Shown in pieces: positions 1 through 64,000 of a DNA stretch of 64,000 bases. The DNA is from Verrucomicrobiota bacterium (lineage in GTDB: Bacteria; Verrucomicrobiota; Verrucomicrobiia; Limisphaerales; J093). Location of the stretch: positions 1 through 64,000 of the forward strand of contig JAKLFY010000009.1 in assembly GCA_022710935.1 (NCBI GenBank). The letters are read 5' to 3'. Under the pieces are notes generated by a model that did no database searches, was not told the origin of the DNA, and saw only the letters and a list, made by a program, of their open reading frames with translations. Both the position numbers and the translations under genes were made by a program. Numbering within the stretch: position 1 is the stretch's first letter; each line of letters begins with the position of its first letter.

Positions 1-588
1 AAATGCTTGGTTCGTTGTTTGCCCTGTCTTGTAACGAACTCAGTTTCAACCAATGAACACAGGCATTTCGAGCTTTTTCTTCCTGCTCCCTCAAAAAAGC
101 GCGCTTCTTGCAGGCCTAGTGAGGCCTAAACTCGTTCCAACCCATTAATCCAGAGTCGCTTGCCTTGGTGAGACCAGTATCGAGTATCGACCAATCGGTT
201 GATCGCACGGGTCCCAGGGCGAGGCCTCGAGCGCACCCGCGAATTCGCAAACCGGGCAGACTCCTGCCCGGCTGTCGCGGGGAAGCCGCTTTCCGCAAGC
301 AGAGCATCGCACTTGGGCGCTCATGGGCGATGAGGAATGTGACGCGGTCTCACTTCAGACACTTAGCCCGCATTTCTCACCAACTTTTGATGTCATCTGA
401 CCGGTCACCGTCACATTTCACCTGAAATGCGGGCTCATCAGAAAACGCCCTGATGGTTGCAGGAGAATTGCGTGGTCCTCACGGACGCGCCGCGTGAACC
501 CGTGCCGTCCGGATTGCGACGGCCTCGTCGCAAGTCGGTGCTTGTGGCGGCGAGGAGGTCGCCAATCCTGGACGCTTTTGGGGAGAGT
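1..588. other. Left-end region without a recognisable gene
   Basis: No convincing coding frame is seen here; the open frames are short and have no family character. The stretch lies downstream of the minus-strand sigma factor that ends at 589. It contains one perfect 12-bp inverted repeat, listed separately. A gene running off the left window edge cannot be excluded but leaves no recognisable tail. Confidence 0.5.
365..435. repeat. 12-bp perfect inverted repeat with 47-nt spacer
   Basis: The arms are AGCCCGCATTTC (365-376) and GAAATGCGGGCT (424-435). The spacer is too long for a classic intrinsic terminator and no T-run follows. It could be a folded RNA, the end of a small non-autonomous element, or a protein-binding site. 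No transposase is nearby. Confidence 0.45.
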
Positions 589-1359
589 TCAACCACGGCT
601 GAGGACCTCGAGCAGGTGCCGGATTTCATCATCAACCTCGCGCGGATCACTGACGGTTTGGGCTGCTTCGTGCCGGAGAATCTCGCGGTACCGATTGCGC
701 AGGCGGAACAGCGCCGACTTGATGGCGGACTCGGTGAGGTGAAGCGTGGCAGCCAGGGCTCCGTAGGATGTCGGCTCGGTTCCGCCGTCCTGGGCCGCCC
801 GGAGGTGCTCGAAAAGCGCGAGTTTTCCTGTCGCTTGACATTCCCCGTGCAAGCGGTCCCAGGCCAGTTCGAGCAAGGTCAGCGCCCATCGGCGGTCGTA
901 GGCCGCGTCAGGAGCCAGGCCCGCGGCCATTTCCAAGGCGTAGCGTCGACTGGCGTCTTCGTCATCGAGGGAGATTCTTAGGTTCTGTCCGCCTCGTTTC
1001 TGCGCCTCCTCCTTCCGGACTTCGCCGCCCACATAGCGTTTGAGGCAGATCAGCAGGAAGGAACGAAACCGCCCCTTGACGGGATCCGCCGTGGCCAGCC
1101 AGTCACGTTCGATCAGTCTGGCAAAGAAGGACTGAATCAGGTCCTCGGCATCCGCCTCGGTGTGGCCTGAGCGCCGGAGGAACGCGTAGAGCGGATACCA
1201 GTACGTGCGGCACAGTTGTTCCAACGCGATTTGAGAACCCGGAGTGGAATCGTGGGCGGCACTCAGGACCAGGCTCCATTGCGTGGACAGGAATTGCGCC
1301 GTGCCCCCCGCTGTCGGTGCGGATTCCGGCTTTTGGTCTGTGCCCGCGTCTGCGTTCAT
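589..1359 (-). CDS. ECF-type RNA polymerase sigma factor
   Basis: Sigma-70 family factor of the extracytoplasmic-function type, predicted to direct RNA polymerase to a small regulon. A region-2 core is visible (YWYPLYAFLRRSG, then AEDLIQSFFARL) followed by a region-4 helix-turn-helix (SYGALAATLHLTESAIKSAL), with a linker between them. The FLSTQWSLVL opening is typical of Planctomycetes/Verrucomicrobia ECFs. I chose the ATG at 1359 because homology begins about 17 residues later; an upstream start at 1488 adds 43 residues of unlike composition. Unlike the second ECF at 47380, no kinase or anti-sigma gene lies beside it; the MFS gene upstream is unrelated. The family call is firm; the target is unknown. 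Confidence 0.88.
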   Translation of the reverse strand: MNADAGTDQKPESAPTAGGTAQFLSTQWSLVLSAAHDSTPGSQIALEQLCRTYWYPLYAFLRRSGHTEADAEDLIQSFFARLIERDWLATADPVKGRFRSFLLICLKRYVGGEVRKEEAQKRGGQNLRISLDDEDASRRYALEMAAGLAPDAAYDRRWALTLLELAWDRLHGECQATGKLALFEHLRAAQDGGTEPTSYGALAATLHLTESAIKSALFRLRNRYREILRHEAAQTVSDPREVDDEIRHLLEVLSRG

Positions 1360-1505
1360 GCCCCAGAGCACTCGCGCCAACCGTCGGTCGGTGAACCGGC
1401 AAACGTCACCCAGGTTGTGATGCCGCCGCACTGGCGCACTCGGTCGCCATCGATCAATGGCCTTGTCGGAAACGAAGGTGGAATTCAACCCTCAACCGAT
1501 CGAAC

Positions 1506-2693
1506 TCATCCTCTGAACATCGCCACCATCGCGACCAGGCAGACCAGCGTCGTCGCGCAGGGAACCAGGAAGAGCTGTCGCCAGCGGAAACTCCCCTCCG
1601 GCGTCTTGAGCTTGTCCATGACCACCCCGGTGAATTGTGTGCCCAGGAAGAAGCCGAAGCCGAAGAGCACCACCGTGTAGAGGCCCTGGGCGGAGCCGCG
1701 GATGTCCGGCGGCGCCACCTCGTTCACATAAACGAACCCCACCCAGATGAAGAAGGTATACGCCAGCCCGTGCAAGCCCTGCGACAGGATCACCGGAACG
1801 CGGCGGGGCATCAGGGAGTAAACGGCGTACATGGCCAGCCACAGCGCGATGCCGATCGAGAAAATCCCGACGAAACCGATCTGGGCGCGAATGCCGGAGG
1901 TGTGGAAGGCCAGCACCGCCGTAGCGGCCAGTTGCGCAACCTGGGCCAGGGTCATGACCGCGGGGATGGAGCGCCCCGGCACGCCCAATTCCGAAAGGTA
2001 GGGGGCCGTGGCCAGAAAGAAGAACTGAAGCTGCGAGGCCAGCAGGAACGCGACAATCAGGAAGATCAGGAAGTTGAGGTTGCTCAGCAGGCCCAGGGCT
2101 TTGAGGAAAGGCAAGGCATCTCCGGCGCGACCCGGCGGAGGCGTGTGCGGCAAGGTGAGGCAATAGAGCCCCATCGCCAAGGCCAGAGCGCCGGCCAGGA
2201 CCAGGCAGTCGGCGCCCTCGTCGTTGCCTTTGAACCGCCGCCAGAGGGTGAGGGCCCAACCCGCCACCGCCCAGCCGACCGTGCCCCACAAGAGCACCCC
2301 GAAGGACTGGTTGGCCGGATCGGTCAGGTGGGCAAACATCAGGGAGTTCACCAACGCCAGCGTCGGGGCGAAGGTCAGGGCGTAGAAGAACATGATGGCG
2401 AACAGGGGGGGAAAGCGCCGCTGGCGGGCGGAAGCCAGGAGCAGGAGTCCCCCGGCCAAGTGAGCTGCGGCTAGGAAATACTGCGTGGCCACCCAGCGGT
2501 CGGCAATCTGCCCGGCGATCAGGGGAGCAATGATGCAGCCGAGATAGATCGTGCCGTAAATCCATCCAGTCTGCTTGCCGCTCATCTTCAGCGGGCCCAG
2601 CAGCCGCGCGGCCAGCACCGGCGACCACGCCCCCCAGACAGCGAACTGGAGGAACATCATCAGACTCAACTGCAGATAGACTTGCCAGCTCAT
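1506..2693 (-). CDS. MFS transporter, nucleoside:H+ symporter type
   Basis: Inner-membrane transporter of 395 residues with about twelve hydrophobic helices. The opening (LSLMMFLQFAVWGAWSPVL) and the TGWIYGTIYLGCIIAPLIAG segment match the nucleoside:H+ symporter branch (NupG/XapB-like, Pfam Nuc_H_symport). In Planctomycetes and Verrucomicrobia this branch is often beside sugar-catabolism genes, so a nucleoside or sugar substrate is only a guess. Length is normal for the family. The ATG at 2693 follows GGAGGAGTTCTA, a strong ribosome-binding site, which settles the start. A partly overlapping frame beginning at 2727 is a shadow. Confidence 0.85.
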   Translation of the reverse strand: MSWQVYLQLSLMMFLQFAVWGAWSPVLAARLLGPLKMSGKQTGWIYGTIYLGCIIAPLIAGQIADRWVATQYFLAAAHLAGGLLLLASARQRRFPPLFAIMFFYALTFAPTLALVNSLMFAHLTDPANQSFGVLLWGTVGWAVAGWALTLWRRFKGNDEGADCLVLAGALALAMGLYCLTLPHTPPPGRAGDALPFLKALGLLSNLNFLIFLIVAFLLASQLQFFFLATAPYLSELGVPGRSIPAVMTLAQVAQLAATAVLAFHTSGIRAQIGFVGIFSIGIALWLAMYAVYSLMPRRVPVILSQGLHGLAYTFFIWVGFVYVNEVAPPDIRGSAQGLYTVVLFGFGFFLGTQFTGVVMDKLKTPEGSFRWRQLFLVPCATTLVCLVAMVAMFRG

Positions 2694-2827
2694 TAGAACT
2701 CCTCCCGCGCTGACGATGAAGAATCACTTGTCGCTCTCATCCAGCGCGGCCCCATCCTGCCAGACCTGACCGCGCGGGCAACAGACAAATGGAGCTGGCG
2801 GGGGGCGGGCAGGGTCAGCACGCCGCC

Positions 2828-3094
2828 TCATCGCGGCGCGTCCGGCCTTTCGGCGCGCCGGGCCAGTCGCTGCGCCATCCCGCTGAAAATCACCGCGTGA
2901 ATGGGATAGAGCAGATACCAGTCCAGCAAGCCGGCGAGCCCGCGTGGGGCAAAGATTGCGGTTTGAGAGAGCCGTATACTGGCGTCATCCACCGGCTCGA
3001 CCCGAAGCTCCAGCCAGGCCCGGCACCTTCATCTCAACCCGCCGATGTAGCCGGTGGCGCCGGTGACGAGAACCGTCTTGGTCGTCGAATTCAT
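2828..3094 (-). pseudogene. SDR/DUF2867 NAD-binding protein remnant, middle deleted
   Basis: Only the two ends of the gene remain, in the same frame. From the ATG at 3094 the frame reads through the Rossmann start TKTVLVTGATGYIGG and stops at 3029. Directly after that stop, the same frame continues with AWLELRVEPVDDASIRLSQT and then IFAPRGLAGLLDWYLLYPIH, ending at 2828. That second part looks like the C-terminus of SDR proteins carrying DUF2867 (a lipid-binding START-like tail). A normal member has over 400 residues, so roughly 1 kb was lost in one internal deletion. It lies 38 bp downstream of the SRPBCC gene, in the order expected of a light-regulated SDR/SRPBCC/MerR cluster. Confidence 0.72.
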
Positions 3095-3131
3095 GGACTT
3101 ACACCCAAGGGCAATGATGACTGAGCAGCAT

Positions 3132-3587
3132 TTAACCTCGCTCGGCGCCAAACAGCTCCTGCATCCGCTGCTGACGGAACTCGAAGATCCGCTCGACGTC
3201 CCGGCGCACAAACAGCCAATTGATCAAGACGCCGCCGCGTGGCCGGTAACGGATGCAGTCGGCGCAGAGCGTTCCGCCATCCCGTTCCTCGAATGTGTGC
3301 GTGTGATGCCACAGGGTGTAAGGCCCTCGCACCTGGACGTCCACGAAACGATGCGGCGGCTGCCACTCGGCGATCTCCGTGCGCCAGCGCAACGAGACGC
3401 CATGCACGCGGATGCGGTAGTCAATGAGCGTGCCAACGCGCATGACGATCGGCGCGGGCGTGAGGACCTCGAAGTTCAGCCACGGCGGCGTTAGCGCTTC
3501 GAGGTTTCGCGCCTCCGCGAAAAAGGGGAAGACGTCGTCCCTCGGGCGGGGCAGCCACAGCTCGGTCTGCAGTGAGTATTCCTTCAT
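3132..3587 (-). CDS. SRPBCC (START-like) family protein
   Basis: A 151-residue protein with the SRPBCC ligand-binding fold, of the type annotated as cell-division inhibitor or epimerase-associated protein. Visible hallmarks are PRPRDDVFPFFAEARNLEAL at the N-terminus, a central TLIDYRIRVHGVSLRWRTEI, and FEFRQQRMQELF at the C-terminal helix. The function is unproven; such proteins bind small hydrophobic ligands. The ATG at 3587 is four bases after the stop of the MerR gene, so the two are probably co-transcribed and translationally coupled. An upstream start at 3692 would overlap the MerR gene by about 100 bp and is rejected. Next downstream is the SDR remnant. Confidence 0.72.
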   Translation of the reverse strand: MKEYSLQTELWLPRPRDDVFPFFAEARNLEALTPPWLNFEVLTPAPIVMRVGTLIDYRIRVHGVSLRWRTEIAEWQPPHRFVDVQVRGPYTLWHHTHTFEERDGGTLCADCIRYRPRGGVLINWLFVRRDVERIFEFRQQRMQELFGAERG

Positions 3588-3591
3588 CGTC

Positions 3592-4536
3592 TCATCGCTT
3601 TGCCATTTCTGAAGGTCGTCGCAGATGGTCGAGGGCCTGGCCCAGTTGCGCCAGGTCCTCCGCAAGAATGGCGCCGAGCTGCCGCAGGACATTGCTGTAC
3701 GCAGGCATGGCGCGACCGCCCACCAGCAGCGCAGTCTGGGCCGGCAAGGACTCGCGCAGCAGCGTCAACTCACTTGGCAGGTTCGCGTCGTCTTCAGGAT
3801 AGACGAGGCTCAACGCCACCACGCGCGCCTTCTTCTGGCGGGCGGCCCCAGCGATTTCCAAGGCGGGCAGACTGGCGCCGAGATTTGTAACCTGCCAGCC
3901 CAGGTTGGCGGCCGTGGCGCCAACGAGCAGCGCGCCCATTTCATGAAGTTGTCCCGACGGCGTTGCCACCACCATGGAGGGCGCACCTTCGTTGCCACCG
4001 AAGGGCTTCCCGAGGCCGGCCAGAAACGAGCGAATGTGGCCCGTGGCGAAGTGCTCGTGGGCAGCGGTGATCTTGCCGTCCCGCCAGAGGTCGCCGAGCG
4101 TCTGCACCAAAGGAGCAACCAACCGGTGGAGCACGCCCTGGACGCCCAGCGCCGTCGCGGCGCGCCTGAGCGTGTCGTCCAAGGCGCGCGCGTCGAGGGA
4201 ATGCACGGATGTCAGGCACTCATCGAGCGGCGCCTCGGGTGCGGGCGTGGCTGCGGATGAACCCGGGGCCTCGATTCTCAGGCCGACGGTGTTGGCGGCC
4301 AGGGCCCGGAGCTTGTCGTTCGAGAGCCGCGCCACCTGGCTGATGTTGTGTCCCGCTCGTGTGGCATCCCGCAGCAGGCTCAAGCGCTCGATGTCGCCAT
4401 CGGAGTAGAGCCTGTGGTTGGCCGGCGTGCGCGTCGGATCCACCGCGCGGTAGCGCTGCTCCCAGATCCGGATGACATGGGTGCTCAAGCCGGTCAAACG
4501 CGCGGCCAGGTGAATGGGATGATGGGCCTCAGTCAT
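3592..4536 (-). CDS. CarH/LitR-like B12-dependent MerR photoreceptor repressor
   Basis: A 314-residue MerR regulator with a cobalamin-binding half. Residues 7-75 form the MerR helix-turn-helix (IRIWEQRYRAVDPTRTPANH). Residues 105-175 form the helical light-sensing domain and contain W151 followed nine residues later by E161-H162, the W-x9-EH signature of CarH. Residues about 185-305 form the Rossmann-like B12 domain, with H198 in the HxxG motif (GQLHEMG) that supplies the lower cobalt ligand. In known CarH proteins, adenosylcobalamin promotes a DNA-bound tetramer in the dark and light breaks it. All these residues are kept, so B12-dependent light sensing is likely. It would regulate the SRPBCC gene and perhaps the CIA30 gene across the intergenic region. 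Confidence 0.85.
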   Translation of the reverse strand: MTEAHHPIHLAARLTGLSTHVIRIWEQRYRAVDPTRTPANHRLYSDGDIERLSLLRDATRAGHNISQVARLSNDKLRALAANTVGLRIEAPGSSAATPAPEAPLDECLTSVHSLDARALDDTLRRAATALGVQGVLHRLVAPLVQTLGDLWRDGKITAAHEHFATGHIRSFLAGLGKPFGGNEGAPSMVVATPSGQLHEMGALLVGATAANLGWQVTNLGASLPALEIAGAARQKKARVVALSLVYPEDDANLPSELTLLRESLPAQTALLVGGRAMPAYSNVLRQLGAILAEDLAQLGQALDHLRRPSEMAKR

Positions 4537-4540
4537 ATCT

Positions 4541-4560
4541 TACACAACATTTCTACATTA
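4541..4560 (-). promoter_or_regulatory. Candidate CarH autoregulatory site just upstream of its start
   Basis: TACACAACAT (4541-4550) is followed by TTCTACATTA (4551-4560). The two TACA cores are 13 bp apart and lie 5-24 bp before the ATG of the CarH-like gene. CarH operators in Thermus are built from TACA-containing repeats, so autoregulation is plausible. The spacing differs from the ideal 11 bp, so this is a weaker candidate than the site at 4763. Confidence 0.35.
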
Positions 4561-4744
4561 CCACGCCCCGACGCAACAAAAAAAGCAAACCTGTTGCATC
4601 GTGGATCGCCTGGCTGAGGGCAGTCAGGCCTGAGCCGGAGCACACCCTGGCGACACATTTTCACCATGCTGCGCGAGGATTCAGGTCCCATCGACCTGAC
4701 CTGAAAAGTTGAACATGTTGCCACAACAACACGGCTACCGGCCC

Positions 4745-4783
4745 TTGACATTCCACATGTACTACACAATCATTACACAATTG
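4745..4783 (+). promoter_or_regulatory. TTGACA box with two TACACAAT repeats 11 bp apart (candidate CarH operator)
   Basis: A consensus -35 hexamer TTGACA (4745-4750) is followed by TACACAAT at 4763-4770 and again at 4774-4781, start-to-start distance exactly 11 bp. Known CarH operators use 11-bp direct repeats with a TACA core, each read by one MerR domain. The repeats would overlap the -10 region, so a bound tetramer would block transcription in the dark. The transcript would run rightwards toward the CIA30 gene, 380 bp away. The -10 box itself is not clear. Confidence 0.5.
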
Positions 4784-4927
4784 AGTTAGCCGATGGTCGG
4801 CAGTCGAACGTGAGAACAAAACACAAACCGTGACACATCGCATGAAATCAAATCGCATCGTCACCGTGGCGGCCATCTGCCCTGTTGTCACCGGCACAGT
4901 CCAACGGGGTGACTCTCGTGATCAATG

Positions 4928-4995
4928 GACAGAGAGTGACACACCCCCTACGTGCACAAGGCGTTCAGACTTCGCAAGAGGACGGCGATGCGGGT
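4928..4995 (+). repeat. Dispersed 68-bp repeat, copy 1
   Basis: This stretch aligns without gaps to 25012-25079 at 58 of 68 positions, beginning GACAGAGAGTG and ending ATGCGGGT. Both copies lie in intergenic DNA upstream of a plus-strand gene for a secreted protein. Mismatches do not fall preferentially on any codon position, so a shared peptide is unlikely. It may be a small mobile or structured element, or a shared leader. Confidence 0.6.
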
Positions 4996-5163
4996 TGGAA
5001 AAGCAAAACCGCACCCGGTTCGAGAGTCAGAGAAATGCAACACGCTGTTCATATGGAAGAACACCTTCAGGAGCGACGGGATCCTCTTGGTTCCCTTTCC
5101 GAGCGCGGTTTTGCCAACCAGCCCGGCTACGGTTCCTCGCGTAGCGTATGAAGTAACCGGTTT

Positions 5164-5763
5164 ATGAGCAATCGCCTCCAATACTCATTTCTTGCCTTTG
5201 CCACCTGTTTTGCCATGCACCTGACAGCAGCCCAGAATCAGCCGGTGGTGCCCATCGCAGAGCCTGCAAGGTCCGCGGACTGGCAGGTGATCAATGACGA
5301 TGTGATGGGTGGGATCTCGACCAGTCAGATCCGCGTCTCGACAAACGGAACACTGGTCTTTGAGGGGACAGTCTCACTTGAAAACAACGGCGGCTTCGCT
5401 TCAGTACGTTCCGTCCCGGTGCTGTGCGACCTGACGGGTTGCGATGCCTTCGTCGTGCGCGTTCGGGGCGACGGGCGACGATACAAATTCACCGTGCGGA
5501 CAGAGCGCAGGTTGGACAGCGCGATCTACCAGGCCGAGTTTGTGACCAAGGCGGGCGAATGGCAGGAGCATCGACTGGCTTTCAAGGAATTCGTGCCGAC
5601 CTTTCGAGGCCGGGTCCTATCGGGCAGACCGTTGCTGGACCCGGCAAAGATCGCCTCGGTAGGATTCCTGATCTCTGACAAGCAAGCTGGTCCCTTCCGG
5701 CTGGAAATCGACTGGATCAAAGGACTGCGCCCCACTGGTCGAGGGCAACAGGATCCGCGTTGA
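5164..5763 (+). CDS. CIA30 family secreted protein
   Basis: A 199-residue protein with an N-terminal export signal (hydrophobic stretch FLAFATCFAMHLTAAQ), then a single CIA30 domain (complex I intermediate-associated protein 30 family, a galactose-binding-like beta sandwich). The family core is clear: DWQVINDDVMGGISTSQIRV, then GGFASVRSVP and the closing FRLEIDWIKGL. Bacterial CIA30 proteins are of unknown function and are sometimes found in light-responsive clusters with CarH/LitR regulators, photolyases and SRPBCC proteins, which fits this context. The last twelve or so residues after DWIKGL are not family-like: they are an out-of-frame reading of the beta-helix fragment that follows, so the natural C-terminus appears replaced at a deletion junction. 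Confidence 0.78.
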   Translation: MSNRLQYSFLAFATCFAMHLTAAQNQPVVPIAEPARSADWQVINDDVMGGISTSQIRVSTNGTLVFEGTVSLENNGGFASVRSVPVLCDLTGCDAFVVRVRGDGRRYKFTVRTERRLDSAIYQAEFVTKAGEWQEHRLAFKEFVPTFRGRVLSGRPLLDPAKIASVGFLISDKQAGPFRLEIDWIKGLRPTGRGQQDPR

Positions 5764-5986
5764 CCGCGCCGCCGCCAGTGAACCGGCGATTCACGTGACC
5801 GCCTGCCGCACCAACGGTCCTTTCCCATGCCGCAACGTGCGTATCCTGCACAACACCGTCTCCCGCGGCATTGTCACCAGCGGTTCGCCCGGCGAGAACA
5901 ACGTGGCCCGCGGCAACAGGGTTGGGAAATCGCCCCCTGACGGCCCAATGATTTGTTTTCGGCCTGGACGACTCGACCGCCACTGA
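5735..5986 (+). pseudogene. C-terminal fragment of a right-handed beta-helix protein
   Basis: In a frame different from the CIA30 gene it overlaps, this stretch reads VEGNRIRVD, NVRILHNTVSRGIVTSG and ENNVARGNRV, which is parallel beta-helix (pectate lyase/NosD-like) repeat character. It has no start and is fused directly to the end of the CIA30 gene. It looks like the surviving tail of a secreted polysaccharide-processing protein whose front was deleted. Confidence 0.5.
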
Positions 5987-6023
5987 CCCACGGGAAAGCC
6001 AACGGACGGCGTTCCCGGGTGGC

Positions 6024-8507
6024 TCAATACGATGTCAACTTGAAGAACCGACTGCTGCTCCCCGGCGCGTCGACGCTCATCAGCACCGAGTCGTTGGGCA
6101 CATTCGCCAGCCGCTGCTCGAACGACCATGTCCGTAAGTCGGGCGAGGAGTAGAGCGAGCAGGTGCGCCCGGCGGTATGTCGACCGATAATCCGCACGTG
6201 GGTGTCGTGTTCGATGCTGAGTGACGGCATACGACCGCTCCAGAAGCGGGCGACGTACGGAACCCGTGAGTTGCTGGCGCCCACAAAGATCCCTGCGGCC
6301 AGCATCGAGTCATCCGCGAACATCGCCAAGGCTTGCACCTCGTTGGTGAAGCCTCGAGCCGGCCGGCACTCGGCTGCGAACTCCGGGTCAACCCGTCCAT
6401 TCGATCCCAGCCGCGCCAGCCCAGGCTGGGGTGAGAGGTCGAACGTGGTAAATGCGCCGCCGACCAACATCCCTCCGTCTGGCAAGGACAACAGACATTC
6501 GATCGGGCCGTCCGGTCCGGCGCCCGGGTCGAACGAAGGGTCCACTTCACCGTTTGCAGACAGCCGCGCGACTCCGTGACGCGTTTCCCCGCCGATCGTG
6601 TTGAAGCTTCCACCGACGAGGACGTTCCCGGCCGCGTCGGTGCCCAGGCACAGAATCGCGCCGTTCGCCTGAATGGTCTGATTGAAGGCGGGATCGAGCG
6701 ATCCGTTCTGGGTCAGGGCATGGAGTCTCCCGGTCGGATGCGGTGGAACAGTTGCGTCGGGTCCCGCGACGAGCAGGCGGAGATCCGGATGCGAGAGAGC
6801 GGCCGAGACAGCCGACAAGGGCACGGGATTCGACGGGAATTCGCCATCCAGGGTGCCGTCGGGGAGCAAGCGGACCAAACCGCTTCTGGGCGCATCATTG
6901 AAGGATTGGAACGAGCCCGCCAGAACGATTTTCCCGTCGGCGACCTCGAAGACCTTCGCGATCGGACCATCGGCGCCAGTGCCGCCCGAATTGAACGCCG
7001 TGTCATACTGGCCGTCGGGGCGCAAACGAGCAACTCGTCCCGCCGGCTTGCCCAGGAAGTTCGTGAAGGTCCCTGCAATCAGCAGTCCGCCGTCGGCCTG
7101 CTCAGCCAGCGAGAGCACCCCGCCGCTCCCGTCGGTGCCCGCACCTGCACGCGAGGCCAGGACCCCGGTGGCCTTGAGGTAAGCTACGCCATCGACGGGC
7201 CACCCTTCGTAGGTCGGGAACGACCCGCCGACAACCAGCGTTCCGTTGGCGCGGCTGAGGACTGTCGAAAACGCCGTGCCCAGCTCGGCCCCGGTATTGA
7301 AACTCGGATCGACTGCCCCAGTCCGATCCATCCGGGCGAACCCCGACTTTGCGAGGGGCCCGACGCGTCGGAACATGCCGCCTATGACGACTTGTCCCTC
7401 GCCCTGGAGACAAAGGCCGTAAACGACCGGCGGATTCACACGTTGGGGCACGAACGTTTCATCGAGGGTGCCATCGGGAAGCAGGCGCGCGATGCCGGTG
7501 CGCGGGACGCCATTGACGGCCGTGAACGGACCTGCAATCCAAATCCCGCCTTCGTCGTCGATCGCGAGGTCGTTCACCCAGTCCCCAGTCACAATCGGTG
7601 CAAAGCCTTCATCCAGGCTTCCATCCGGCTTCAGCCGCGCCAGATGTGCGCGGGACTGCCCGGCGACTTTCTGGAAATTGCCGCCCACGACGATCATCCC
7701 GTCGGCCTGCAACCCAGCGCGATACCCCCAGTAGCCGGTCATCGACGGCGCAGTGAATCCGGGGTCGATATTGCCGTCGGCGTCGAACCGGACGAGCGGC
7801 TGCGTCCAAGGTCTGTTGCCATACACCGCGAGGAGTCTGCCGTCCGGTTGCCGCAGGACATCGTACACGGGACCGTTCAGTGCGTTGGTGAAGGTGGCAT
7901 CGGCGCTGCCGTCTTCGAGAAGTCGCACCAGTCCTCCCTCGAAGCCCACCAGGATTCGCCCGGTGGGCAGGCGCAGGATTCGGTTGACAGCACCCCCCTT
8001 CAACATCGAGAACTCCGGGTCAAGGTCACCGCTCGGGAGCAGCCTCATCAAACTGAAGAGCCCGGGGCGGCCACTGATGTACAATTCTCCGGCAACCAGG
8101 GCATTGCCGCTCGCATCAACGGCGATGTCGTTGACCACGGTGCCCCAGAAAGGGGGGCGAAACGTGGCATCGTAAGCGCCGGTCGCTGCGATTCGCGCCA
8201 GGCCGGGGTTCTTTTCCCCGTTGATCCTGGACCAAAAACCTCCCGCAAAGATGGAGCCGTCAGATCCAGCAACCACGTGTCCGACGGTGTTGTCCACCCC
8301 GGGATAAGTCACTTGAGTGTTGAAATTGGTGTGGATGTCGCCCGGGCGTTGCGCGGTGAGAGTTGCCGCGGCCAGCCACATTGCCACGGCGACTTGCGCC
8401 AAAATCCCCCAATTCCGCGCCACGCCTCTGGCCGTCCGGGAAGCGGGAGTGGGCTCGAGAAGGCGCGCATTGAACAAACACCACCGAGTGGGTTTGTCGG
8501 TTGACAT
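6024..8507 (-). CDS. Secreted delta-60 repeat beta-propeller-like protein
   Basis: About 827 residues. After an N-terminal signal (near residue 35, LAQVAVAMWLAAATLTAQ), the protein is a long array of roughly 50-60-residue delta-60 repeats, recognisable by the recurring patterns LARLxPDGSLDExF and VVGGxFxxVxG from residue 60 to about 760. A short C-terminal segment (YSSPDLRTWSFEQRLANVP) resembles the terminal module found in many secreted verrucomicrobial proteins. Delta-60 proteins are thought to fold as propellers and act in surface binding; no enzymatic motif is seen. The ATG at 8507 is chosen because the signal peptide follows within 50 residues; an upstream in-frame start at 8642 adds basic residues only. 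Confidence 0.8.
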   Translation of the reverse strand: MSTDKPTRWCLFNARLLEPTPASRTARGVARNWGILAQVAVAMWLAAATLTAQRPGDIHTNFNTQVTYPGVDNTVGHVVAGSDGSIFAGGFWSRINGEKNPGLARIAATGAYDATFRPPFWGTVVNDIAVDASGNALVAGELYISGRPGLFSLMRLLPSGDLDPEFSMLKGGAVNRILRLPTGRILVGFEGGLVRLLEDGSADATFTNALNGPVYDVLRQPDGRLLAVYGNRPWTQPLVRFDADGNIDPGFTAPSMTGYWGYRAGLQADGMIVVGGNFQKVAGQSRAHLARLKPDGSLDEGFAPIVTGDWVNDLAIDDEGGIWIAGPFTAVNGVPRTGIARLLPDGTLDETFVPQRVNPPVVYGLCLQGEGQVVIGGMFRRVGPLAKSGFARMDRTGAVDPSFNTGAELGTAFSTVLSRANGTLVVGGSFPTYEGWPVDGVAYLKATGVLASRAGAGTDGSGGVLSLAEQADGGLLIAGTFTNFLGKPAGRVARLRPDGQYDTAFNSGGTGADGPIAKVFEVADGKIVLAGSFQSFNDAPRSGLVRLLPDGTLDGEFPSNPVPLSAVSAALSHPDLRLLVAGPDATVPPHPTGRLHALTQNGSLDPAFNQTIQANGAILCLGTDAAGNVLVGGSFNTIGGETRHGVARLSANGEVDPSFDPGAGPDGPIECLLSLPDGGMLVGGAFTTFDLSPQPGLARLGSNGRVDPEFAAECRPARGFTNEVQALAMFADDSMLAAGIFVGASNSRVPYVARFWSGRMPSLSIEHDTHVRIIGRHTAGRTCSLYSSPDLRTWSFEQRLANVPNDSVLMSVDAPGSSSRFFKLTSY

Positions 8508-8622
8508 GGTGGGAGCCTGCCCGCCGAGAAGACGCCTCGCAATGGAAAAACGGCGTCGGATCGGCGCCTGACGGACGCTCTGTTTAGCCCGGTTATTTCG
8601 CAGCGCGGAGTCCGGCGGGTGT

Positions 8623-9501
8623 TCAGGCCCGAAGCGCTGCAAGCCGCGCCTCCAGCCATCGACGGTTGCGCACGGCGGAGTCGAACGGATTCCGGTCCTC
8701 GGGTTCGTCTTCCCAAGAATGCCAGCCGTCGTAGCCGCTGCCCCGCAACGCGGCCAGGCAGCCGGCCACGTCCGCCACGCCGTCGCCGAGCAGGCATGTC
8801 TCGTGCGCGCCGGCCGCCCTCACGTCCTTGATGTGCGCGTGACGGACGAACTTCCCGGCCGCGCGGATCTGCGCCGGCACGTCGGCGCCCTGCGTGCCGA
8901 ACCAGCCGGTGTCCACGCACAAGCCCAGCCACTGGTTGCCGCCGCCCACCTTGGCCAGCGCCTCGGCGGCGGTCTTCTCGGGATGGTTTTCGAGGTTGAA
9001 GCCAATTCCGAACTCTCCGCAAATCGCGGTTGCCTCTTCTGGTGTCAGGCCGCGCAGCCCGCCGTCGATGTGCGGGATGCCGAGGCCCTGGCAGATCTGC
9101 AGCGTCTCGCGACGCAGGCCGCCGGCGTAGGCGATCGGCCGCAGCCCGTGGTCGTCCAGAATCCGTTTCCAGCGCGCGACCAGGCCGGGCGTGGGCGATT
9201 CGGGCGCCGCGTGGGCCTCCCAGATTTCGACGGCGGAGAAGCCGGCGTCGGCGATCTCGCGGCAGATTGCAGCCCAGGCGGCTTCGTCGGTCAGCGCCAC
9301 GGTCTTTTGATGCTGCTCGCCCCAGCGCTTCAACTCGAAGCGGTAGTCGGTGAAGCGACCGACCAGGTTGGCGGTGTTGAACGCAACGCGCTTTCGGGCG
9401 GCGCCGGGGCGGGTGGAGACGCAGCCGGGCTGGGTCAGACACAGGCCGGCGGCGCCGAGCGCGGTGGCGTGGAGGAACTGACGGCGGGGGATCGGGTTCA
9501 T
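8623..9501 (-). CDS. Sugar phosphate isomerase/epimerase-like TIM-barrel protein, exported
   Basis: A 292-residue protein of the xylose isomerase-like TIM-barrel superfamily (AP endonuclease 2 fold). The N-terminus has an RR-type export signal (PRRQFLHATALGAAGLCL) ending at a cysteine (QPGC), so it may be a lipoprotein. Barrel landmarks that usually carry metal ligands are present: the first-strand VAFNTANLVG, FNLENHPEKT, LCVDTGWFG and RHAHIKDVR. Members isomerise or epimerise sugars; the substrate cannot be told from sequence. It follows the SGNH-hydrolase gene by about 50 bp in the same direction, so co-transcription is plausible. Confidence 0.8.
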   Translation of the reverse strand: MNPIPRRQFLHATALGAAGLCLTQPGCVSTRPGAARKRVAFNTANLVGRFTDYRFELKRWGEQHQKTVALTDEAAWAAICREIADAGFSAVEIWEAHAAPESPTPGLVARWKRILDDHGLRPIAYAGGLRRETLQICQGLGIPHIDGGLRGLTPEEATAICGEFGIGFNLENHPEKTAAEALAKVGGGNQWLGLCVDTGWFGTQGADVPAQIRAAGKFVRHAHIKDVRAAGAHETCLLGDGVADVAGCLAALRGSGYDGWHSWEDEPEDRNPFDSAVRNRRWLEARLAALRA

Positions 9502-9554
9502 AGTGGGTTTAGTTGAGGGTCTTTGGTTGAGTGCTGGACGTGGGTCTCATGGGA

Positions 9555-10871
9555 TTAGTCTGTGCTTTCATGAGGGGTGGCCGACGAACAGCGTGTCGCC
9601 ATCCGGGTATCCTCCTGCTCGACCTTCGTCAAATCGGCGACGCCGCGGGTGAAGAGCAGGTATTGCATGTCCGGCGAGGCGCACGCGCCGCAGATGTGGC
9701 GGTTCTCCTCGGCGTAGAGCGGGCGCGGCGGCTGCCCATCGAGTGTGGCGGCCCACAGCTCAGCGCGTCCCGGTTTCTCGGGGATGATGCCGCGAGCATA
9801 GACGACCCGCCGTGAGTCTGGCCCCCAGTCCGGCGTGCAGTTGTAGCGCTCGGTTTCGCTGATGGCCCGAGACTCGCCCGTGTCGGCGGCGAGGGCAGCC
9901 CGTGGTTCGCCGGCAGATCCGGCTGCTTGCGCAGGGGCCGGCGAGGTCCAAAACGCCATCATGACCTTCGCGAGGATTTGCTCGCCAAACTCGTTCGCGT
10001 GCACGACGTCGCGGTAGAACAGGTGCGGGTGCAGCTTCGAGGACCTGATGTACTCCGCCCAGGGCGAGGTCAGGTCGAGATAGGCGCAGCGTTCTTCCCG
10101 GGCCAACCGCCGCAGCGCCTGGCCGTACGCACCGGTGCCCGAGTGCGGGGCCTGGGCCAATGCCGCCTCATCGCGAGGGTCCGCCGTGCCGAACGCGCCC
10201 GTGGCCAGGAGAATCTCGACGTCCGGCAGGCCCGCGCGCAACTGACGAATCACTTCGCGAATGTCCTCGACGCTCTTCTGACTGATGCCGCCGATGAACA
10301 CGAGGTCGGGCCGCCGCGGCACAATGTTCTTCCCGACACGCTCCTCCTCCTTGTAGTGCTGGCACCCGCCGCCGCCGCGCACATAGACGGTGGCCTCGAT
10401 GCGCGCCTTCGGGTAAGCCTCCTGGAGCTTGGCCACCCATCCGGACCGCATGGTGTCGTTGACGATGCTGTCGCCGAGCGCGAGCAGGCGCAGGTCGCCG
10501 CCCTCGGTGAGGATGCGGCGGGTGCGGCGCAAGTGCTGCCAGTCGTTGGGCGGCGCCGTGAACGTGCCCGGAGGCATCTCGGATTGAATCACGCCAATCT
10601 GTGCCAGCGAACGCTCCGGCGTCCGGAACATGAAATAGTCCTGCTCGGGCGCCTCGTTGGTCGTGGCGGACCGGTCCGGGGGATATGTCGCGGGCAAGGC
10701 GCCCTTCTCCGGGAACTTCACCGGCGAATCGGCGAGCATGCCGCTGGGTCGGGCGCGCGTGTTGGCGGCGTTGCGGTCGACATGCGCGGCGTCCTGCGCG
10801 ATGGCCGGTTGCGCCGGGAACAAGGCGGAGCTGGTGAGCAGCAGCGTCAGGAGGTGCGATCGGATGTTCAT
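9555..10871 (-). CDS. SGNH/GDSL-type hydrolase with a grafted TolB-like tail
   Basis: Secreted esterase/deacetylase-like protein. A signal peptide (LLTLLLTSSALFPAQPAIAQ) follows the ATG at 10871. The catalytic serine is S135 in LLALGDSIVND, and the closing DxxH is D288-H291 (DVVHANEFG), together giving a complete SGNH set. The hydrolase would normally end near residue 310. The remaining part (PDWGPDSRRVVYARG, then HICGACASPDMQYLLFTRG) reads like the end of a PD40/TolB beta-propeller protein, and the last 15 residues are out of pattern. I infer that a deletion joined the hydrolase gene to the end of a neighbouring PD40 gene. Enzyme activity should survive. An upstream frame to 11108 is a shadow of the next gene. 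Confidence 0.75.
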   Translation of the reverse strand: MNIRSHLLTLLLTSSALFPAQPAIAQDAAHVDRNAANTRARPSGMLADSPVKFPEKGALPATYPPDRSATTNEAPEQDYFMFRTPERSLAQIGVIQSEMPPGTFTAPPNDWQHLRRTRRILTEGGDLRLLALGDSIVNDTMRSGWVAKLQEAYPKARIEATVYVRGGGGCQHYKEEERVGKNIVPRRPDLVFIGGISQKSVEDIREVIRQLRAGLPDVEILLATGAFGTADPRDEAALAQAPHSGTGAYGQALRRLAREERCAYLDLTSPWAEYIRSSKLHPHLFYRDVVHANEFGEQILAKVMMAFWTSPAPAQAAGSAGEPRAALAADTGESRAISETERYNCTPDWGPDSRRVVYARGIIPEKPGRAELWAATLDGQPPRPLYAEENRHICGACASPDMQYLLFTRGVADLTKVEQEDTRMATRCSSATPHESTD

Positions 10872-10893
10872 AATGCGTCGGAGCCGGGAGCTG

Positions 10894-13782
10894 TCAGTAA
10901 CGCGCAACGATGTTGTAGGCCGCTTCGTCCGGTTGCACGAGGCGAATCCACTCCCCGGCCCGGTCGAAGTCCTTCCACGCCGCGCCGTTGACCGAGGCCG
11001 AGCGCAAGGATTTCCTGACCGGATGACGCAGGCGAACCAGCAGCGTCTTCGGGCGGCGGTCGCTGGTGAACTCGACTCGGGCGGTGATCGTGCCGCCGGC
11101 TGCGGCACTTTCGATCTGGAGGTTGACCGGGCCGAAGTAGGTTGGTGCGCGTTGGATGCTGATGCGTTTCCCGTCCGCCAGCCACGCGCGCGGCACGGCC
11201 TGGCCGACGAAGAGCGTGTCGTCCCCGGGCAGTTCGTTCACCAGCATGTTCCGGTAAAGCTCGAACCACGCGCCATCGGTGCTGGGCGGCATGTAATATT
11301 GCCCCCAGGCCCAGCGGTGCTCGAGCGGTGTGAGCTGCCCGTGCGAAAACGCGCAGGCCATCATGCTGTAGAACGCGCGGATCGCGGCCTCGGGTTCGTC
11401 GCGGCGGAGATAGGCCGTGGCCTGCTGGTTGTAGACCGGCTCGTTGGCCATGCCCCATTGGTTGAGGAACAAGTTGTCTTCGTGGTCGTGGAGCATCGCG
11501 GCGGTCAGCCAGCCGCGCGGATCGATCGCCGCGAGCCGCGCCAGGTGCAGCGGGCCGGTGTCCACATCCGTCGGATACCACGCGTCGAGCAAGCGACGGG
11601 GCGTCAGCGCATCGCAGGGCACGTAGTTGTTCCACGTGCCGTCGGCGAGCCGCACCACCGGCGACTTCACGCTGGCGCGGGCGAAGGCGCGCTCGACGGC
11701 AGCCCGCATCTTCGTCGCGGCGGCCTGCGCCTCACCAGCGCGCGGATGTCCGTAGGCAGCCAGCGCGCGTCCGAACAAGTCGAGGCCGGCGACGAAATAG
11801 CCGTTCGGAAAGCCCCACGCCCGCGCGTCGTGCGTGAGGTCGTTGAGCGGCGCCACGATGAGCCCCGGCGCGTCGTTCGAGTTTTGGCCGCGCGCCACTT
11901 CGCCCAAACACCAATCGAGCGCCTTGATCGACGCCGGCAGCAGCCGCTCGAACGAGGCGCGGTCGCGCGAGAGGAGGAAATTCTGCGCGACCGAGTAGAG
12001 CATCCCCGGCGAATAGACGCCCCACTCGGCGTAGCCGCCAACGCGGCCGTCCGCCTTCTGTTGCGAGGAATACATGGCGGCGAATTCCTCCTCCGCCACG
12101 GCGAAATGCCCGCGCAAGCCGTAGAGCATGTAGTCCACATACACCGCCTGGTTGATCGGCCAGTCGGCGTTGAGCTGGCCGTAGGCGAAGTTCGAGTACG
12201 GCAGGTCGATCCGCGCCGCGCCCTGTTCGTCCGTGCGGTGACGCGGGAGCACGAGCGCGTGCCACAGGTTCGCACGGAAGAGGTTGTTCACCGCCGGTTC
12301 AGGCACGTCGAATTGTGCGCCCTGCGCCAGCCAATCTTCCCAATAGCGCACCGTGGCCGCCTTGGACCTGGTAAAGTCGCGCGCAGCCAGCGCGGCTGCC
12401 GCATCCGCGTCCGCGACCGGCGAAGCGAGCTTGACCGTAATCGTCCGCGCCTGGCCCGCCGCCAGTTGGCCGACGCAATCGAACTCGATCCGCGGGTATC
12501 GGTCGTCGGCGATGGGCGCCCGGGCCTTCACGGTCAAGCCGGCCTCCGGTTCGATCATCAGCCAGACCGCGCCCGTCTCGCGGTCTACGACGCAGGTGCG
12601 TCCGGCCGCTTCACGCAGTTCCGGATGGCGGTTTGTGTTCTCCGTCGCCAGCCGGAAGCCGAAGCCCACCATGCCCGTGCCACTGAGTTGGACGCGCGTG
12701 AAGAAGACGCTGTCGATTTCGCCGCGCCCCCGCACACCCGCCCCGCGGGGCCCCACTCCCCCCGCGCCGGAGATCGAAGGGGTGAGCGGGCGGACCGTAT
12801 CGTTTGGGCGCAGGGTCGCCGCGAACTGCTCGACCTCGCACCGCTGGCCGCCGCGCTCGAGCACGGTGACCAGAACCGGCAACCCGTCCACGATGCGCTG
12901 ACCTCTCCACTGGCAGTCGGGCCAGAGCGGATCGAATCGGAACTTGTGCGGCGAAGCGAAATCGGGCCGCACACTGGCCCACCGGTCGACACCGAATTTG
13001 TAGAGCGAACCGTGCTGGGCCGCGAAACCGGTGAGATGGCCCCGCGTCCCGAGCCATTCCGATTCCTGTCCGTGATGCGGACGCGTCGGATTGCCGAAGT
13101 CCGCCCATCGGTTCGTCCATTCGGCGAGCGTTGCGTCCGGCTCACGCTTCACGCGGTTCAACACGCGTTCGCCTGTGAGCGAAGCCAGGTGGGCCGCGAA
13201 GTCCACCGGCGCGTCGGCGAGCGTGACGAACAGATCGTGCTCGGGCAGCCACATGGCCTTGTGCCGCGCCAGTTGTTCGAGACCGATCGAGAAACCGAGC
13301 GTGCCATCGGCGGACGTTCGCACGGTGATTACCGGCGCGCCGGGCCTGAGGCCGGGATCGTCCTTCAGCCGCGCGACCTGGCCGGCTTCACCGTGATCGA
13401 GCAAGTGTTGCCAGATCGAGTGCGGCTTGCGCGGCGGGCCCGGTGCCTGTCGCCAGGCCACCTCGGCAACCAGGGCGTCCACATCGCCGCCGCCCGCGCG
13501 CGTATCGCACGCGCCGCCGGAAAACGTGTCGCCCGATTCAAACCCGTCGGGCCGGATGGTTTCGATCGCCACGGTGTTCGCCGCGAGGGCTACATGGAAC
13601 GTCCGAGGCGCGTCCGAGGCGTGTCCCCAGGAAAGCCGGACCGCGAGCCGTTCGGCCGCCGCGGGCGATTCCGCCTGGGCCGATGCGTCCGCGGCGGCAC
13701 CAACACGGGCGGGGCAGGGGGAGGCTGTCAGGATGAGGAGCGCCAGAAACCAATTCCCAGATGCCACGCGGGTATGAAACAT
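10894..13782 (-). CDS. Large secreted six-hairpin (alpha/alpha) glycosidase-like protein
   Basis: A 962-residue protein with a signal peptide (WFLALLILTASPCPARVGAA). Residues about 50-480 are beta-rich. Residues about 500-860 look like an (alpha/alpha)6 toroid as in glucoamylase/rhamnosidase-like glycosidases: NNLFRANLWHALVLPRHR, DWPINQAVYVDYMLYGLRGH, PGLIVAPLNDLTHD, WNNYVPCDAL and LTPLEHRWAWGQYYMPPSTD. A beta domain closes the protein. It is likely an extracellular or periplasmic glycoside hydrolase, but the family and catalytic acids are not assigned with confidence. It is 22 bp upstream of the SGNH hydrolase in the same direction, so both probably act on the same decorated polysaccharide. 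Shadow frames on the opposite strand are long because of high GC. Confidence 0.68.
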   Translation of the reverse strand: MFHTRVASGNWFLALLILTASPCPARVGAAADASAQAESPAAAERLAVRLSWGHASDAPRTFHVALAANTVAIETIRPDGFESGDTFSGGACDTRAGGGDVDALVAEVAWRQAPGPPRKPHSIWQHLLDHGEAGQVARLKDDPGLRPGAPVITVRTSADGTLGFSIGLEQLARHKAMWLPEHDLFVTLADAPVDFAAHLASLTGERVLNRVKREPDATLAEWTNRWADFGNPTRPHHGQESEWLGTRGHLTGFAAQHGSLYKFGVDRWASVRPDFASPHKFRFDPLWPDCQWRGQRIVDGLPVLVTVLERGGQRCEVEQFAATLRPNDTVRPLTPSISGAGGVGPRGAGVRGRGEIDSVFFTRVQLSGTGMVGFGFRLATENTNRHPELREAAGRTCVVDRETGAVWLMIEPEAGLTVKARAPIADDRYPRIEFDCVGQLAAGQARTITVKLASPVADADAAAALAARDFTRSKAATVRYWEDWLAQGAQFDVPEPAVNNLFRANLWHALVLPRHRTDEQGAARIDLPYSNFAYGQLNADWPINQAVYVDYMLYGLRGHFAVAEEEFAAMYSSQQKADGRVGGYAEWGVYSPGMLYSVAQNFLLSRDRASFERLLPASIKALDWCLGEVARGQNSNDAPGLIVAPLNDLTHDARAWGFPNGYFVAGLDLFGRALAAYGHPRAGEAQAAATKMRAAVERAFARASVKSPVVRLADGTWNNYVPCDALTPRRLLDAWYPTDVDTGPLHLARLAAIDPRGWLTAAMLHDHEDNLFLNQWGMANEPVYNQQATAYLRRDEPEAAIRAFYSMMACAFSHGQLTPLEHRWAWGQYYMPPSTDGAWFELYRNMLVNELPGDDTLFVGQAVPRAWLADGKRISIQRAPTYFGPVNLQIESAAAGGTITARVEFTSDRRPKTLLVRLRHPVRKSLRSASVNGAAWKDFDRAGEWIRLVQPDEAAYNIVARY

Positions 13783-13786
13783 GGGG

Positions 13787-14173
13787 TCAGGTGCGTTTGG
13801 AATTCGCCTTCAACCACTCCGCATAGGCCGCTTCCGACATCTCATCCGCGGCCAGTGCGAGCGTGCGCACGACCGCCTCCGCTTCCGTCGCGCGGAATTC
13901 GAAGCCGTTGCGCTCGAGAAAACCTGCACCGAGCATGAACCCCGTCCGCTTGTTGCCATCGAGGAACGGGTGGTTCTTCACGATGCCTGCGGCATACGCT
14001 GCCGCCAGGCCGACCATCTCCCGCTTGCCATCATGAAAGATCTGCCGGGGGCGGGCCAGCGCGGACTCCAGCATGTTCTCGTCACGCACACCCGCGATGC
14101 CGCCGTAGTGCGACAGCATCATGTCGTGCAGCGAGAGGCACTCCTCCCGCGTCAGCCAGTACGGCTCCTTCAT
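13787..14173 (-). CDS. doc: Doc-type Fic toxin (death-on-curing family)
   Basis: A 128-residue single-domain Fic protein of the Doc class. The Fic motif HPFLDGNKR is at residues 68-76. In phage P1 Doc the corresponding motif phosphorylates elongation factor Tu and halts translation. Length and fold pattern (LTREECLSLHDMMLSHYGG at the start, VRDENMLESALARP next) are typical. The ATG at 14173 overlaps the stop of the upstream AbrB-like gene (ATGA overlap), a classic antitoxin-then-toxin arrangement; regulation is expected to be by the toxin-antitoxin complex on its own promoter. Confidence 0.88.
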   Translation of the reverse strand: MKEPYWLTREECLSLHDMMLSHYGGIAGVRDENMLESALARPRQIFHDGKREMVGLAAAYAAGIVKNHPFLDGNKRTGFMLGAGFLERNGFEFRATEAEAVVRTLALAADEMSEAAYAEWLKANSKRT

Positions 14174-14397
14174 TTCGCCAGTTCTCGCAGCGCGTTGCGG
14201 TAGCGGCGGTTTAACGACTCGAACACGGCCATGGACCTGGCAAACTCGGGATTGCTGGAGGTCAGACGCACCCCATCCTGCGCTTCCGTCAGCGTCATCG
14301 TGTCGCCCTCCTCCACCTTTAGATGGGCCAGCACTTCCTTGGGCAACACGACTCCCAGCGAATTGCCAATCTTGCGGACTTTGAGTTTAACCGTCAT
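14170..14397 (-). CDS. AbrB/MazE-type antitoxin partner of Doc
   Basis: A 75-residue protein starting with the swapped-hairpin AbrB/MazE DNA-binding fold (LKVRKIGNSLGVVLPKEVLA, then LKVEEGDTMTLTEA). The remaining C-terminal segment should bind and neutralise the Doc toxin encoded directly downstream. Phage P1 uses a Phd-fold antitoxin with Doc, so an AbrB-fold partner is a recognised alternative combination. It probably represses its own operon. Confidence 0.86.
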   Translation of the reverse strand: MTVKLKVRKIGNSLGVVLPKEVLAHLKVEEGDTMTLTEAQDGVRLTSSNPEFARSMAVFESLNRRYRNALRELAK

Positions 14398-14427
14398 ATC
14401 CCGACTGTAGCCACGGATGTTATTACG

Positions 14428-15168
14428 TCAAGCCGTCGCGCGCAGGCACGCCGGGCCGGCAAAACTGCGCAATCCGAAGACGAGGTAGTCTTTTGCTTTC
14501 ACCGCGAGCGCGGCCTTGCGTTTCTGCCAATCAGGCATGGCGCGGCTGAGGGCGGCCCAGAATTCCGGACCGTGGTGGCGCTCGTGCAGGTGAACGAGTT
14601 CATGAGCGATGACGTAATCCGCCAGGGGAACAGGTAGCTGGAGCACCTTCCAATTGAAATAGACGACCCCGTTCCGACCGCACGATCCCCAGCGAAAACC
14701 CAAATCACGAACTTCCACACGGCGCGGTGTGCTGGAGGTGCGGGCCGAGAGGGTTTCGGCTCGGCGCCTCAGCCAGTCTGCTCCGGCGGCGATATACCAT
14801 TTCCGGAAATGCGCCTCGGCGGGCCGCGCGTCATGCCGCAAGGTGAATCGTGTGCCGTCGAACTGGAGCGGTTGGGCTTGTCGCTCCACCAGCTTGAGCC
14901 GGTAGCGCCGCCCGAGATAGGAAAAGGCTTCGCCGGAGACGTATTCCGGCGCCTGCAGCTTTGGCAACGCCTCCTCCTTGAGCGCGAGTTTGCGATGCAC
15001 CCACAAGAGTTTCCTGCCGACCCAGCGGGAAAGCTCGTCGGCGGAGGTTCCCGTGGGGACGTGGGCAACCAACTCGCCAGCGCGGTCCACAGTCAGACCG
15101 AGGCTCTTTCGGCGCTCACTGCGCCGGACTTCAAACAGGAGGCCGCCAAGTTGGAGCGTCTCGGTCAT
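14428..15168 (-). CDS. YgjP-like zinc metallopeptidase (DUF45/M48)
   Basis: A 246-residue protein with the zinc peptidase motif HELVHLHERHHGPEFW near residue 190 (HExxH plus a downstream His), preceded by WGSCGRNGVVYFNWKVLQLP. This is the YgjP/DUF45 (SprT-like) family. Such genes very often sit immediately downstream of hsdR, as here: its ATG overlaps the hsdR stop codon. Its role in restriction is unknown; proteolytic control of HsdR or DNA-protein crosslink repair have been suggested for relatives. The coupling to hsdR argues that it is co-expressed with it. Confidence 0.85.
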   Translation of the reverse strand: MTETLQLGGLLFEVRRSERRKSLGLTVDRAGELVAHVPTGTSADELSRWVGRKLLWVHRKLALKEEALPKLQAPEYVSGEAFSYLGRRYRLKLVERQAQPLQFDGTRFTLRHDARPAEAHFRKWYIAAGADWLRRRAETLSARTSSTPRRVEVRDLGFRWGSCGRNGVVYFNWKVLQLPVPLADYVIAHELVHLHERHHGPEFWAALSRAMPDWQKRKAALAVKAKDYLVFGLRSFAGPACLRATA

Positions 15169-18100
15169 GCGCGGGTCAGGTTCTCGTGATTCTCCCTGGC
15201 CAGCGCGACAAGCCGTTGCGCGAGGTCACGTTCGCCCCCCGGACGGCACACCCCGGCCTTGTTCAGGTCGCGCACCAGTGCCCTGGTCAGCAGTTCCCGC
15301 ATCGCGTCGTTTTTCCAGAAACCCACTTTACGAACTTCCTGACGAATGCGCTCCACCATGTCCAACGTCGTTTTGATGGACTGCTCCCGCTGCGCGGCGG
15401 TCAGTTGGCGTCCCTTGCTGCATTCTTCCAGCACCAAACGCACGAAGGGCACTTGGACCTTGGGATCGAGGTCGGGGAAATCACTCCGGTCGCCCTGACG
15501 CAGCTCATCAATGAACTTCTTCAATTCCCGCTCCAGCGCGTTCCAATCGTCTTTGAACCGTTGGAGAATTTCCTCCAACCGCTCGCTCATTTTGCGGGCG
15601 TAGGCGGGATTCTGATTCGAGAAGCCGATGATGTGATAGCGCGCGGCGTGCTGCATTTGCGCCGCACGGGCGCGACTACTGCCCTGGGCTTGCAGCACCT
15701 TCTCGAACTCCGCGTCCGTGATGGCTGTGGGCGGAATCTTCGGGTCAACGCCACGCGCGGAAACATGCGCGTTGATCAGGGACTTCACCTTCTCGGCCAC
15801 GCCGAAAAGGTCCAGGGCCGGGTCGCGATACAAGTTGGCGGCGACCTTGTTGATGAAGCCGAGCAGCTTCGCGTCGCGGAAGACATCACCGGGCACTTCC
15901 GGCCGATGTTCCAGCAGACCGAGCATTTCGTAGAATGACCGGAGCTTGTTGATGAAATCGGCGCGAATCTTGAGGTCTTCGAGCAACTGCACGCACGCAT
16001 CCACCTGGCCCTGAAGATCGGTGATGCCGCGATCCGTGAAGACGGCGATGGCCCGCGCCCGACGGTCGAGCAGCTTGGGCAGTTCGACGCTGATGTTGAT
16101 CAGCGCGCCCTCGATGTCCTCGCCATCGTAATCCGTCAGCGCCTCGTTCAAGTGGCGGGCCACGCCGATGTAGTCCACGACGTAGCCACATTTCTTCGGG
16201 CCGGACGTGCGGTTGACGCGCGCGATGGCCTGCAACAAGTCGTGCGCCACGATCTTCCGGTCGAGGTAAAGCACCTGCTCGACGGGCGCGTCGAAACCGG
16301 TCAGCAGCATATTCATCACCACCAGAATCGAAAGCGGGTCGGTCTTGTCGGTCTTGGCGGGGGCGAACCTCCGCTTGAACCGTTTGATGTATTCCTCCTG
16401 CTTCGCCTTGTCCGCCCAATCCCACCACGATTCCGGGTCGTTGTGATTGCCGGAGAACACGGCGGCGGTTTCCAGGGCGCGGAGCTTCGGCAGTTGTGGG
16501 TGGGTGCGCACGAGGAAACGGGTTTTCGCGTCGAGCTTCTCCACTTCATCATCCGGCAAGGTCAGCGTTGCGGCGGGCACGGCCTCCAATTCCGCAATCA
16601 GTTCGTTGCGCCCCTGCTCCAGCTTGTCGAGGTAGGTCATGCACGCCTGCCGGCTCGTCGCGACCACCTGCGCCTTGAATCCCTCGGGGAGCACCACGCT
16701 GGCAAAGTGCCGGACCAGATCGCGCGCCTTTTGCTCGATGAGCAGGGGCGCTTCCATCACGTCGCCCTCGGTGGCGTACTTGGCCTTGATGACGGCGAGT
16801 TCCTCGGGCGTGTAGTCGCGGAACATGTCCTCGAACACCGCGTCGAGGCTGGGCGCATCCTTCACGATGCCGTCTGCCGTCCGGCCTTCGTAGAGGATCG
16901 GCACCGTCGCGCCGTCGAGTTCGGCGTCTTGCAGGATGTATTTGTCGATGAAGTCGCCGAAGATCTCGCGCGTCTCCGTCTTTTCCTTGCTCAAGATGGG
17001 CGTGCCGGTAAAGCCAATGATGGCGGCGTTGGGCAGCGCCTTGCGCAGATTGCGGTGCAGCGTGCGCGTGTGCGAGCGGTGCGCCTCGTCCACGAGCACC
17101 AGAATCTCCTCGGACTCGTTCAGCACGGGAAACTCCTCAAACCGGATGTTCTCGGTGAACGTGACGGTCTTCTCGACGACCTCCTCGTGCCGGCCAGGCC
17201 TTTTCTCTTTGCGCACGATGGTCATGGCGACCTTGTCGCCCGCCTTCTCGCCCGGTTGCGGAAGCACTTCCAAGCCCTTGCCGTCCGACTTTCCACCGAC
17301 GGGCTGATACTTTTGCAGCATCGCCATGACGATGTCCGGCGTGCGCTCGCTCAAGAGCCGCTGGGTCAAGGCCGTGGGCGACTCGCGCGACTTCAAATCC
17401 TCGTCCGTCGGGCGCACCGCCTCCCCGCTCAACTGCGCCGTCGCGCCAAGCTGGGCCTGCAAGTCGGTGCGGTCGGTGACAACGACAACTTTGAACCGGT
17501 TCAGGCGAGGCATCATCCGCATCTTGCGGACGAGGAACACCATGCTGAGGCTCTTGCCTGAGCCCTGCGTGTGCCAGACAATGCCGCCGCGTTCATCGCG
17601 TTCAGCACCCTGCGCCTTGGTGCGGCCCTCCGCCAATTTCGTGACCGCCTTGTGGATGGCGCGGAACTGCTGGTAACGCGCCACCACCTTGCGGGTCTTG
17701 CCGTCCACCTGCTGGAACACCGTGAAGTTGCGGATGAGGTCGAGCAGATGCGCGGGGCGCAACATGCCGGCGGCGAGAATCTGCTGGCTCTGGAGGGTTG
17801 CGCCCTGACCGCGCAAGGCGACGGGCCGCTGCTCCGGTTTGCGGAAGAAGAGCGGCGTGCCAGTGCGGTCGCCCCGTTCCGGGCCGACGGCGGCCAGTTC
17901 CTGCGCGGCTTCCGCTTCGTCCGCCGACCGGTCCAACACCCCGAGTTCCTGCGCCACGGTGCTCAACGGCACGGGGCTGGTGTCCGCCCATTCCAGATAC
18001 GCCTCTGGCGGCGCGCCAATGGTGGCGGCGCGGGACTCGAAGAAATCGCTTGCGATGAGCAACTGGTTGGTGTGAAAGAGCCGCTCCACGCCCTCGTTGT

Positions 18101-18695
18101 CGGTGTAGAGCGTGGGCCAGAGTTCGCGGCGCTGGTTGGAGTAGCGCAGCAATTGATTGATGGCCTCCTGCAACGGGTTCTCGATGCCCGGACTCTTGAA
18201 CTCTGCCACGCCGAGTGGAATGCCGTTCACGAACAACACTGCATCCGGGATGACGTGACCGCGCCCGCTGGTCAGCTCCACCTTGAACTGGTTGATGACG
18301 AGGAAATCGTTGTTGGCCGGATTCTCGAAATCAATGAACCGCACCGGTTGGTTGCGCCCGAAGTTCCAATCCGGCAGGCCGTCAATCTCCGTGCCCTTGA
18401 GCAGGAGCTTGGTGGCCGACTCGTTGATTTCCATCAGTCGATGGCCCTCGGCCTTTTCGAGCTTCTCGATGATGCGGCGGATGCGGTCGTCATCCAGCCA
18501 GGCCTGGCCGTCGCGCAGGTTGAGCTTGCGAAGCGCGGCGGCGAGCCGGCCTTGGAGCAACACCTCGCGGAAGTTGGCGCGCTCAGTGAAATCGGGCACG
18601 TCGGTGTCGCCCTCGATCCACTGCCAGCCCATCGCCTTGAGCTGCTCACAGAACGGGTGCTCGACCAGATCGTATTCCCATTGGATTTCGCTCAT
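15165..18695 (-). CDS. hsdR: Type I restriction endonuclease R subunit
   Basis: A 1176-residue HsdR, the subunit that translocates and cuts unmethylated DNA. The N-terminal PD-(D/E)xK nuclease is intact (D151 in VIPDAVLFVNG, E165 and K167 in GVAEFKSP). The motor follows: Walker A HTQGSGKS at 385-392 and DEAH in LVDEAHRSHTRTLH, with later helicase motifs such as NMLLTGFDAP. The C-terminal helical region that docks on HsdM is present. About 45 extra residues (254-300, rich in E/A/R/G) interrupt the usual sequence before QSQQILAAGMLRPAHL. I chose the ATG at 18695 because three duplicated copies of this 5' end all begin at the same ATG; a TTG at 18704 is the alternative. No complete hsdM or hsdS is present in this window. 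Confidence 0.93.
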   Translation of the reverse strand: MSEIQWEYDLVEHPFCEQLKAMGWQWIEGDTDVPDFTERANFREVLLQGRLAAALRKLNLRDGQAWLDDDRIRRIIEKLEKAEGHRLMEINESATKLLLKGTEIDGLPDWNFGRNQPVRFIDFENPANNDFLVINQFKVELTSGRGHVIPDAVLFVNGIPLGVAEFKSPGIENPLQEAINQLLRYSNQRRELWPTLYTDNEGVERLFHTNQLLIASDFFESRAATIGAPPEAYLEWADTSPVPLSTVAQELGVLDRSADEAEAAQELAAVGPERGDRTGTPLFFRKPEQRPVALRGQGATLQSQQILAAGMLRPAHLLDLIRNFTVFQQVDGKTRKVVARYQQFRAIHKAVTKLAEGRTKAQGAERDERGGIVWHTQGSGKSLSMVFLVRKMRMMPRLNRFKVVVVTDRTDLQAQLGATAQLSGEAVRPTDEDLKSRESPTALTQRLLSERTPDIVMAMLQKYQPVGGKSDGKGLEVLPQPGEKAGDKVAMTIVRKEKRPGRHEEVVEKTVTFTENIRFEEFPVLNESEEILVLVDEAHRSHTRTLHRNLRKALPNAAIIGFTGTPILSKEKTETREIFGDFIDKYILQDAELDGATVPILYEGRTADGIVKDAPSLDAVFEDMFRDYTPEELAVIKAKYATEGDVMEAPLLIEQKARDLVRHFASVVLPEGFKAQVVATSRQACMTYLDKLEQGRNELIAELEAVPAATLTLPDDEVEKLDAKTRFLVRTHPQLPKLRALETAAVFSGNHNDPESWWDWADKAKQEEYIKRFKRRFAPAKTDKTDPLSILVVMNMLLTGFDAPVEQVLYLDRKIVAHDLLQAIARVNRTSGPKKCGYVVDYIGVARHLNEALTDYDGEDIEGALINISVELPKLLDRRARAIAVFTDRGITDLQGQVDACVQLLEDLKIRADFINKLRSFYEMLGLLEHRPEVPGDVFRDAKLLGFINKVAANLYRDPALDLFGVAEKVKSLINAHVSARGVDPKIPPTAITDAEFEKVLQAQGSSRARAAQMQHAARYHIIGFSNQNPAYARKMSERLEEILQRFKDDWNALERELKKFIDELRQGDRSDFPDLDPKVQVPFVRLVLEECSKGRQLTAAQREQSIKTTLDMVERIRQEVRKVGFWKNDAMRELLTRALVRDLNKAGVCRPGGERDLAQRLVALARENHENLTRA
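18609..18695 (-). repeat. hsdR 5'-end repeat, copy d (start of intact hsdR)
   Basis: These first 29 codons of hsdR are the parent-like version of a sequence that recurs at 20945-21027, 23206-23280 and 24366-24451, all on the minus strand. Copies d and c match at 78 of 87 nucleotides counted from the ATG. The shared peptide core is QWEYDLVE(H/R)PF followed by AMGWQWI. Confidence 0.85.
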
Positions 18696-18708
18696 TTGCG
18701 GCAATGGT

Positions 18709-18752
18709 CGGCCAAGTGTGGGTCAAGTGTCGGTCCACTCTCCGTCAAATCG
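18709..18752 (+). repeat. Four tandem 11-bp repeats upstream of hsdR
   Basis: Reading the plus strand, the units are CGGCCAAGTGT, GGGTCAAGTGT, CGGTCCACTCT and CCGTCAAATCG, consensus about SGGTCAAGTGT. The array ends 14 bp before the hsdR ATG (minus-strand gene). The 11-bp period places each unit on the same face of the helix, which suggests a protein-binding operator. A second array of the same consensus and orientation lies upstream of Fic2. Confidence 0.65.
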
Positions 18753-18771
18753 TCGCTGGGAGGCTTGCCAC

Positions 18772-19176
18772 TCATCCAGCATCGAGATCCAGTTGCTGCA
18801 CGACTCCAGCCACTCCGCGCATGTGGCTGTCCCGGTGGACCAATACCGCCTGTCGTGTGCAGGCCGCCGCAGCGATGAGCGCATCCACCAACGGCAACCG
18901 TGTCGTTGCGGAGACGCTGAGCCGGTCGCTTTCATGGGCCACTTTTTGATCCACTGGAACCACCTCATCCACCGCCTGCAGGTAGTCGGAAATCTGCGTC
19001 CAAGCTTCTTCCGGCGAGGCGCCCAAATCACGAAGTCGCCGGGCCAGTTCGGCCAGGCTCACGCTGCAGATCAGCAACGCGCCTTCTTCACGCTCGAAAA
19101 GCTGCTGCACCCGCTCCGCGCCAGGCTCGCCGCGCACATGAGCCAGCAGCGCCGAAGTATCGAAGATGTAATTCAT
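18772..19176 (-). CDS. vapC: VapC-type PIN-domain toxin
   Basis: A 134-residue PIN ribonuclease. The expected acidic residues are seen: D6 in YIFDTSALLAHVRG, a conserved Glu in SVSLAELARR, an Asp in RLPLVDALIAAAA, and the late acidic position in VLVHRDSHMRGV. VapC toxins cleave tRNA or rRNA and stop growth. The gene overlaps the upstream VapB-like gene by four bases. It lies between Fic1 and hsdR in the same direction, so it is inserted inside the restriction locus. Confidence 0.88.
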   Translation of the reverse strand: MNYIFDTSALLAHVRGEPGAERVQQLFEREEGALLICSVSLAELARRLRDLGASPEEAWTQISDYLQAVDEVVPVDQKVAHESDRLSVSATTRLPLVDALIAAAACTRQAVLVHRDSHMRGVAGVVQQLDLDAG

Positions 19177-19436
19177 GCTGGCTTCTCTCCCTGATCTTCG
19201 CGGGCTCGTTCTTCAATCAACTCCCTCACGGCATCGCGTCCAGGCGACCACCTTCTGGCACTGCCCATCAAGCGCCGGGCCAGTTCGCCCCGCTTGGGAA
19301 CAACCCGGACCCGGATCTCCGTCTGGCTTCCGGCAACTGATTCCCAGTCCAGTTGGCAACCCGGGGCAATGCCAAGCTGTCTGGAAAGTGCAGCCGGTAT
19401 GGTAACCATGTTCTTCGTGGTAACCGTCGTTCTCAT
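19173..19436 (-). CDS. vapB: VapB/AbrB-type antitoxin
   Basis: An 87-residue antitoxin. The AbrB-like DNA-binding fold is at residues 1-50 (TTVTTKNMVTIPAALSRQLG), and the toxin-binding tail (ARRWSPGRDAVRELIEERAR) follows. I place the start at the ATG at 19436; an open frame continues upstream to 19679 but that part is the remnant of another gene. It should neutralise VapC and repress the operon. Confidence 0.82.
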   Translation of the reverse strand: MRTTVTTKNMVTIPAALSRQLGIAPGCQLDWESVAGSQTEIRVRVVPKRGELARRLMGSARRWSPGRDAVRELIEERAREDQGEKPA

Positions 19437-19505
19437 GGAACATTGACTAGTCCGGGAAGCGCGCGGAGTCAAGGCTTCCGGCGACACCATCTTCCGCCTC
19501 CCAGC

Positions 19506-19679
19506 CGAAACCACCGGAATCGCTTTGGGCTCCGGCTTCACGACCAACTGCTCGAACGTCAGCCTCAGCAACACGCCGATGCGCAGGAGCTTGTCTGGCT
19601 GGGGGAACGATTCCCCTGAGAGCCACTTGGACAATGCGGGCAATCGGAGGGTTCTCGGCTGCGCTATTTTCGACGTCAT
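19506..19679 (-). pseudogene. XRE-type regulator fragment
   Basis: Residues such as LPALSKWLSGESFPQPDKLL and RIGVLLRLTFEQLVVKPEPK match the recognition-helix end of an XRE helix-turn-helix protein of the kind often fused to or paired with an ImmA/IrrE metallopeptidase. The first helices and everything after about residue 58 are missing. It runs in frame into the VapB gene, so the junction is probably a deletion. I judge it non-functional. Confidence 0.42.
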
Positions 19680-19727
19680 CCACTACATATTGTTGGGTTA
19701 CGGAATAAAGTGGCCGAAACCTACAAT

Positions 19728-20873
19728 TCAAGGCTTCTTGGGCCTTGCGCTATGCAGGACGTCATGGAGCAGTTTCGCCCACGTCTCCGTAAGCAGGTAG
19801 TTCCTGACCCTCTGCGCGCCCGGTTTCGCCGGTTGGACGAAACCATCGTCACGCCACTTGTCCAGCCACTCCCGGGCGGTCGTTGCGGAAACTCCGAACC
19901 ACTCCACCACATCAGATGGCGCGAAAGCCAGAATCGGCGGCTTCTCGTTAAGCCCGCGCACCACCAGGCGCGTGAGCAGTTGTTGCTGGACGCGACGCAG
20001 CCTCTCCCACGGTGGGGCCGGCCGGTTCTCGGGATCGTAAAGCGCCACCGCCTGCTTGCGCAAATCCTCCGCGGCTCGTGCCATTGTCCCCAGAAAATAC
20101 TCCAGCCAAGGCGTGTGATCGGGATCGTGGCGCCCCTCGTAAAAATCCACCGGCAGCCCCATTTGCAGGCTGTCGTAGTAGGCCTGTAGATTCGCCGTGT
20201 AATGCTCTTCCAGCGACAGGAAGCCGCGCATGTCGTAGCCGCCGCGCCACAGTTCCGTGGTCGCCAGCGCGCGGGCGGTGCGGCCGTTGCCGTCGCCAAA
20301 CGGGTGGATGCTCACGAAGCGATGCGCGAGCAGACCGGCACGGACCGGCCCGGGCAAGGCGGCCACCGCCTGGCTTTGCCCCCATTCCACCCATTCGCGC
20401 ATCAATCTGGGAACGTCCGCCGGTTTCGGCGGTCCGTAGTCAATCCGGCGCGTGGCGGCATCCACCATCGGACATTCGCCCACGCGGTACGCGCTGCGCG
20501 TGCCACGCCGGCCATGCCCCCGCACCAGCACGATGCAATGCAACTCGCAGACGAATTCCTCCGATAGGCGCCGCTGCGCCTCCAACTGCTCCTCAATCCA
20601 CTCCAGCGCGCGCCAGTAATTCCGCACCTCCTGCTGCATCTCGGTCTGGGTCCGACCCACGGCCACGACCGCCTGGCCCACCTCGGTGCTGTTCAGCGTA
20701 TTGCCTTCGATCCGGGTGGAGTTGCGGGTGGCGCGTTGCCGGGCCGCCTGACGAAGCCACAGCACGCGATCCGGTGGCAACGGGAGCACGTCAACGACTG
20801 CCCGCGCGGACTCGATGACGCCAAGGTTGCGCACCATCGAGTGCGTATAGCTAAAACGAGGCTGGAATGGCAT
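19728..20873 (-). CDS. Class II Fic-domain AMP-transferase-like protein (Fic1)
   Basis: A 381-residue Fic protein. The complete active-site motif HPFGDGNGRT is at residues 190-199, and the N-terminal inhibitory helix motif S52-x3-E56-G57 (NSTRIEGNTL) marks class II, self-inhibited Fic enzymes that transfer AMP from ATP to protein hydroxyls. The C-terminal part carries a winged-helix (FAPSDVVEWFGVSATTAREW), typical of the stand-alone Fic/DUF4172-like group. The ATG at 20873 follows GGGAAAGGGAACCTC, a good ribosome-binding site. It is preceded by a small ORF made of an hsdR 5' tag (c). It is likely part of the restriction island as an accessory toxin or regulator. Confidence 0.87.
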   Translation of the reverse strand: MPFQPRFSYTHSMVRNLGVIESARAVVDVLPLPPDRVLWLRQAARQRATRNSTRIEGNTLNSTEVGQAVVAVGRTQTEMQQEVRNYWRALEWIEEQLEAQRRLSEEFVCELHCIVLVRGHGRRGTRSAYRVGECPMVDAATRRIDYGPPKPADVPRLMREWVEWGQSQAVAALPGPVRAGLLAHRFVSIHPFGDGNGRTARALATTELWRGGYDMRGFLSLEEHYTANLQAYYDSLQMGLPVDFYEGRHDPDHTPWLEYFLGTMARAAEDLRKQAVALYDPENRPAPPWERLRRVQQQLLTRLVVRGLNEKPPILAFAPSDVVEWFGVSATTAREWLDKWRDDGFVQPAKPGAQRVRNYLLTETWAKLLHDVLHSARPKKP

Positions 20874-20944
20874 GAGGTTCCCTTTCCCGTCAGGCGGTTG
20901 CCGGCTTGTGGCCCCGGAAATTGACCAGCGCAAAGCTGCCGCCC

Positions 20945-21027
20945 GTGATCCACTGCCAGCCCATCGCCTGGAGCTGCTCGCAGAACGGGCGCTCGACCAG
21001 ATCGTATTCCCACTGGATACTGCTCAT
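20945..21027 (-). repeat. hsdR 5'-end repeat, copy c, with a 45-codon ORF
   Basis: The ATG at 21027 overlaps the stop of the HsdM-N/nitrilase gene (ATGA). The frame reads MSSIQWEYDLVERPFC and on to AMGWQWI, matching HsdR residues 1-27, then departs and stops at 20890, 16 bp before the Fic1 start. It is too short to fold as a nuclease. It could serve only as a coupling leader peptide for Fic1 or be a recombination scar. Confidence 0.75.
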
Positions 21028-22844
21028 GCGGGATTTGCGGGTGGGGTTTTCCAAACACCCTCTGGGTCGCCCGGTGTAGCAATACTTGGTCGACCAATCA
21101 GTTTCTGGGGTGTGATCTCGGCGAATGCAACGGTTGCTTGCGGCTGCCCGTGGAGGTGCAGCACCTGCCGGTCGTAAGAATGTCTGAATGGCATGTAGAA
21201 ACTACTGCCTCCATACTGCCCGTTGTTCACGACGATCATGCCCTGATACATGTGGTAGTGCAGCCCCTCGGACATCCGGTCGAATGTGCCGACATCGCGA
21301 TTCAGCGCGCAAACGACATAAAGATCACTTCTCGATTTCAAATCGGCCGCCAGCGCCAGATCCGTAGCATCGTAGCACACGGACGCACTGAGCCTAAGTG
21401 AAGCAACCGCAGGGTTGCTATCCCATCGATACTCAACGATCCACTGAGCTGGACGAAATCCCACAGGCCGCGGAGTGAATCGACCCTCCTCTTGTGTCAG
21501 ATGTTCCTTGCCCTGTTCGACGAAGCGGACGTTGAATCCACTCGCCGCGCGCCACTCTGGAATGGCCCAGACACAACTGTTGATCAATCGTGACCCAGGC
21601 CCAGGTCCCGCTGGATGATAGACCTGCCCGAACAGCACGATGCACTTGTAGGTGCGAACGAAAGGCACGATGAGCGGTCGAACATCGAAAGGGTGAACGG
21701 CCAGCTCGGGAAAGACCAACAGGTCAAGAATCCGGCAGTCTTGCCGATGCTGATCGCGGTGCGTTTCCCGAACCTCAAGCGTTTGAACGACCGCTTCCAG
21801 CAGCGCCGCTAGATGCCGACGTTGGCGGAGCCTGAATGGCGCATCCGCAACCAACTCCGGATCGCTGAGCCTCGCAACATAGTCGTCCATGTTTGGAATC
21901 ACCGATTGCACGATTCCCACCCGCAGCGGGCGCGTCCAGACCTTGGGTGGCGTGTCTGGCCACGGAGCCGTTTGTTCCAAGAACGGCAGTGTAGTCGCCT
22001 TTCCGCGGGACTTCTCGAGAGAACTCAATCGGGTGCTCAGTCGATCTGCCCACTCCGCCAACGGAACAATCGGGGTCGCCAAACCGGACCCCGGCCACCG
22101 CAACAGGTCGAACAGGAAATCCTCGGTCCACGATGAGATGGGAATCCAAGGCGGACCGAATGCAGCCCGTCCTTGAAATGTGGAGTACCTTTGCCGCTCC
22201 CAGTGAGAGACCGGAAGGCTGTATCTTGGCCCCCGCACCGGACTGTTCCGGCTTTCCGCGCTGAAGAAATCGACGGAGCCACGCAGTGCAAACCGCAAGA
22301 TTAGTCCGACCTGAAACCGGCGTTTGTCCTCAGCCGTGTCGCACCAACCGGGAACTGTGAACAGGTGGGCGCCTTTGGGCAGCGCAGCCGTTGGTTTCAC
22401 GGAGCCGGGCTTCAAGCGGCCGAACTCCGAACCGTTTGAGGCCGAGACTTCGCAAGCAATCTGCCAGGGCGTGACAACTTCAGGCCACTCGTCAGCGGGC
22501 AAGGCACCCAACGCCGTGTCGAGCACGCTGCCGTAGGAGACGGAGGCGTCGTTGAGCTTGTCCTGGAGGTGGTTCCAGCGGGCGCGCTCGGGGACAAAGA
22601 AGCCGTCATAGTAATCCGGATTCTCGCCGTAGGCTTTTTCGGCTTGTTTAAGTTCCATACCTTGCTCGACCTTGCCGCCGACGATCTTCGCGTGCTCGGC
22701 GTCAAACACGTCCGAGCAACGCTTCAGGAAGAGCATCCCGAAGATGTAGTCCTTGTAGGTGGCCGCATCGAGGCCCTCCTGCCGCAGCCGGTCGGCGGCG
22801 GAATACAGGTGGCGTTCGAGTTTGGCGAGGGAAAGGCGGGGCAT
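21024..22844 (-). CDS. Chimera: HsdM N-terminal domain fused to RT-associated nitrilase-like domain
   Basis: A 606-residue ORF with two unrelated halves. Residues 5-115 are the N-terminal helical domain of a type I methyltransferase (AATYKDYIFGMLFLKRCSDV, then YGENPDYYDGFFVPERARW); the catalytic methylase domain is absent. From about residue 118 the protein changes to a segment (RRFQVGLILRFALRGSVDFF, FGPPWIPISSWTEDFLFDLL) and a nitrilase-superfamily domain at 305-578 with a complete triad: E380 (LVFPELAVHP), K446 (EQGKEHL) and C490 (SASVCYDATD). To my recollection the second half resembles the C-terminal part of defence reverse transcriptase-nitrilase (DRT1/UG) proteins without the RT domain. 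The junction is in frame. It may be an inert fusion or a new accessory protein. Confidence 0.75.
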   Translation of the reverse strand: MPRLSLAKLERHLYSAADRLRQEGLDAATYKDYIFGMLFLKRCSDVFDAEHAKIVGGKVEQGMELKQAEKAYGENPDYYDGFFVPERARWNHLQDKLNDASVSYGSVLDTALGALPADEWPEVVTPWQIACEVSASNGSEFGRLKPGSVKPTAALPKGAHLFTVPGWCDTAEDKRRFQVGLILRFALRGSVDFFSAESRNSPVRGPRYSLPVSHWERQRYSTFQGRAAFGPPWIPISSWTEDFLFDLLRWPGSGLATPIVPLAEWADRLSTRLSSLEKSRGKATTLPFLEQTAPWPDTPPKVWTRPLRVGIVQSVIPNMDDYVARLSDPELVADAPFRLRQRRHLAALLEAVVQTLEVRETHRDQHRQDCRILDLLVFPELAVHPFDVRPLIVPFVRTYKCIVLFGQVYHPAGPGPGSRLINSCVWAIPEWRAASGFNVRFVEQGKEHLTQEEGRFTPRPVGFRPAQWIVEYRWDSNPAVASLRLSASVCYDATDLALAADLKSRSDLYVVCALNRDVGTFDRMSEGLHYHMYQGMIVVNNGQYGGSSFYMPFRHSYDRQVLHLHGQPQATVAFAEITPQKLIGRPSIATPGDPEGVWKTPPANPA

Positions 22845-22968
22845 CGGCTAGAGTCCTTGAATTGGAAGATCCGTGGTAACCAAGTCGCGTTTCACTCCGC
22901 TCTGCGACTGGTTCAAGGACTCTCTGAGCGAGGCGCAGGAGAGAAGGGACGAGAAGGCAGATGACCGT

Positions 22969-23280
22969 TCATGAGAAAGAGGGTGTTGCTGGTCTGAGGT
23001 GCGCCTCGCTAGAGCCGGTTCCGGGGTGGGCCGCCTTCGATCGCGGTGTCCAGACAAAGACGCTTGCTGGGCAACCGTTGGCGTTATTGTAGCGGCGTTC
23101 ATGGCAACGTCGCGGCATTCTGCACTGAAAAACGGAAGTTTGCGACACAATAACCATCACACAAAAGCCATCAGACCGCGCCGGGATGGGCGGCACCCAG
23201 GAGTCCTGCCAGCCCATCGCCTTGAGCGGCTCGGAGAACGGGCGCTCGACCAGGTCGTATTCCCATTGGAATTTGCTCAT
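22969..23280 (-). other. ORF starting with hsdR 5' tag (copy b), otherwise unrecognised
   Basis: The ATG at 23280 lies 7 bp after the Fic2 stop codon. Residues 1-25 match HsdR (KFQWEYDLVERPF, AMGWQ); the next 78 residues are unlike HsdR or any family I know, and the frame stops at 22969. From there to the chimera start at 22844 no gene is visible. I treat the tag as real and the rest of the ORF as doubtful. Confidence 0.35.
23206..23280 (-). repeat. hsdR 5'-end repeat, copy b
   Basis: About 75 bp nearly identical to the start of hsdR, located directly after the Fic2 stop. The similarity ends at GGCTGGCAG, one or two codons earlier than in copies a, c and d. Confidence 0.75.
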
Positions 23281-23287
23281 GGCCGGT

Positions 23288-24289
23288 TCATTGCAGGACG
23301 TAGCGACCGGTCTTCAGCGTGCCCACCCGCTTCACCAGTCCGGCTTTCACGAGCGGACGCAGCAAATCCATCGCGCCCTGCTTGGACACCTTCAGCGCCG
23401 CCCAGAGTTCGGCTGGCGTCATTCCCCCGCCCCTGCCGAGCAGCTTGAGCAACTGTTCCTGCCGCGGACGCAGCACCACCTTCTCGCGCGCCGAGGTGAC
23501 GGAAAGCTGCCCCATCCGCTCCCACACCCGCTCCAGCGTCTGCTGCAAACCCTCCGCGCAATACTCGAGCCACGAGGTCAGGTCGTCGCCCTCGCGCCGC
23601 ACCGCGTCCAGCGCCGCGTAGTAGCGCGGACGGTCCTCCCAGTAAAACTCGTCCACCGCGAAGATGTGATGCGAATCGAAGCCGCGCCGGTAAAGCTCCC
23701 ACAACGCCAGCGCCCGGCCCGTCCGCCCGTTGCCGTCGGCGAACGGATGAATCGTCTCGAAGCGATGATGCACGATGGCCGAACTCAAGACCGGAGAGAG
23801 GCCCGGCGCATCCTTGTTCCACCACTCCAGCAGTTCGAACATCAGGCCCGACACGTCCTCCGGCGGTGGCGGCACGAATGGGCCCACCCGCACCCGGATC
23901 GTGCGGTAGCGGCCCGCCTCGCCCTGGTCCATCACCGCGCCGGCGATGATGGCATGCAACCGGAAAGTGTCCACGTGCGTCAGCCGCTTCTTCGCAGCGT
24001 GCTTCTCGACATGCCGGAGGGCGGCGAAATAATTCAGCACCTCGCGCCGTGCCCGCTCCGGGGCGGCCACCGTTGCGCCTTCCTCCAGCGCGCGGACTTC
24101 CTCCAGCGTCAGGGGGTTGCCCTCGATGGCGGTCGAACTGTGTGTGTTGCGCGCCCGCGTGTCCTTTTGGAGCGCCGGAATCCACGGCACTTGCAACGCC
24201 GCACCCTGAATCCGCTCCCGCAATGCCGCGATGCCCTCCACCCGCGCCAGCAGGCCGGGCGTGATGGTGAATTGGGGCTGGTAACTCAT
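23288..24289 (-). CDS. Class II Fic-domain protein (Fic2)
   Basis: A 333-residue Fic protein with HPFADGNGRT at residues 181-190 and the inhibitory motif S52-x3-E56-G57 (SSTAIEGNPL), both complete, so it should be an active, self-inhibited AMP-transferase-type enzyme. A C-terminal winged helix (GGGMTPAELWAALKVSKQGA) may bind DNA or regulate the enzyme. It shares architecture with Fic1 but the two are far from identical, so they are not a recent duplication. Upstream lie an 11-bp repeat array and hsdR tag a; tag b follows its stop by 7 bp. Confidence 0.88.
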   Translation of the reverse strand: MSYQPQFTITPGLLARVEGIAALRERIQGAALQVPWIPALQKDTRARNTHSSTAIEGNPLTLEEVRALEEGATVAAPERARREVLNYFAALRHVEKHAAKKRLTHVDTFRLHAIIAGAVMDQGEAGRYRTIRVRVGPFVPPPPEDVSGLMFELLEWWNKDAPGLSPVLSSAIVHHRFETIHPFADGNGRTGRALALWELYRRGFDSHHIFAVDEFYWEDRPRYYAALDAVRREGDDLTSWLEYCAEGLQQTLERVWERMGQLSVTSAREKVVLRPRQEQLLKLLGRGGGMTPAELWAALKVSKQGAMDLLRPLVKAGLVKRVGTLKTGRYVLQ

Positions 24290-24307
24290 GCCCGTCAGTG
24301 TGCCGAT

Positions 24308-24351
24308 GGGTCAATCCTGGGTCAAGCGTCGGTCAAGTATCAGTCAAGTTG
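24308..24351 (+). repeat. Four tandem 11-bp repeats upstream of Fic2
   Basis: Units on the plus strand are GGGTCAATCCT, GGGTCAAGCGT, CGGTCAAGTAT and CAGTCAAGTTG, matching the array upstream of hsdR in consensus, period, copy number and orientation. The array ends 19 bp before the Fic2 ATG (minus-strand gene). It probably binds a regulator that controls both hsdR and Fic2, or is the mark of a shared insertion event. Confidence 0.7.
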
Positions 24352-24365
24352 CCACACTGTGCCCA

Positions 24366-24451
24366 CCCTCGATCCACTGCCAGCCCATCGCGTTGAGCTG
24401 CTCGCGGAACGGGCGCTCGGCCAGGTCGCATTCCCAATGGACTGTGCGCAT
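24366..24451 (-). repeat. hsdR 5'-end repeat, copy a, with a 35-codon ORF
   Basis: The ATG at 24451 follows the stop of the AAA-ATPase remnant by 5 bp. The frame reads MRTVHWECDLAERPF and AMGWQWIEGG, matching the start of HsdR, then stops at 24344 near the edge of the 11-bp repeat array. It is the most diverged of the four copies and thus perhaps the oldest. Confidence 0.72.
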
Positions 24452-24456
24452 TCGCT

Positions 24457-24885
24457 TTACGCTTCGGCCTCCTGTCGGCGGATGAAATCCCCGAGCAGGG
24501 GCACGGCGAAGGAGTAGCGCCCGTGCCGGTTCTTATACAGCAATCCGTACTCCATCAGTTTGCCGAGAATCTGGTTCACATGGCCTGCGCTGAACGGTTT
24601 CGCCAGCTTTTGCGATTGCTCGACAATCTCCTGCACGGTGAACTCGACGTCGCACTTGGGCAGTGCCGCCACCAAAGCGAGCAACTGCCGCTGGCGATCC
24701 GTCACCCGATTCCAGCGACCGGCGAAGAAATCCGAATCCAGCTTGCGCACCGTCTGTTTGACTGTCACCACCGGGTTCACGGCGCCGCTGGCCTTCTGCT
24801 GCAAATACGTGTCGAACATCTCGCGGCAGAGAAACTGGATGAAATAGGGATAGCCGCCGGAGTGCCGGATGATCTCCGTCGCCGA
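24457..24885 (-). pseudogene. C-terminal fragment of an AAA-type ATPase
   Basis: The frame reads RHSGGYPYFIQFLCREMFDT and then a winged-helix domain (VNQILGKLMEYGLLYKNRHG) ending RRQEAEA. This is the C-terminal lid plus winged helix of an ORC/STAND-like ATP-binding protein; the Walker A and B region is gone. The frame is closed by a stop at 24898, just upstream of the recognisable part. The internal ATG at 24819 could still give a 120-residue winged-helix protein, but I judge it a remnant. Confidence 0.55.
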
Positions 24886-25011
24886 CAGACACCGTCTTCA
24901 CTCGCGTCGTCGGGGGACGAGCCGTCCCCTCTCCAGCCTTTCCGCCTTCATGAATTGGCGGTGCTCGCAGCCTTTGAGGAGGTGACACTTCTTTCAGAAA
25001 GAAAAGCAGTT

Positions 25012-25079
25012 GACAGAGAGTGGCACACCCCGTCCGTGCAGAGGGCGGTCAGACCTCGCGAGAGGACTGCCATGCGGGT
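25012..25079 (+). repeat. Dispersed 68-bp repeat, copy 2
   Basis: Gapless match, 58 of 68 positions, to 4928-4995. It ends 105 bp before the chosen GTG of the giant secreted-protein gene and is followed closely by the hairpin at 25087. Confidence 0.6.
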
Positions 25080-25086
25080 CAGACTT

Positions 25087-25126
25087 GTCACGGATGGAGC
25101 CGGACCCTACTATCCGGCTCCGTGAC
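25087..25126 (+). other. GC-rich stem-loop downstream of the 68-bp repeat
   Basis: GAGCCGGA pairs with TCCGGCTC around an 8-nt loop, and the outer GTCACG pairs with CGTGAC, leaving a small bulge on the left arm. It may be a terminator for leftover rightward transcription or a leader structure of the next gene; no T-run follows. Confidence 0.4.
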
Positions 25127-25184
25127 CCCTCAATGTCGTCCGTGCTTCGGCCCGCGGTTACGTCCTGATCCTCGACTCACCACC

Positions 25185-28100
25185 GTGTCAACGGGCCATC
25201 CTGGTCCGTTCGCCTCCCGGCCCCGGCGAGAAGCGCGGTGGCCCATCGCCCTGGCGCTGCTGCTGGCCGCGTTACCGGGCCGCGGCGATCAGGTTCGCTG
25301 CGTCTTCGAGGCCGTGGATCGCCAGCGCCTGGCGGTGCACGGCATGTCGACCGGCGCGAACTGGGTCAGCCGCCTCGACCTGGTCGTCAAGCGGCCGGAC
25401 AACCAGGAGCAAATCCTGCTGACGGCGCAGCTCCCGCCTCCGACTTGCCAGATCGGGGTGATGATTCTCGACGGGGAGGCGATGTTGACCAACATGGTGG
25501 AGGGGACCTATCGCTGCTTCATCCGGCAGATCGCCTATCCCGGGTGCAACGGAGCCGGAGCCACCACCAACGATCATCCGGTCGTCTACGAGACCTCGCC
25601 CGGCAAACGCTTGAACGGTCTGCTCGACCAGGACGAAGTGGTCGAGAACATCGATGGCCTGCACGTGGGAGAAGTGGTGGTACCCGCCGGCCTGACGCTG
25701 AGTGTGCGCAAGACGCGGGTCCAGTCGGGCGGCCCCGTGGACGTGAACGGCGAACTGGTGCTCGAGGAATGCACGGGCGATCTGCGCCTGGGGCTTTCCA
25801 GCAGCACTAGCGCGGGGCGCGTTCGCATCGAGCGCAGCGAACTGGCGGTGTTGAACGTGGGCGGCTTGCGCGAGGCGGAATTCGAGCAATGCACCGTCGC
25901 GGGGGACGTGAACTTGACCGGCGAGCATCTCCGCGCTTCGTTCACCGACTGCACCGTCACCCAGACCCTGCGCGCCGATACGCTGGTGTCCGTCGATTGG
26001 AAGCGGGGCCGGCTGCCGGGGCAGTGCTTTTTGCGCGATGTCAGCCAGGCTTCCTTCGCGGACTGTGAACTTAGGCTGCAGGCCGTCGAGCGGGGCGAAC
26101 TGACGTTGACCGACTGCACGCTGCTCGCGCTCGAGTGCGCCGACCTGGACGCCGCCAGCTTGGAGCGTTGCCACCTCGCCGGCGGCTGCAAATTGGGCAC
26201 CGGCCTCACGACCGGCGGGGTCAAGCGCATCCAGGTGACCGACTGTGTCTGGACTGGTCTCGACAAGAGCCTCCAACCGATCGAGACCTGCCGCGTCGAG
26301 CGATCGGACTTCTACGGCGCCGTGATCGAGGTGATCGCTGCCGGCGCGAACTGCACACTCGAGAACAACATGTTCGAGACCACCCTGCTCGTCCGGTGTC
26401 CGACCGCCCAACCCGTGTTCCCCACCATCCGCGCGAACAGTTTCCTCGGCCTCGTCTCGGTGTACCTCGTGGACGGCCAGGGCAAGGACCTGGGCGCGCC
26501 GTCCGGCTTTTCGCTCGCCGGCAACTACTGGGGATCGGCACGAGGCCCCGCGGGTGCGACACCCGATCGCCGGTCCGGCTGGCTGGATGGCTGGCTGGGG
26601 GGCCGCATGCTCCTACCCTTCGGCCACCAACTACGCCGCGACGGGCCGCACGACGGCGTCGTCGCTGCCGCAATCGATCCGGCCCCTCCCGCCGGTCTGG
26701 GTCCGCGGCGCCCGGATGGGTCAGAATGTGCTGGGTTCTGTGGCGGGACAACAGGCCCCCATGCGCCAGGGGCGCGACACGCTGGCCTGCTACGACCTGA
26801 AAACCACGGCCGAGAGTCTGTCGGGACTCCGCTTCTGGCTGGTCTGCGGCGACGACGAGGCCCGCCCGATCGCACCGCTGGATCCGGCCTTCGAGGTGCG
26901 GCGCGATTACGGCCGGCCCATCGCTGCGCCTGTGGCCGGGAACGAGCGTCGCACCCTCAACTTCATCATCCCCGCCGATCGCACGCGCACCAACGGCTTC
27001 ACGGTGCAGCTTTGGATGGATAACACGAGCCTCACCGGCTATCGGGATACGGGCCGGGTCCAGCGACTGGGCGAGAGCACTCATCTGGGATTCGACCCGC
27101 CGCCAAGCCGCCCGCTGGTGGTCGGCGTGATCGGCACGCAAGTCTCCGTCGGCGGCTACAAACCCGCCCCCGACCCGGGAGCGAGCAGCAAGGTCGCGAC
27201 GCACCTGCAGGAGGCGATCCCCGCGCTCTGGCCCTTAACGACGAATGACTTTCGGATCGTGCGTGACCTGGGCGACTACCTCTACGAGGGCGAAAACACT
27301 GTTGGCTGGCTGTTTTCGCGCACGGCATCGGTCGGCCTGCAAACCTACCTCGCGTGGGGGTTGTCGCGCTTCATCGAGGAGTACAACGCTTCCGCGCCGC
27401 AGAAACTCGACTTCCTTGTCGCCGTGGTGCCCGCCGGCTCGCTCTCCGGCGCTTACGGCGTCACGACCGCACGGTGGCATCGCATCTGCCTGGTGGACGA
27501 ACGCCATCCCTGGGCCGCGCTCCACGAACTCGGTCATTGCCTGGGCCTGTACATGGACACCGAACAGTACGACCTGCCCGATGGCCCGGACGGTCGCGGC
27601 AATCTGATCGATAACGTGCCCGGAGCCGACATGGGCGCCCGGCTGCAGGATATGACCGCGTTCGTTCCCGAGGCGGGAGCCCGCTTCACCCAGTTGGGCG
27701 GGCGTCGCATCGGGCACTTCCCGTTCGGGGTGGACCCATCCATGCACGATCTCATGGGGAACAACGCGCAGCATTGGATCGTGCCGACCACGCTCGCCGA
27801 TATACGAGCCGCCCTGCGCGGCGTGCTCGGCGTGCAGCCGGGAGCCGCCCTGGCCGGCGCGCCTCCGCCGACCCGGGGCGGCCGGCTGCTGTTCTCCGGC
27901 CTGCTCGAGCACGGTCCGATCCCCCAGTACAAGGTTTCCGGCTACCGCCTGGTCCCGGAGAGCCTCTCGTGCCGGGCGACCACGGACCAGATCAAATCGC
28001 CGATCCACAACACGTACACCGACTACCTCGGCGCCTTCGTCGCCTATGACGATTGGGGTGACACGGTGTCCATCCAATCCATCCGGCACGCCATTCCGCA

Positions 28101-30124
28101 GTCCTTCCGGCCCGAGATCGCGTTCTGGACCCAGACGTTCGAGCTGCCGGGCGACGCGATTCGCTACGAACTGCGCAACACCTTCACGGGCGAACTGCTG
28201 TTCAGCCAGAGCCTGAGCGACGCAAACCTTCAGACCTCACTGCAAGGGCCCGCGCCGGGCACGGTCCTGCCCGAGGCGGTGGCCTTGCACTGGTCGGCCA
28301 CCGCGAATGGCCTGCCGGACGGCTCCCTCCGCAGCCAGCTCTACTTCTCGGCCGATGGACTTCAGAACTGGATTCCGCTGGGCAGTGAACTCCGCGCGCC
28401 GGACGTGGCCTTGTCGTCGCTGGCCTTACCCCCGTCGTCCCAACTCGCGTTCCAATTGGTCACGTCCGACGGATTCCGGGTGGTGGCGCGGCAATTGACG
28501 GCCTTGACAGTCGCGGACCGTGCGCCCGGGGTGATCATCCGCTCGCCCACCCCGGGGGCGACCGGACCGGGTGACGCCGGGTGGACCCTCGACGCCCATG
28601 CGATCGATCCCGAAGAAGGACTCTTGTCAGCCGGTCGCTGGACGTCGTCGCGCGACGGACTGGTGGGCACGCAAGCGTTGCTCGAGGAGGTGCGCCTGAG
28701 CGAGGGCGCGCACACGTTGACGTTCGCGACGCAAGATTCGAAGGGGCACGTGGCCCAAGCCACCGTCCACGTCACCGTCGGCCCCGACCCGGCGACGGAC
28801 CTGCACCTCGGACCGGCAGATCTGGAACTGAGCATCAGCGGCGCCGACCCGGCCCTGGAAACCTCCGGCCATTTGCAGCGGGGACGGGCGAACCTGCTCA
28901 CCTTGACCGCGCAGAACCAGGGCTTCACGAACCGTATCCGGCTGCGGTTGTTCGTCACCCCCCCCGACCGGAAACGAGAGCCTGCTCAGCGAGCAAACCG
29001 TGGACGCCGCACCGTTCGCCCGTCCGTGGGCACGGTTCAGTTACTGGCCTTCCGCGCAAGGCACTCACCGGTTTCGCGGGCAGATCGAGTCGTTGGTTCA
29101 GACCGATCCCAACCCGGCCAACAATATCCGGGAATGGACCTACGAGAACCTGCCGCCGGCGGCGTTTGGCGGACGCTGGGTCGTGTACACCGGCACGCCG
29201 GTGGTCCTCCCCGTGCGCGCCACCGATCCCGACGGCGACGCGCTGAGTTGGACCGTGACGGACCTGCCCGCCCACGGGCAGTTGACGCAGTCCGGCGCGG
29301 AGTGGACGTACACGAGCGCCACCTACGTCGGGCCCGACCGCTTCCAGTTCAAAGTCAGCGACGGGCTGCGCGACTCGCCCGCCGCGACGGTCACGCTCGA
29401 CGTGGTCCGCCCGCCCGGCTACCTCTCCTATCCGATCATCACGAGTTACCTTTCGCCGGCGGCCATTGTCGGGCTGCCTTTTGAATACCAGATCACGGCA
29501 GAACGCGCGCCGACCAGCTTCGAGGCGTCCGGACTGCCCAGCCCGCTGGTCCTCGACTCCCACACGGGCATCATCTCGGGCCGGCCGGCCGCGGCGGGCA
29601 CGTATTCGATCAAGCTGACGGCCCGCAATGCCGCCGGCAGCGGCAGCGCCTATCTCCGTTTGTTGGTCCGAACGAACAGTCCCGCCAACGTGTACGCGGC
29701 CTGGGCGGGCAACTGGGGGTTGACGGCGGGGCAGGCGCCGAAGAACGGCGATTTCGACGGAGATGGAACGATCAACCTCATCGAGTTCGCCCTGGGCCTT
29801 TCCCCGACCGAGCCCGACCAGGTGTCCGACGTGGTGGTGCCGGCCTTCGCGAAGGACGCCTTCACGGTGACCTACCGCCAGCGCTCGGGGGGCCAGGGAG
29901 ATGTCGGTCAGAACTACACTGCCGACGGTTTGCTCTACCGGATCGAGTACACGGCTGACCTCGCTGCGGGCACCTGGAGTTCAGGGCCAAACTTCGTTCA
30001 GTTGGTCCCCGGCCACCGCATCCCGATCGGCAGCGACATGGAAGAAGTCGCCGTCCAACTCAACCCCAGCCTCGTGGCGCGCGCGCGCGGTTTCCTGCGT
30101 CTGATCGTCGTCGACGGCCCGTGA
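25185..30124 (+). pseudogene. Giant secreted beta-helix/metallopeptidase-like protein, two frameshifts
   Basis: One gene read in three successive frames, about 1645 residues if repaired. The chosen GTG at 25185 gives a signal peptide (WPIALALLLAALPGRG). First comes a cysteine-bearing right-handed beta-helix (to about 26560). The second frame carries a zinc-peptidase-like HELGHCLGLY (27523 on). The third frame has a cadherin/Ig-like domain (VRATDPDGDALSWTVTD), a putative-Ig domain, and a calcium-binding/verrucomicrobial C-terminal module (NGDFDGDGTINLIEFALGLS). Frame changes coincide with a G6 run (26597-26602) and a C8 run (28958-28965); removing one base at each restores a continuous protein. 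This could be assembly error, phase variation or decay. A GTG at 25020 inside the repeat is an alternative start. Confidence 0.7.
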
Positions 30125-30152
30125 ACGGGCACGGTGCCCGCCCCCTTTCCCT

Positions 30153-31481
30153 TTACCCGTTCAGGGTCCAGCCGGGACGGTAGGTGCGCCGCAACAGGGC
30201 CTCGGCGTCGGGATGATCGGTCACCCGCCCGGCGGCGCCATCATAAGCGATCTTCTTGCCGACGCGGTAGGCGACCAGGCCGAGCAGCATCGTCTCGATC
30301 ATGTTGCCGCTGTATTCACAGTCGCACGAGGTCTTCAGGTTCCCCTTGCAGGCGTCGATCCATTCCTGCTGGAAACCGCGCATCTTCGGCAGCACGGCCT
30401 CCTTGGCGCGCGGTTTGTAGTAGGTCAGGTCCGCCTTGTCGCCGCCGGGGTAGAGCACGCGCGAGGTGAAGTCCGAAACGAGGAAGCCCTTGCTGCCCTC
30501 GAACAGCGCGCCGTGGTCGATCTTCGTCAGGTCGATGCAGCGGTTGGGGGACTCGGGCATCGCGCCGCCCTGATACCAGGACACGCGGATGGGCGGGCGC
30601 GCCTGGTTGGCCGGGAAATCGAAGTGCATCTCCAGTCGGACCGGGGTGACTTCGGGATGAAACGGGTCGCCTTTGGCCTCGGCCGAAGTGGGGAGAGCGG
30701 CATCGATGGCGTTCCAGGCGATGTCCATCGTGTGGCTGCCCATGTCGCCCACCTGGCCGCTGCCGAAGTCCCAGTACATGTTCCACTGCAGACAGTTCAT
30801 TCCCGGCCCGCCCGAGAAGTACCCGGGGTTGTAGGGATGAAACGGGGAGGGGCCGATCCAGAGGTCGTAGTGGAGGTGCTTGGGCGGCTCGCCCTCTGCG
30901 GGAAGATAGCCGGGCCGCGGGATCTGGCGATTGCCCCAGGCGCAGACGCTCTCGAGTTCGCCAATCGCGCCGTCGAGCACCAACTCGCGCACGCGGTTGA
31001 AGTTCTCGAATTCGTGCCGCTGGGTGCCGACCTGGGTGGCGACCTTGTGCTTGTTCTTGAGGTAATTGGCCCGCACCACCCGCGCTTCCTCGACGCTGTT
31101 GCCCATCGGCTTTTCGAGGTAGAGATGGTGCCCGCGATTCAAGGCCCAGTTGCCGACGAAGGCGTGGGTGTGATCGGCGGTACAACAGACCACCGCGTTG
31201 ATATCCTTCTGGTCCAGACACTGGCGCCAGTCCACGTAGGTCTTGGCCTGCGGAAAGCGCTTGGCGCCAAACGCAAGATGCTCCTCGTTCACGTCGCAGA
31301 GCGCCACCACGTTCTCCCGCCCGATGGCGCCGAAGTGGGCTTCACCCCGCCCCCACGTGCCGATCAAGGCAATGTTCAACTTGTTGCTGGGCGCGTCGGC
31401 CCCGAACAGCCGCGTGTGCGGCAGGATCAGCATGGCGGTGCCGGTTGTGGCTGCGGATCGAAGGAATTGGCGTCGTTTCAT
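30153..31481 (-). CDS. Gfo/Idh/MocA family oxidoreductase with RR-type export signal
   Basis: A 442-residue NAD(P)-dependent sugar oxidoreductase-like protein. An RR signal (MKRRQFLRSAATTG) is followed by a Rossmann fold (KLNIALIGTWGRGEAHFGAI) and the catalytic EKP motif at residues 113-115 (YLEKPMGN). The C-terminal alpha/beta domain has the family's DMGSHTMDIAWNAIDAALP. Exported Gfo/Idh proteins are abundant in Planctomycetes and Verrucomicrobia and probably keep their cofactor after folding in the cytoplasm. The ATG at 31481 fits the signal peptide; the frame upstream to 31904 belongs to an unrelated remnant. It is similar in plan to the protein at 31941 but not a recent duplicate. Confidence 0.88.
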   Translation of the reverse strand: MKRRQFLRSAATTGTAMLILPHTRLFGADAPSNKLNIALIGTWGRGEAHFGAIGRENVVALCDVNEEHLAFGAKRFPQAKTYVDWRQCLDQKDINAVVCCTADHTHAFVGNWALNRGHHLYLEKPMGNSVEEARVVRANYLKNKHKVATQVGTQRHEFENFNRVRELVLDGAIGELESVCAWGNRQIPRPGYLPAEGEPPKHLHYDLWIGPSPFHPYNPGYFSGGPGMNCLQWNMYWDFGSGQVGDMGSHTMDIAWNAIDAALPTSAEAKGDPFHPEVTPVRLEMHFDFPANQARPPIRVSWYQGGAMPESPNRCIDLTKIDHGALFEGSKGFLVSDFTSRVLYPGGDKADLTYYKPRAKEAVLPKMRGFQQEWIDACKGNLKTSCDCEYSGNMIETMLLGLVAYRVGKKIAYDGAAGRVTDHPDAEALLRRTYRPGWTLNG

Positions 31482-31605
31482 GGTGGAGGGGTGCGAATGG
31501 ACTTCAGTTCTCTCACAGGTTGTCGATTCGCGCGGCACCCTACCGAACCGATGGAGCCGACACAACGGAAAAGGACGGGCATAGGCGGCCCTCACGGCGA
31601 TGGTT

Positions 31606-31904
31606 TCAGTGATTGGCCGAGGAAGTCGCGATAGGCGAATCGCCCGATGAGCCATACCATCGTCTGAAGATTCGATGGGTCTGGTAGACCCGCTGCCGCA
31701 ACTCAGGACACCGCACCGCATCGGCGCCGGCCTTGGCAGCCTTGGTCGCGGCTTGCTCGATCTTCTCCAGAGGCCGGCGATCGAGTCGGCGAAGATCATC
31801 TGGACGTCCGTCACGCGCAGGCGTTTCGGAGCAGAGATTGCGGAGTTCGGATTCACAGCATGGTCCAGTTGACTTGCTGGGCATGCAGTCGATCCGCGGC
31901 ACAT
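31606..31904 (-). pseudogene. Frameshifted small ORF of unknown function
   Basis: Two overlapping frames complement each other: the first gives VTDVQMIFADSIAG, the second continues PLEKIEQAATKAAKAGADAV and then RQRVYQTHRIFRRWYGSSGD to a stop at 31606. A one-base insertion near 31785 would join them into a coherent amphipathic-helical tail. I do not recognise the family. It sits in the 460-bp gap between two oxidoreductase genes. Confidence 0.3.
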
Positions 31905-31940
31905 CAGCCATTGCGGGCAGCAGGAGCTCGAGCGGATGCT

Positions 31941-33326
31941 TCACACGGCCTCAAGCGACCAGCCGTTCTGGTAGTCGTCGTGCAATTGCCGGTTGGCCTC
32001 GGGCGAATTGGTGAAACTCCCCCGGGCGGCGTCCCATTCCAGCAGCTTGCCGGTGCGGATGGCGATGTTGCCCAGCAACACGATTTCGGTGAGTGGCTCG
32101 GCCCACTTGAAATTGCAGCCAGCCGACTCTCCTCCGCGGCAGGCCTCGGCCCATTCGCCCCAGGTGCCGCGGCGGCGCGGCAGCATGCGCGGCACGGTTT
32201 CCAGGCGCTTGCCCAGGGCTTCGGGAAACACTTGGAGTCCAGCCCAGGTGTGGAGCAAGGCGCCCTTCTCGCCCACGTAGAGCGTCCCTTCGTCCGGCAG
32301 CGGACGTCCTTCGAGGTGCCGCGGCGTGGCAGGCCGCAAACCGCCGTCGTACCACACGGCCCGCAGCGGCGGCTGCGCGTCCCGCGCCGGGAAATCGTAG
32401 GTGACGATGGAGGCCAGAGGGGCCGACTCGGCGAACACCCGTGTGGCGGAAGCATAGATCCGCGCCGGCGAGCCAAGCTGCAGCGCCCGGAAAGGCGTGT
32501 TGAAATGATGACACCCCATGTCGCCGAGCGCGCCGGTGCCGAAGTCCCACCAGCCGCGGAAATTGAACGGGTGATAGACCGCCTCGATGCCAGGATTCCA
32601 GTCCTTGAGGTTCATCTGCGCCAGCGCAGGCGAGTCCGCCGGCCAATTTCCCTTGAACGGCCGCAGCGCTGCTGGCCCCAGCCAGAGCTTCCAATCCAGA
32701 TCTTTTGGCACCGGATCTTCGCCGGGCGGGCGGGTCATGCCTTGCGGCCAGACCGGCCGATTCGACCAGGCGTGCAGTTCGCGCACGTCGCCCAACGCTC
32801 CCGAGGCGATCCATTCGCAGGCGCGGCAGGCGGGTTCGCTGGTATTGGCGGCGGCGGTGACTTGCGTGGCCACGCCGGCTTCCCGCGCGGTCTTCACTAC
32901 CAGACGCAGCTCGTGCACGGTTCGCGTAAGGGGTTTGACACAGCAGACGTGTTTGCGGCGGCGCAACGCGGCCAGAACAATGAGCGCATGCGTGTGATCC
33001 GGTGTGCCACAATAGACCGCGTCGATCCGGTCGCCTTCAGCGGCCAGCATCTCCCGGAAATCGCGGTAGCGCCGGGCTTCAGGCCAGTGGTCGTAGGCCT
33101 TCTTGGCGTAGGAATCGTCCACGTCGCACAGGGCGACGATCTGAAAACCGGCCTCGGCGCACTCTTTCAACTGGCCGAAGCCCACGCCGCCCACGCCCAC
33201 ACCGGCGAGCGCGAGCCGCGAATTGGGCGAACGGCTTTCGTCCGCCCCTGCCAGTCGGCTGGGAATGACGGTGAAGGCGGCAGCCGAAGCTGCGGAACGG
33301 GCTAGAAACACGCGTCGTGAGATCAT
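31941..33326 (-). CDS. Gfo/Idh/MocA family oxidoreductase, RR-type export signal
   Basis: A 461-residue protein with an RR signal (SRRVFLARSAASAAAFTV), a glycine-rich Rossmann turn (LAGVGVGGVGFGQL) and a KP motif at K121-P122 within CCVKPLTRT, where the usual glutamate is replaced by valine. The second domain keeps the FGTGALGDMGCHHFNTPFRA motif. It probably oxidises or epimerises a sugar derivative in the periplasm. Same direction as the oxidoreductase at 30153, separated by a 460-bp gap. Confidence 0.87.
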   Translation of the reverse strand: MISRRVFLARSAASAAAFTVIPSRLAGADESRSPNSRLALAGVGVGGVGFGQLKECAEAGFQIVALCDVDDSYAKKAYDHWPEARRYRDFREMLAAEGDRIDAVYCGTPDHTHALIVLAALRRRKHVCCVKPLTRTVHELRLVVKTAREAGVATQVTAAANTSEPACRACEWIASGALGDVRELHAWSNRPVWPQGMTRPPGEDPVPKDLDWKLWLGPAALRPFKGNWPADSPALAQMNLKDWNPGIEAVYHPFNFRGWWDFGTGALGDMGCHHFNTPFRALQLGSPARIYASATRVFAESAPLASIVTYDFPARDAQPPLRAVWYDGGLRPATPRHLEGRPLPDEGTLYVGEKGALLHTWAGLQVFPEALGKRLETVPRMLPRRRGTWGEWAEACRGGESAGCNFKWAEPLTEIVLLGNIAIRTGKLLEWDAARGSFTNSPEANRQLHDDYQNGWSLEAV

Positions 33327-33514
33327 ATGAATTCAGTCCTGATCGTCCCGGCCCAAGCTCGGACGAGAAACGGGCCCAGCCAGGGTCGGCGTGATCATGG
33401 CCTTTCACCGGTCCAGTTTCAATCCGGGAATCCCGTTCGGGAGGCGATCACGGCACGTTTCGGAGATTCCCATTGATATGGGTAGCCAGTCGTGCCAATG
33501 TGGGTCGCCATACA

Positions 33515-33760
33515 ATGAAAACGACGATTGAAATCGCCGACGATATCTTCGAGCGAGCTCAGCAGGTTGCGCGGCGGGAAAAGACCACTTTCCGCTCGCT
33601 GACGGAAGAAGGCCTGAGGCTCGTTTTGAAGGAGAAGCAGCGCAAGCCCTCCTCGCTGCCGCCCTTGTTGACCGTGTGCGGCAGTGGCTTGACCGACGAG
33701 TTTAAGAACGCCGACTGGGAAAAGATCCGCGACGAACTTTACCGGGGGCCAGGCGCATGA
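33515..33760 (+). CDS. vapB: VapB-type antitoxin (ribbon-helix-helix-like)
   Basis: An 81-residue protein starting MKTTIEIADDIFERAQQVAR, typical of short RHH antitoxins of the VapB/DUF2191 kind, with a toxin-binding tail (DEFKNADWEKIRDELYRG). The ATG at 33515 is preferred over an upstream in-frame start at 33473. Its stop codon overlaps the start of the PIN toxin (ATGA). Confidence 0.84.
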   Translation: MKTTIEIADDIFERAQQVARREKTTFRSLTEEGLRLVLKEKQRKPSSLPPLLTVCGSGLTDEFKNADWEKIRDELYRGPGA

Positions 33761-34212
33761 TCGCGGCGGACACCCAACTGCTGGTTTATGCGCATCGTGA
33801 GGACAGCGAGTTTCATGTGGCGGCCAAGGAGTTGGTTGAATCACTGCGGCAACAGCCTGCGGCTTGGGCCATTCCGTGGCCGTGTCTCCACGAGTTTATC
33901 GCCATCGCCACGCACCCCGGCATCTACAAACCAGCATGCACTCTGGCACAAGCCCTGGGTTTTGCGGAATCCCTGTTGGCGGCGCCACAATTGCATCTCC
34001 TTTCCGAAAGCCCGGGTTACTTCGAAAAGCTACGCGACATTTCCACCGCGGCGCGGTTGAAAGGCCCGCGCATCCACGACGCGCGCATTGCTGCCTTGTG
34101 TCTGCACCACGGCGTGCATGAATTGTGGTCGGCGGATCGCGACTTCTCGGCTTTTCCGCAACTCAAGGTGCGTAATCCGCTGGTGAAACTCAGAAAGTCA
34201 TCAGGGCGATAA
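33757..34212 (+). CDS. vapC: VapC-type PIN-domain toxin
   Basis: A 151-residue PIN ribonuclease. D5 opens the acidic cluster (MIAADTQLLVYAHREDSEFH); further expected positions are a Glu in PCLHEFIAIATHPG, an Asp in GPRIHDARIAALCLHHG, and the late Asp in LWSADRDFSAFP. It is paired with the overlapping VapB upstream. The antitoxin fold (RHH) differs from the AbrB-fold VapB at 19173, so the two modules were acquired separately. Confidence 0.88.
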   Translation: MIAADTQLLVYAHREDSEFHVAAKELVESLRQQPAAWAIPWPCLHEFIAIATHPGIYKPACTLAQALGFAESLLAAPQLHLLSESPGYFEKLRDISTAARLKGPRIHDARIAALCLHHGVHELWSADRDFSAFPQLKVRNPLVKLRKSSGR

Positions 34213-34249
34213 CAGACCTGATGAGGAATTGGCGTCGGTTCATGGAAGT

Positions 34250-35539
34250 CTATTCAGCGAGTTGCTTCTTGGAAGTATCCGGCGCCCACCAGATGACGAT
34301 CAGGCCGAGCAGGTAGATGAGTCCGCACAGGGCGCCCACCTTCGGATAGGATCCGCCCATGGCGGCGAACAGCACGCCGGCCATCAGGACACCGGCAGCG
34401 GTGGCAAACCGGCCGACATTGTAGGCGATGCCGCTCCCGGCGGCCCGCACGCGTGTGGGAAACAACTCCGGCAAGTAGAGCGGCAGCCAGCCAAAGAAGA
34501 GCGTGGCCACGAAGCCTTGGGCGAAAACAATCGGCAGGAAGGATGCCTGAAGCGGCGCCGTGCCGAGAAACATCAACGACGTCAGCGCCGTGGCGCCCGC
34601 GCTGATGAGGGCATAGGCCCGGCGGCGACCGAGCCAGGCGGCGATCTGCGCGCCGAAGAAACTGCCCAGCATGGCGCCCAGCGCCCACCACCCCTGCGTC
34701 ACCGCCTTGTAGCCGGCGGCGGACGTGCCGCCCACTGTGTCCGCCCAGGGAATCATCCACTTGCTGGCCGCCCACGCTCCGACCATGGGGATCGAACCGA
34801 GCAAGATGCCAATCACCAGAAGGCGGAGCAGCGGCGGGCGAAAGAGTTCGCGGAGAGGTTGATTCGTTGGTTGCCTCCTCGACCCGGCCCTCTCTCCCGA
34901 GGGGGTGAGGGAGGATCTCGCAGCGCGCGCGGCCAACCAGAGTGGCGACTCCGGCAAGGCAAAGAGCACCAGCAGTCCCAGCACGGCCGGGGCGGCCGCC
35001 AGCCAAAAGATCCAGCGCCATGACTCCGGCGTGATGTGCCAGGTGCGGGCAACCTGCGAAAGCACCAGGATGCCGGCGTTCAGCGCCGCGCCCATCAAGC
35101 CCGCCACGACCGGGCGCGATTTGTCCGGCCAGCATTCCGCCGCCAGCGCCACGGCATTCGGCCAGACACCGCCCACGCCGAGGCCGACGAGGAATCGGAG
35201 CAGAAGCATTTGTTCCTGAGTCCGCACCAGCGCGCCGAGGCCGGCGAACACGGAATAGAACAGGATGCTGATTCCCAAGGCCCGCGTGCGGCCAATGCGG
35301 TCCCCAAGACTGCCCAGGAAGATTCCGCCTACCGCGGCACCGAGCATGAGCGCCGCGGTGAAGCGTGCGAACCAGTCGCCGCCGAGCGTGGGCGTGTAAG
35401 CGTTACCCAGCAGGCTTTGGGAAACCGAGAGTGCTGCGACCGGCATCAGACCGAGTTCCACACCATCGAACATCAGCCCGCCGATGGCGGCAAACAGCAC
35501 CGCATAGCGAGCCCGGGGAGAGAGGGTTGCAGCGCTCAT
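34250..35539 (-). CDS. MFS transporter (sugar/aromatic acid type)
   Basis: A 429-residue, twelve-helix major facilitator. The signature loop between helices 2 and 3 is clear (GSLGDRIGRTRALGIS), and LPLYLPELFPTRVRAAGSGI in helix 8-9 is a metabolite:H+ symporter-like hallmark. The substrate is unknown. The central cytoplasmic loop holds an unusual stretch encoded by a repeat-like sequence (see 34865-34925). The stop of the upstream dehydrogenase-like gene order is ATGA-overlapping: its ATG (35539) overlaps the end of the gene at 35536, so the transporter may import the substrate that the dehydrogenase oxidises. Confidence 0.84.
   Translation of the reverse strand: MSAATLSPRARYAVLFAAIGGLMFDGVELGLMPVAALSVSQSLLGNAYTPTLGGDWFARFTAALMLGAAVGGIFLGSLGDRIGRTRALGISILFYSVFAGLGALVRTQEQMLLLRFLVGLGVGGVWPNAVALAAECWPDKSRPVVAGLMGAALNAGILVLSQVARTWHITPESWRWIFWLAAAPAVLGLLVLFALPESPLWLAARAARSSLTPSGERAGSRRQPTNQPLRELFRPPLLRLLVIGILLGSIPMVGAWAASKWMIPWADTVGGTSAAGYKAVTQGWWALGAMLGSFFGAQIAAWLGRRRAYALISAGATALTSLMFLGTAPLQASFLPIVFAQGFVATLFFGWLPLYLPELFPTRVRAAGSGIAYNVGRFATAAGVLMAGVLFAAMGGSYPKVGALCGLIYLLGLIVIWWAPDTSKKQLAE
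34865..34925. repeat. In-frame GC-rich repeat-like insertion inside the MFS gene
   Basis: The plus strand reads CCCTCTCTCCCGAGGGGGTG then AGGGAGG, a short inverted structure of the type commonly dispersed in intergenic DNA of some genomes. In the MFS protein it encodes SSLTPSGERAGSRRQPTNQP in the loop between the two six-helix halves, where an insertion is tolerated. Only one copy is in this window. Confidence 0.4.
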
Positions 35540-36420
35540 GATGCGCGCCTCCCTCCCGGCAAGCGGAGGACTTCCAGAATGGCGGAGTTATCCAGTTCGC
35601 CCAAGCCGGCCGTCTCAGCCTGATCGAGCAGGCGCCCATGCGTTTGCGTAAGCGGCAGCGGCAGCCCTGCCGCGCGCGCCGCCTGGAGCATGAGCCGCAC
35701 GTCTTTGAGATGCTGAGACAGTTTCGCCTGCACGGTGTAATCGCGTTCCACCAGTTTGCGCCCCTTGACATCCATCGCGCGGGAGTAGGCGTTGCTGCCT
35801 TTCAACACTTCCAGCGCTGCGGCGGGTGCCACGCCCAGCGCCTCCGCGAAGGCCAGTCCTTCGGCCAGCACCGCGCGGTTCAAGCCGAGGACCAGGTTGC
35901 TGATCAGCTTCATCTGCGCGGCGCTGCCACACGGACCAACATGGAAGACCTTCGCGCCGATGACCCGCCAAAGATCGGCGCAGGCATCGAAGGTGGCACG
36001 GTCGCCGCCCGCGATGACAGTGGCTTCGCCGTCGCGGGTTTGCTTGCTGGAGCCCGAGATGGGGGCGTCAAGATAGCGAACGCCGCGCGCGGCCAGGCGT
36101 TTCCCCAATGCGGCCGTCTGTTCCGGTTCGCCGGTGGTGGTGTCCACGATGATCTGCCCCGGCTGCAGCCCGGCGTCCATCTGTTGCAGCACCTCCGCCA
36201 CCACCTCGCTCGTGAAGAGACTGATAATCACGCGCCGGCAGTCAGCCAGCGGGCTGTCACTCCATTGCGCGCCTTTGGCGATCAGCGGGGCCGCCTTCTC
36301 GCGGGTGCGGTTCCAGACCGCGACGCCGTAGCCGTGGTCGAGCAACCGCTCGGTGAGCGCCGTGCCCATCAGGCCGAGGCCAATCACTCCGATGCGTTCC
36401 TGCTCCGGTCGTTGGATCAT
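35536..36420 (-). CDS. NAD(P)-dependent beta-hydroxyacid dehydrogenase (hydroxyisobutyrate dehydrogenase family)
   Basis: A 294-residue enzyme with the GxGxxG nucleotide site (IGVIGLGLMGTALTERLL), the substrate motif DAPISGSSKQTRDG, and the catalytic lysine region (CGSAAQMKLISNLVLGLNRA). These enzymes oxidise 3-hydroxyisobutyrate, tartronate semialdehyde or similar beta-hydroxyacids. The ATG at 36420 places the Rossmann motif near residue 10, as usual; an in-frame start at 36570 is rejected. The stop overlaps the start of the MFS gene downstream, so they form a two-gene operon for uptake and oxidation of a hydroxyacid. Confidence 0.87.
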   Translation of the reverse strand: MIQRPEQERIGVIGLGLMGTALTERLLDHGYGVAVWNRTREKAAPLIAKGAQWSDSPLADCRRVIISLFTSEVVAEVLQQMDAGLQPGQIIVDTTTGEPEQTAALGKRLAARGVRYLDAPISGSSKQTRDGEATVIAGGDRATFDACADLWRVIGAKVFHVGPCGSAAQMKLISNLVLGLNRAVLAEGLAFAEALGVAPAAALEVLKGSNAYSRAMDVKGRKLVERDYTVQAKLSQHLKDVRLMLQAARAAGLPLPLTQTHGRLLDQAETAGLGELDNSAILEVLRLPGGRRAS

Positions 36421-36497
36421 GGCGGACCTTAACCAAAGGCCGTCTTGGCCGACCATCGCAAAACTGCCGAAATCCATGCCATAACTGCCCGCCCGAC

Positions 36498-37484
36498 TCA
36501 CGCGCGCGACCGCTCGCGAAACTGCGTCGGACTCGCGCCCGCCACACCGGCCAGTTCGCGCGCGTGCCAATCACGGGCCGGATTGGCGAAGACCGCCTCA
36601 AGCACCCGCGCCACCGACGGCGGAACGGCGGTCTTGGGCATCGTGAAGACCTTGCGCGCGGCCAGCAGTTCGCCCCACGGCTCCGTCAGTTCGGAATGCA
36701 CCGCCCACTCAGACTGCGGCGGCCGGCGCTGAACCAGGCGCCGCAAGCGGCCCAGGGGCAGACGCAGCACCTCTGGCGGCAGAGTGAAAAGGGGGTCCGC
36801 ACCCAACAGTCCCAGCCAGGCCTTCATGCCGCTCGGGTTCGTCGCGCGACACCGAACCGATGGACAGCACATGCCACAGCAACGTAAGCGGTCAAGGGGG
36901 TGCGGTCTATTCAGGGTGATGGCAACTGGTAGAGTTGGGGGATGCCCGCCGGACCAGACGAACAGGCGCATCAAGAGCTCCGTGTAGTCTTTGTCGCGCA
37001 TGTCCGGTGGCAATTGGGATTCACGGCCGGTCGTGAGTTGCGGAAAGAAGACGGGTGATTCCGTCGTGGTCACGCAGGTATGCAAGTGGACCTGTTTCAA
37101 GGGCGCGGTGGTGTGGTTGACCACAGTGTAAGCCAACTCGACCGATTCGGCCCGTGGGACTGCCTGAAAGCGGACGGTAATTCCCTCCGGGTAGGTCCAC
37201 TCATAGCGGCAGCTTCCTGAGTTTGTGGACCAGGCTGACTGAGATGCTGCGTTGGGCGGCGCAAGTTTCACCCGGAACAAACCAAAACCGCGGTTGCCAT
37301 CGAGCACCGCCTCACACGTGCGAAAATCCAAGACGTTCCCGGCCAGTGCTGGATGCGAGACGTTCAACCCGCCGGCTTCGCTGCCGGGGCGCGGCGACAC
37401 ATGCAAGAGCCCCTCCGTCCAGCCGTTGGCCGGAACCAACAGGGCGAAAGCCAAACCCGTCGCCTCGATTAAACGATTCGCCAT
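36498..37484 (-). CDS. Chimeric ORF: secreted protein N-half joined to AraC-like regulator C-half
   Basis: The first about 200 residues start with a signal-like segment (IEATGLAFALLVPANGWTEG) and form a beta-rich secreted protein of unknown family (FFPQLTTGRESQLPPD). After about residue 215 the sequence changes to an AraC-family pattern: LGLLGADPLFTLPPEVLRLP then VPPSVARVLEAVFANP and the helix-turn-helix start DWHARELAGVAGASPTQFRE, cut after one helix. A secreted domain and an AraC domain make no sense together, so I infer a deletion joined two genes. Neither half is likely to be functional as it stands. Confidence 0.5.
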   Translation of the reverse strand: MANRLIEATGLAFALLVPANGWTEGLLHVSPRPGSEAGGLNVSHPALAGNVLDFRTCEAVLDGNRGFGLFRVKLAPPNAASQSAWSTNSGSCRYEWTYPEGITVRFQAVPRAESVELAYTVVNHTTAPLKQVHLHTCVTTTESPVFFPQLTTGRESQLPPDMRDKDYTELLMRLFVWSGGHPPTLPVAITLNRPHPLDRLRCCGMCCPSVRCRATNPSGMKAWLGLLGADPLFTLPPEVLRLPLGRLRRLVQRRPPQSEWAVHSELTEPWGELLAARKVFTMPKTAVPPSVARVLEAVFANPARDWHARELAGVAGASPTQFRERSRA

Positions 37485-37514
37485 ATCACGGTCTCCTTTG
37501 CATGGGACATCACA

Positions 37515-39812
37515 TCAATAGCGGCATTGGATGACTTCGTGGATGTCCGCAATGGTCAGTTCCACCCGGTTGCCGCGCTTCTTGAGTTGGGTGGTCCGAT
37601 TCATCGCCCTCGCGCTCTTCAGACCGTCGCGGAATTCGAGGCTGGCCCGGAACATCGGGGCGTCCTCGATCAAGCCGGGCAGGACGTAGGGGCGCTCCTT
37701 GACGGGCGTGGTTTGCGGCGTGGCGTTGTAGGCGATCAGGTGGATGCGCAGGGTGCGCGTGGCCGGGTCATCGGTCACCACGGCCTCGACGTTGGCGGGC
37801 GCGTCCACTCGGACGCGCGGGCTTGGAGTCAACAGGCGCACGGCGTTGGCAAACAGTTTGCGGGCCTCGACGATGTGATGCTCGCCGGCGGTGGCGAAAT
37901 CAGGCGAACAGGCGAAGGTGAGCACCACGCCTTTCCCGACGAAGTTGATGAGCACCGCTGGCCCCACGACCTGGCGTGCGCTCAGCGGCCAATCGGCATT
38001 GTATCCCGCCGGGTTGGCGAGTGAGGCGCGGTGCGAGTCAAGCAAATCACCGGTCGATGCGGCCGTGGTGGGCTCGTAAATGGTCGCCGGACCGCGGACG
38101 AGGAAAGGCCAATCCCGAGGAATGGGGTGAAGGACGGCGGACCGGTTGAGCTCGACCGAGGTCCAAGGCCAGCCACCGCGGGTCGGATCACTGACGTTGC
38201 CACGCATCCAGTTGTCCGAGCCTTCCAACCGCACTTTCACCGTCGCCCCGATCAGGCCTTCGAGCGTTGAACCCGCCAGCGGCTTGCCCATCCGATCGAA
38301 CTGGCCGCTGTGGCCGGTAATCAGCAACTTGCCGCCGTCCTCGACGTAGCGGCGAAACAGGTCCACTTCGCGATCCGATAGGATGCCGGCGTTAGGCAGG
38401 CAAACGACCGGGAACTGCTTCAAATCGTCCAGGCTCAGGTTCTCATCGAACAGGAAGCCGAAGCCGAGATGCTCGTAAACGCACGCCTTGTGGGCGCCTT
38501 GCACGCTTTGGAACCACGTCGCCGGCTTCTCCCGTCCGATCCAATCACGCGAACGGGCGCTGAAGTAGATGCCCACATCGCGCACCGGGGTATGGCCGAA
38601 CTGCACCCGCTTGTCCCGCGCTTCGCCGAGCAAAGCACCGATGCGATCGTAGGCCACCGGATCGAGCCAGCCGTCGTAGGCGGTTTTGTCAATCATGGTC
38701 ACGAACGCGCCGTGGGCGAGCAGCGTGAACATCTCCCAGCGCATGTCGTTCAGCGGGCGGGTGGTCTGGTCGTGATACATGCGCACGCCGCGCTGGATCG
38801 CGACCTGGAACGGCTTGCCTGGGGTGGCGGCGCGATACCATGCGGCGTTGAAGCTCGCCGAGAGCGCGCCGAACGCCCACAAGCCGGCTTCGCCCGTGAC
38901 GAAGTCGCCGTTGCCGGCGTGGCGGACCGGCGTCTGGCCCACTTCCCAGGAGAAGGGCGGATTGCCGTGATAGTTGAAGTCCACCGTGGCGCGCGGGTCG
39001 AGACTGCGCACGTAATCGGTGAGCATCTTCTCGAACCGGTCGCTGGTGGCGTAGCGGAACTGCAGCATGCGATCCCAATCCTCTTCCTCCCAGTTCACGC
39101 CCTTTGGCATCGGCCGGCCATATTCGGCTTGGAAGAGCTTCTGGCAATGGTCGCACCAGCAGCCGTGAGGCGGGCCAAAGCCTTGATCCACCATATCGAG
39201 GTGGAAGCCGGCGATGCCGTAAGCCATCATCTCGGCGAGCAGGGCCTTGACAGCGTTCGTGTAGGGCGTGTTGAAGCAGACCAGATGGTCAATCGGTTTG
39301 CCATTCGCCTGGCGGGCTTTCCATTCCGGGTGCTGGCGGAGTTCGTGGGCCGGATACTGAAGCTGGCAATAGGCAATGATGGGCAGGTTGAGCTTGCGGC
39401 CCTCCTCGACCGCCTCGCGCAACACGTCGCGATCGCCGAAGCTGGCCGGTTTGGGGACCAACTTCGAGTTGTGGAAGGTATAGTCGCCGTCCCGCACCCA
39501 CAGCACGAGGTATTCGGCGTTCGCCGCAGCGCAGCGGCGGGCGATTTCCGCCCCGTTGAAGTTCCTCGCGTAGTCCGGCGCATGCTTGCCGCCGGCGAAC
39601 TGCGCGCCCGTGGGGCCGACTTCCATGCCCACCAGGGCGCCGCTGAACCAGGGGGCTTGAGTGGTCCCGGCCCAGACTGCGGGCACGAGCAGTGACAGGA
39701 AGAGGATCATCCCGATCCGGAAGACGGAGAGGACGGTGTTGGGGAACTCAGTGATCGAGGCGGTGGTTTTCACTTCGAGGATTGAATGGAAAGTGTGCGT
39801 TGGTGGCGTCAT
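37515..39812 (-). CDS. Secreted glycoside hydrolase-like protein, GH42/trimerisation type
   Basis: About 765 residues. A hydrophobic export signal is present (MILFLSLLVPAVWAG at about residue 35); starts at 39773 (GTG) or 39710 (ATG) would give tidier signals. A TIM barrel follows (LVLWVRDGDYTFHNSK, IAGFHLDMVDQGFG, CWCDHCQKLFQAEYGRP), then a beta-galactosidase trimerisation-like domain (DGGKLLITGHSGQFD, after EVDLFRRYV) and a C-terminal beta domain. This plan fits the GH42-related, barrel-plus-trimerisation proteins common in Verrucomicrobia; the exact family and substrate are not known. The neighbouring heparinase-like and GH127 genes suggest a polysaccharide-degrading region. Confidence 0.7.
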   Translation of the reverse strand: MTPPTHTFHSILEVKTTASITEFPNTVLSVFRIGMILFLSLLVPAVWAGTTQAPWFSGALVGMEVGPTGAQFAGGKHAPDYARNFNGAEIARRCAAANAEYLVLWVRDGDYTFHNSKLVPKPASFGDRDVLREAVEEGRKLNLPIIAYCQLQYPAHELRQHPEWKARQANGKPIDHLVCFNTPYTNAVKALLAEMMAYGIAGFHLDMVDQGFGPPHGCWCDHCQKLFQAEYGRPMPKGVNWEEEDWDRMLQFRYATSDRFEKMLTDYVRSLDPRATVDFNYHGNPPFSWEVGQTPVRHAGNGDFVTGEAGLWAFGALSASFNAAWYRAATPGKPFQVAIQRGVRMYHDQTTRPLNDMRWEMFTLLAHGAFVTMIDKTAYDGWLDPVAYDRIGALLGEARDKRVQFGHTPVRDVGIYFSARSRDWIGREKPATWFQSVQGAHKACVYEHLGFGFLFDENLSLDDLKQFPVVCLPNAGILSDREVDLFRRYVEDGGKLLITGHSGQFDRMGKPLAGSTLEGLIGATVKVRLEGSDNWMRGNVSDPTRGGWPWTSVELNRSAVLHPIPRDWPFLVRGPATIYEPTTAASTGDLLDSHRASLANPAGYNADWPLSARQVVGPAVLINFVGKGVVLTFACSPDFATAGEHHIVEARKLFANAVRLLTPSPRVRVDAPANVEAVVTDDPATRTLRIHLIAYNATPQTTPVKERPYVLPGLIEDAPMFRASLEFRDGLKSARAMNRTTQLKKRGNRVELTIADIHEVIQCRY

Positions 39813-39991
39813 TGCGCTGGGATCATCTTTCTCCGCCAGTCCACATGATCAGACCCGTTCGCATGAGTTGCTTGATTGGATGTTCGTCGGGCCCCTCATA
39901 TTCGTCAGTTGTCGGGGGCGGGGTTGCTCCTTCCGTCTTTTTCGTCGCCATCCCTGCGAACGTCGCACCTCGAGCAGCGCAGGCTGCGGAG

Positions 39992-40123
39992 TTGACCTAC
40001 GAGCTCCACACGCTGGGCTGGAAGGCGTTTCAGAACCACTGTGTCGCCATTGTCGGAGAGACCTGGGGCCAGACCGTGCGGAGCTTCTTCGACTCCCGGG
40101 ACGGCGCATTTCACGGCACATGA
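39992..40123 (+). pseudogene. N-terminal fragment of a restriction-endonuclease-like protein
   Basis: From a TTG at 39992 the frame reads LTYELHTLGWKAFQNHCVAI then QTVRSFFDSRDGAFHGT and stops at 40123. This resembles the first 45 residues of a PD-(D/E)xK-type defence protein family (DGGRDGAF motif), with part of that motif lost. The stop falls where the family continues, and nothing else of the gene remains. The 384-bp gap around it holds no other gene. Confidence 0.35.
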
Positions 40124-40196
40124 TGGCATGGCCGTTGACGGGGGTTCGGGGAACGAAGTAGCGTCGGGGCGAATTGTGAGCCCGACGGTCGGTTCC

Positions 40197-43100
40197 ATGC
40201 ATTGTCCCGTCACACCCAGGCGATGGCCGTGGATGGCCATCGGAGTTCTTTGTGTTGCCCTCTTCCTGAACGGTGCTGAGCCTGACGCGGAGAATTCGCC
40301 TTACGAAATCGGTGGGCCGCTGGCTGGCCTGAAGCTGCCGCCGTACAAGACGCACCACGGCGAGGCGGCGGGACATCCGGGCGACAGCTTCGGGCCCCCT
40401 CAACTCGATCTCTATCCCGGCAGTGCCGAGCAATGGCGTGCCTACTGGTTCAAGTATTGCCCGGTGCGCAGCATGTTCGACCGGCAGAGCCTGATCACGA
40501 ACTGGTTTGCGCCGGCGATCCCCGGCGGTCCCAAAGCTGCGGAACGCTATGGGCAGCCCGTCTGGAAAGTGGACGCCCATGGCGATCACCAGCCCACGGG
40601 GCAATTCGAGCCGCCCACCGATGTCGTGCGCATCAAGCCGGGCGATAACATCCTGTCAGCGGATCTCGGGGAACTGCCCCAGGGCGTTTACTGCCTGCGC
40701 ATCATTGCCGCCGTGCCGGCTGACATCAGCGCGGACGACTTCCGGAAGAACCTGTTCGTGGTCCTGGGCGTGAACGACAAACTCGATGGTGGCGACTCGA
40801 CGTATCGCGTCCGCATCGGGTATTGCGACCAGTTCTACAGCGTGGCGGAGCTCTACTTCCATGCGGTGGAGCAGCGCCGCTTCCGGGCGACGCTTCGGAT
40901 GGACCCGGCGAGCCAAGTGCCGCTGCTGGTGCGCAACGTCACCCTCGACGATGCCCTGGCTGGCGTTCAGCGGGGCGCACACAAGAAGAAGGCTAACGAT
41001 CCATTTCCTGCCGAATGGATCCAGCGCATTAAGGATGCCGAAGCCAAGCGAGCGGCCGATCCAGTCGCGATGGACCAACGCCTGAAGCGCGACGCCCTGA
41101 TCTGGCAGAACTATCCCCACGTCAACCGTCGATTTGCCTATCTGCTCGACTCGACGCAGGGCGGCATGCGCTTGCGTGCGCCGAATACCGTCAAAGGAAT
41201 GGCTGAGCAGGCAATCGCGGAGCAATTCGGCGCGTGGGCGTTTCCCGCCCCGGCCTGGGAGTTTCCGCATTCGCGGCATCCGGAGGTGTTTCTACGCAAT
41301 GAGAAGCTGAACCTCAACTACACCTTCGCCGACCTGCAAGCCGGCCGGCCGCTACCGGACCCGTTTCCGTTCAAGGATGATGGCAACGGCGTGGTGACCG
41401 GCCATCCGGACGGCGCAACCGGCACGGCATGGACCCCGATCGCCTCGGCCGTCCAGGCCTGGGTCGGACGGACACACTGCAGGGCCAACGATGCATTGCG
41501 TGTCTTTCCCCCGAATCCGGGCCAGCCGGCCGATCGCGATGCCGACACGCTCCGCGATGGGTTGATCGCGTTCCTGCGATTCACCTATGACCTGCCCACT
41601 TATGACCCGATCCAGGATCTTGGGACGATCCTCTGTCAGAAAGGCGCGTTCGGCCGCTCGCTCTATGATCGCCAGCGCGAAACCGCCGCGAGTTATTACA
41701 GTTGGTATACCGAGTACGCCAACTTCGCCGAGCTGTACGACAAGTATTACGATTTCATCCAGAGCAACCAGTCGCTGGCGGATTCGCTGCATCGCTTCCT
41801 GCCCTGGATCAAGACCCCGCAGGATGTGATCGATCTGTGCGATTCCTACCTGGTGCAGATTACCACCCGGCGGATCCTGCGCTACCACACGTATGTCTCC
41901 CCGGATGCAGCCCTGCGCATGGCCACACTCCTGGGCGAACCCCGGATCACCCAGCCCTGGATGGAGTGGATGTTCAGCCGCACCTTCGTCTATCCGCTCA
42001 AGCTCATGGGCATCCAGCACCTGATGGCCTCGGCCTATGACCACAGCGGCATCGAGTTCGGACGCAGCACCTTCTATGGCATTGGTGAGAATGCCGCCAA
42101 CCTGGTGGAGGCCACCGAGAAGTACGCCGCCGCCACCGGAGATCGCACCTTCTCCATGAACGATCCGGAGCGATATCCCAAGGGCCGCGCGGCCATGTAC
42201 TGGCCGCTGGCCATGTACTGCTCCGGTTGGCAGGCCCCGCGCATCGGCGATGTGACTGGGCCCGACAAGGGACCAGAATCGTTTCTGAACAACTCCGAGT
42301 CTCTTCTGCGGAAGGGATGGAACCACACGCGTGATCCGCGCTTCGCCGCTATCCTCGTCCACCTGGGCTGGACCCGGGGGTACCCGGGGGAGAGGTTGAA
42401 CGAACTTCAGGCCGCCGCCGCGCAGGTCAAGCGCATGCCGTGGTTCGAGAACGAATCCCGCATGCTGCCCAACTGGGTCGGCGTTCTGGAGGGCGGCACC
42501 CAGCACAATGACATCCGGTTCCGCCGCAGCGCGATGGTCCGCGCCGGCTGGGGTTCCGGCCACCATCACGCCGATTCCCTCGACCTGCAGGTTTGTGCGT
42601 TCGGCCTGCCGATGCTGTTGGATGCCGGGCAGCGCCCCGGCTACACCGCGCCGGCCAGCGGCCACTCAGCGGTTCACAATGTCGTCACCGTGACGCCCGC
42701 CGGCCAGCCTATGCAGGCCAACCACGTGAACGCCTGGGTGCGCGGCGTCCTGCACAGCCCGGAAATGGCCTATCTCCACGCCCATTCCGGCGAACCGGTG
42801 AATCTCAACCGCGGGGCTCGCCAAGTGGCGCTGGTCAGCGTGGATGAAGGCCGCGGGGCGCAAGATCTCCCGATCGAACAACAGAAGCCCGGCATCAAGC
42901 TCGATCCCAATGTCACCCTGCCGAAGTCGTATGTCTTCGACGTGGTGCGCACGGCTGGGGCGGGCGTCCACCGGTATAACTTCCACGCCATGGTGAATGA
43001 TCAGTTCGCGTGGAATGCAACGGACGTGAAGCCGGCTCCCGAAGCATTCGACGGCGCATTCAAGGCGAGCCAGGACCGGTCATTCATCGGCAAAGCTCCC

Positions 43101-44315
43101 GACTCCTTCCAGGCCACCTGGCGGCTGCGCCGAGAGACGGCCGACCAGGAGCCGATCTCGGGGACGGAGCAACAGCTCCTGGGCCTCAACTACGATCCTG
43201 CGTCGCCGCCCAAGTACGTCCGCCTGCAGCTTCCCGGGGTCCAGGATGCCGCGGTTCAGCGCGGCGAACTGATCACACACAATCCGCCTTGCCCGGTGGT
43301 ATACCAATTCACCTGCGTCGGCATCGAGCGCAAGGTGGCCGACGTGGGCTCCTGCTTCGTTGCGCTCATCGAGCCCTATGCTGGCGAGCCATTCATCCAG
43401 TCGGCCGCGCTGCTTCCTATCGCCGGGAATTCCGAGGACGCCCGGCAAGCGGTCGCCCTGGAGGTGCAGACCACGACGGGGAACCGAGACCTCCTGCTGG
43501 CCGATGGCGCCCCCGGCGTCATCCGCCGCCTAACCGCGCCCCCAGCGCGGTTCGCGGCCGAGTATGCCTGGCAATCCGTGGACGCCCAGGGGCTTCACAC
43601 CGCCGGCATGATGGCTGGCACGCTGCTGGCGACGCCGGAGGTCCGCATCCAGTGCGTGGTGCCGGAATTCGTCGGGACGATCAGCCGAGTGGATTACGCG
43701 AAGCAGCAGGTCGAGGTGGCAGGCGGGTGGCCAGCGCAGAATCGGCCGGTGGTGGCCGAGATCGGCCCGCCGGGACGGAAGGTTAGCGTCACCGTGAAAT
43801 CCGCCCGTCCGATGGGAACTGGCCGCACCCTGCTGACGCTGGCCGAAGGCGCGCAGCGTCTCCTGACCCAGGCAGAGGTCCAGGAGAAGACCCACGAGGT
43901 CATGCCCGTCGCCGGTCCGTTGCCCGATCCGCTCCCGAGTGAAGAGAAGGACTGGACGATCAGCAACGCCGACGTGAGCAAAGTATGGAAGGCCGACAAG
44001 GGCGGCCGGGGCTTCCTGGTTCGCACCCCGATCACTGCGCAGGATCTCGGATCGGAAAGCGATCTGTGCGTCTGGGATTACGGTTTGGGCGACCAGGTGC
44101 GCCAGGCGAGTTCGGTCGTTCTGCGGCGGATCCAGCCCGGGGTTTATGAAATTGCCGCGAGCGCGGATGCAACGATCGAGTTGCCCGGCTCGGCGGGCGG
44201 GATCAGAACTGCCGATGGCAGCGAGACGCCGCTCCAGGCGGTCAGTGGCTGGATCGAAATCAAACTCAAGGCGGGCTCGATGGCGGAGGCGCCGGTGGTC
44301 GTGCGGGTCAAATAG
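40197..44315 (+). CDS. Heparinase II/III-like polysaccharide lyase, very large
   Basis: About 1372 residues, secreted (signal WPWMAIGVLCVALFLNGAEP). A beta-rich N-terminus is followed by a helical (alpha/alpha) toroid and then the heparinase II/III beta-sandwich. The active-site neighbourhood is readable: MVRAGWGSGHHHADSLDLQV and the following TAPASGHSAVHNVVTV, with the conserved His pairs used for metal and catalysis. Such lyases cleave uronic-acid-containing polysaccharides by beta elimination. It is roughly twice the normal family length, the extra being in N- and C-terminal beta domains. ATG 40197 is chosen because it gives the signal peptide; the open frame goes back to 40041. Confidence 0.75.
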   Translation: MHCPVTPRRWPWMAIGVLCVALFLNGAEPDAENSPYEIGGPLAGLKLPPYKTHHGEAAGHPGDSFGPPQLDLYPGSAEQWRAYWFKYCPVRSMFDRQSLITNWFAPAIPGGPKAAERYGQPVWKVDAHGDHQPTGQFEPPTDVVRIKPGDNILSADLGELPQGVYCLRIIAAVPADISADDFRKNLFVVLGVNDKLDGGDSTYRVRIGYCDQFYSVAELYFHAVEQRRFRATLRMDPASQVPLLVRNVTLDDALAGVQRGAHKKKANDPFPAEWIQRIKDAEAKRAADPVAMDQRLKRDALIWQNYPHVNRRFAYLLDSTQGGMRLRAPNTVKGMAEQAIAEQFGAWAFPAPAWEFPHSRHPEVFLRNEKLNLNYTFADLQAGRPLPDPFPFKDDGNGVVTGHPDGATGTAWTPIASAVQAWVGRTHCRANDALRVFPPNPGQPADRDADTLRDGLIAFLRFTYDLPTYDPIQDLGTILCQKGAFGRSLYDRQRETAASYYSWYTEYANFAELYDKYYDFIQSNQSLADSLHRFLPWIKTPQDVIDLCDSYLVQITTRRILRYHTYVSPDAALRMATLLGEPRITQPWMEWMFSRTFVYPLKLMGIQHLMASAYDHSGIEFGRSTFYGIGENAANLVEATEKYAAATGDRTFSMNDPERYPKGRAAMYWPLAMYCSGWQAPRIGDVTGPDKGPESFLNNSESLLRKGWNHTRDPRFAAILVHLGWTRGYPGERLNELQAAAAQVKRMPWFENESRMLPNWVGVLEGGTQHNDIRFRRSAMVRAGWGSGHHHADSLDLQVCAFGLPMLLDAGQRPGYTAPASGHSAVHNVVTVTPAGQPMQANHVNAWVRGVLHSPEMAYLHAHSGEPVNLNRGARQVALVSVDEGRGAQDLPIEQQKPGIKLDPNVTLPKSYVFDVVRTAGAGVHRYNFHAMVNDQFAWNATDVKPAPEAFDGAFKASQDRSFIGKAPDSFQATWRLRRETADQEPISGTEQQLLGLNYDPASPPKYVRLQLPGVQDAAVQRGELITHNPPCPVVYQFTCVGIERKVADVGSCFVALIEPYAGEPFIQSAALLPIAGNSEDARQAVALEVQTTTGNRDLLLADGAPGVIRRLTAPPARFAAEYAWQSVDAQGLHTAGMMAGTLLATPEVRIQCVVPEFVGTISRVDYAKQQVEVAGGWPAQNRPVVAEIGPPGRKVSVTVKSARPMGTGRTLLTLAEGAQRLLTQAEVQEKTHEVMPVAGPLPDPLPSEEKDWTISNADVSKVWKADKGGRGFLVRTPITAQDLGSESDLCVWDYGLGDQVRQASSVVLRRIQPGVYEIAASADATIELPGSAGGIRTADGSETPLQAVSGWIEIKLKAGSMAEAPVVVRVK

Positions 44316-44905
44316 CGCAAGCGCGCTGGGATCGAGACATTCCGGTCAGGTTGGCCCTGGCGCAGGCCGGCGTCCTGACGCCCGAAGTTCGGGAGCTCAT
44401 GGGGTTTCAATCGGCGGTCAGCCGGAGGCAATCGCGACCCTGAGAGGATACCACCCGGAAGAAGCGCGCGTCGGTTGCACCGTCTGGAACTGGCGTGAGC
44501 GGCGGCGGCCGCTCCGCGCGCGTCGAACACCCAGGAGACCTGATTGCGGTTGTGACGGCTGCGATTCCAGACTTCGAGGCCCGGGCGGGCCGGTCGAACT
44601 CGCCGACCGCGGCGTTTTGGAGTTCGCCCTGGCGCAGCGTTTCCCACCAGAGCAGGCCGCGCTCGAAGCTGGCCACGCCCACGGGGAAGGGCTCAGACTA
44701 TAACAATGACGGTGTGCCGTATTGCGCCGCTCCTATTACGAAGTTGGGTCCCCCGGAAGGCCAAACCATTTCCAAAGCTCCCGATTGAATGCTCTCATTT
44801 CGGCCGCCGTGCGAGGCGCATCTCCGCACGGGCGCAAGGTGCCGATCCTTCTGGCTCACGGAACTTCATCCAGGAGTGCGGTGCAAACGAGCATGTCCCT
44901 CCGAC
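44316..44905. other. 590-bp gap between convergent genes, no convincing gene
   Basis: Open frames on both strands (for example 44407-44682 minus) have no recognisable family character. The stretch lies between the ends of the lyase gene and the GH127 gene. It may hold a decayed gene; I see no clear terminator. Confidence 0.45.
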
Positions 44906-46981
44906 TCACTCCCGGGCGGTGGCTTGGAAGACCGGGAACATCGAAACGCGGAACTTGGTGCAGCCGTAGGGAACGAGCGCGATTCGCTGCGGCGACGTCG
45001 ATTTCGCAATCGGTTGTGACGGCAGCGGGTTCTCGGGCGTCGGTGTCCAGTCGCAGGCGACGGCATTGACGCGCAGTTGCACCGGACCATCGAGCGGCCA
45101 GTTCCATCTGTCGGGCATCGGCTGACGTTCCACGCTGATCCCGGGGTTCTGCACGTCCAGCGCGTAGTTCCACCTGGCCGATGGATCGGGCGTGTTCTCG
45201 TCCTTGGTGTCCGGAATCGGCAACGCGAACAGCAGCGGGCCGCAGGAGACCGAAGCATACGGCGCGCCTTCAATGCTGTTCTCCGCCGGGATGGCCACGC
45301 GCGTGACACGGTGCGCGCCGTCGTAGGGCGGGCGCGAGGCGGCGTCGCGGCCCTGCTGGACGACGGGAGTCATCGGCAGGCGCAGGCGGACGGTGTCGCC
45401 GGGCTTCCAGTTCCGGTTGACCCGCACGAAGCCCTTGGCGTCGCAATTGGCGGAGACGGCGGCCCCGTTCACTTCCAGCGAAGGCGATTGGCACCAGGCA
45501 GGAATATGCAGACGGATCGGGAAGGCCGCCTCCCGCGCGGGCTGCACGGACATTTGGATGGTGTCGTCGAAGGGATAACCGGTCCGACAGGAGATCGTGA
45601 CCGGCAGGCGATCGGCGACAAGCGCGTTGACTTTGCAGGGGCTGTAGCTGACCGCAGCCAGGCCGTTGTCGTGCGTGGCCATCCAGAGATGCGTGACATA
45701 CCACGGCACGATGCGGTTGAGCGCGGCGGTGCAGCAGAGCGGCGAATGCGTGCGCCGGTAGGAGCCGCCGCTGGCGCGAGGACCGTGCGGGAAATCCGGC
45801 GACGCATTGGCAAAGCGATTGGGGCTTTGGAAATAGACGTGCGTTTTGAAATCGCGCGACACCGTGGCCGGCCCCGCGTTGAAGAAGGCGCGTTCCAGCC
45901 GGTCTGCCATGCGTCCGTCGCCGGTGACTTCGAGCAGGCACACCTGGCTCCAGACATAGCCCGCCACGTCACAGGTCTCGCTTCCCCGAAACGCGCCGGG
46001 GGGACCGTACCATTCGTCGGAGACCGGCACGCCGTGGGGCTGCATCGCCACGCGTTCGAGGAGATCGTGCCAGCCGACCGCCGCCTCGAGGTAGCGCGCG
46101 TTGCCGGTCCACAAGTAGCCCACGGCCCAGGGCGTGGTGCTCTCGATGAACTCGACCACGTGCGCGTTGTCGACGGCGGCGCCCGGCCACAGATCTGGGG
46201 CAGTCCGGTAACGCTTCACAACCGGCCTGAGCGCGATGTCCTCACTCTTGAACATGGCGTCCAGGGCGGCGGCGACTCCTGGATGCCCCGTCCAGCAGTA
46301 GGTGTCGAAGGCCGGCCAGGGATTCGACATGTTGCCGGTGACGGATCGCAGGCAATCCGGGTCCGAACCATAGGCTTTGACCAGCGCGTCCAGGACATGC
46401 GTGTCGCCCGACCCGGCGTAGAAACCCGTCAGCGCGCGTCCGAGCAGCCCGCTTGCCCAGAGCGGCCAGCCATCCAGCGCCGCCTCGACCGCCTTCCGGT
46501 CAGCGGGATTACTGCGGTCAAGCCACCATAGAAAAAGCAGGCCGTTGGTGTTCATGCGGTCGGCCACCGCATAGAGCCGCTTCTTCGCCTGCGCGATGAG
46601 CGTTTCGTCATGCAGGGCGTAACCCAAGCGGGCCAGACCGTCGAACCAGTAGCCGCCGCCTTCGTAAGGCCAGGCGCCCTTGTACCACAAGAGTCCTTCG
46701 CCGGTCATCGTGTGCTCGGGAGCCCAGGCCCGTCTGAACTCATCGTCGTATTCATCCATGTGGCCCGTGAATCCGTCGCGCGCAGCCAAACACCAATCGC
46801 GCAACCAGCCCGCTGGTTCCACAGCCCCGGGCGGCAACGCGAGGAATGCCGGCCGCGTCGGCGGCTCGAACGGTCGCGCGTAGTTCGGTGATTCTCGAGC
46901 GGTATCGGCCGCGTTGGCCACGCCAGCCACGGTCGCCGAGAGGACCAGCGTCGTCACGAACAGGAGACGTTGTGCATTCAT
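44906..46981 (-). CDS. Beta-L-arabinofuranosidase, GH127 (DUF1680) family
   Basis: A 691-residue exported glycoside hydrolase (signal RLLFVTTLVLSATVAGVANA). The GH127 catalytic metal-cysteine centre is visible: E335 and C337 in GSETCDVAG, and the adjacent C416-C417 in SPLCCTAALNR. In the characterised Bifidobacterium enzyme HypBA1 a Glu and three Cys bind zinc and one Cys acts as the nucleophile; the numbering here is nearly the same. It should release L-arabinofuranose from plant cell-wall or glycoprotein glycans. The ATG at 46981 fits the signal peptide; the longer frame to 47395 is rejected. With the GH51 enzyme at 56327 it suggests arabinose-side-chain use. Confidence 0.9.
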   Translation of the reverse strand: MNAQRLLFVTTLVLSATVAGVANAADTARESPNYARPFEPPTRPAFLALPPGAVEPAGWLRDWCLAARDGFTGHMDEYDDEFRRAWAPEHTMTGEGLLWYKGAWPYEGGGYWFDGLARLGYALHDETLIAQAKKRLYAVADRMNTNGLLFLWWLDRSNPADRKAVEAALDGWPLWASGLLGRALTGFYAGSGDTHVLDALVKAYGSDPDCLRSVTGNMSNPWPAFDTYCWTGHPGVAAALDAMFKSEDIALRPVVKRYRTAPDLWPGAAVDNAHVVEFIESTTPWAVGYLWTGNARYLEAAVGWHDLLERVAMQPHGVPVSDEWYGPPGAFRGSETCDVAGYVWSQVCLLEVTGDGRMADRLERAFFNAGPATVSRDFKTHVYFQSPNRFANASPDFPHGPRASGGSYRRTHSPLCCTAALNRIVPWYVTHLWMATHDNGLAAVSYSPCKVNALVADRLPVTISCRTGYPFDDTIQMSVQPAREAAFPIRLHIPAWCQSPSLEVNGAAVSANCDAKGFVRVNRNWKPGDTVRLRLPMTPVVQQGRDAASRPPYDGAHRVTRVAIPAENSIEGAPYASVSCGPLLFALPIPDTKDENTPDPSARWNYALDVQNPGISVERQPMPDRWNWPLDGPVQLRVNAVACDWTPTPENPLPSQPIAKSTSPQRIALVPYGCTKFRVSMFPVFQATARE

Positions 46982-47379
46982 TGGGTAGAGGCGGCTGTAA
47001 ATCGTCGTTTCATTGCCCGGCATGGCACGGACGATAGCGAAATCGATGCGAAGGGTCAAAATGATGGTCTGATCGCTCTTCTCCAACCGGTCTGATGGGT
47101 TGAAGGTCGACGCGCATGAAGAGCCCGGATACGAAACTCCGCGATGCCTTACGGAATGTCCGGCTGGCCGTTCCTGGCTTTCAACTGTCAGCGGAGCATC
47201 CCAGGGGCAACGTGTGCGAGTTCCGCTTATGGCCGGCTCCTGCTGGCCGAAACTCCGACGGCAGAGGGCGACGCCCGCCGAGAGAAGGGGCGAGCGAAGA
47301 TGGATCTGGGAGTCAATTTGAAGCACCCCGACCACGCGCACTGGAATTCGAGTCCGACTCAGGGTACGTTGGCGCTTGA
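46982..47379. other. 398-bp divergent intergenic region
   Basis: This region separates the minus-strand GH127 gene from the plus-strand sigma-factor gene and must contain both promoters. No gene-like frame is seen and no consensus -35/-10 pair stands out. Confidence 0.4.
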
Positions 47380-48135
47380 ATGGACCACTTTTCATCTGAG
47401 GGTGGAGCCGTGGATTCGCCGATCGGTTCTGCGCGGTTCACGACCACCCACTGGTCGGTGATTCTCGAGGCGGCGCGCCCCGAGGCCCCGGGAAGCCTGG
47501 ATGCCTTCGGCCGGCTTTACCGCGATTACTGGCCTCCGTTGTACGCCTATGTCCGCCGGCGTGGATACAGCCACCACGAGGCTGAGGACCTCAACCAGGG
47601 TTTCTTTGTCTCCTTGATCGAACGAGACCGCCTGCGGGATCTCGAACGGGGCGGCGGACGGTTCCGGTCGTTTCTGCTGACGGCGCTTCAGAACTTTCTC
47701 GCCAATGAGTGGGACCGGGCCACTGCGGCCAAGCGGGGCGGCGGGCAAGCCATAGTAGCGCTGGATGCCGTGGACGCAGATTCCGGTTTCCTGACAGATC
47801 CGACACAGGCGGCGCCTGAGACTGGCTTCGAGCGGGAATGGGCCTTCACGGTGATCGAGCACGCCATGCGGGCCCTGGCGTCCGAACTTCGTGCCGCCGG
47901 CAAGGAAACGCTGTACGAGCACTTGCGGCCTCATCTGCAGGGCGACCGAAATGGCCGGCCTTATGCCGATATTGCGGCGGACTTGGGCATGTCCGAGGGC
48001 GCGGTGAAAGTGGGCGTACACCGCCTGCGGCAGCGGTACGGCGAGCTCCTCCGCGCTGAAGTGGCCCGGACGGTGGGCAGCGAGGGTGAGATCGCCGAGG
48101 AACTCCGACACCTCATCGCGATCGTGTCCGCGTGA
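47380..48135 (+). CDS. ECF-type RNA polymerase sigma factor (kinase-linked)
   Basis: A 251-residue ECF sigma factor. Region 2 is at about 20-95 (FTTTHWSVILEAARPE, RRGYSHHEAEDLNQGFFVSL) and the region-4 helix-turn-helix at about 195-235 (YADIAADLGMSEGAVKVGVH). The gene is followed after 170 bp by a Ser/Thr kinase with WD40 repeats on the same strand, a pairing recurrent in Planctomycetes and Verrucomicrobia, where the kinase is thought to control the sigma factor. It is a paralogue of the factor at 589 but with no close sequence identity. Confidence 0.9.
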   Translation: MDHFSSEGGAVDSPIGSARFTTTHWSVILEAARPEAPGSLDAFGRLYRDYWPPLYAYVRRRGYSHHEAEDLNQGFFVSLIERDRLRDLERGGGRFRSFLLTALQNFLANEWDRATAAKRGGGQAIVALDAVDADSGFLTDPTQAAPETGFEREWAFTVIEHAMRALASELRAAGKETLYEHLRPHLQGDRNGRPYADIAADLGMSEGAVKVGVHRLRQRYGELLRAEVARTVGSEGEIAEELRHLIAIVSA

Positions 48136-48305
48136 CGGACAGCTTTGTAACCTTGCAGACCGGTTGCTTAGGAATCGAGTGGAATGAGAGCCGATAGGCT
48201 CAACGAATACGCCACCGCCGAACACGCCTTGAAGTACCAGGCGGGTGCCGACCGGATTCCGCACCGGGCCGAAGGCGAGGCGGTGCTCGGCGGCACGGAA
48301 CCACG

Positions 48306-51300
48306 ATGACCTCGGCGACCTGCCCCGACTGCGGCGAACGCTTGCCCGTCAATGCACCTGGCGGCCTGTGCCCGGCATGTCTGCTGCGCTTGGCCGGATC
48401 GGCTGCCGCCCCTGAGGCTGAGGTGCAACCATCCGCACCGGGTGGCGCCGCTGACGCGGAGGCGCGCGTCGGCGAGCGCCCGGCCACCGGCCTCAGCCGC
48501 TACAAGCTGCTCGATATCATCGGGGAGGGGGGCTTCGGCACGGTCTGGATGGCCGAGCAGCACGAACCGGTGCGCCGCAAGGTCGCCCTCAAGATCATCA
48601 AGCTGGGCATGGACACCCGGCAGGTGGTCGCCCGGTTCGCAGCCGAGCGGCAGGCGCTGGCGTTGATGGATCATCCCAACATTGCACGGGTGTTCGATGC
48701 CGGCGCAACCGACGCCGGCCGGCCCTTTTTCGTCATGGAACTGGTGCGGGGCGTTTCGATCACAGAGTTCTGCGACACCCGCCAGCTCACTACTCGCGAG
48801 AGGATCGAGCTGCTTATTGCCGTCTGCCAGGCGGTACAGCATGCGCACCAGAAGGGCGTCATCCACCGCGACCTCAAACCCTCGAACATCCTCGTCACCG
48901 AGCAAGACGCACAGGCGGTGCCGAAAATCATCGACTTCGGCGTGGCCAAGGCAATCGAGGAACCGTTGACGGACAAGACCCTGTTCACCCGTTTTTCTCA
49001 GTTCCTCGGCACGCCGGCCTACATGAGTCCGGAGCAGGCGGGTTGGGGCGGCTTGGACATCGACACGCGCAGCGACATTTACTCGCTCGGGGTGCTGTTG
49101 TACGAACTGCTGACCGGCCAATCGCCGCTCGACCCGCGCCAACTCCGCGACGCCAGTCACGAAGCGGTGCTCAAGACCATTCGAGAAATCGAGCCGCTTC
49201 GGCCTTCCGCGCGGCTGAGCACACTCAAACCCGAGGACGCGATGACCGTGGCGGCCCGCCGCCGGGAAGATCCCCATCGCCTGTCGATGGTCTTGCGGGG
49301 CGACCTGGACTGGATCGTTTTGAAGGCGCTCGAGAAGGACCGCGCGCGGCGCTACGAAACGGCCAACGGACTGGCAGCCGACCTGCGGCGCTATTTGAAC
49401 AATCGGCCGATTGCCGCCCGGCCGCCGAGCACGATTTACCAGATCAAGAAGGCGTGGCAGCGCAATCGGCTGGTTTACACCGCGCTGACGGTGGTGGTGG
49501 CTGCGCTGGGCAGCGGATTCGGAATCTCCTCTTGGATGCTTGTCCGGGAGTCCCGAGCAAACCAGCAGGCGCGCGTCGCCGGTGAGAGCCTCCGGGAAAG
49601 CCTCTACGCCTCGGAGATGAACTCGGCCTTTCACGCTTGGGAAGCCGGGCGCCTCGGACGGGCGCGGCACCTCTTGGAGCGCCAGCGGCCGCCCGCGGGT
49701 TCCGGTCTGCCCGACCTGCGAGGATTTGATTGGCGATACCTCTGGAGCCACACCCGGCCCACGGAGTTGTTCACGCTCACGAATGCGAGCGATTGGGGTT
49801 TTGCGCTTTCCGACGACGGCCGGACACTGGTGGGGTTGGTGGCAAGCAGCGGCGATCCGTATCTGGACGGGAAGCTGCAGTTCTGGAATCTCGCGGAGCG
49901 CCACCGGGTGGCCCTGTTTCGAACGAACACCTCATGGCTCTTCAATGCCGCGTTCGCCCCGGATGGCCGTGCCTTTGCTGTGCCCAAGACGTGGCCGCCG
50001 CTGACCAACCACACGGTGCAGGTTTGGGATGCGGAAGCACGGCAGTTGACCAGGGAACTGCCCACCGAGCAGCCCCCCTTAGGGATTGCCTTCAGTCCGG
50101 ACGGCAAGGCCCTGGCCGCCTCCGGTGGCGTGATGTACAACCCAGTTCTGCCTGGGGAACTTCGGCTTTGGGACGCAGCCACTGGCACTCTGCTCCGACC
50201 TCCCTTGGTTCTACCCCAGTGGGCCTACCAGGTCGCCTTTTCCCGCGCGAGCCAGCATCTGGCGGTCTCCTGCGGCGATGGCGTGGCGCGCATCGTTGAA
50301 GTGTCCAGCGGGAACCTCCTTGCCGAACTGCGCGGCCACAACGGTTTCGTTGCGGCCGTGGCCTTCACGCACGACGGCACGCGGCTCTTCACCGGCGATG
50401 AGAGGGGTTATGTCCGCATTTGGGACTGGGCGAACGGGTATCCCGAGAAGACCTTCAAAGCCCATGACGCACCGATCTACCAACTCGATCTCACCACCAA
50501 CGATCAGCGGCTCGTGACGGCCAGTCGGGACTTCACTGCCCGGCTGTGGGACCGCCACACCGGCGAAGAACTGGCCCGGTTTGCCGGACACAACGGCGGG
50601 GTCACCAGCGTGAGGTTTCTGCCCGGCGACCAGTCCCTCGTCACGGCGAGCCAGGACCACAACGTCAAGGTCTGGAATGCGCAACCTCTTGGGGACGGCA
50701 GCCTGGTCGTCCCGAATCCCAATCGCGCCGATGCGTGGTTCATTTCGGGCGGCCGATCTCTGGCGGTGGTGGATTGGCGGGAGCACTCGATCGCCCTCGT
50801 GAATTCAACCACCGGCGTCGTCCTTACCAATCTCCTGGGACAATCGGTCGCGGCGTCGCACGACGGCAGGCAATTGGCCGTCTTGAGCGAAACCAACGTG
50901 GTCTTTTGCGACCCGAATACGTGGCGCGAGGTCGGCAGAGCGATGCTTCCGTCGCAAGGAGGCGGTCGGCCCTGTTTCTCCCTCGACGGCCGATGGCTGG
51001 CTGTACAGTGCGCCGAGCTCGACGTTCCGGAGGGACGCACGCGTGTCGTCGTGGTGGATGTGCCGCAGCGTCGGGTCGTTCGCGAACTCAAGGCTGACGC
51101 TCATGGCATGGATGGCTGGGGTGCCGTGTACTTCGCGCGCGGCGGGCGGCTCCTCCTGACCGCCCATGGAAAAACTCAGCAGTTCACGGTGTGGGACACG
51201 ACCACGTGGCAGCGTGTCGGAGGGATCAGTGGTTTTCCGGTGTCCAATGACGTGGTTGCAGCCGTCACCCCAGACGATGGGACGCTGGCCGTCTCTGGCT

Positions 51301-51653
51301 ACGGCGGTCAACTTCACTTGTGGGATCTGGAACGGCTGACGCCGCTGGACCGAGTCAACCTAGGGACCGGTGACATTTACTCCCTTGCCTTCGACCCGAC
51401 AGGCCGGATCCTCGCTGCAGGGGCGATTGACGGCACTGTCAGACTCTGGAATCTCTCGGCCCGACAGGAGATCGCCGCCTTGCGTGGGCACATCAGCGTG
51501 GTTCGATTTGTCGAGTTCTCGCCAGACGGGCGAACTCTCATGTCGGCTTCACTGGATGCCTCGATCCGGCTCTGGCGCGCACCATTGTGGGAGGAAATTG
51601 AAGCGGCGGAGGGCGTGGGGAGAGACGCGGTGAAACTTCCAGCCCATCCGTGA
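48306..51653 (+). CDS. Membrane Ser/Thr protein kinase with zinc ribbon and WD40 propeller
   Basis: A 1115-residue signalling protein. Residues 1-30 form a zinc ribbon (C6, C9, C22, C25). The kinase domain starts at about residue 66 with a glycine loop (GEGGFGTVW, 73-81), K96, the catalytic HRD at 187-189 ([10 protein letters not shown]) and DFG at 210-212, all intact. A single membrane helix lies at about 389-415 ([20 protein letters not shown]). The rest, from residue about 480, is a series of WD40 repeats predicted to be outside and act as the sensor. It should transduce an extracellular signal to the sigma factor encoded upstream. Confidence 0.92.
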
Positions 51654-51680
51654 ACCTGTCGGCCCCGTGCCCCACGTAGC

Positions 51681-51896
51681 GTGCGGCAGCAACGGGAATG
51701 CGGTGGACTCGTTGGGATTTCCCACCATGCCAGCCAACTCCACTTGAGTTGGGAGGGCTGGCACAGAGCAAGGCTTGAATGGACCCCCGACCTGTCTGCG
51801 TCCGCTTGGCAGAACCTCGGGACCCCTGAAACCACAAACGGCATCTCGTTGCCGCTGACCCAGCCCCACGGGTTTTTCCGGCTTCGAAAGCCCTGA
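51681..51896 (+). pseudogene. C-terminal module fragment of a secreted verrucomicrobial protein
   Basis: This short frame ends in ARLEWTPDLSASAWQNLGTP and LPLTQPHGFFRLRKP, the characteristic closing module of many large secreted verrucomicrobial proteins (compare the tails at 6024 and 25185). It has no signal peptide and nothing upstream that belongs to it. It is probably the last 50-70 residues of a gene whose front was deleted, leaving it directly behind the kinase gene. Confidence 0.45.
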
Positions 51897-52032
51897 GGGG
51901 AACCCAGAAGTGCATGGCGGCACCGTTCAATTCCGAAGGCCGCCTGTAACCTTCTGCCTCGATTTCTTTGGAAAGGAGTTGAAGGCGGTCCGCACGACGC
52001 GGGCCGCCGCAACAAAAGAACAACAACATACG

Positions 52033-52578
52033 ATGCAAATCATGAAAACGACCACCACCAACCGCAGCACGCTGCTCGCTGGCCTGACCTTGACGATCCT
52101 CCTCGGCGCCGCCACCCCGGTCCACGCCTGGTCGGCTCCCAAGCACATCGCCGTCACCGCGTACGGCGACTTCTCGATCGTCCCACCCAACCTCGGGCCG
52201 TACCTGATCCCCGGCAGCGATGGGGACTTGTACGTTCAAGGTCTCCCCCTGGTTGGCCGGTTCGCACTCACGGGCAAAGGCATCTCGCTCGACGCCAAGA
52301 TGCACGTCAACCTGAGCGGCGAGCTGGATGTCGCGGGCACCGGCGTCACCTGGTTCCCCGTGACCATCACCACGACGATTGAGGGCGTGAAAACGATCGT
52401 CTTCGATGGCCAGGGATCGGCCGACGAGGTGAATTTGGTCGCGACTGGGAAGGTCTCTTTGACCGGCCGGGGACCCTACGAGGGATCGAAACTCGAACTC
52501 ACCTTCGAGGAGATCGGCCCCGGCGACAGCAACACGTTCAATTTTCAGGGCTACCTGACGCCGGCACCCCGCCCGTGA
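52033..52578 (+). CDS. Small secreted protein of unknown function
   Basis: A 181-residue protein with a clear signal peptide (STLLAGLTLTILLGAATPVH, cleavage near AWSA). The mature part is beta-rich with alternating GKGISLDAKMHVNLSGELDV and TFEEIGPGDSNTFNFQGYLT, which suggests a single beta-sandwich or barrel. I do not recognise a family. The ATG at 52033 is used; one at 52042 is equally possible. It is unlike the kinase upstream and probably has its own promoter. Confidence 0.62.
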   Translation: MQIMKTTTTNRSTLLAGLTLTILLGAATPVHAWSAPKHIAVTAYGDFSIVPPNLGPYLIPGSDGDLYVQGLPLVGRFALTGKGISLDAKMHVNLSGELDVAGTGVTWFPVTITTTIEGVKTIVFDGQGSADEVNLVATGKVSLTGRGPYEGSKLELTFEEIGPGDSNTFNFQGYLTPAPRP

Positions 52579-52817
52579 CGCCGGATAATCGCGGCGTACA
52601 CATCGAGAAGAAGTAACTCAGCGACCATTCCGATGACTCACGCGCAAGACACCTGCGGTCACGGCAAATAGTAGTGCCACGTCATCTCGTTCCGCAGGGA
52701 GTGTGGCTGATCCCGGAGGCGGCGCTGATTGGGACGCGGATTCGGGGCCGGGTTTTCGTAGAACTGCGGCAGTGGCACGACATGCGGCTGGATTGTCGAG
52801 TCGGCGGCGTGGGGCGT

Positions 52818-55724
52818 TCACTGGAGAGGCGGGGGCGGGATGGCGTGGCCGAGTTTCTGGGCCAGCAAGTCCTGTTCTTCGTAGGTGCCGTAGAAGGGCG
52901 CGTTGGCGTCCAGCCAGAGGTAGATCGTCCGGAGATCTTCGTCCGGCAGTTCGAGACGCTTGCGGTGAGCGTCGCCGGTCAGAATGGCGGCGAGTTTGCT
53001 GCGGTCGGCGCCGATGTGCCCGGGAAAGCTGGCGGTCGGCATGTGCAAGCCGAGATACGGCTCGAGGTTCGCGTAGGACCGGCTCCACGCGAGCCCGCCG
53101 CCGCCCGCCGGTTCCCCGCTGAGGACCAGCTTGCTGCTGTCCGGACCGTCCGAGCCGTCGTGGCAGCGGATGCAGTGCCGATCGAGGATCGGCTGGATCA
53201 GTCGTGGATAGCCGAAGGGCAGGGTGCCGTCCGGACCCGGTTGGAGGGTGGAGGGCGGTCGGGCAAAAGCCAGGGACTGGCGGGGCGCGGGTCCGGTGCC
53301 CGGCCGCTCATGGCACCCGACGCAACTGCGGCGTTCCCCCGGTTGCAGATAGACGAGCGAGCGCATGCTCTGAACGGCGCGACCGCTGGCATCGACCGCC
53401 TGGAAGTAAAGTGGCTTGCGGGCCGGGGCGCGGAAGTAGGCGGAGCCGTCCGACTCGACCGGGACGGTTCCCAGCAGCATGCGGGCGTTGGGTCCGTAGG
53501 CGAACTGATGGCTAATCGGCGGATCGCTCTGGTTGTCGGTCCGCGATTTGGGCAGAAGTTGAAACACGCGCAGGTGGGAGATCGGCCGGTTGGACGGCAT
53601 CGGGTAAAGGCTCTCGTTCACGTCCGAGAGGAGGAACTCGCCCTGGTCGCCGAACTGCTCGTCACGGGTGTCTTCGAGGACGGGCGGGCGGGGCCGCGGG
53701 GCCAGGGGGATCGGGTAGGCGGCGGAGATGCCCTCCCGGCGAAAGAGCAGTTCGAGGTTGCCGAACCGGTCGAAGTAGTACAATCCAGTCTCGCCTTCCC
53801 GGGCCGTTCCCGTGTACTGGCCGCTGAGCGGTTCATGGCTGAAGGCCACAAGGTAGTAGTCCTCGGACAGCGGCCACGGGCTGTAGAAATAGCTCTTGGG
53901 CCAGCCTTGCGCCTCGGGAAAACAGACGTCGGGCGTCAGACGCTCCAGCGACTCCGGACGGTCTTCGCCCGTCTGCGCGTCCAACTCGACCCGGTCCGGA
54001 TCGAGCAGACACAGCGTGCCGCCCACGATGGAATGATGGCCTCCGCCGACGAACAGGATCCTGCGCGAGCCCGGAATGGCCTTAGCCTGGTAGCAGGCCC
54101 ACGGCAGCCGGGTGTAGTTGCCAAAGAGGATCACCGGGCCGGTGCCGTCCGGGTTGCACGTCCAAAGCCCGTGAAAGCAGGCGGCGTCGCGGTCCACGTA
54201 ATCCCACCGTGTGTAAACGATGCGTCCGTCGTTCAGGACGAACGGATGCCACTCGTTGGTCTCGTGAAACGACAGTGTCCGGATGTTCCGTCCGTCGGCG
54301 TCCATGCGGTGCAAAGCATGGATTGCCTCGGGATTCCCGCCGCCGCACCGGTTCTTGCCGCCGCGTCGGGTGGACATGAACGCGATGCCGCCGTCGGGAA
54401 GCGGACATGGATCGAAGTCGTCGCGCGGGCCGTCGGTCAACTGCCGCAACTGCGATCCGTCGGTATTGACCGACATGATGTGAAAGGAGCCGTACTTCAC
54501 TCCCACTTCCTCCGCGACCGGCGCGAATCCAGGGCCGTAACTCGGTTTCCCGGTCGGGTCGGCGAAGGCGAAGTAGACAGTCCGGGCGTCGTAGGCAAGA
54601 GACAGGGTCACGAAATGTCCGTTCAACTCCGAGTTCGGGACCAGGGCGCGGGTTTTCATGCTGCGCCCCGGTTCATCGAGGACATACACACCGGCGTCGG
54701 GACGCGGCGGGCCCGAGCGGTAATACCAGCCGACATACTCGTAGAGCATCTGGCCGTGCCCGGCATAACGCGGGCGCATCAGGAACAGGATCGGACGGGA
54801 AACCACCAGTGGATTCTTCAGCACGAGTGCCCGTCCCGCCCGGCGGACCTTGAGGTAAAGCGCCTGAGCCGCCTCGAAGTTCAATGCGGCCGCTCCGCCG
54901 ACGTCCGCCCGCAGCGCATCGAGTGCCGAGGCTTCCGAGCTCAGATCGGGGATGCCGGTCAGGCCGCGCAAGTCGGCGCACAACCGCTCCGCCCGCCCGA
55001 GCGCCTTCGCGATCTCGACCCTGACGGCTTCCGCTCGCAAGCCCGGTTTCCAATCCGCCGGCGCTGTGGACCACCGGCTTACGCTGCTCTGGGTGGCGGG
55101 CTGGCCAAGGGCCAGGTTCCGCTGCGGGGCGCCGGTCCCATGGGCTTCGACCTCGTTCAGGTGCAGGTATTCCGTGTCGGGCAGCATCACCCGCACGAAG
55201 CGCGCGCGCTTTCCTTCAATCGGAACGGCCAGCGGTACACCATCGTGCGCCGTCCCGAAGATCTGCCCGTTATGGCGATAGACCTCCTGCCAGGCATTCC
55301 CGTCATCCGACAGGAGGAGCCGGAGGTTTCGCGCGCGCTCAGGGCAGTCGCGGGCGTTGTGAATGACGATGCGGGAGAGCGATGCGATCGAGCCGAGGTC
55401 CACCTGCCACCAGGGCTGCTCCTGGCGTTCGGTGTGAAACGCCGTTTCCTCGTCCACCGCTCCGTCGCACGCCCCGGCGGCGTCGGCCTCGGGGGTGACG
55501 CGCGATCCGTCATCGGCGGCGCAGGCTCGAGCAAGCTGCCGGAGCCAGTCCGCCTCGATGGCTTGTTCGTACTCGGCTGTGGCGGGGGCCTGATCGAGGT
55601 CGGCGGCCCAACCCGCGATCGAGGCGAACACAAGGCAGATGCACACGCCCGCGATGCGAGGAAGATGACAGAGAGTTCTCCTCCGCGGCCTCTGCAGCTT
55701 TGCGATGGTCGAATCGTTCGTCAT
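52818..55724 (-). CDS. Exported diheme protein with F5/8C and hydrazine-synthase-alpha-like domain
   Basis: A 968-residue secreted protein. A signal peptide (IAGVCICLVFASIAGWAA) is followed by a discoidin/F5-8 type C carbohydrate-binding domain (WWQVDLGSIASLSRIVIHNA). The middle (DDFDPCPLPDGGIAFMSTRR, DGGIAFMSTRRGGKNRCGGG) is the repeat-rich PD40-like region seen in PVC proteins that match the middle domain of hydrazine synthase alpha. Two CxxCH heme sites follow: C801-x2-C804-H805 (CVGCHE) and C851-x2-C854-H855 (CIRCHD). The role is unknown; in these bacteria such proteins are predicted periplasmic redox proteins, and anammox activity is not implied. The ATG at 55724 is chosen over one at 55784. 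Confidence 0.8.
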   Translation of the reverse strand: MTNDSTIAKLQRPRRRTLCHLPRIAGVCICLVFASIAGWAADLDQAPATAEYEQAIEADWLRQLARACAADDGSRVTPEADAAGACDGAVDEETAFHTERQEQPWWQVDLGSIASLSRIVIHNARDCPERARNLRLLLSDDGNAWQEVYRHNGQIFGTAHDGVPLAVPIEGKRARFVRVMLPDTEYLHLNEVEAHGTGAPQRNLALGQPATQSSVSRWSTAPADWKPGLRAEAVRVEIAKALGRAERLCADLRGLTGIPDLSSEASALDALRADVGGAAALNFEAAQALYLKVRRAGRALVLKNPLVVSRPILFLMRPRYAGHGQMLYEYVGWYYRSGPPRPDAGVYVLDEPGRSMKTRALVPNSELNGHFVTLSLAYDARTVYFAFADPTGKPSYGPGFAPVAEEVGVKYGSFHIMSVNTDGSQLRQLTDGPRDDFDPCPLPDGGIAFMSTRRGGKNRCGGGNPEAIHALHRMDADGRNIRTLSFHETNEWHPFVLNDGRIVYTRWDYVDRDAACFHGLWTCNPDGTGPVILFGNYTRLPWACYQAKAIPGSRRILFVGGGHHSIVGGTLCLLDPDRVELDAQTGEDRPESLERLTPDVCFPEAQGWPKSYFYSPWPLSEDYYLVAFSHEPLSGQYTGTAREGETGLYYFDRFGNLELLFRREGISAAYPIPLAPRPRPPVLEDTRDEQFGDQGEFLLSDVNESLYPMPSNRPISHLRVFQLLPKSRTDNQSDPPISHQFAYGPNARMLLGTVPVESDGSAYFRAPARKPLYFQAVDASGRAVQSMRSLVYLQPGERRSCVGCHERPGTGPAPRQSLAFARPPSTLQPGPDGTLPFGYPRLIQPILDRHCIRCHDGSDGPDSSKLVLSGEPAGGGGLAWSRSYANLEPYLGLHMPTASFPGHIGADRSKLAAILTGDAHRKRLELPDEDLRTIYLWLDANAPFYGTYEEQDLLAQKLGHAIPPPPLQ

Positions 55725-56326
55725 GGTTTTGCGGGCATTGTTAGCCGCAAGGCAACCGTCTGTCTCGCTCCTTTTGGCGGTCACCCACTCGTTCAGTCGT
55801 CGTCTGCTTGGCCTGCTTCGGCTTGTGTGTTGCCGCTCTCGTCAATCGACGCACTGACATCATAGGACTGCTTGCCAGAATCTTCGGTGCTGTGCCGCGA
55901 GAAGAAATGAGCGGCATCGTCAAGATGGGATACGGCGGAGGTCCGGGGCAGTCCGCACCATGCTGCGCGGCCCACGTGCCGGTGCGAAGCGTGGGCCGTT
56001 CGTTACTGGACGAGCAGCACCCGGCAGAATCGTCGCGAATCTGACACATCCGATTCGCACGCCCCCTGACCGACCAGATACAGGAGATCCGAAGTGGTTC
56101 ACCGGGCCGGGTGCGGAGCCCGAAGTCAGATCCTGAGCCCTTGCTTCCGCCCCGCTCCGAACGTCCGTCGCGCCGGCGAATTTGCGTTGCCGGCGACTTT
56201 GCATTTGCCTGTCGAGCGCCGACCGGACAACAATGCGAGCACCTGCCGATATGCTCAGAGTTCGTCTTCGGATTCTGTCGCGGGGACGGAGAGCGGCGGG
56301 CGGGCGAGTTTTTGACGACCAAGAGT
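55725..56326. other. 602-bp divergent intergenic region
   Basis: It separates the diheme-protein gene and the GH51 gene and should hold both promoters. One minus-strand frame (55793-55975) ends in the hydrophilic SGKQSYDVSASIDESGNTQA and could be a remnant of a coding tail, but I cannot assign it. The rest shows no gene. Confidence 0.4.
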
Positions 56327-58762
56327 ATGAGCGCGATCGAGTATTGGAATCGATGGATGAGGATCACGGGCCTGACCCTCGCAGGATTGTCCACGGCGTG
56401 CTGCTGGCCGGCAACCGCGGAGTCCGGGGAGGCGCCAGTCGGGTTGACGGTGAACACCGACAGCCCGGCCCATGCAATCAACCCGAATGTCTACGGCCAT
56501 TTCTTCGAGCACATCTATCACTCCGCCAATGGCGGTCTCTGGGGCGAGTTGGTCTGGAACCGGAGTTTCGAGCTGGCCAATGCCGGGATGGGCAACTGGT
56601 CGAGCGAAAACAGCGAAGTCGTCCAGTCCGCACTGATCACGGACGCCCATTTCGTGTTTGGCGACAGCGCTTGGGAAGACTACGAGCTGACGTTGCAGGC
56701 CCTCAAGGAGCGCGGCTCCGAGGGCTTCATGGTGCTGTTTCGCGTCCAAGACGATGACTCATTCTACTGGCTGAACCTCGGCGGCTGGAACAATACCCGC
56801 CACGCCATCGAGAAGGAAGTTGAGGGCGGACGCCGTGGAATCGGACGGGGTCGGGATGGCGGCATCCAAACAGGCCGTTGGTACGACGTTCGCATCCGCT
56901 GTCAAGCCGACCATATCCAATGCTGGCTCGATGGAGAGCAAATCATCGATCTGCGCGACGAGGACAATCCGTATCGGAAGGGCATGGTCGGCCTTGGCAC
57001 GTGGGGCACCCACGCGCGCTATCGCAATATCAAGGTCACGCGACTCGATGACTCAGATGTCCTCTTCTCGGGACTGCCCACGCTGCCTCCGAAGCCTTTC
57101 GAGTTCGATTTCTGGAGGCACTTTGGCTCTGGAAAGGCTGACAAGGTCGCAGACGCGCTCAATAACGAATACAGTGTCAGCCTGACGGGTGACGGCGCGC
57201 CCACGGGCATCGAGCAGGCGAATTTCCGTCTCACGCCACAGCGCTACCACGGATCGGTCTGGATGAAAGGCTCGCTGCCCGCAGGCATCAAGATCGAGTT
57301 GCTGGATCAGGACACTGTGCTCGGCGAGACCCTCCTGGGTCCGCCTCGCGCCGGTTGGGCCAACCACCCTTTTCAGATCGACTCACGTGGCGCCACTCTC
57401 GACGGTTCCCTGCGCATCACGCTGCTGGGAGCAGGCGCCGTCAAGCTCGACCAGGTCAGCCTGATGGGACAGGACGCCCTGGCCACCGGCGGGTTCCGAC
57501 CCGATCTGCTGGATGCTGTGCGCGGCCTGCGGCCGCCCATCATCCGCTGGCCGGGAGGCTGTTTCGCGTCTGTCTATCTGTGGAAAGACGCCGTGGGCCC
57601 GCAGCACGAGCGGCGCATTTACTCGGCCTACATGTGGGAGGACCAGGATATCAACTCGTTGGGCACGGATGAGTACATGATGCTCTGCAATCGAGTCGGC
57701 GCGGAGCCTTTGCTGGTCATCAATACAGGCATCCTCGATGCCGGCTGCGGCGCGCCGGCTCAGTTCCGACTTGCCTCCCGTGACGATTACCTCCCCTACG
57801 CCCTCGAATGGATGGAATACTGCAACGGCGACACCTCGACTCCCATGGGGGCTCTCCGCGCCGCCCACGGGCATCCCGAGCCATACGGAGTGGTCTACTG
57901 GGAACTCGACAACGAGACCTGGGGCGCCGGCATCGAGGCCTACATCGCAACGGTGCTCGAGTTTGCGCCTGCCATGCGGGCCAAGGCCGCCGAACTCGGC
58001 ACCCCCATCAGGATTATCGCCTGCGGCGGCAGCAGCTTCGACATGCGCTGGAACCGCGGGCTGATCGATGCGTGCGCCCCCGTGATCGACTATATCAGCA
58101 TCCACCACTACGAGAATCCGCAGAACTTCGCCACGGGCGTCGAGCGCTACGAGAAGCTGCTGATCGAGCTTGCCGATTACATCGCCGCCTCCGCCAATCC
58201 GCAGATGGAGATCTACAACTCCGAATGGAACGCGCAGTCCACCGATTGGCGCACCGGCCTGTATGCGGGCGGCCTGCTCAATGCCTATGAGCGCCAGGGC
58301 CGGAAATTCACCCTCGGCGGTCCGGCGCTGTTCCTGCGCCACCTCTCAGCCGGCGCCTGGGACAACGCGTTCATCAACTTCGATCACACCGGCTGGTTCC
58401 CGGCCCCGAACTACGTCGTGATGAAACTCTGGTGGGATAACTTCGCCCCCGGATTCCTCACGGTCGAAGGCGATCCGCAAGGATGCAACGTGGTTGCAAC
58501 CCGCACCGAGGACGGCCGAACCGTGGTGGTCAAGGCGGTCAACCCCAACGCCGAGGATAGGAGCGTCGAAGTCGACTTGAACGGTGAATTGGCTCCGAAG
58601 ACGGCGTCGATGCAAGTGGTCGCGCCCGGCTCGCTGCGCGCCCGCAACACCCTCGAGGCCCCTACGGCCGTGCGGGTGGAGACCGGCATGGTCCAACTGA
58701 CCGGCCAACGAGTTCGCTTCGAGTTGCCGGCCTATTCGGCTGCCGTGGTGAGGATCAACTGA
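56327..58762 (+). CDS. Alpha-L-arabinofuranosidase, GH51 family
   Basis: An 811-residue secreted enzyme (signal ITGLTLAGLSTACCWPATAE). The GH51 catalytic domain has its acid/base E530 in YWELDNETWG and its nucleophile E633 in EIYNSEWNAQS; the N-terminal VNTDSPAHAINPNVYGHFFE and the RWPGGCFASVYLWKDAVGP region are also typical. An inserted LamG/carbohydrate-binding-like domain lies at about 100-240 (FGDSAWEDYELTLQALKERG). It should remove terminal L-arabinofuranose from arabinan or arabinoxylan. ATG 56327 is chosen from the signal peptide; the longer open frame upstream is rejected. It converges on the GH5-like gene with only 5 bp between the stops. Confidence 0.93.
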   Translation: MSAIEYWNRWMRITGLTLAGLSTACCWPATAESGEAPVGLTVNTDSPAHAINPNVYGHFFEHIYHSANGGLWGELVWNRSFELANAGMGNWSSENSEVVQSALITDAHFVFGDSAWEDYELTLQALKERGSEGFMVLFRVQDDDSFYWLNLGGWNNTRHAIEKEVEGGRRGIGRGRDGGIQTGRWYDVRIRCQADHIQCWLDGEQIIDLRDEDNPYRKGMVGLGTWGTHARYRNIKVTRLDDSDVLFSGLPTLPPKPFEFDFWRHFGSGKADKVADALNNEYSVSLTGDGAPTGIEQANFRLTPQRYHGSVWMKGSLPAGIKIELLDQDTVLGETLLGPPRAGWANHPFQIDSRGATLDGSLRITLLGAGAVKLDQVSLMGQDALATGGFRPDLLDAVRGLRPPIIRWPGGCFASVYLWKDAVGPQHERRIYSAYMWEDQDINSLGTDEYMMLCNRVGAEPLLVINTGILDAGCGAPAQFRLASRDDYLPYALEWMEYCNGDTSTPMGALRAAHGHPEPYGVVYWELDNETWGAGIEAYIATVLEFAPAMRAKAAELGTPIRIIACGGSSFDMRWNRGLIDACAPVIDYISIHHYENPQNFATGVERYEKLLIELADYIAASANPQMEIYNSEWNAQSTDWRTGLYAGGLLNAYERQGRKFTLGGPALFLRHLSAGAWDNAFINFDHTGWFPAPNYVVMKLWWDNFAPGFLTVEGDPQGCNVVATRTEDGRTVVVKAVNPNAEDRSVEVDLNGELAPKTASMQVVAPGSLRARNTLEAPTAVRVETGMVQLTGQRVRFELPAYSAAVVRIN

Positions 58763-58767
58763 CGTCC

Positions 58768-59886
58768 TTATCTGGGTCTCCTGACGATGTCGTTCGCTTG
58801 GCGGACCACGACCATCTCCTCATCGTCAAGCTGCTCGAACAGCGACTGCTCGCGCAGATCGAACGACCTGCGAGGGCGGTCGTTCTTCTCGTCCCGTCGG
58901 CTGCCGTTGTGCAGGCACCACCCTGCGGCGCCGCCCTCGACCGCGCCGCGCAGGTCGGTCAGGTAATCCGCGGCGACCGGTTCCCAGTGGCCGTATCCGC
59001 GCCTGAACGGTTCCTGGTAGTGGACCGGCGCCAGTCGCCCCATTTGACGCATCGCGTCCAGACACGTTTGCGTGTGCAAGAGTGTTTGGGCGGCGGTTCC
59101 CGCCGCTCGGGGGCGGTGTGGCGCGACGAAATCGAGCCTGGCCTCGATGAGCGCCTCGCGCACATAGGCTTCGCCCAGGTCATGCCCTCCAAACGAGGCC
59201 GTCACCGCCAGCCCCGGCGCCAACCGCCGTGCCAGGTCACGCAATTCCCGCACCTCCTGCGTCGAGACAAAGCGCGCATCCCGAACATCACGCTCGTTGG
59301 CCAGGTCGAGATACCAATTGGCCCTCTCACCCAGGGCGGCGATGATCGATTGCACCGCGGTCCGGTGCGCCTGCAGATCGGGAATGCCCCCGCCGATGGC
59401 GGCTCGGCCGCGGCTCAAGGTGACGTCCACAACCATTCCGCGCCTGTCGCATTCGGCCACGAGGGTCTTGAGGCGCGACATATACGGCTCGCGCGGACGC
59501 CCCTGCACATCGACCGCGGAAACGTCGTGTCCCGCATAGGACCAGGTTGCCCAGAGGCGAATCCAGTTGAACCCATGGGATTTCAAGGCATCGAGATCCT
59601 TGCGCAGCGTCTCGATGCCGGCTCCCAGTCCCCCATAGTAACTGATGCCCAACAGAAACGCAGGCTGCCCATTGAGCGTGAACCGTTCCCTGTCGATGCC
59701 GAGTCGGGTGCCTTCGATCGCTCCGCCTGCGGCCTCCCCGTCACGGTCATCCGGCAGTCGTGCGGTCTGACCGCCGACGGCTTCGCCGGGGAATTGGTTC
59801 GCGCCGGTGACTGCGAGAGCCGCGAGGAGGACGAATGCCGGGAACGACATGTCACGCAGAGCCTGAGAGAGGTACCGAGTGTTCAT
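58768..59886 (-). CDS. GH5-like (cellulase-fold) secreted protein
   Basis: About 372 residues with an export signal (FPAFVLLAALAVTGANQFPG). A TIM barrel follows, with FLLGISYYGGLGAGIETLRK, the GH5 strand-4 style NE in LDLANERDVRD, and a late glutamate in VHYQEPFRRGYGHWEP as a possible nucleophile. The rest is divergent, so it is a clan GH-A/GH5-like protein whose activity is unproven. The ATG at 59886 is used; one at 59895 is possible. It lies between the GH51 gene and the broken porin. Confidence 0.68.
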   Translation of the reverse strand: MNTRYLSQALRDMSFPAFVLLAALAVTGANQFPGEAVGGQTARLPDDRDGEAAGGAIEGTRLGIDRERFTLNGQPAFLLGISYYGGLGAGIETLRKDLDALKSHGFNWIRLWATWSYAGHDVSAVDVQGRPREPYMSRLKTLVAECDRRGMVVDVTLSRGRAAIGGGIPDLQAHRTAVQSIIAALGERANWYLDLANERDVRDARFVSTQEVRELRDLARRLAPGLAVTASFGGHDLGEAYVREALIEARLDFVAPHRPRAAGTAAQTLLHTQTCLDAMRQMGRLAPVHYQEPFRRGYGHWEPVAADYLTDLRGAVEGGAAGWCLHNGSRRDEKNDRPRRSFDLREQSLFEQLDDEEMVVVRQANDIVRRPR

Positions 59887-59961
59887 GAGGATCATTCTGG
59901 TATCGGCCCCGATTGGCGGCAACCAACCAATTTGTGCCAGATCGAAGGCCCCGGCACCCGA

Positions 59962-60646
59962 TTACCGGCGCCTTTCGGTCTCGGTCCTCTTGCGCCCGGC
60001 TTCAGCCCAGCCCCCACGACCGAAGTCGAGGTTCCGCTTGGGAACCCCCCGATCGAAGACACCCTCGGCCCGGTTGTACGGCCGGCTTTCGCCCGTGAGA
60101 AGCCATCCCACGGAGGCATAGAAGCCATCAAAGTTCAAGCCGCTGCCGGCCGCATGTTCAACAAAAGAGTGCAGATACTCACCCTGGACGGACAATGGCC
60201 CGTTCATCCAGGCTGCTTCCGCGCCAAGCACCAGCGCGCCTTGGGAGGCTATGTCGCCCGTATCGACCAGGTACGGTGCCAGATGGTGACGCCCGGCACC
60301 CGCTGACCGAGCAGCGTCTTCCGCTCGAGTTCAAAATGGAGTCCATCCCAGCCCTCCCAGATGGCTTTCAATTGGGATGATTTCTCCTTGGGGGCGACAC
60401 TGTTGGTGGCGGCTGCAGCGGCCAGGCTGTTCGTCTCCACCGTGATTCGGACCTGCTGCTTCAATCGTTCGGGTCCCTCCTCCGCAGGCGCAGTGGTGGC
60501 GGACGAAATCTGTGCGGAGGGGGGGTGGCTTCGGCGGTGGCGACGCGGGCATGGGACGCGCCAGGGTTAGCAGCCGTGAAGAGCAAGGTGAGCAGCAATC
60601 CAAGCGGCAACCCTCGACCCCGCACGCTTGTTCTGTCGAGCTTCAC
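59962..60646 (-). pseudogene. Phosphate-selective-type porin (OprO/P) remnant, middle deleted
   Basis: The 5' part keeps a signal peptide (LPLGLLLTLLFTAANPGASH), then after a frame change at a C7 run (60517-60524 region, where one extra C would restore frame) a KQQVRITVETNSLAA coil and WEGWDGLHFELERKTLLGQR, the first strand of OprO/P-like porins. Near 60265-60290 the frame jumps to the C-terminal part (GPLSVQGEYLHSFVEHAAGS, then GWLLTGESRPYNRAEGVFDR), where another cut removes the final strands. An intact porin would be about 1.2-1.5 kb. It is a clear internal-deletion pseudogene. Confidence 0.72.
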
Positions 60647-60667
60647 AGGAACAGCCCCCTGGCTCAC

Positions 60668-61002
60668 TGGGCCGAGAATCCAAGAGGAGGCAACAAGGGG
60701 AGCAGAGAGCTGTGTCGTCCCTCTGTTCTCACCATGTGCTGGCGTTGAAGGTCAGTGTTCATTCGTCGGTTGGCCGGTGAAGTCGCGCAGCGCTCGCGCG
60801 AGTAGCAGCCAGCGCTTTTCACGAGCGATCAACCCTCTGGCAGTCGGTGCAGTCGTTGTCCTGGCTCGTCGGGCGATTGTCCGACCGATTTTTGACCTGG
60901 ACGGTCTTGGTTTGCCAGCCGTGACCAGGGTTTCGCAGGCGAGCATAAGTCGCTTCGGAGATGCCCATCTTTGAGTTCCTGGTCTATCGCCTCTTTGTTC
61001 AT
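60668..61002. other. 335-bp region with no convincing gene
   Basis: It lies between the porin remnant and the FadL gene. One minus-strand open frame (60752-61015) overlaps the end of the FadL gene and has no family character. I see no terminator or repeat. Confidence 0.4.
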
Positions 61003-62283
61003 TCAGAATTTCCACGTCAGATCAACGGTGACAAACGAGAACCAACTGTCTCGGAACGAACCCGACACCCTGCCGCGGTAGTTCGAGTCCTGCACCACCG
61101 GCATGTCCCCGCTCCACAGGAATTCGTAGGCCGCGCCCAGGTTCACCTTCTCGCTCACCTGCCAGTGCGCACCCAGGCCGATGCGGTACGCCTCACCCAT
61201 CGGCAGCGAGAGCGTGCGATCCGCGTCGTCCACCGCCGAACTATCGTAAGCAGCGCCGCCCGAGAGCGTCCAATGGTCGGAAATCCGATACTGGGCTCCG
61301 ATCGCACCATGCAAGGTGTCTTGGTGCTTGAGGTTCTTCGACAAGCTGGTGGGATTCTCCGCATCCACGCCCACGTCCACTTTGCCGAACTGCTCCCAGT
61401 TCTGCCAGCCCACGTTGACCATGAGCGCCCACCGCGGGTTCAGTTCGTGATAGGCACTGAACATCACCGACTGCGGCACGGTCACGCCCAAGTCCAATTG
61501 AGGCGGGTTGGCGAAGATGCCGCCGCCCAGTCCTCCCAGGTTGCTGAAGGTCGGGCGTTCTTCGAAATCCAGGCCTACCGGCGAGAGATAAGTGACGCCG
61601 AAACGGGTGCCCTTGCGCGGCTCCACCAACACGCCCACGTTGGCGCCGAAGCCCCAGGTCTCGTCCTTGATCGTCAACTGGCCGTCACCCGGCGCGAGGG
61701 TACGGACGGCGACCTCGGTGTTCATGTAGCCGTACATCGCGTTCAACCCCGCGCCGATCGAAAGCCACTCGGTCGCTTTGAAGCTTACTGACGGCATGAG
61801 GCTCATGCCGAGAAGCGAGCCTTTCTGGACGTAGTATCGACCGACCCAGTTGTCGTCGAATTCCTCCATCAACCCGCAATACGAAAGTGCGCCAATGCCC
61901 ACAGCGAAACGGTCGGAGAGCGGCTGGACCAAAAACAGGCCGCCGGCCGGCAAGGCGCCCACGGCGTTGCCGCCGTCGCCGTCGTCCCGGAGCGATGGAC
62001 TCGTATCGTCCGCATTCTTAGAGAATGCCACGTCGCCGTAGGTGAGTTGGAGACCTCCCTGGAATTGCGCGCCCGCGAGGAGGCTCATGCCCGCCGGATT
62101 CCTAAACACTGTGGATGCATCCTGGGCCCGGGCGGCGTAACCGGCGGAAGCCAGGCCCACATCGGGCGTGGCGATTTCATAGAGTGAAATCCCGCCGGCG
62201 TGGGCGCAAAGGGTGCAGGCGGCCCCCGAGACGAGTGCCGAGGCAAACCGTGTGGGTGCGTTGTTCACTTTCGTTGGTTTCAT
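61003..62283 (-). CDS. Outer-membrane FadL/TodX-type transport protein
   Basis: A 426-residue outer-membrane beta-barrel of the OmpP1/FadL/TodX family that takes up long-chain fatty acids and other hydrophobic compounds. Signal peptide at the N-terminus (ASALVSGAACTLCAHAGG), the conserved plug segment ASAGYAARAQDASTVFRNPA with NPA, and alternating barrel strands to the C-terminal phenylalanine (FVTVDLTWKF), the BAM recognition signature. It follows a hypothetical protein 18 bp upstream in the same direction, so the two may be an operon. Confidence 0.9.
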   Translation of the reverse strand: MKPTKVNNAPTRFASALVSGAACTLCAHAGGISLYEIATPDVGLASAGYAARAQDASTVFRNPAGMSLLAGAQFQGGLQLTYGDVAFSKNADDTSPSLRDDGDGGNAVGALPAGGLFLVQPLSDRFAVGIGALSYCGLMEEFDDNWVGRYYVQKGSLLGMSLMPSVSFKATEWLSIGAGLNAMYGYMNTEVAVRTLAPGDGQLTIKDETWGFGANVGVLVEPRKGTRFGVTYLSPVGLDFEERPTFSNLGGLGGGIFANPPQLDLGVTVPQSVMFSAYHELNPRWALMVNVGWQNWEQFGKVDVGVDAENPTSLSKNLKHQDTLHGAIGAQYRISDHWTLSGGAAYDSSAVDDADRTLSLPMGEAYRIGLGAHWQVSEKVNLGAAYEFLWSGDMPVVQDSNYRGRVSGSFRDSWFSFVTVDLTWKF

Positions 62284-62301
62284 TTGGTGTGTTTCGGAAG
62301 G

Positions 62302-62781
62302 CTATTGCGCCGGGATGGTGATCAGCGGGAATTTCTCGGGGCTGCCGGTATCCGCCAGCGTGAATAAGAGCATTACGACCGTCAACGAGCGCTTGCTGAG
62401 CAGGTCGCCGTTGTCAATCCAGAACCAGTAGTCGCGATAGCGCACGGCGGCAAACGCGTTGGCCGGCTTCTCCTTGCCGCTTTGAATCCGTGCGGTTTGC
62501 CGGGGGCCCTCCGTCGCGGGGGCGTTCTCCAGCGAGGGCCACGTGCTGTGATCCTTGAGATGGGCCTCGGGCACGTCCACACGGCTGGCAAAAGCCTGCA
62601 TGATCTGCAGCATGGAACGGCTGTTCACGGCGAGTTCATTGCTGGCTCCGCGCATCGGCGAATAGGTGAGCGTGAACTTTTGCGGCTCGGTCGCCAGGTT
62701 GAGCAGTCGCCGCATTTCGGCCGACTTCTCCGCGATGTGGGCGGGCACGTCGTCCCGCCGGAAGAACACCACTTCGGTCAT
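62302..62781 (-). CDS. Conserved hypothetical protein
   Basis: A 159-residue protein: TLTYSPMRGASNELAVNSRS, LQIMQAFASRVDVPEAHL and a closing RYRDYWFWIDNGDLLSKRSL then FTLADTGSPEKFPLITIPAQ. This C-terminal pattern recurs in uncharacterised proteins of several bacterial phyla, which I recall as longer with a lipoprotein start, so this may be a shortened copy. The ATG at 62781 is chosen; the open frame goes back to 62880. It is probably co-transcribed with the FadL-type gene. Confidence 0.55.
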   Translation of the reverse strand: MTEVVFFRRDDVPAHIAEKSAEMRRLLNLATEPQKFTLTYSPMRGASNELAVNSRSMLQIMQAFASRVDVPEAHLKDHSTWPSLENAPATEGPRQTARIQSGKEKPANAFAAVRYRDYWFWIDNGDLLSKRSLTVVMLLFTLADTGSPEKFPLITIPAQ

Positions 62782-62891
62782 AGTCTGTTTGGGTTTGTCT
62801 TGTCTCGTTCGTTGTCTCGACCGTGAATTCGCGGGCCGGTCCGATGGCCAGTCCGGCATGGACCAGCCCACGTGGTTCACGAACGAATGGC

Positions 62892-64000
62892 TTACTGCCG
62901 TCCCATGGCCGCCCGGATGGCGTCCTGGGGGTCGACCTCGTGATTATTCGGGTCATCCGCGATCGAGAGCTGCACGCCCTTGACCTCGCCGTTGAAGGCG
63001 TTGCCGACCGGGCCATAGTCCGGCGAAATCGCCGCACCCGAATCTTCACCGACATCGCAACCGTCGTCGGCCGAGAAGATCGTCGCCAGCGTTGCCTCGA
63101 CATTCCCCTCGCCGACCTTCTTGCCGTTGGTGTAAAGGGTCACCTTGCCGCCCTTGCCCATGCCGTCGCCGGCGTAGGCGAACTCCATGCGGACCTGGTG
63201 CTGGCCTGCTGGGAGCGGGTCCTTGGCCTCGACCATGAAGTGCTTGAAGCCACCCCAGTTGTAGCAGTACTTAAGCTTGCCGTTGTGGGCATACAGCGTC
63301 CACCCGCCGATGTTGGCGCCCTGGCAGATGATGACGCCCTGAGCGCCCTTCTCCGGCACCACGATGTCGGCGGTGATAGAGTGCGACTTGTTCTTGATGT
63401 TCAGGACGCAGTTCTCCGAGAGGCGTCCCATGCCGCCGAACAGGAGCTGGGTCTTGCCCTTGATCAGCACCGGCCGGCCAGCGAGGTCCGGGTCGAGCTT
63501 CTCGAAGATCCGGTCGTCCAGGGGCAGCACCTTGTATTGCGCAGCCTCGATCAGCCACTGCCGCTGCAGCTCGTGGAGTTTCTCCGGCATCTGCTTGGCG
63601 AGGTCATTCGCCTGGCTCCAGTCCTTGCTCCCGTCGTAGAGCTCCCACACATCGTCGTCGAAGGCGGGGCTCTTAGCCCGAATCCAGGGCGTATAGTGTT
63701 TCGTGACCGCGGACCAGCCCTTGTAGTAGATGCCGCGGTTGCCCATGATCTCGAAGTATTGGACGTCGTGCCGTTCGGGGGCTTTGGCATTGTCAAATGA
63801 GTAGAGCATGCTGGTCCCCTCGATGGGGTCCTGCTGGATGCCGTTCACCGACTCCGGCTGCGGGAGACCGGCCGCCTCGAGGACCGTCGGGGCTACGTCA
63901 ATCACATGGGTGAACTGCGAGCGAATCTCGCCCTTGGCCTCGATGCCCTTGGGCCAGTGGACGACGGTGGCGGTGCGCGTGCCGCCCCAGTGGGAGGCGA
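62892..64000 (-). CDS. Arylsulfatase, C-terminal part (continues beyond window)
   Basis: The frame runs from the window edge at 64000 to a stop at 62892. It reads SHWGGTRTATVVHWPKGI and FTHVIDVAPTVLEAAGLPQP, both characteristic of sulfatase-family enzymes near the C-terminal third of the catalytic domain; the formylglycine CxPSR site is outside the window. The C-terminal 150 residues form a beta domain (LLFGGMGRLSENCVLNIKNK) often attached to planctomycete and verrucomicrobial sulfatases. The protein should remove sulfate esters from polysaccharides. The real start lies beyond the right edge. Confidence 0.88.
   Translation of the reverse strand, partial: ASHWGGTRTATVVHWPKGIEAKGEIRSQFTHVIDVAPTVLEAAGLPQPESVNGIQQDPIEGTSMLYSFDNAKAPERHDVQYFEIMGNRGIYYKGWSAVTKHYTPWIRAKSPAFDDDVWELYDGSKDWSQANDLAKQMPEKLHELQRQWLIEAAQYKVLPLDDRIFEKLDPDLAGRPVLIKGKTQLLFGGMGRLSENCVLNIKNKSHSITADIVVPEKGAQGVIICQGANIGGWTLYAHNGKLKYCYNWGGFKHFMVEAKDPLPAGQHQVRMEFAYAGDGMGKGGKVTLYTNGKKVGEGNVEATLATIFSADDGCDVGEDSGAAISPDYGPVGNAFNGEVKGVQLSIADDPNNHEVDPQDAIRAAMGRQ

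Follow-up and report, generated by a model that had tools for sequence, protein, structure and literature searches.

The open reading frame at positions 3592 to 4536, on the minus strand of the window (the whole stretch of 64,000 nucleotides that was analysed), very probably encodes a CarH-type repressor that uses adenosylcobalamin (AdoCbl) as its chromophore and would hold a photo-oxidative-stress regulon repressed in the dark. The frame, which we call carH, is intact and specifies 314 amino acids, and its assignment as a predicted MerR/B12-binding photoreceptor-repressor draws on the frame itself, on Pfam domains, on a structure match and on a residue alignment. A sequence-only reading had proposed a CarH-like protein here: the coordinates proved real, the strand, which it had left unstated, is minus, and the CarH-like identity is supported by the CarH-type fold, the pocket signature, the operators and a cobalamin adenosyltransferase gene present in the genome. 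Its Verrucomicrobium host agrees with metagenome-assembled genomes (MAGs) named 'Verrucomicrobia bacterium', which hold proteins 76-77% identical. Homologues of carH were found at E<=1e-30 in 98 of the 245 genomes of the same order and at E<=1e-40 in 12 of the 387 genomes of a phylum sample (window genome included). If the assignment is true, a B12 light switch and its operator code are placed in a phylum, Verrucomicrobiota, for which our literature searches over titles and abstracts found no CarH paper.

Domains, fold and cobalamin pocket

Three Pfam domains, all above cut-off, make up the carH product: MerR_1 (residues 10-72), B12-binding_2 (105-170) and B12-binding (188-279). A MerR-type DNA-binding domain, whose recognition helix reads RIWEQRY, is followed by a helix bundle (B12-binding_2, with W151 and E161-H162) and a Rossmann B12-binding domain (with H198), which is the domain order of CarH and class I LitR proteins. 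The best PDB match is Thermus CarH/LitR (E about 3e-25). The structure predicted from a seven-sequence alignment has a mean pLDDT of 82.6 and aligns with AdoCbl-bound Thermus CarH at Z 22.0 over 199 residues (rmsd 2.5, 31% identity), and in structural alignment it matches photocobilins and CtMerR equally well. Superposition of the whole chain on the crystal gives an rmsd above 10, meaning that the MerR part is modelled relative to the B12 part unlike in the crystal, and the linker between the two may be flexible. The score against the NCBIfam equivalog TransRegCarH (NF052513) is 117.2 bits, below its cut-off of 400. MetH and methyltransferase corrinoid proteins are further matches of the B12 domain, as would be expected if the gene encoded an accessory or corrinoid protein of a B12-dependent enzyme, fused to a MerR domain and unrelated to light. 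This explanation is extremely improbable, given that the best matches are CarH and photocobilins, that the light-responsive signature described below is complete and that CarH-type operators are present.

Residues of the pocket were compared across 45 proteins, the window protein and 44 relatives; the latter came from 40 fetched regions, mostly the better-scoring among 110 known places, and from L023-L026, with L021 and L022 excluded because they share contigs with L053 and L052. W151, E161-H162 and H198 are where the sequence-only reading had put them and are near-invariant (W151 and E161 in 45/45, H162 and H198 in 44/45), and G148, G195, G220, P224, S243, G273 and G274 occur in all 45. The published CarH motif Wx9EH (PMC9304148) is intact in W151, E161 and H162. 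In addition, every element of GxxW, EH, GxxH and GxxxP, reported as the (SignatureFinder) signature of light-responsive cobalamin domains (PMC11796333), is present in G148-W151, E161-H162, G195-H198 and G220-P224.

The further statement of that reading, that all expected residues are present, did not hold at two positions. In the classic motif D/ExHx2G/P x41 SxT/V x22-27 GG, the D/E is replaced by Gln196, which is Gln in 44 of the 45 proteins, and the rest fits (H198, G201, x41, S243, V245, x27, G273-G274); we therefore name the protein CarH-type and not strict CarH. The carH product would work like CarH, and strict membership fails on this D/E and on the NCBIfam cut-off. The second departure is the upper-ligand His that follows the Trp (Thermus His132), which has been reported in many, not all, CarH/class I LitR homologues; its place is taken by Arg152, and position 152 is Arg in 34/45 proteins and His in 2/45. 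The H132A substitution in Thermus CarH is reported to largely block the disassembly of the tetramer in light (PMC10442372), yet CtMerR, with Arg at the H132 position, is described as going from tetramer to monomer in light, its Glu being reoriented and a water being placed at the cobalt (PMC11796333). Since an Arg-type protein still responds to light, CtMerR-like light chemistry would be expected for the carH product as well. This natural family, which almost entirely lacks the upper-ligand His of Thermus, makes the disputed role of that ligand testable. At position 160 (window 4057-4059), 38 of the 45 proteins have His, where Thermus CarH has Glu, and both proteins with His152 carry Gln160. 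From the alignment, His160 is a possible alternative upper cobalt ligand.

The same departures from Thermus CarH, Gln196 and Arg152, together with the loss of its Arg-Asp dimer salt bridge (here Leu197/Ser222, and mostly Leu/Ile/Val197 with Ser222 in relatives), could also indicate a CarA-like or apo-type repressor, which would have kept the fold and the operator and would respond to a partner protein or to the cobalamin level instead of sensing light through AdoCbl; Myxococcus CarA itself is reported to keep the B12 motif and to be B12-independent (PMC9304148). We find this very unlikely, because CarA is without the Trp of Wx9EH, which is conserved here with its Glu and His, and because Arg152 is compatible with the light-driven monomerisation described for CtMerR (PMC11796333).

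Operators, promoter and gene decay at the carH locus

CarH sites are described as tandem 11-bp repeats nnnnTnnACAn lying across promoter elements (PMC9304148), and a repeat scan revealed two such arrays on the plus strand upstream of carH. Predicted operator 1 (4541-4562) consists of two tandem 11-bp TnnACA repeats, TACACAACATT and TCTACATTACC, and lies upstream of the carH start codon at a distance of 4 bp; repeats at a similar place (-26 to -47) occur in other loci, and autorepression of carH is predicted from this position. Predicted operator 2 (4752-4784) has three tandem repeats, TCCACATGTAC, TACACAATCAT and TACACAATTGA. It spans the spacer and the -10 element of a sigma-70-type promoter found by promoter scan on the plus strand (4745-4773), with TTGACA starting at 4745, a spacer of 17 and AATCAT at 4768-4773; this promoter has 10/12 consensus bases and is the sole sigma-70-like one found within 4480-5170. 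A tandem 11-bp operator that overlaps a promoter, as in CarH and class I LitR systems, is thus present. In the 7.52-Mb genome the exact triple TnnACA pattern occurs once, and the reversed-pattern control gave 0. With one mismatch allowed, the whole-genome search and its reversed control gave 10 matches each, and by count the exact site alone is therefore meaningful. Eight of these ten belong to a TGTACA repeat cluster on contig C118, where positions 2745-2857 (genome G000) hold 11-bp-spaced TGTACA-containing repeats on both strands. A one-mismatch site on contig C218 was retained because a fasciclin gene follows it and the promoter in which it lies can be aligned to that of the window.

The genes around carH are a mixture of intact and decayed ones, and Pfam and homology confirmed the SRPBCC gene, the SDR/DUF2867 remnant and the CIA30 gene that had been placed next to it. 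The SRPBCC gene (Pfam Polyketide_cyc, 151 aa, 3132-3587, minus strand), a recurrent carH neighbour, begins 4 bp after carH. Beyond it, homology revealed an SDR-DUF2867 pseudogene (2846-3094, minus strand) consisting of an N-terminal Rossmann motif (VLVTGATGYIGG, 3038-3073), a stop and a DUF2867 C-terminal end, namely the last 59 residues (2846-3022, 51% identity); with its middle missing, the gene has lost the larger part of its length, and an intact relative (locus L219) has 510 aa. Further downstream lie a gene for a nucleoside H+ symporter-family transporter (1506-2693, minus strand) and one for a sigma-70 region 2-like protein just below the Pfam cut-off (589-1488, minus strand). On the other side, after operator 2, there is a fasciclin (FAS1) remnant (4842-4970, plus strand) that retains the start and signal-peptide region only (MKSNRIVTVAA...). 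Its protein match is weak (E=0.003 in an 8-kb search), and at the nucleotide level its promoter and leader align with the corresponding regions of a fasciclin-PQQ pair that is intact and lies on contig C218 of this genome (L115). Downstream of operator 2, the next gene that is still intact encodes a CIA30-domain protein (Pfam; 5164-5763, plus strand), likely with a secretion signal as judged from its sequence; in relatives, the CIA30 gene comes after fasciclin.

With pseudogenes of SDR-DUF2867 and fasciclin on either side of carH, and 380 bp from the end of operator 2 to the next intact gene, the locus could be a relic in which the sensor persists, the local regulon has decayed and carH now mainly regulates itself. 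We consider this unlikely, as the reading frame, the pocket, the promoter and both operators are intact, as are the SRPBCC and CIA30 genes, and the intact fasciclin gene on C218 has a related operator-like site in front of it.

Operators and neighbouring genes in relatives

At least two tandem TnnACA repeats are present in 38 of the 45 carH upstream regions, where a mean of 0.52/45 is expected (50 Markov shuffles), and in 36 of these 38 the repeats lie solely on the strand pointing away from carH (the exceptions being L025 and L066). An unprompted count of 6-mers found TAGACA in 37/45 regions against 3.2 expected. A search for triple sites across the 245 genomes of the same order listed 96, of which 25 (in 23 genomes) are at most 400 bp upstream of carH, 24 are elsewhere in carH-positive genomes and 47 are in carH-negative genomes. 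Among the 29 triple-site loci that were read, 8 hold carH, and 8 of the other 21 have fasciclin (6) or SDR-DUF2867 (2) directly downstream in the right orientation.

Fasciclin relatives were also sought in the 245 genomes, and 70 upstream regions away from carH were read. In carH-positive genomes, sense tandem repeats precede 20/49 such genes (0.3 expected; antisense 1/49), and where no carH was detected they precede 9/21 (0.15 expected; antisense 3/21), so this control gave no separation between the two groups of genomes, an outcome that counts against the main reading. The link between operator and fasciclin is real, yet it extends beyond the genomes in which carH was detected. The lack of separation may come from draft completeness and from a second MerR regulator: in four of the nine carH-negative exceptions the neighbourhood of the fasciclin gene encodes a MerR-domain protein, the one scanned being without a B12 domain, and the remaining ones are incomplete drafts or without explanation. 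Given repeats in carH-negative genomes and a MerR protein without B12 domain, the operator alone is no proof of a B12 sensor. Elsewhere in the order, in a different family, a 325-aa MerR protein (L222, 2031-3008, minus strand), with a CarH-like DNA-binding domain, no B12 domain and a C-terminal part without Pfam match, is encoded beside operator-bearing fasciclin genes, with similar matches in G134, G237 and G206. Judging by its domains, it is possibly a different sensor on the same regulon.

Within the flanks of the 45 carH loci, taken up to about 9-10 kb on each side, fasciclin and RpoD/RpoS-type sigma-70 factor genes are found in 17 loci each, SRPBCC and crtI-type desaturase genes in 16 each and aldehyde dehydrogenase genes in 12. 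The SDR_DUF2867 match counts at -50, -53 and -77 are false, because the query frame began antisense to carH, and were left unused, and one neighbour-family grouping mixes fasciclin and CIA30 by chaining, partly via a CIA30-fasciclin fusion that is divergent from carH in an Akkermansiaceae MAG (L023, 419-1939, minus strand). In many loci (L078-L083, L086-L089 and others), the gene that lies divergent from carH encodes an RpoD/RpoS-type sigma factor, which suggests a light-to-sigma-factor cascade.

Loci without carH bear out the earlier suggestion that SRPBCC, SDR-DUF2867 and CIA30 form a cluster of the light-regulated type, since two of them group these genes around the same operator. In one relative (G011, L219; its carH, 73% identical, lies on another contig), the operator is flanked on one side by SRPBCC with the 510-aa SDR-DUF2867 gene and, on the other, by fasciclin, a fragment that we read as photolyase-like (no Pfam match), a peroxiredoxin, an old-yellow-enzyme-type reductase and CIA30. 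In another (G138, L218; carH 77% identical), it precedes fasciclin, TspO and CIA30. In a further genome (G150, L224), a triple site has a photolyase-related gene nearby, oriented away from it. Carotenoid genes were considered too: in the window genome, a cluster of two crtI-like genes and a glycosyltransferase gene (C204, L103) is without tandem operator repeats, so we do not claim carotenoid genes as direct CarH targets in this genome; five of six matching carotenoid loci of relatives are without tandem repeats, and in the sixth, L108, a single weak pair occurs.

Light induction has been reported in Mycobacterium kansasii for two fasciclin genes, for tspO and for a photolyase gene (PMC9861118), and a Rhodobacter fasciclin gene is described as upregulated under photo-oxidative stress (PMC7074977). 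The algal fasciclin AstaP is reported to bind carotenoids, which a cyanobacterial homologue did not (PMC10147662). We take these parallels as leads only. Our literature searches that combined fasciclin with CarH or LitR turned up no relevant titles or abstracts among the matches listed. The present data would tie fasciclin proteins, described elsewhere as induced by light or photo-oxidation (PMC9861118, PMC7074977), to a candidate for their direct light repressor, one whose binding site can be read in the sequence.

Proposed mechanism and comparison with known systems

For cobalamin binding, the oligomer switch, the light response and the direction of regulation, we infer the following scheme. 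In the dark, AdoCbl would sit between the helix bundle, whose Trp151 would stack on the adenosyl group with Glu161 and His162 close by, and the Rossmann domain, whose His198 would be the lower cobalt ligand; the holo-oligomer would bind the TnnACA repeats at 4541-4562 (its own gene) and 4752-4784 (the divergent promoter), excluding RNA polymerase. Light would break the Co-C bond, the oligomer would loosen and both transcripts would start. With Arg152 in place of the upper-ligand His of Thermus, the light state is expected to be non-bis-His and CtMerR-like, with Glu reoriented and water holding the cobalt. The regulon would serve photo-oxidative defence: at the locus SRPBCC and CIA30 would be what remains after decay of the local fasciclin and SDR genes, and the fasciclin-PQQ pair on C218 would likely be controlled in trans. 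A broader proposal, which we hold as plausible though short of probable, is that Verrucomicrobiota have a B12-light-switched photo-oxidative-stress regulon with a distinct Gln/Arg-type cobalamin pocket, in which secreted fasciclin (FAS1) is the most recurrent direct target, with SRPBCC, SDR-DUF2867, CIA30, TspO, photolyase-like, peroxiredoxin, sigma-factor and carotenoid genes around it. As its boldest extension, the light-induced FAS1 protein might carry carotenoids outside the cell, by analogy with algal AstaP.

Thermus thermophilus CarH (PDB 5C8A, 5C8D-F) shares with the carH product the domain order, the fold (Z 22), the W/E/H/H pocket and the 11-bp TnnACA tandem operator over a promoter. 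It differs in having H132 and E175 (numbered by counting from H177) where Arg152 and Gln196 stand here, an Arg-Asp salt bridge in place of Leu197/Ser222, a recognition helix other than RIWEQRY and neighbouring targets other than SRPBCC, fasciclin and CIA30. CtMerR from Chloracidobacterium thermophilum (PDB 8JBS/8JBT; PMC11796333) has in common the Arg at the H132 position and a MerR domain with a light-responsive B12 domain, and is itself reported as a tetramer in the dark and a monomer in light; identity in the structural alignment is about 20%, however, and the DNA-binding domain of CtMerR is described as different from that of CarH. CarA, in turn, is without the Trp that is present here as W151. 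Myxobacterial CarH is described with operators of tandem TnnACA repeats in variable number and with adjacent carotenoid genes, as in 16/45 loci here, whereas it has the classic D/E in its B12 motif and its described regulon is carotenoid synthesis (PMC9304148). Finally, class II LitR of Pseudomonas (PMC9758184) is likewise a MerR protein with a light regulon, one that includes photolyase and further photoprotective genes, but it keeps the helix bundle only and serves a LOV photoreceptor as effector in P. mendocina.

Follow-up and report, generated by a model that had tools for sequence, protein, structure and literature searches.

The gene at 21024-22844 of the window, the whole 64,000-nucleotide stretch of DNA analyzed here, fuses the start of the type I RM gene hsdM to the end of a gene for DRT1, a known antiviral RT-nitrilase of the UG1 type. 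The fusion ORF is, with high probability, the scar of one in-frame deletion, probably inactive, in a decayed type I RM operon that is filled with cargo genes. The same locus contains three short hsdR 5' stubs, each located immediately 3' of the end of a cargo gene. We describe the chimera and its origin, and we discuss how the cargo may have reached the hsdR start.

Architecture of the HsdM–DRT1 chimera

The chimeric ORF lies on the minus strand, starts with an ATG at 22844 and runs through 606 codons without an internal stop. A plus-strand reading of the same interval contains many stops and was rejected. The fusion is present once in the assembly. Codons 1-115 (22500-22844, minus) constitute an hsdM 5' fragment that is 82-84% identical to intact HsdM of the same subfamily (82-84% to the N-termini of L004 and L005 and 84% to that of G046). 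The Pfam HsdM_N match (E=5e-19) spans residues 9-108 and covers no more than positions 1-90 of the 135-position profile, and the N6-methylase domain of HsdM is absent from the fusion. The remainder (21024-22499, minus) is a DRT1 3' fragment, encoding the C-terminal 40% of the protein, that consists of the end of the helical-repeat domain and the nitrilase domain. It corresponds to residues 767-1259 of the DRT1 protein of L003, a Verrucomicrobiia MAG, with 69% identity. Residues 124-604 align with positions 726-1175 of the 1176-position PADLOC Drt1a profile (E=5e-127), the RTasNitrilase profile is also matched and the solved DRT1 structure (PDB 9yfd) is recognized with E=2.6e-46. The matches of both halves are far beyond chance. 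The preliminary description was correct in its coordinates, in the open frame, in the in-frame HsdM-like N-terminus and in likening the second half to a DRT1-type RT-nitrilase protein minus the RT. It also placed the start of the second protein at about residue 118. The second half is indeed a different protein, but the junction is a few residues earlier, at L115|P116 (window 22500/22499). Identity to the HsdM relatives extends through the ALGAL motif that ends with L115, and the sequence from P116 onward aligns from residue 767 of the L003 DRT1.

The nitrilase half is homologous to DRT1 along its whole length. Its catalytic triad is complete, with E380, K446 and C490 exactly where they had been described, and the C-terminal lid is kept as K599, T600 and A603 in a KTPPA motif (599-603). 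These lid residues are equivalent to K1219, T1220 and A1223 of DRT1, of which K1219 and A1223 are essential (PMC13275509). However, unlike DRT1, the fusion has an HsdM stub in place of the RT and of most of the helical-repeat domain. An RT domain with a YxDD motif is missing. The Drt1a match begins at profile position 726, after the RT; in the L003 DRT1, YVDD is found at residue 314, upstream of the portion retained in the fusion. A scan for promoters and terminators upstream of the fusion ORF gave nothing above chance.

Probable origin of the chimera by deletion

What arrangement of genes could have given rise to the chimera? The gene order in L003 is hsdM, hsdS, DRT1, a sugar-isomerase-like gene, further cargo, hsdR and YgjP. 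The L003 hsdM is frameshifted at its 5' end, and the full-length DRT1 gene (1259 aa) overlaps hsdS. In L003 coordinates, the fusion corresponds to a loss of nucleotides 2172-8024, a 5853-bp segment that is divisible by 3, with an identical junction. Because hsdM, hsdS and DRT1 are plain neighbours within one operon in L003, one deletion suffices to generate the ORF. Another DRT1 gene is found downstream of an hsdM gene in G465, with more cargo behind it, and these two arrangements indicate that DRT1 can be cargo of a type I RM operon in these bacteria. DRT1 also occurs on plasmids, and in four plasmid records it is not adjacent to annotated type I RM genes. Before they were joined, the fusion partners had probably been neighbours. 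We propose that a single in-frame deletion of ~5.85 kb in an hsdM–hsdS–DRT1–hsdR operon would have created the fusion ORF. Such a deletion would have taken hsdM from codon 116 on, the whole of hsdS and DRT1 codons 1-766, which encode the RT together with most of the helical repeats.

The surroundings of the fusion are those of a broken operon. hsdM, hsdS and hsdR are not found together at the locus, where hsdR is intact and hsdS has no match. The genome elsewhere yielded no cognate HsdM, and the only other HsdM found is a distant one on another contig, with 40% identity over 197 residues. The break falls inside each source domain, at profile position 90 of HsdM_N and within the helical domain of DRT1. 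The neighbours are clipped as well, including an ATPase reduced to its C-terminus, an HTH fragment fused to an antitoxin and the three hsdR stubs. Checks proposed in the preliminary description were also carried out. No second genome with an HsdM–DRT1 fusion was found in the genome contig collection, in 146 relatives or in one scan of viral contigs, and a search of 388 genomes from the phylum with the Drt1a profile revealed no further case. The missing RT is absent within 10 kb, and the sole Drt1a match reported for the source genome is the fusion itself, which starts after the RT. Since the fusion was seen in no other genome searched, both domains are cut and no cognate hsdM was found, an accidental product, the second of the two origins initially considered, is more likely than a new effector.

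A chimeric ORF could also be produced by the assembly, if the contig merged sequence from two strains or two loci, so that no real cell had the fusion. The assembly consists of 259 contigs, which leaves room for such an error. However, the assembly contains no further copy of either half to serve as a repeat, both flanks are consistent with a single continuous RM cargo series and the frame is maintained through the junction, and we regard an artefact as very improbable.

Damaged genes were also observed in other genomes. A DRT1 remnant in G016 (L100, G016:C76, 9988-11689) has an intact nitrilase frame and has lost its RT, with a frameshift and an IS transposase on its 5' side; it is a second RT-less DRT1 that arose via a different event. 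In G337 (L101, G337:C48, 7887-8189, minus), hsdR codons 1-57 are joined in frame to a YgjP fragment, forming another deletion chimera in a locus of this kind.

Functional prospects of the chimera

In DRT1, the active nitrilase is assembled by DNA adducts that the RT has to make, and the HsdM piece lacks the length for a methylase; the chimera is therefore probably inactive. Without the RT and the greater part of the helical repeats, the fusion cannot carry out the protein-primed DNA synthesis on which DRT1 assembly depends. RT-dead DRT1 is monomeric and non-toxic and provides no defence (PMC13275509). An AlphaFold2 model of the fusion, based on a shallow alignment, has a mean pLDDT of 52, with values below 50 for residues 116-258 and 269-301. 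From residue ~307 on, strands and helices alternate in the model in a nitrilase-like manner, which is weak evidence given the shallow alignment.

Decay after the fusion is not visible, given that the 606 codons are open, 62 of the 63 nitrilase-half columns that are invariant in other DRT1s are kept (the lone change is I to V) and the HsdM_N dN is not above that between intact relatives. A dS-based selection test on the DRT1 half was dropped because synonymous sites are saturated. This preserved state could be explained by a recent event or by a retained function. In the latter case, the chimera would be a working new effector, in which the N-terminal helices of HsdM replace the RT in oligomerization or sensing and, as the preliminary description had suggested, dock the nitrilase on partners of the HsdR or HsdS type. 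The open frame, the intact triad and lid residues, the low dN in both halves and the coupling of the fusion stop to an hsdR start by ATGA are compatible with such an effector, and intra-tetramer contacts in the DRT1 filament are made via the nitrilase domain only (PMC13275509). However, the fusion was found once, it combines a truncated HsdM_N with a DRT1 that is cut mid-domain, it has neither an hsdS beside it nor a cognate HsdM found in the genome and RT-dead DRT1 is inert (PMC13275509). An effector is thus improbable, and the docking proposal is not supported, one deletion between probable former neighbours being enough to explain the ORF. The chimera is most likely a recent, dead scar.

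hsdR stubs and cargo genes in the window

The window contains four minus-strand copies of a repeat family, D1, that is the hsdR 5' end (18610-18722, 20942-21054, 23195-23307 and 24366-24478). One copy contains the real hsdR start at 18695, and the other three contain stub starts at 21027, 23280 and 24451. Stub C (20938-21027, minus; about 30 codons) matches an HMM of HsdR N-termini with E=1e-15, and its ATG overlaps the fusion stop codon in ATGA. Stub B (23206-23280, minus; 25 codons; E=8e-10), which lies in a D1 copy, directly follows the stop of Fic gene A. Stub A (24350-24451, minus; about 34 codons; E=4e-12) directly follows the truncated AAA ATPase gene. An ORF at 22969-23280 was rejected as a gene because it is stub B with read-through. 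Compared with 11 full-length HsdR N-termini, the stubs contain 1, 2 and 6 residues that none of these has, a count that rises away from hsdR, with stub A the most diverged. Judging from the sequences of these three stubs, it is only suggestive that older stubs lie further out from hsdR.

The genes between and around the stubs are all located on the minus strand. The series ends with a full-length hsdR (15165-18695; Pfam HSDR_N, SWI2_SNF2 and T1R_D3-like) whose product is 83% identical to the L003 HsdR. It is followed by a YgjP-like metallopeptidase gene (14428-15168; Pfam E=4e-50), the usual downstream partner of this hsdR, which is also found 3' of hsdR in L003, L006 and L017. The fusion is flanked by two cargo Fic genes, in line with its initial description as part of a defence island. 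Fic gene A (23288-24289) is SoFic-like (Pfam Fic E=4e-19; PADLOC SoFic), and Fic gene B (19728-20873) matches Pfam Fic with E=6e-15. The AAA ATPase cargo gene is a C-terminal fragment (24457-24819); its full-length version, on which Pfam AAA_16 is found, precedes hsdR in G005. The remaining cargo (18772-19679) comprises an HTH fragment with a MazE-like antitoxin (Pfam MazE_antitoxin, weak) and then a PIN toxin (Pfam PIN). The HTH fragment, which is 59% identical to proteins of G013 and G108, covers ~55 residues and is joined to the antitoxin in an ORF at 19173-19679 upstream of the PIN gene; this ORF is a probable further junction product.

Imperfect tandem TTGAC repeats with ~11-nt spacing are located between stub A and Fic gene A (24350-24290, minus). 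A weaker version precedes the window hsdR, and in G013 and G108 a pair of TTGAC motifs is found ahead of the HTH gene. The repeats were rejected as cassette ends because they occur at these places only.

hsdR stubs in related genomes

An hsdR start that ends early right behind the end of a cargo gene occurs three times in the window, twice in G005 and once each in G046, G013 and G108, the G108 stub being cut on its upstream side by the contig end. Stubs are present in five of the seven genomes of the order that have a clear copy of this hsdR start, whereas most copies elsewhere in the phylum are full-length. The cargo preceding the stubs in the other genomes of the order is PIN, ImmA-like/PIN, AAA ATPase or Fic. 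G005, of the same family, carries an array (L074, G005:C2, 1593-5650) of an hsdS remnant, a PIN-like gene (assigned by eye only), a stub, XRE-ImmA-like and PIN genes, a stub, an AAA ATPase gene and an internally deleted hsdR. The two outer stubs of this array share L10R and E17A, which were never seen in full-length HsdRs. The order in G046 is hsdM, hsdS, an AbiEii-type ATPase gene, a 153-aa gene, a stub, Fic B fragments and a full hsdR. In both G013 and G108, the stub is followed by the same HTH gene. L006 and L017 have no cargo, and a single cargo block is found in L007 (RloC-like AAA_13), L103 (schlafen/AlbA_2) and L015 (GmrSD).

The end of a cargo gene and an hsdR start are kept as one unit between genera. 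The ATPase/hsdR-start junction of the window has 82.8% DNA identity over 470 bp to that of G005 (L074), and the Fic A/hsdR-start junction has 89% identity over 160 bp to that of G013. A fixed, site-specific stub breakpoint was rejected because the breakpoints lie at codons 25-34 in the window and at codons 35-60 in other genomes.

Proposed arrival of cargo at the hsdR start

The stubs behind cargo genes, in the window and in further genomes of the order, suggest serial insertion at the hsdR 5' end, by which the gap between hsdS and hsdR seems to have been filled. We propose that the locus was once a type I RM operon, now decayed, and that defence and toxin-antitoxin genes may have entered it successively at the hsdR start, with every insertion leaving a short hsdR 5' stub. 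The incoming DNA would bring a cargo gene with an hsdR allele attached, and it would recombine with the resident hsdR in the sequence common to the two alleles. The left joint would fall illegitimately near the resident hsdR start, so that a full hsdR would be rebuilt and the old 5' end stranded. Homologous integration of circles that carry the hsdR start would leave an equal footprint.

Alternatively, former hsdR copies may simply have been deleted at random and have left the stubs as remnants, with nothing special about the hsdR 5' end. This reading is doubtful, although a real possibility. Simple in-frame deletions that retain the hsdR start do occur, in the G337 chimera and in the last unit of G005, and many genes at these loci are clipped. 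However, the 5' stubs of the window, G005, G046 and G013 are located between two cargo genes without an adjoining hsdR 3' remnant and break off at codons 25-54 of 1176, and the same junctions of cargo and hsdR 5' end recur in different genera (ATPase, 83%/470 bp; FicA, 89%/160 bp).

In a stronger version of serial insertion, cargo genes that bring a homologous hsdR start with them would repeatedly use the first ~30-60 codons of hsdR as a landing site, entering by homologous or site-specific recombination, rebuilding hsdR each time and leaving excisable repeats in a polar cassette array. We consider this rather unlikely. No integrase or transposase was detected among the scanned cargo proteins. 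We claim no dedicated mechanism because plain deletions also occur, as in G337, where hsdR codon 57 is joined to YgjP, and in the last G005 unit.

Two known loci provide a comparison. In the EPEC RRDM island, the defence gene DarTG2 is located between hsdS and hsdR at a site that has been called a potential recombination hotspot (PMC12255303). The loci share cargo between hsdS and hsdR and a metallopeptidase gene in the neighbourhood, but several cargos are stacked here with an hsdR 5' stub behind each. The pneumococcal tvr locus (SpnIV) is a type I RM locus that shuffles hsdS via a recombinase and circular intermediates (PMC6265443). It likewise contains direct repeats, but those described here are hsdR starts, and none of the cargo genes was recognized as a recombinase gene. 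In the papers open to search, which comprise the lesser part of the subscription literature, hsdR 5' stubs were not found described as footprints of insertion.

Significance

The fusion illustrates how defence islands yield plausible-looking chimeras that are probably dead, which calls for caution in domain-fusion mining. The hsdR stubs matter more than the fusion and are the part that deserves follow-up. Defence genes between hsdS and hsdR are known, and the stubs look like physical footprints of their repeated arrivals. The stubs make it testable whether hsdR starts act as recombination sites that swap defence cargo. If the hsdR start is a landing site, its direct repeats would allow cargo to be excised and swapped in a polar array of defence genes.
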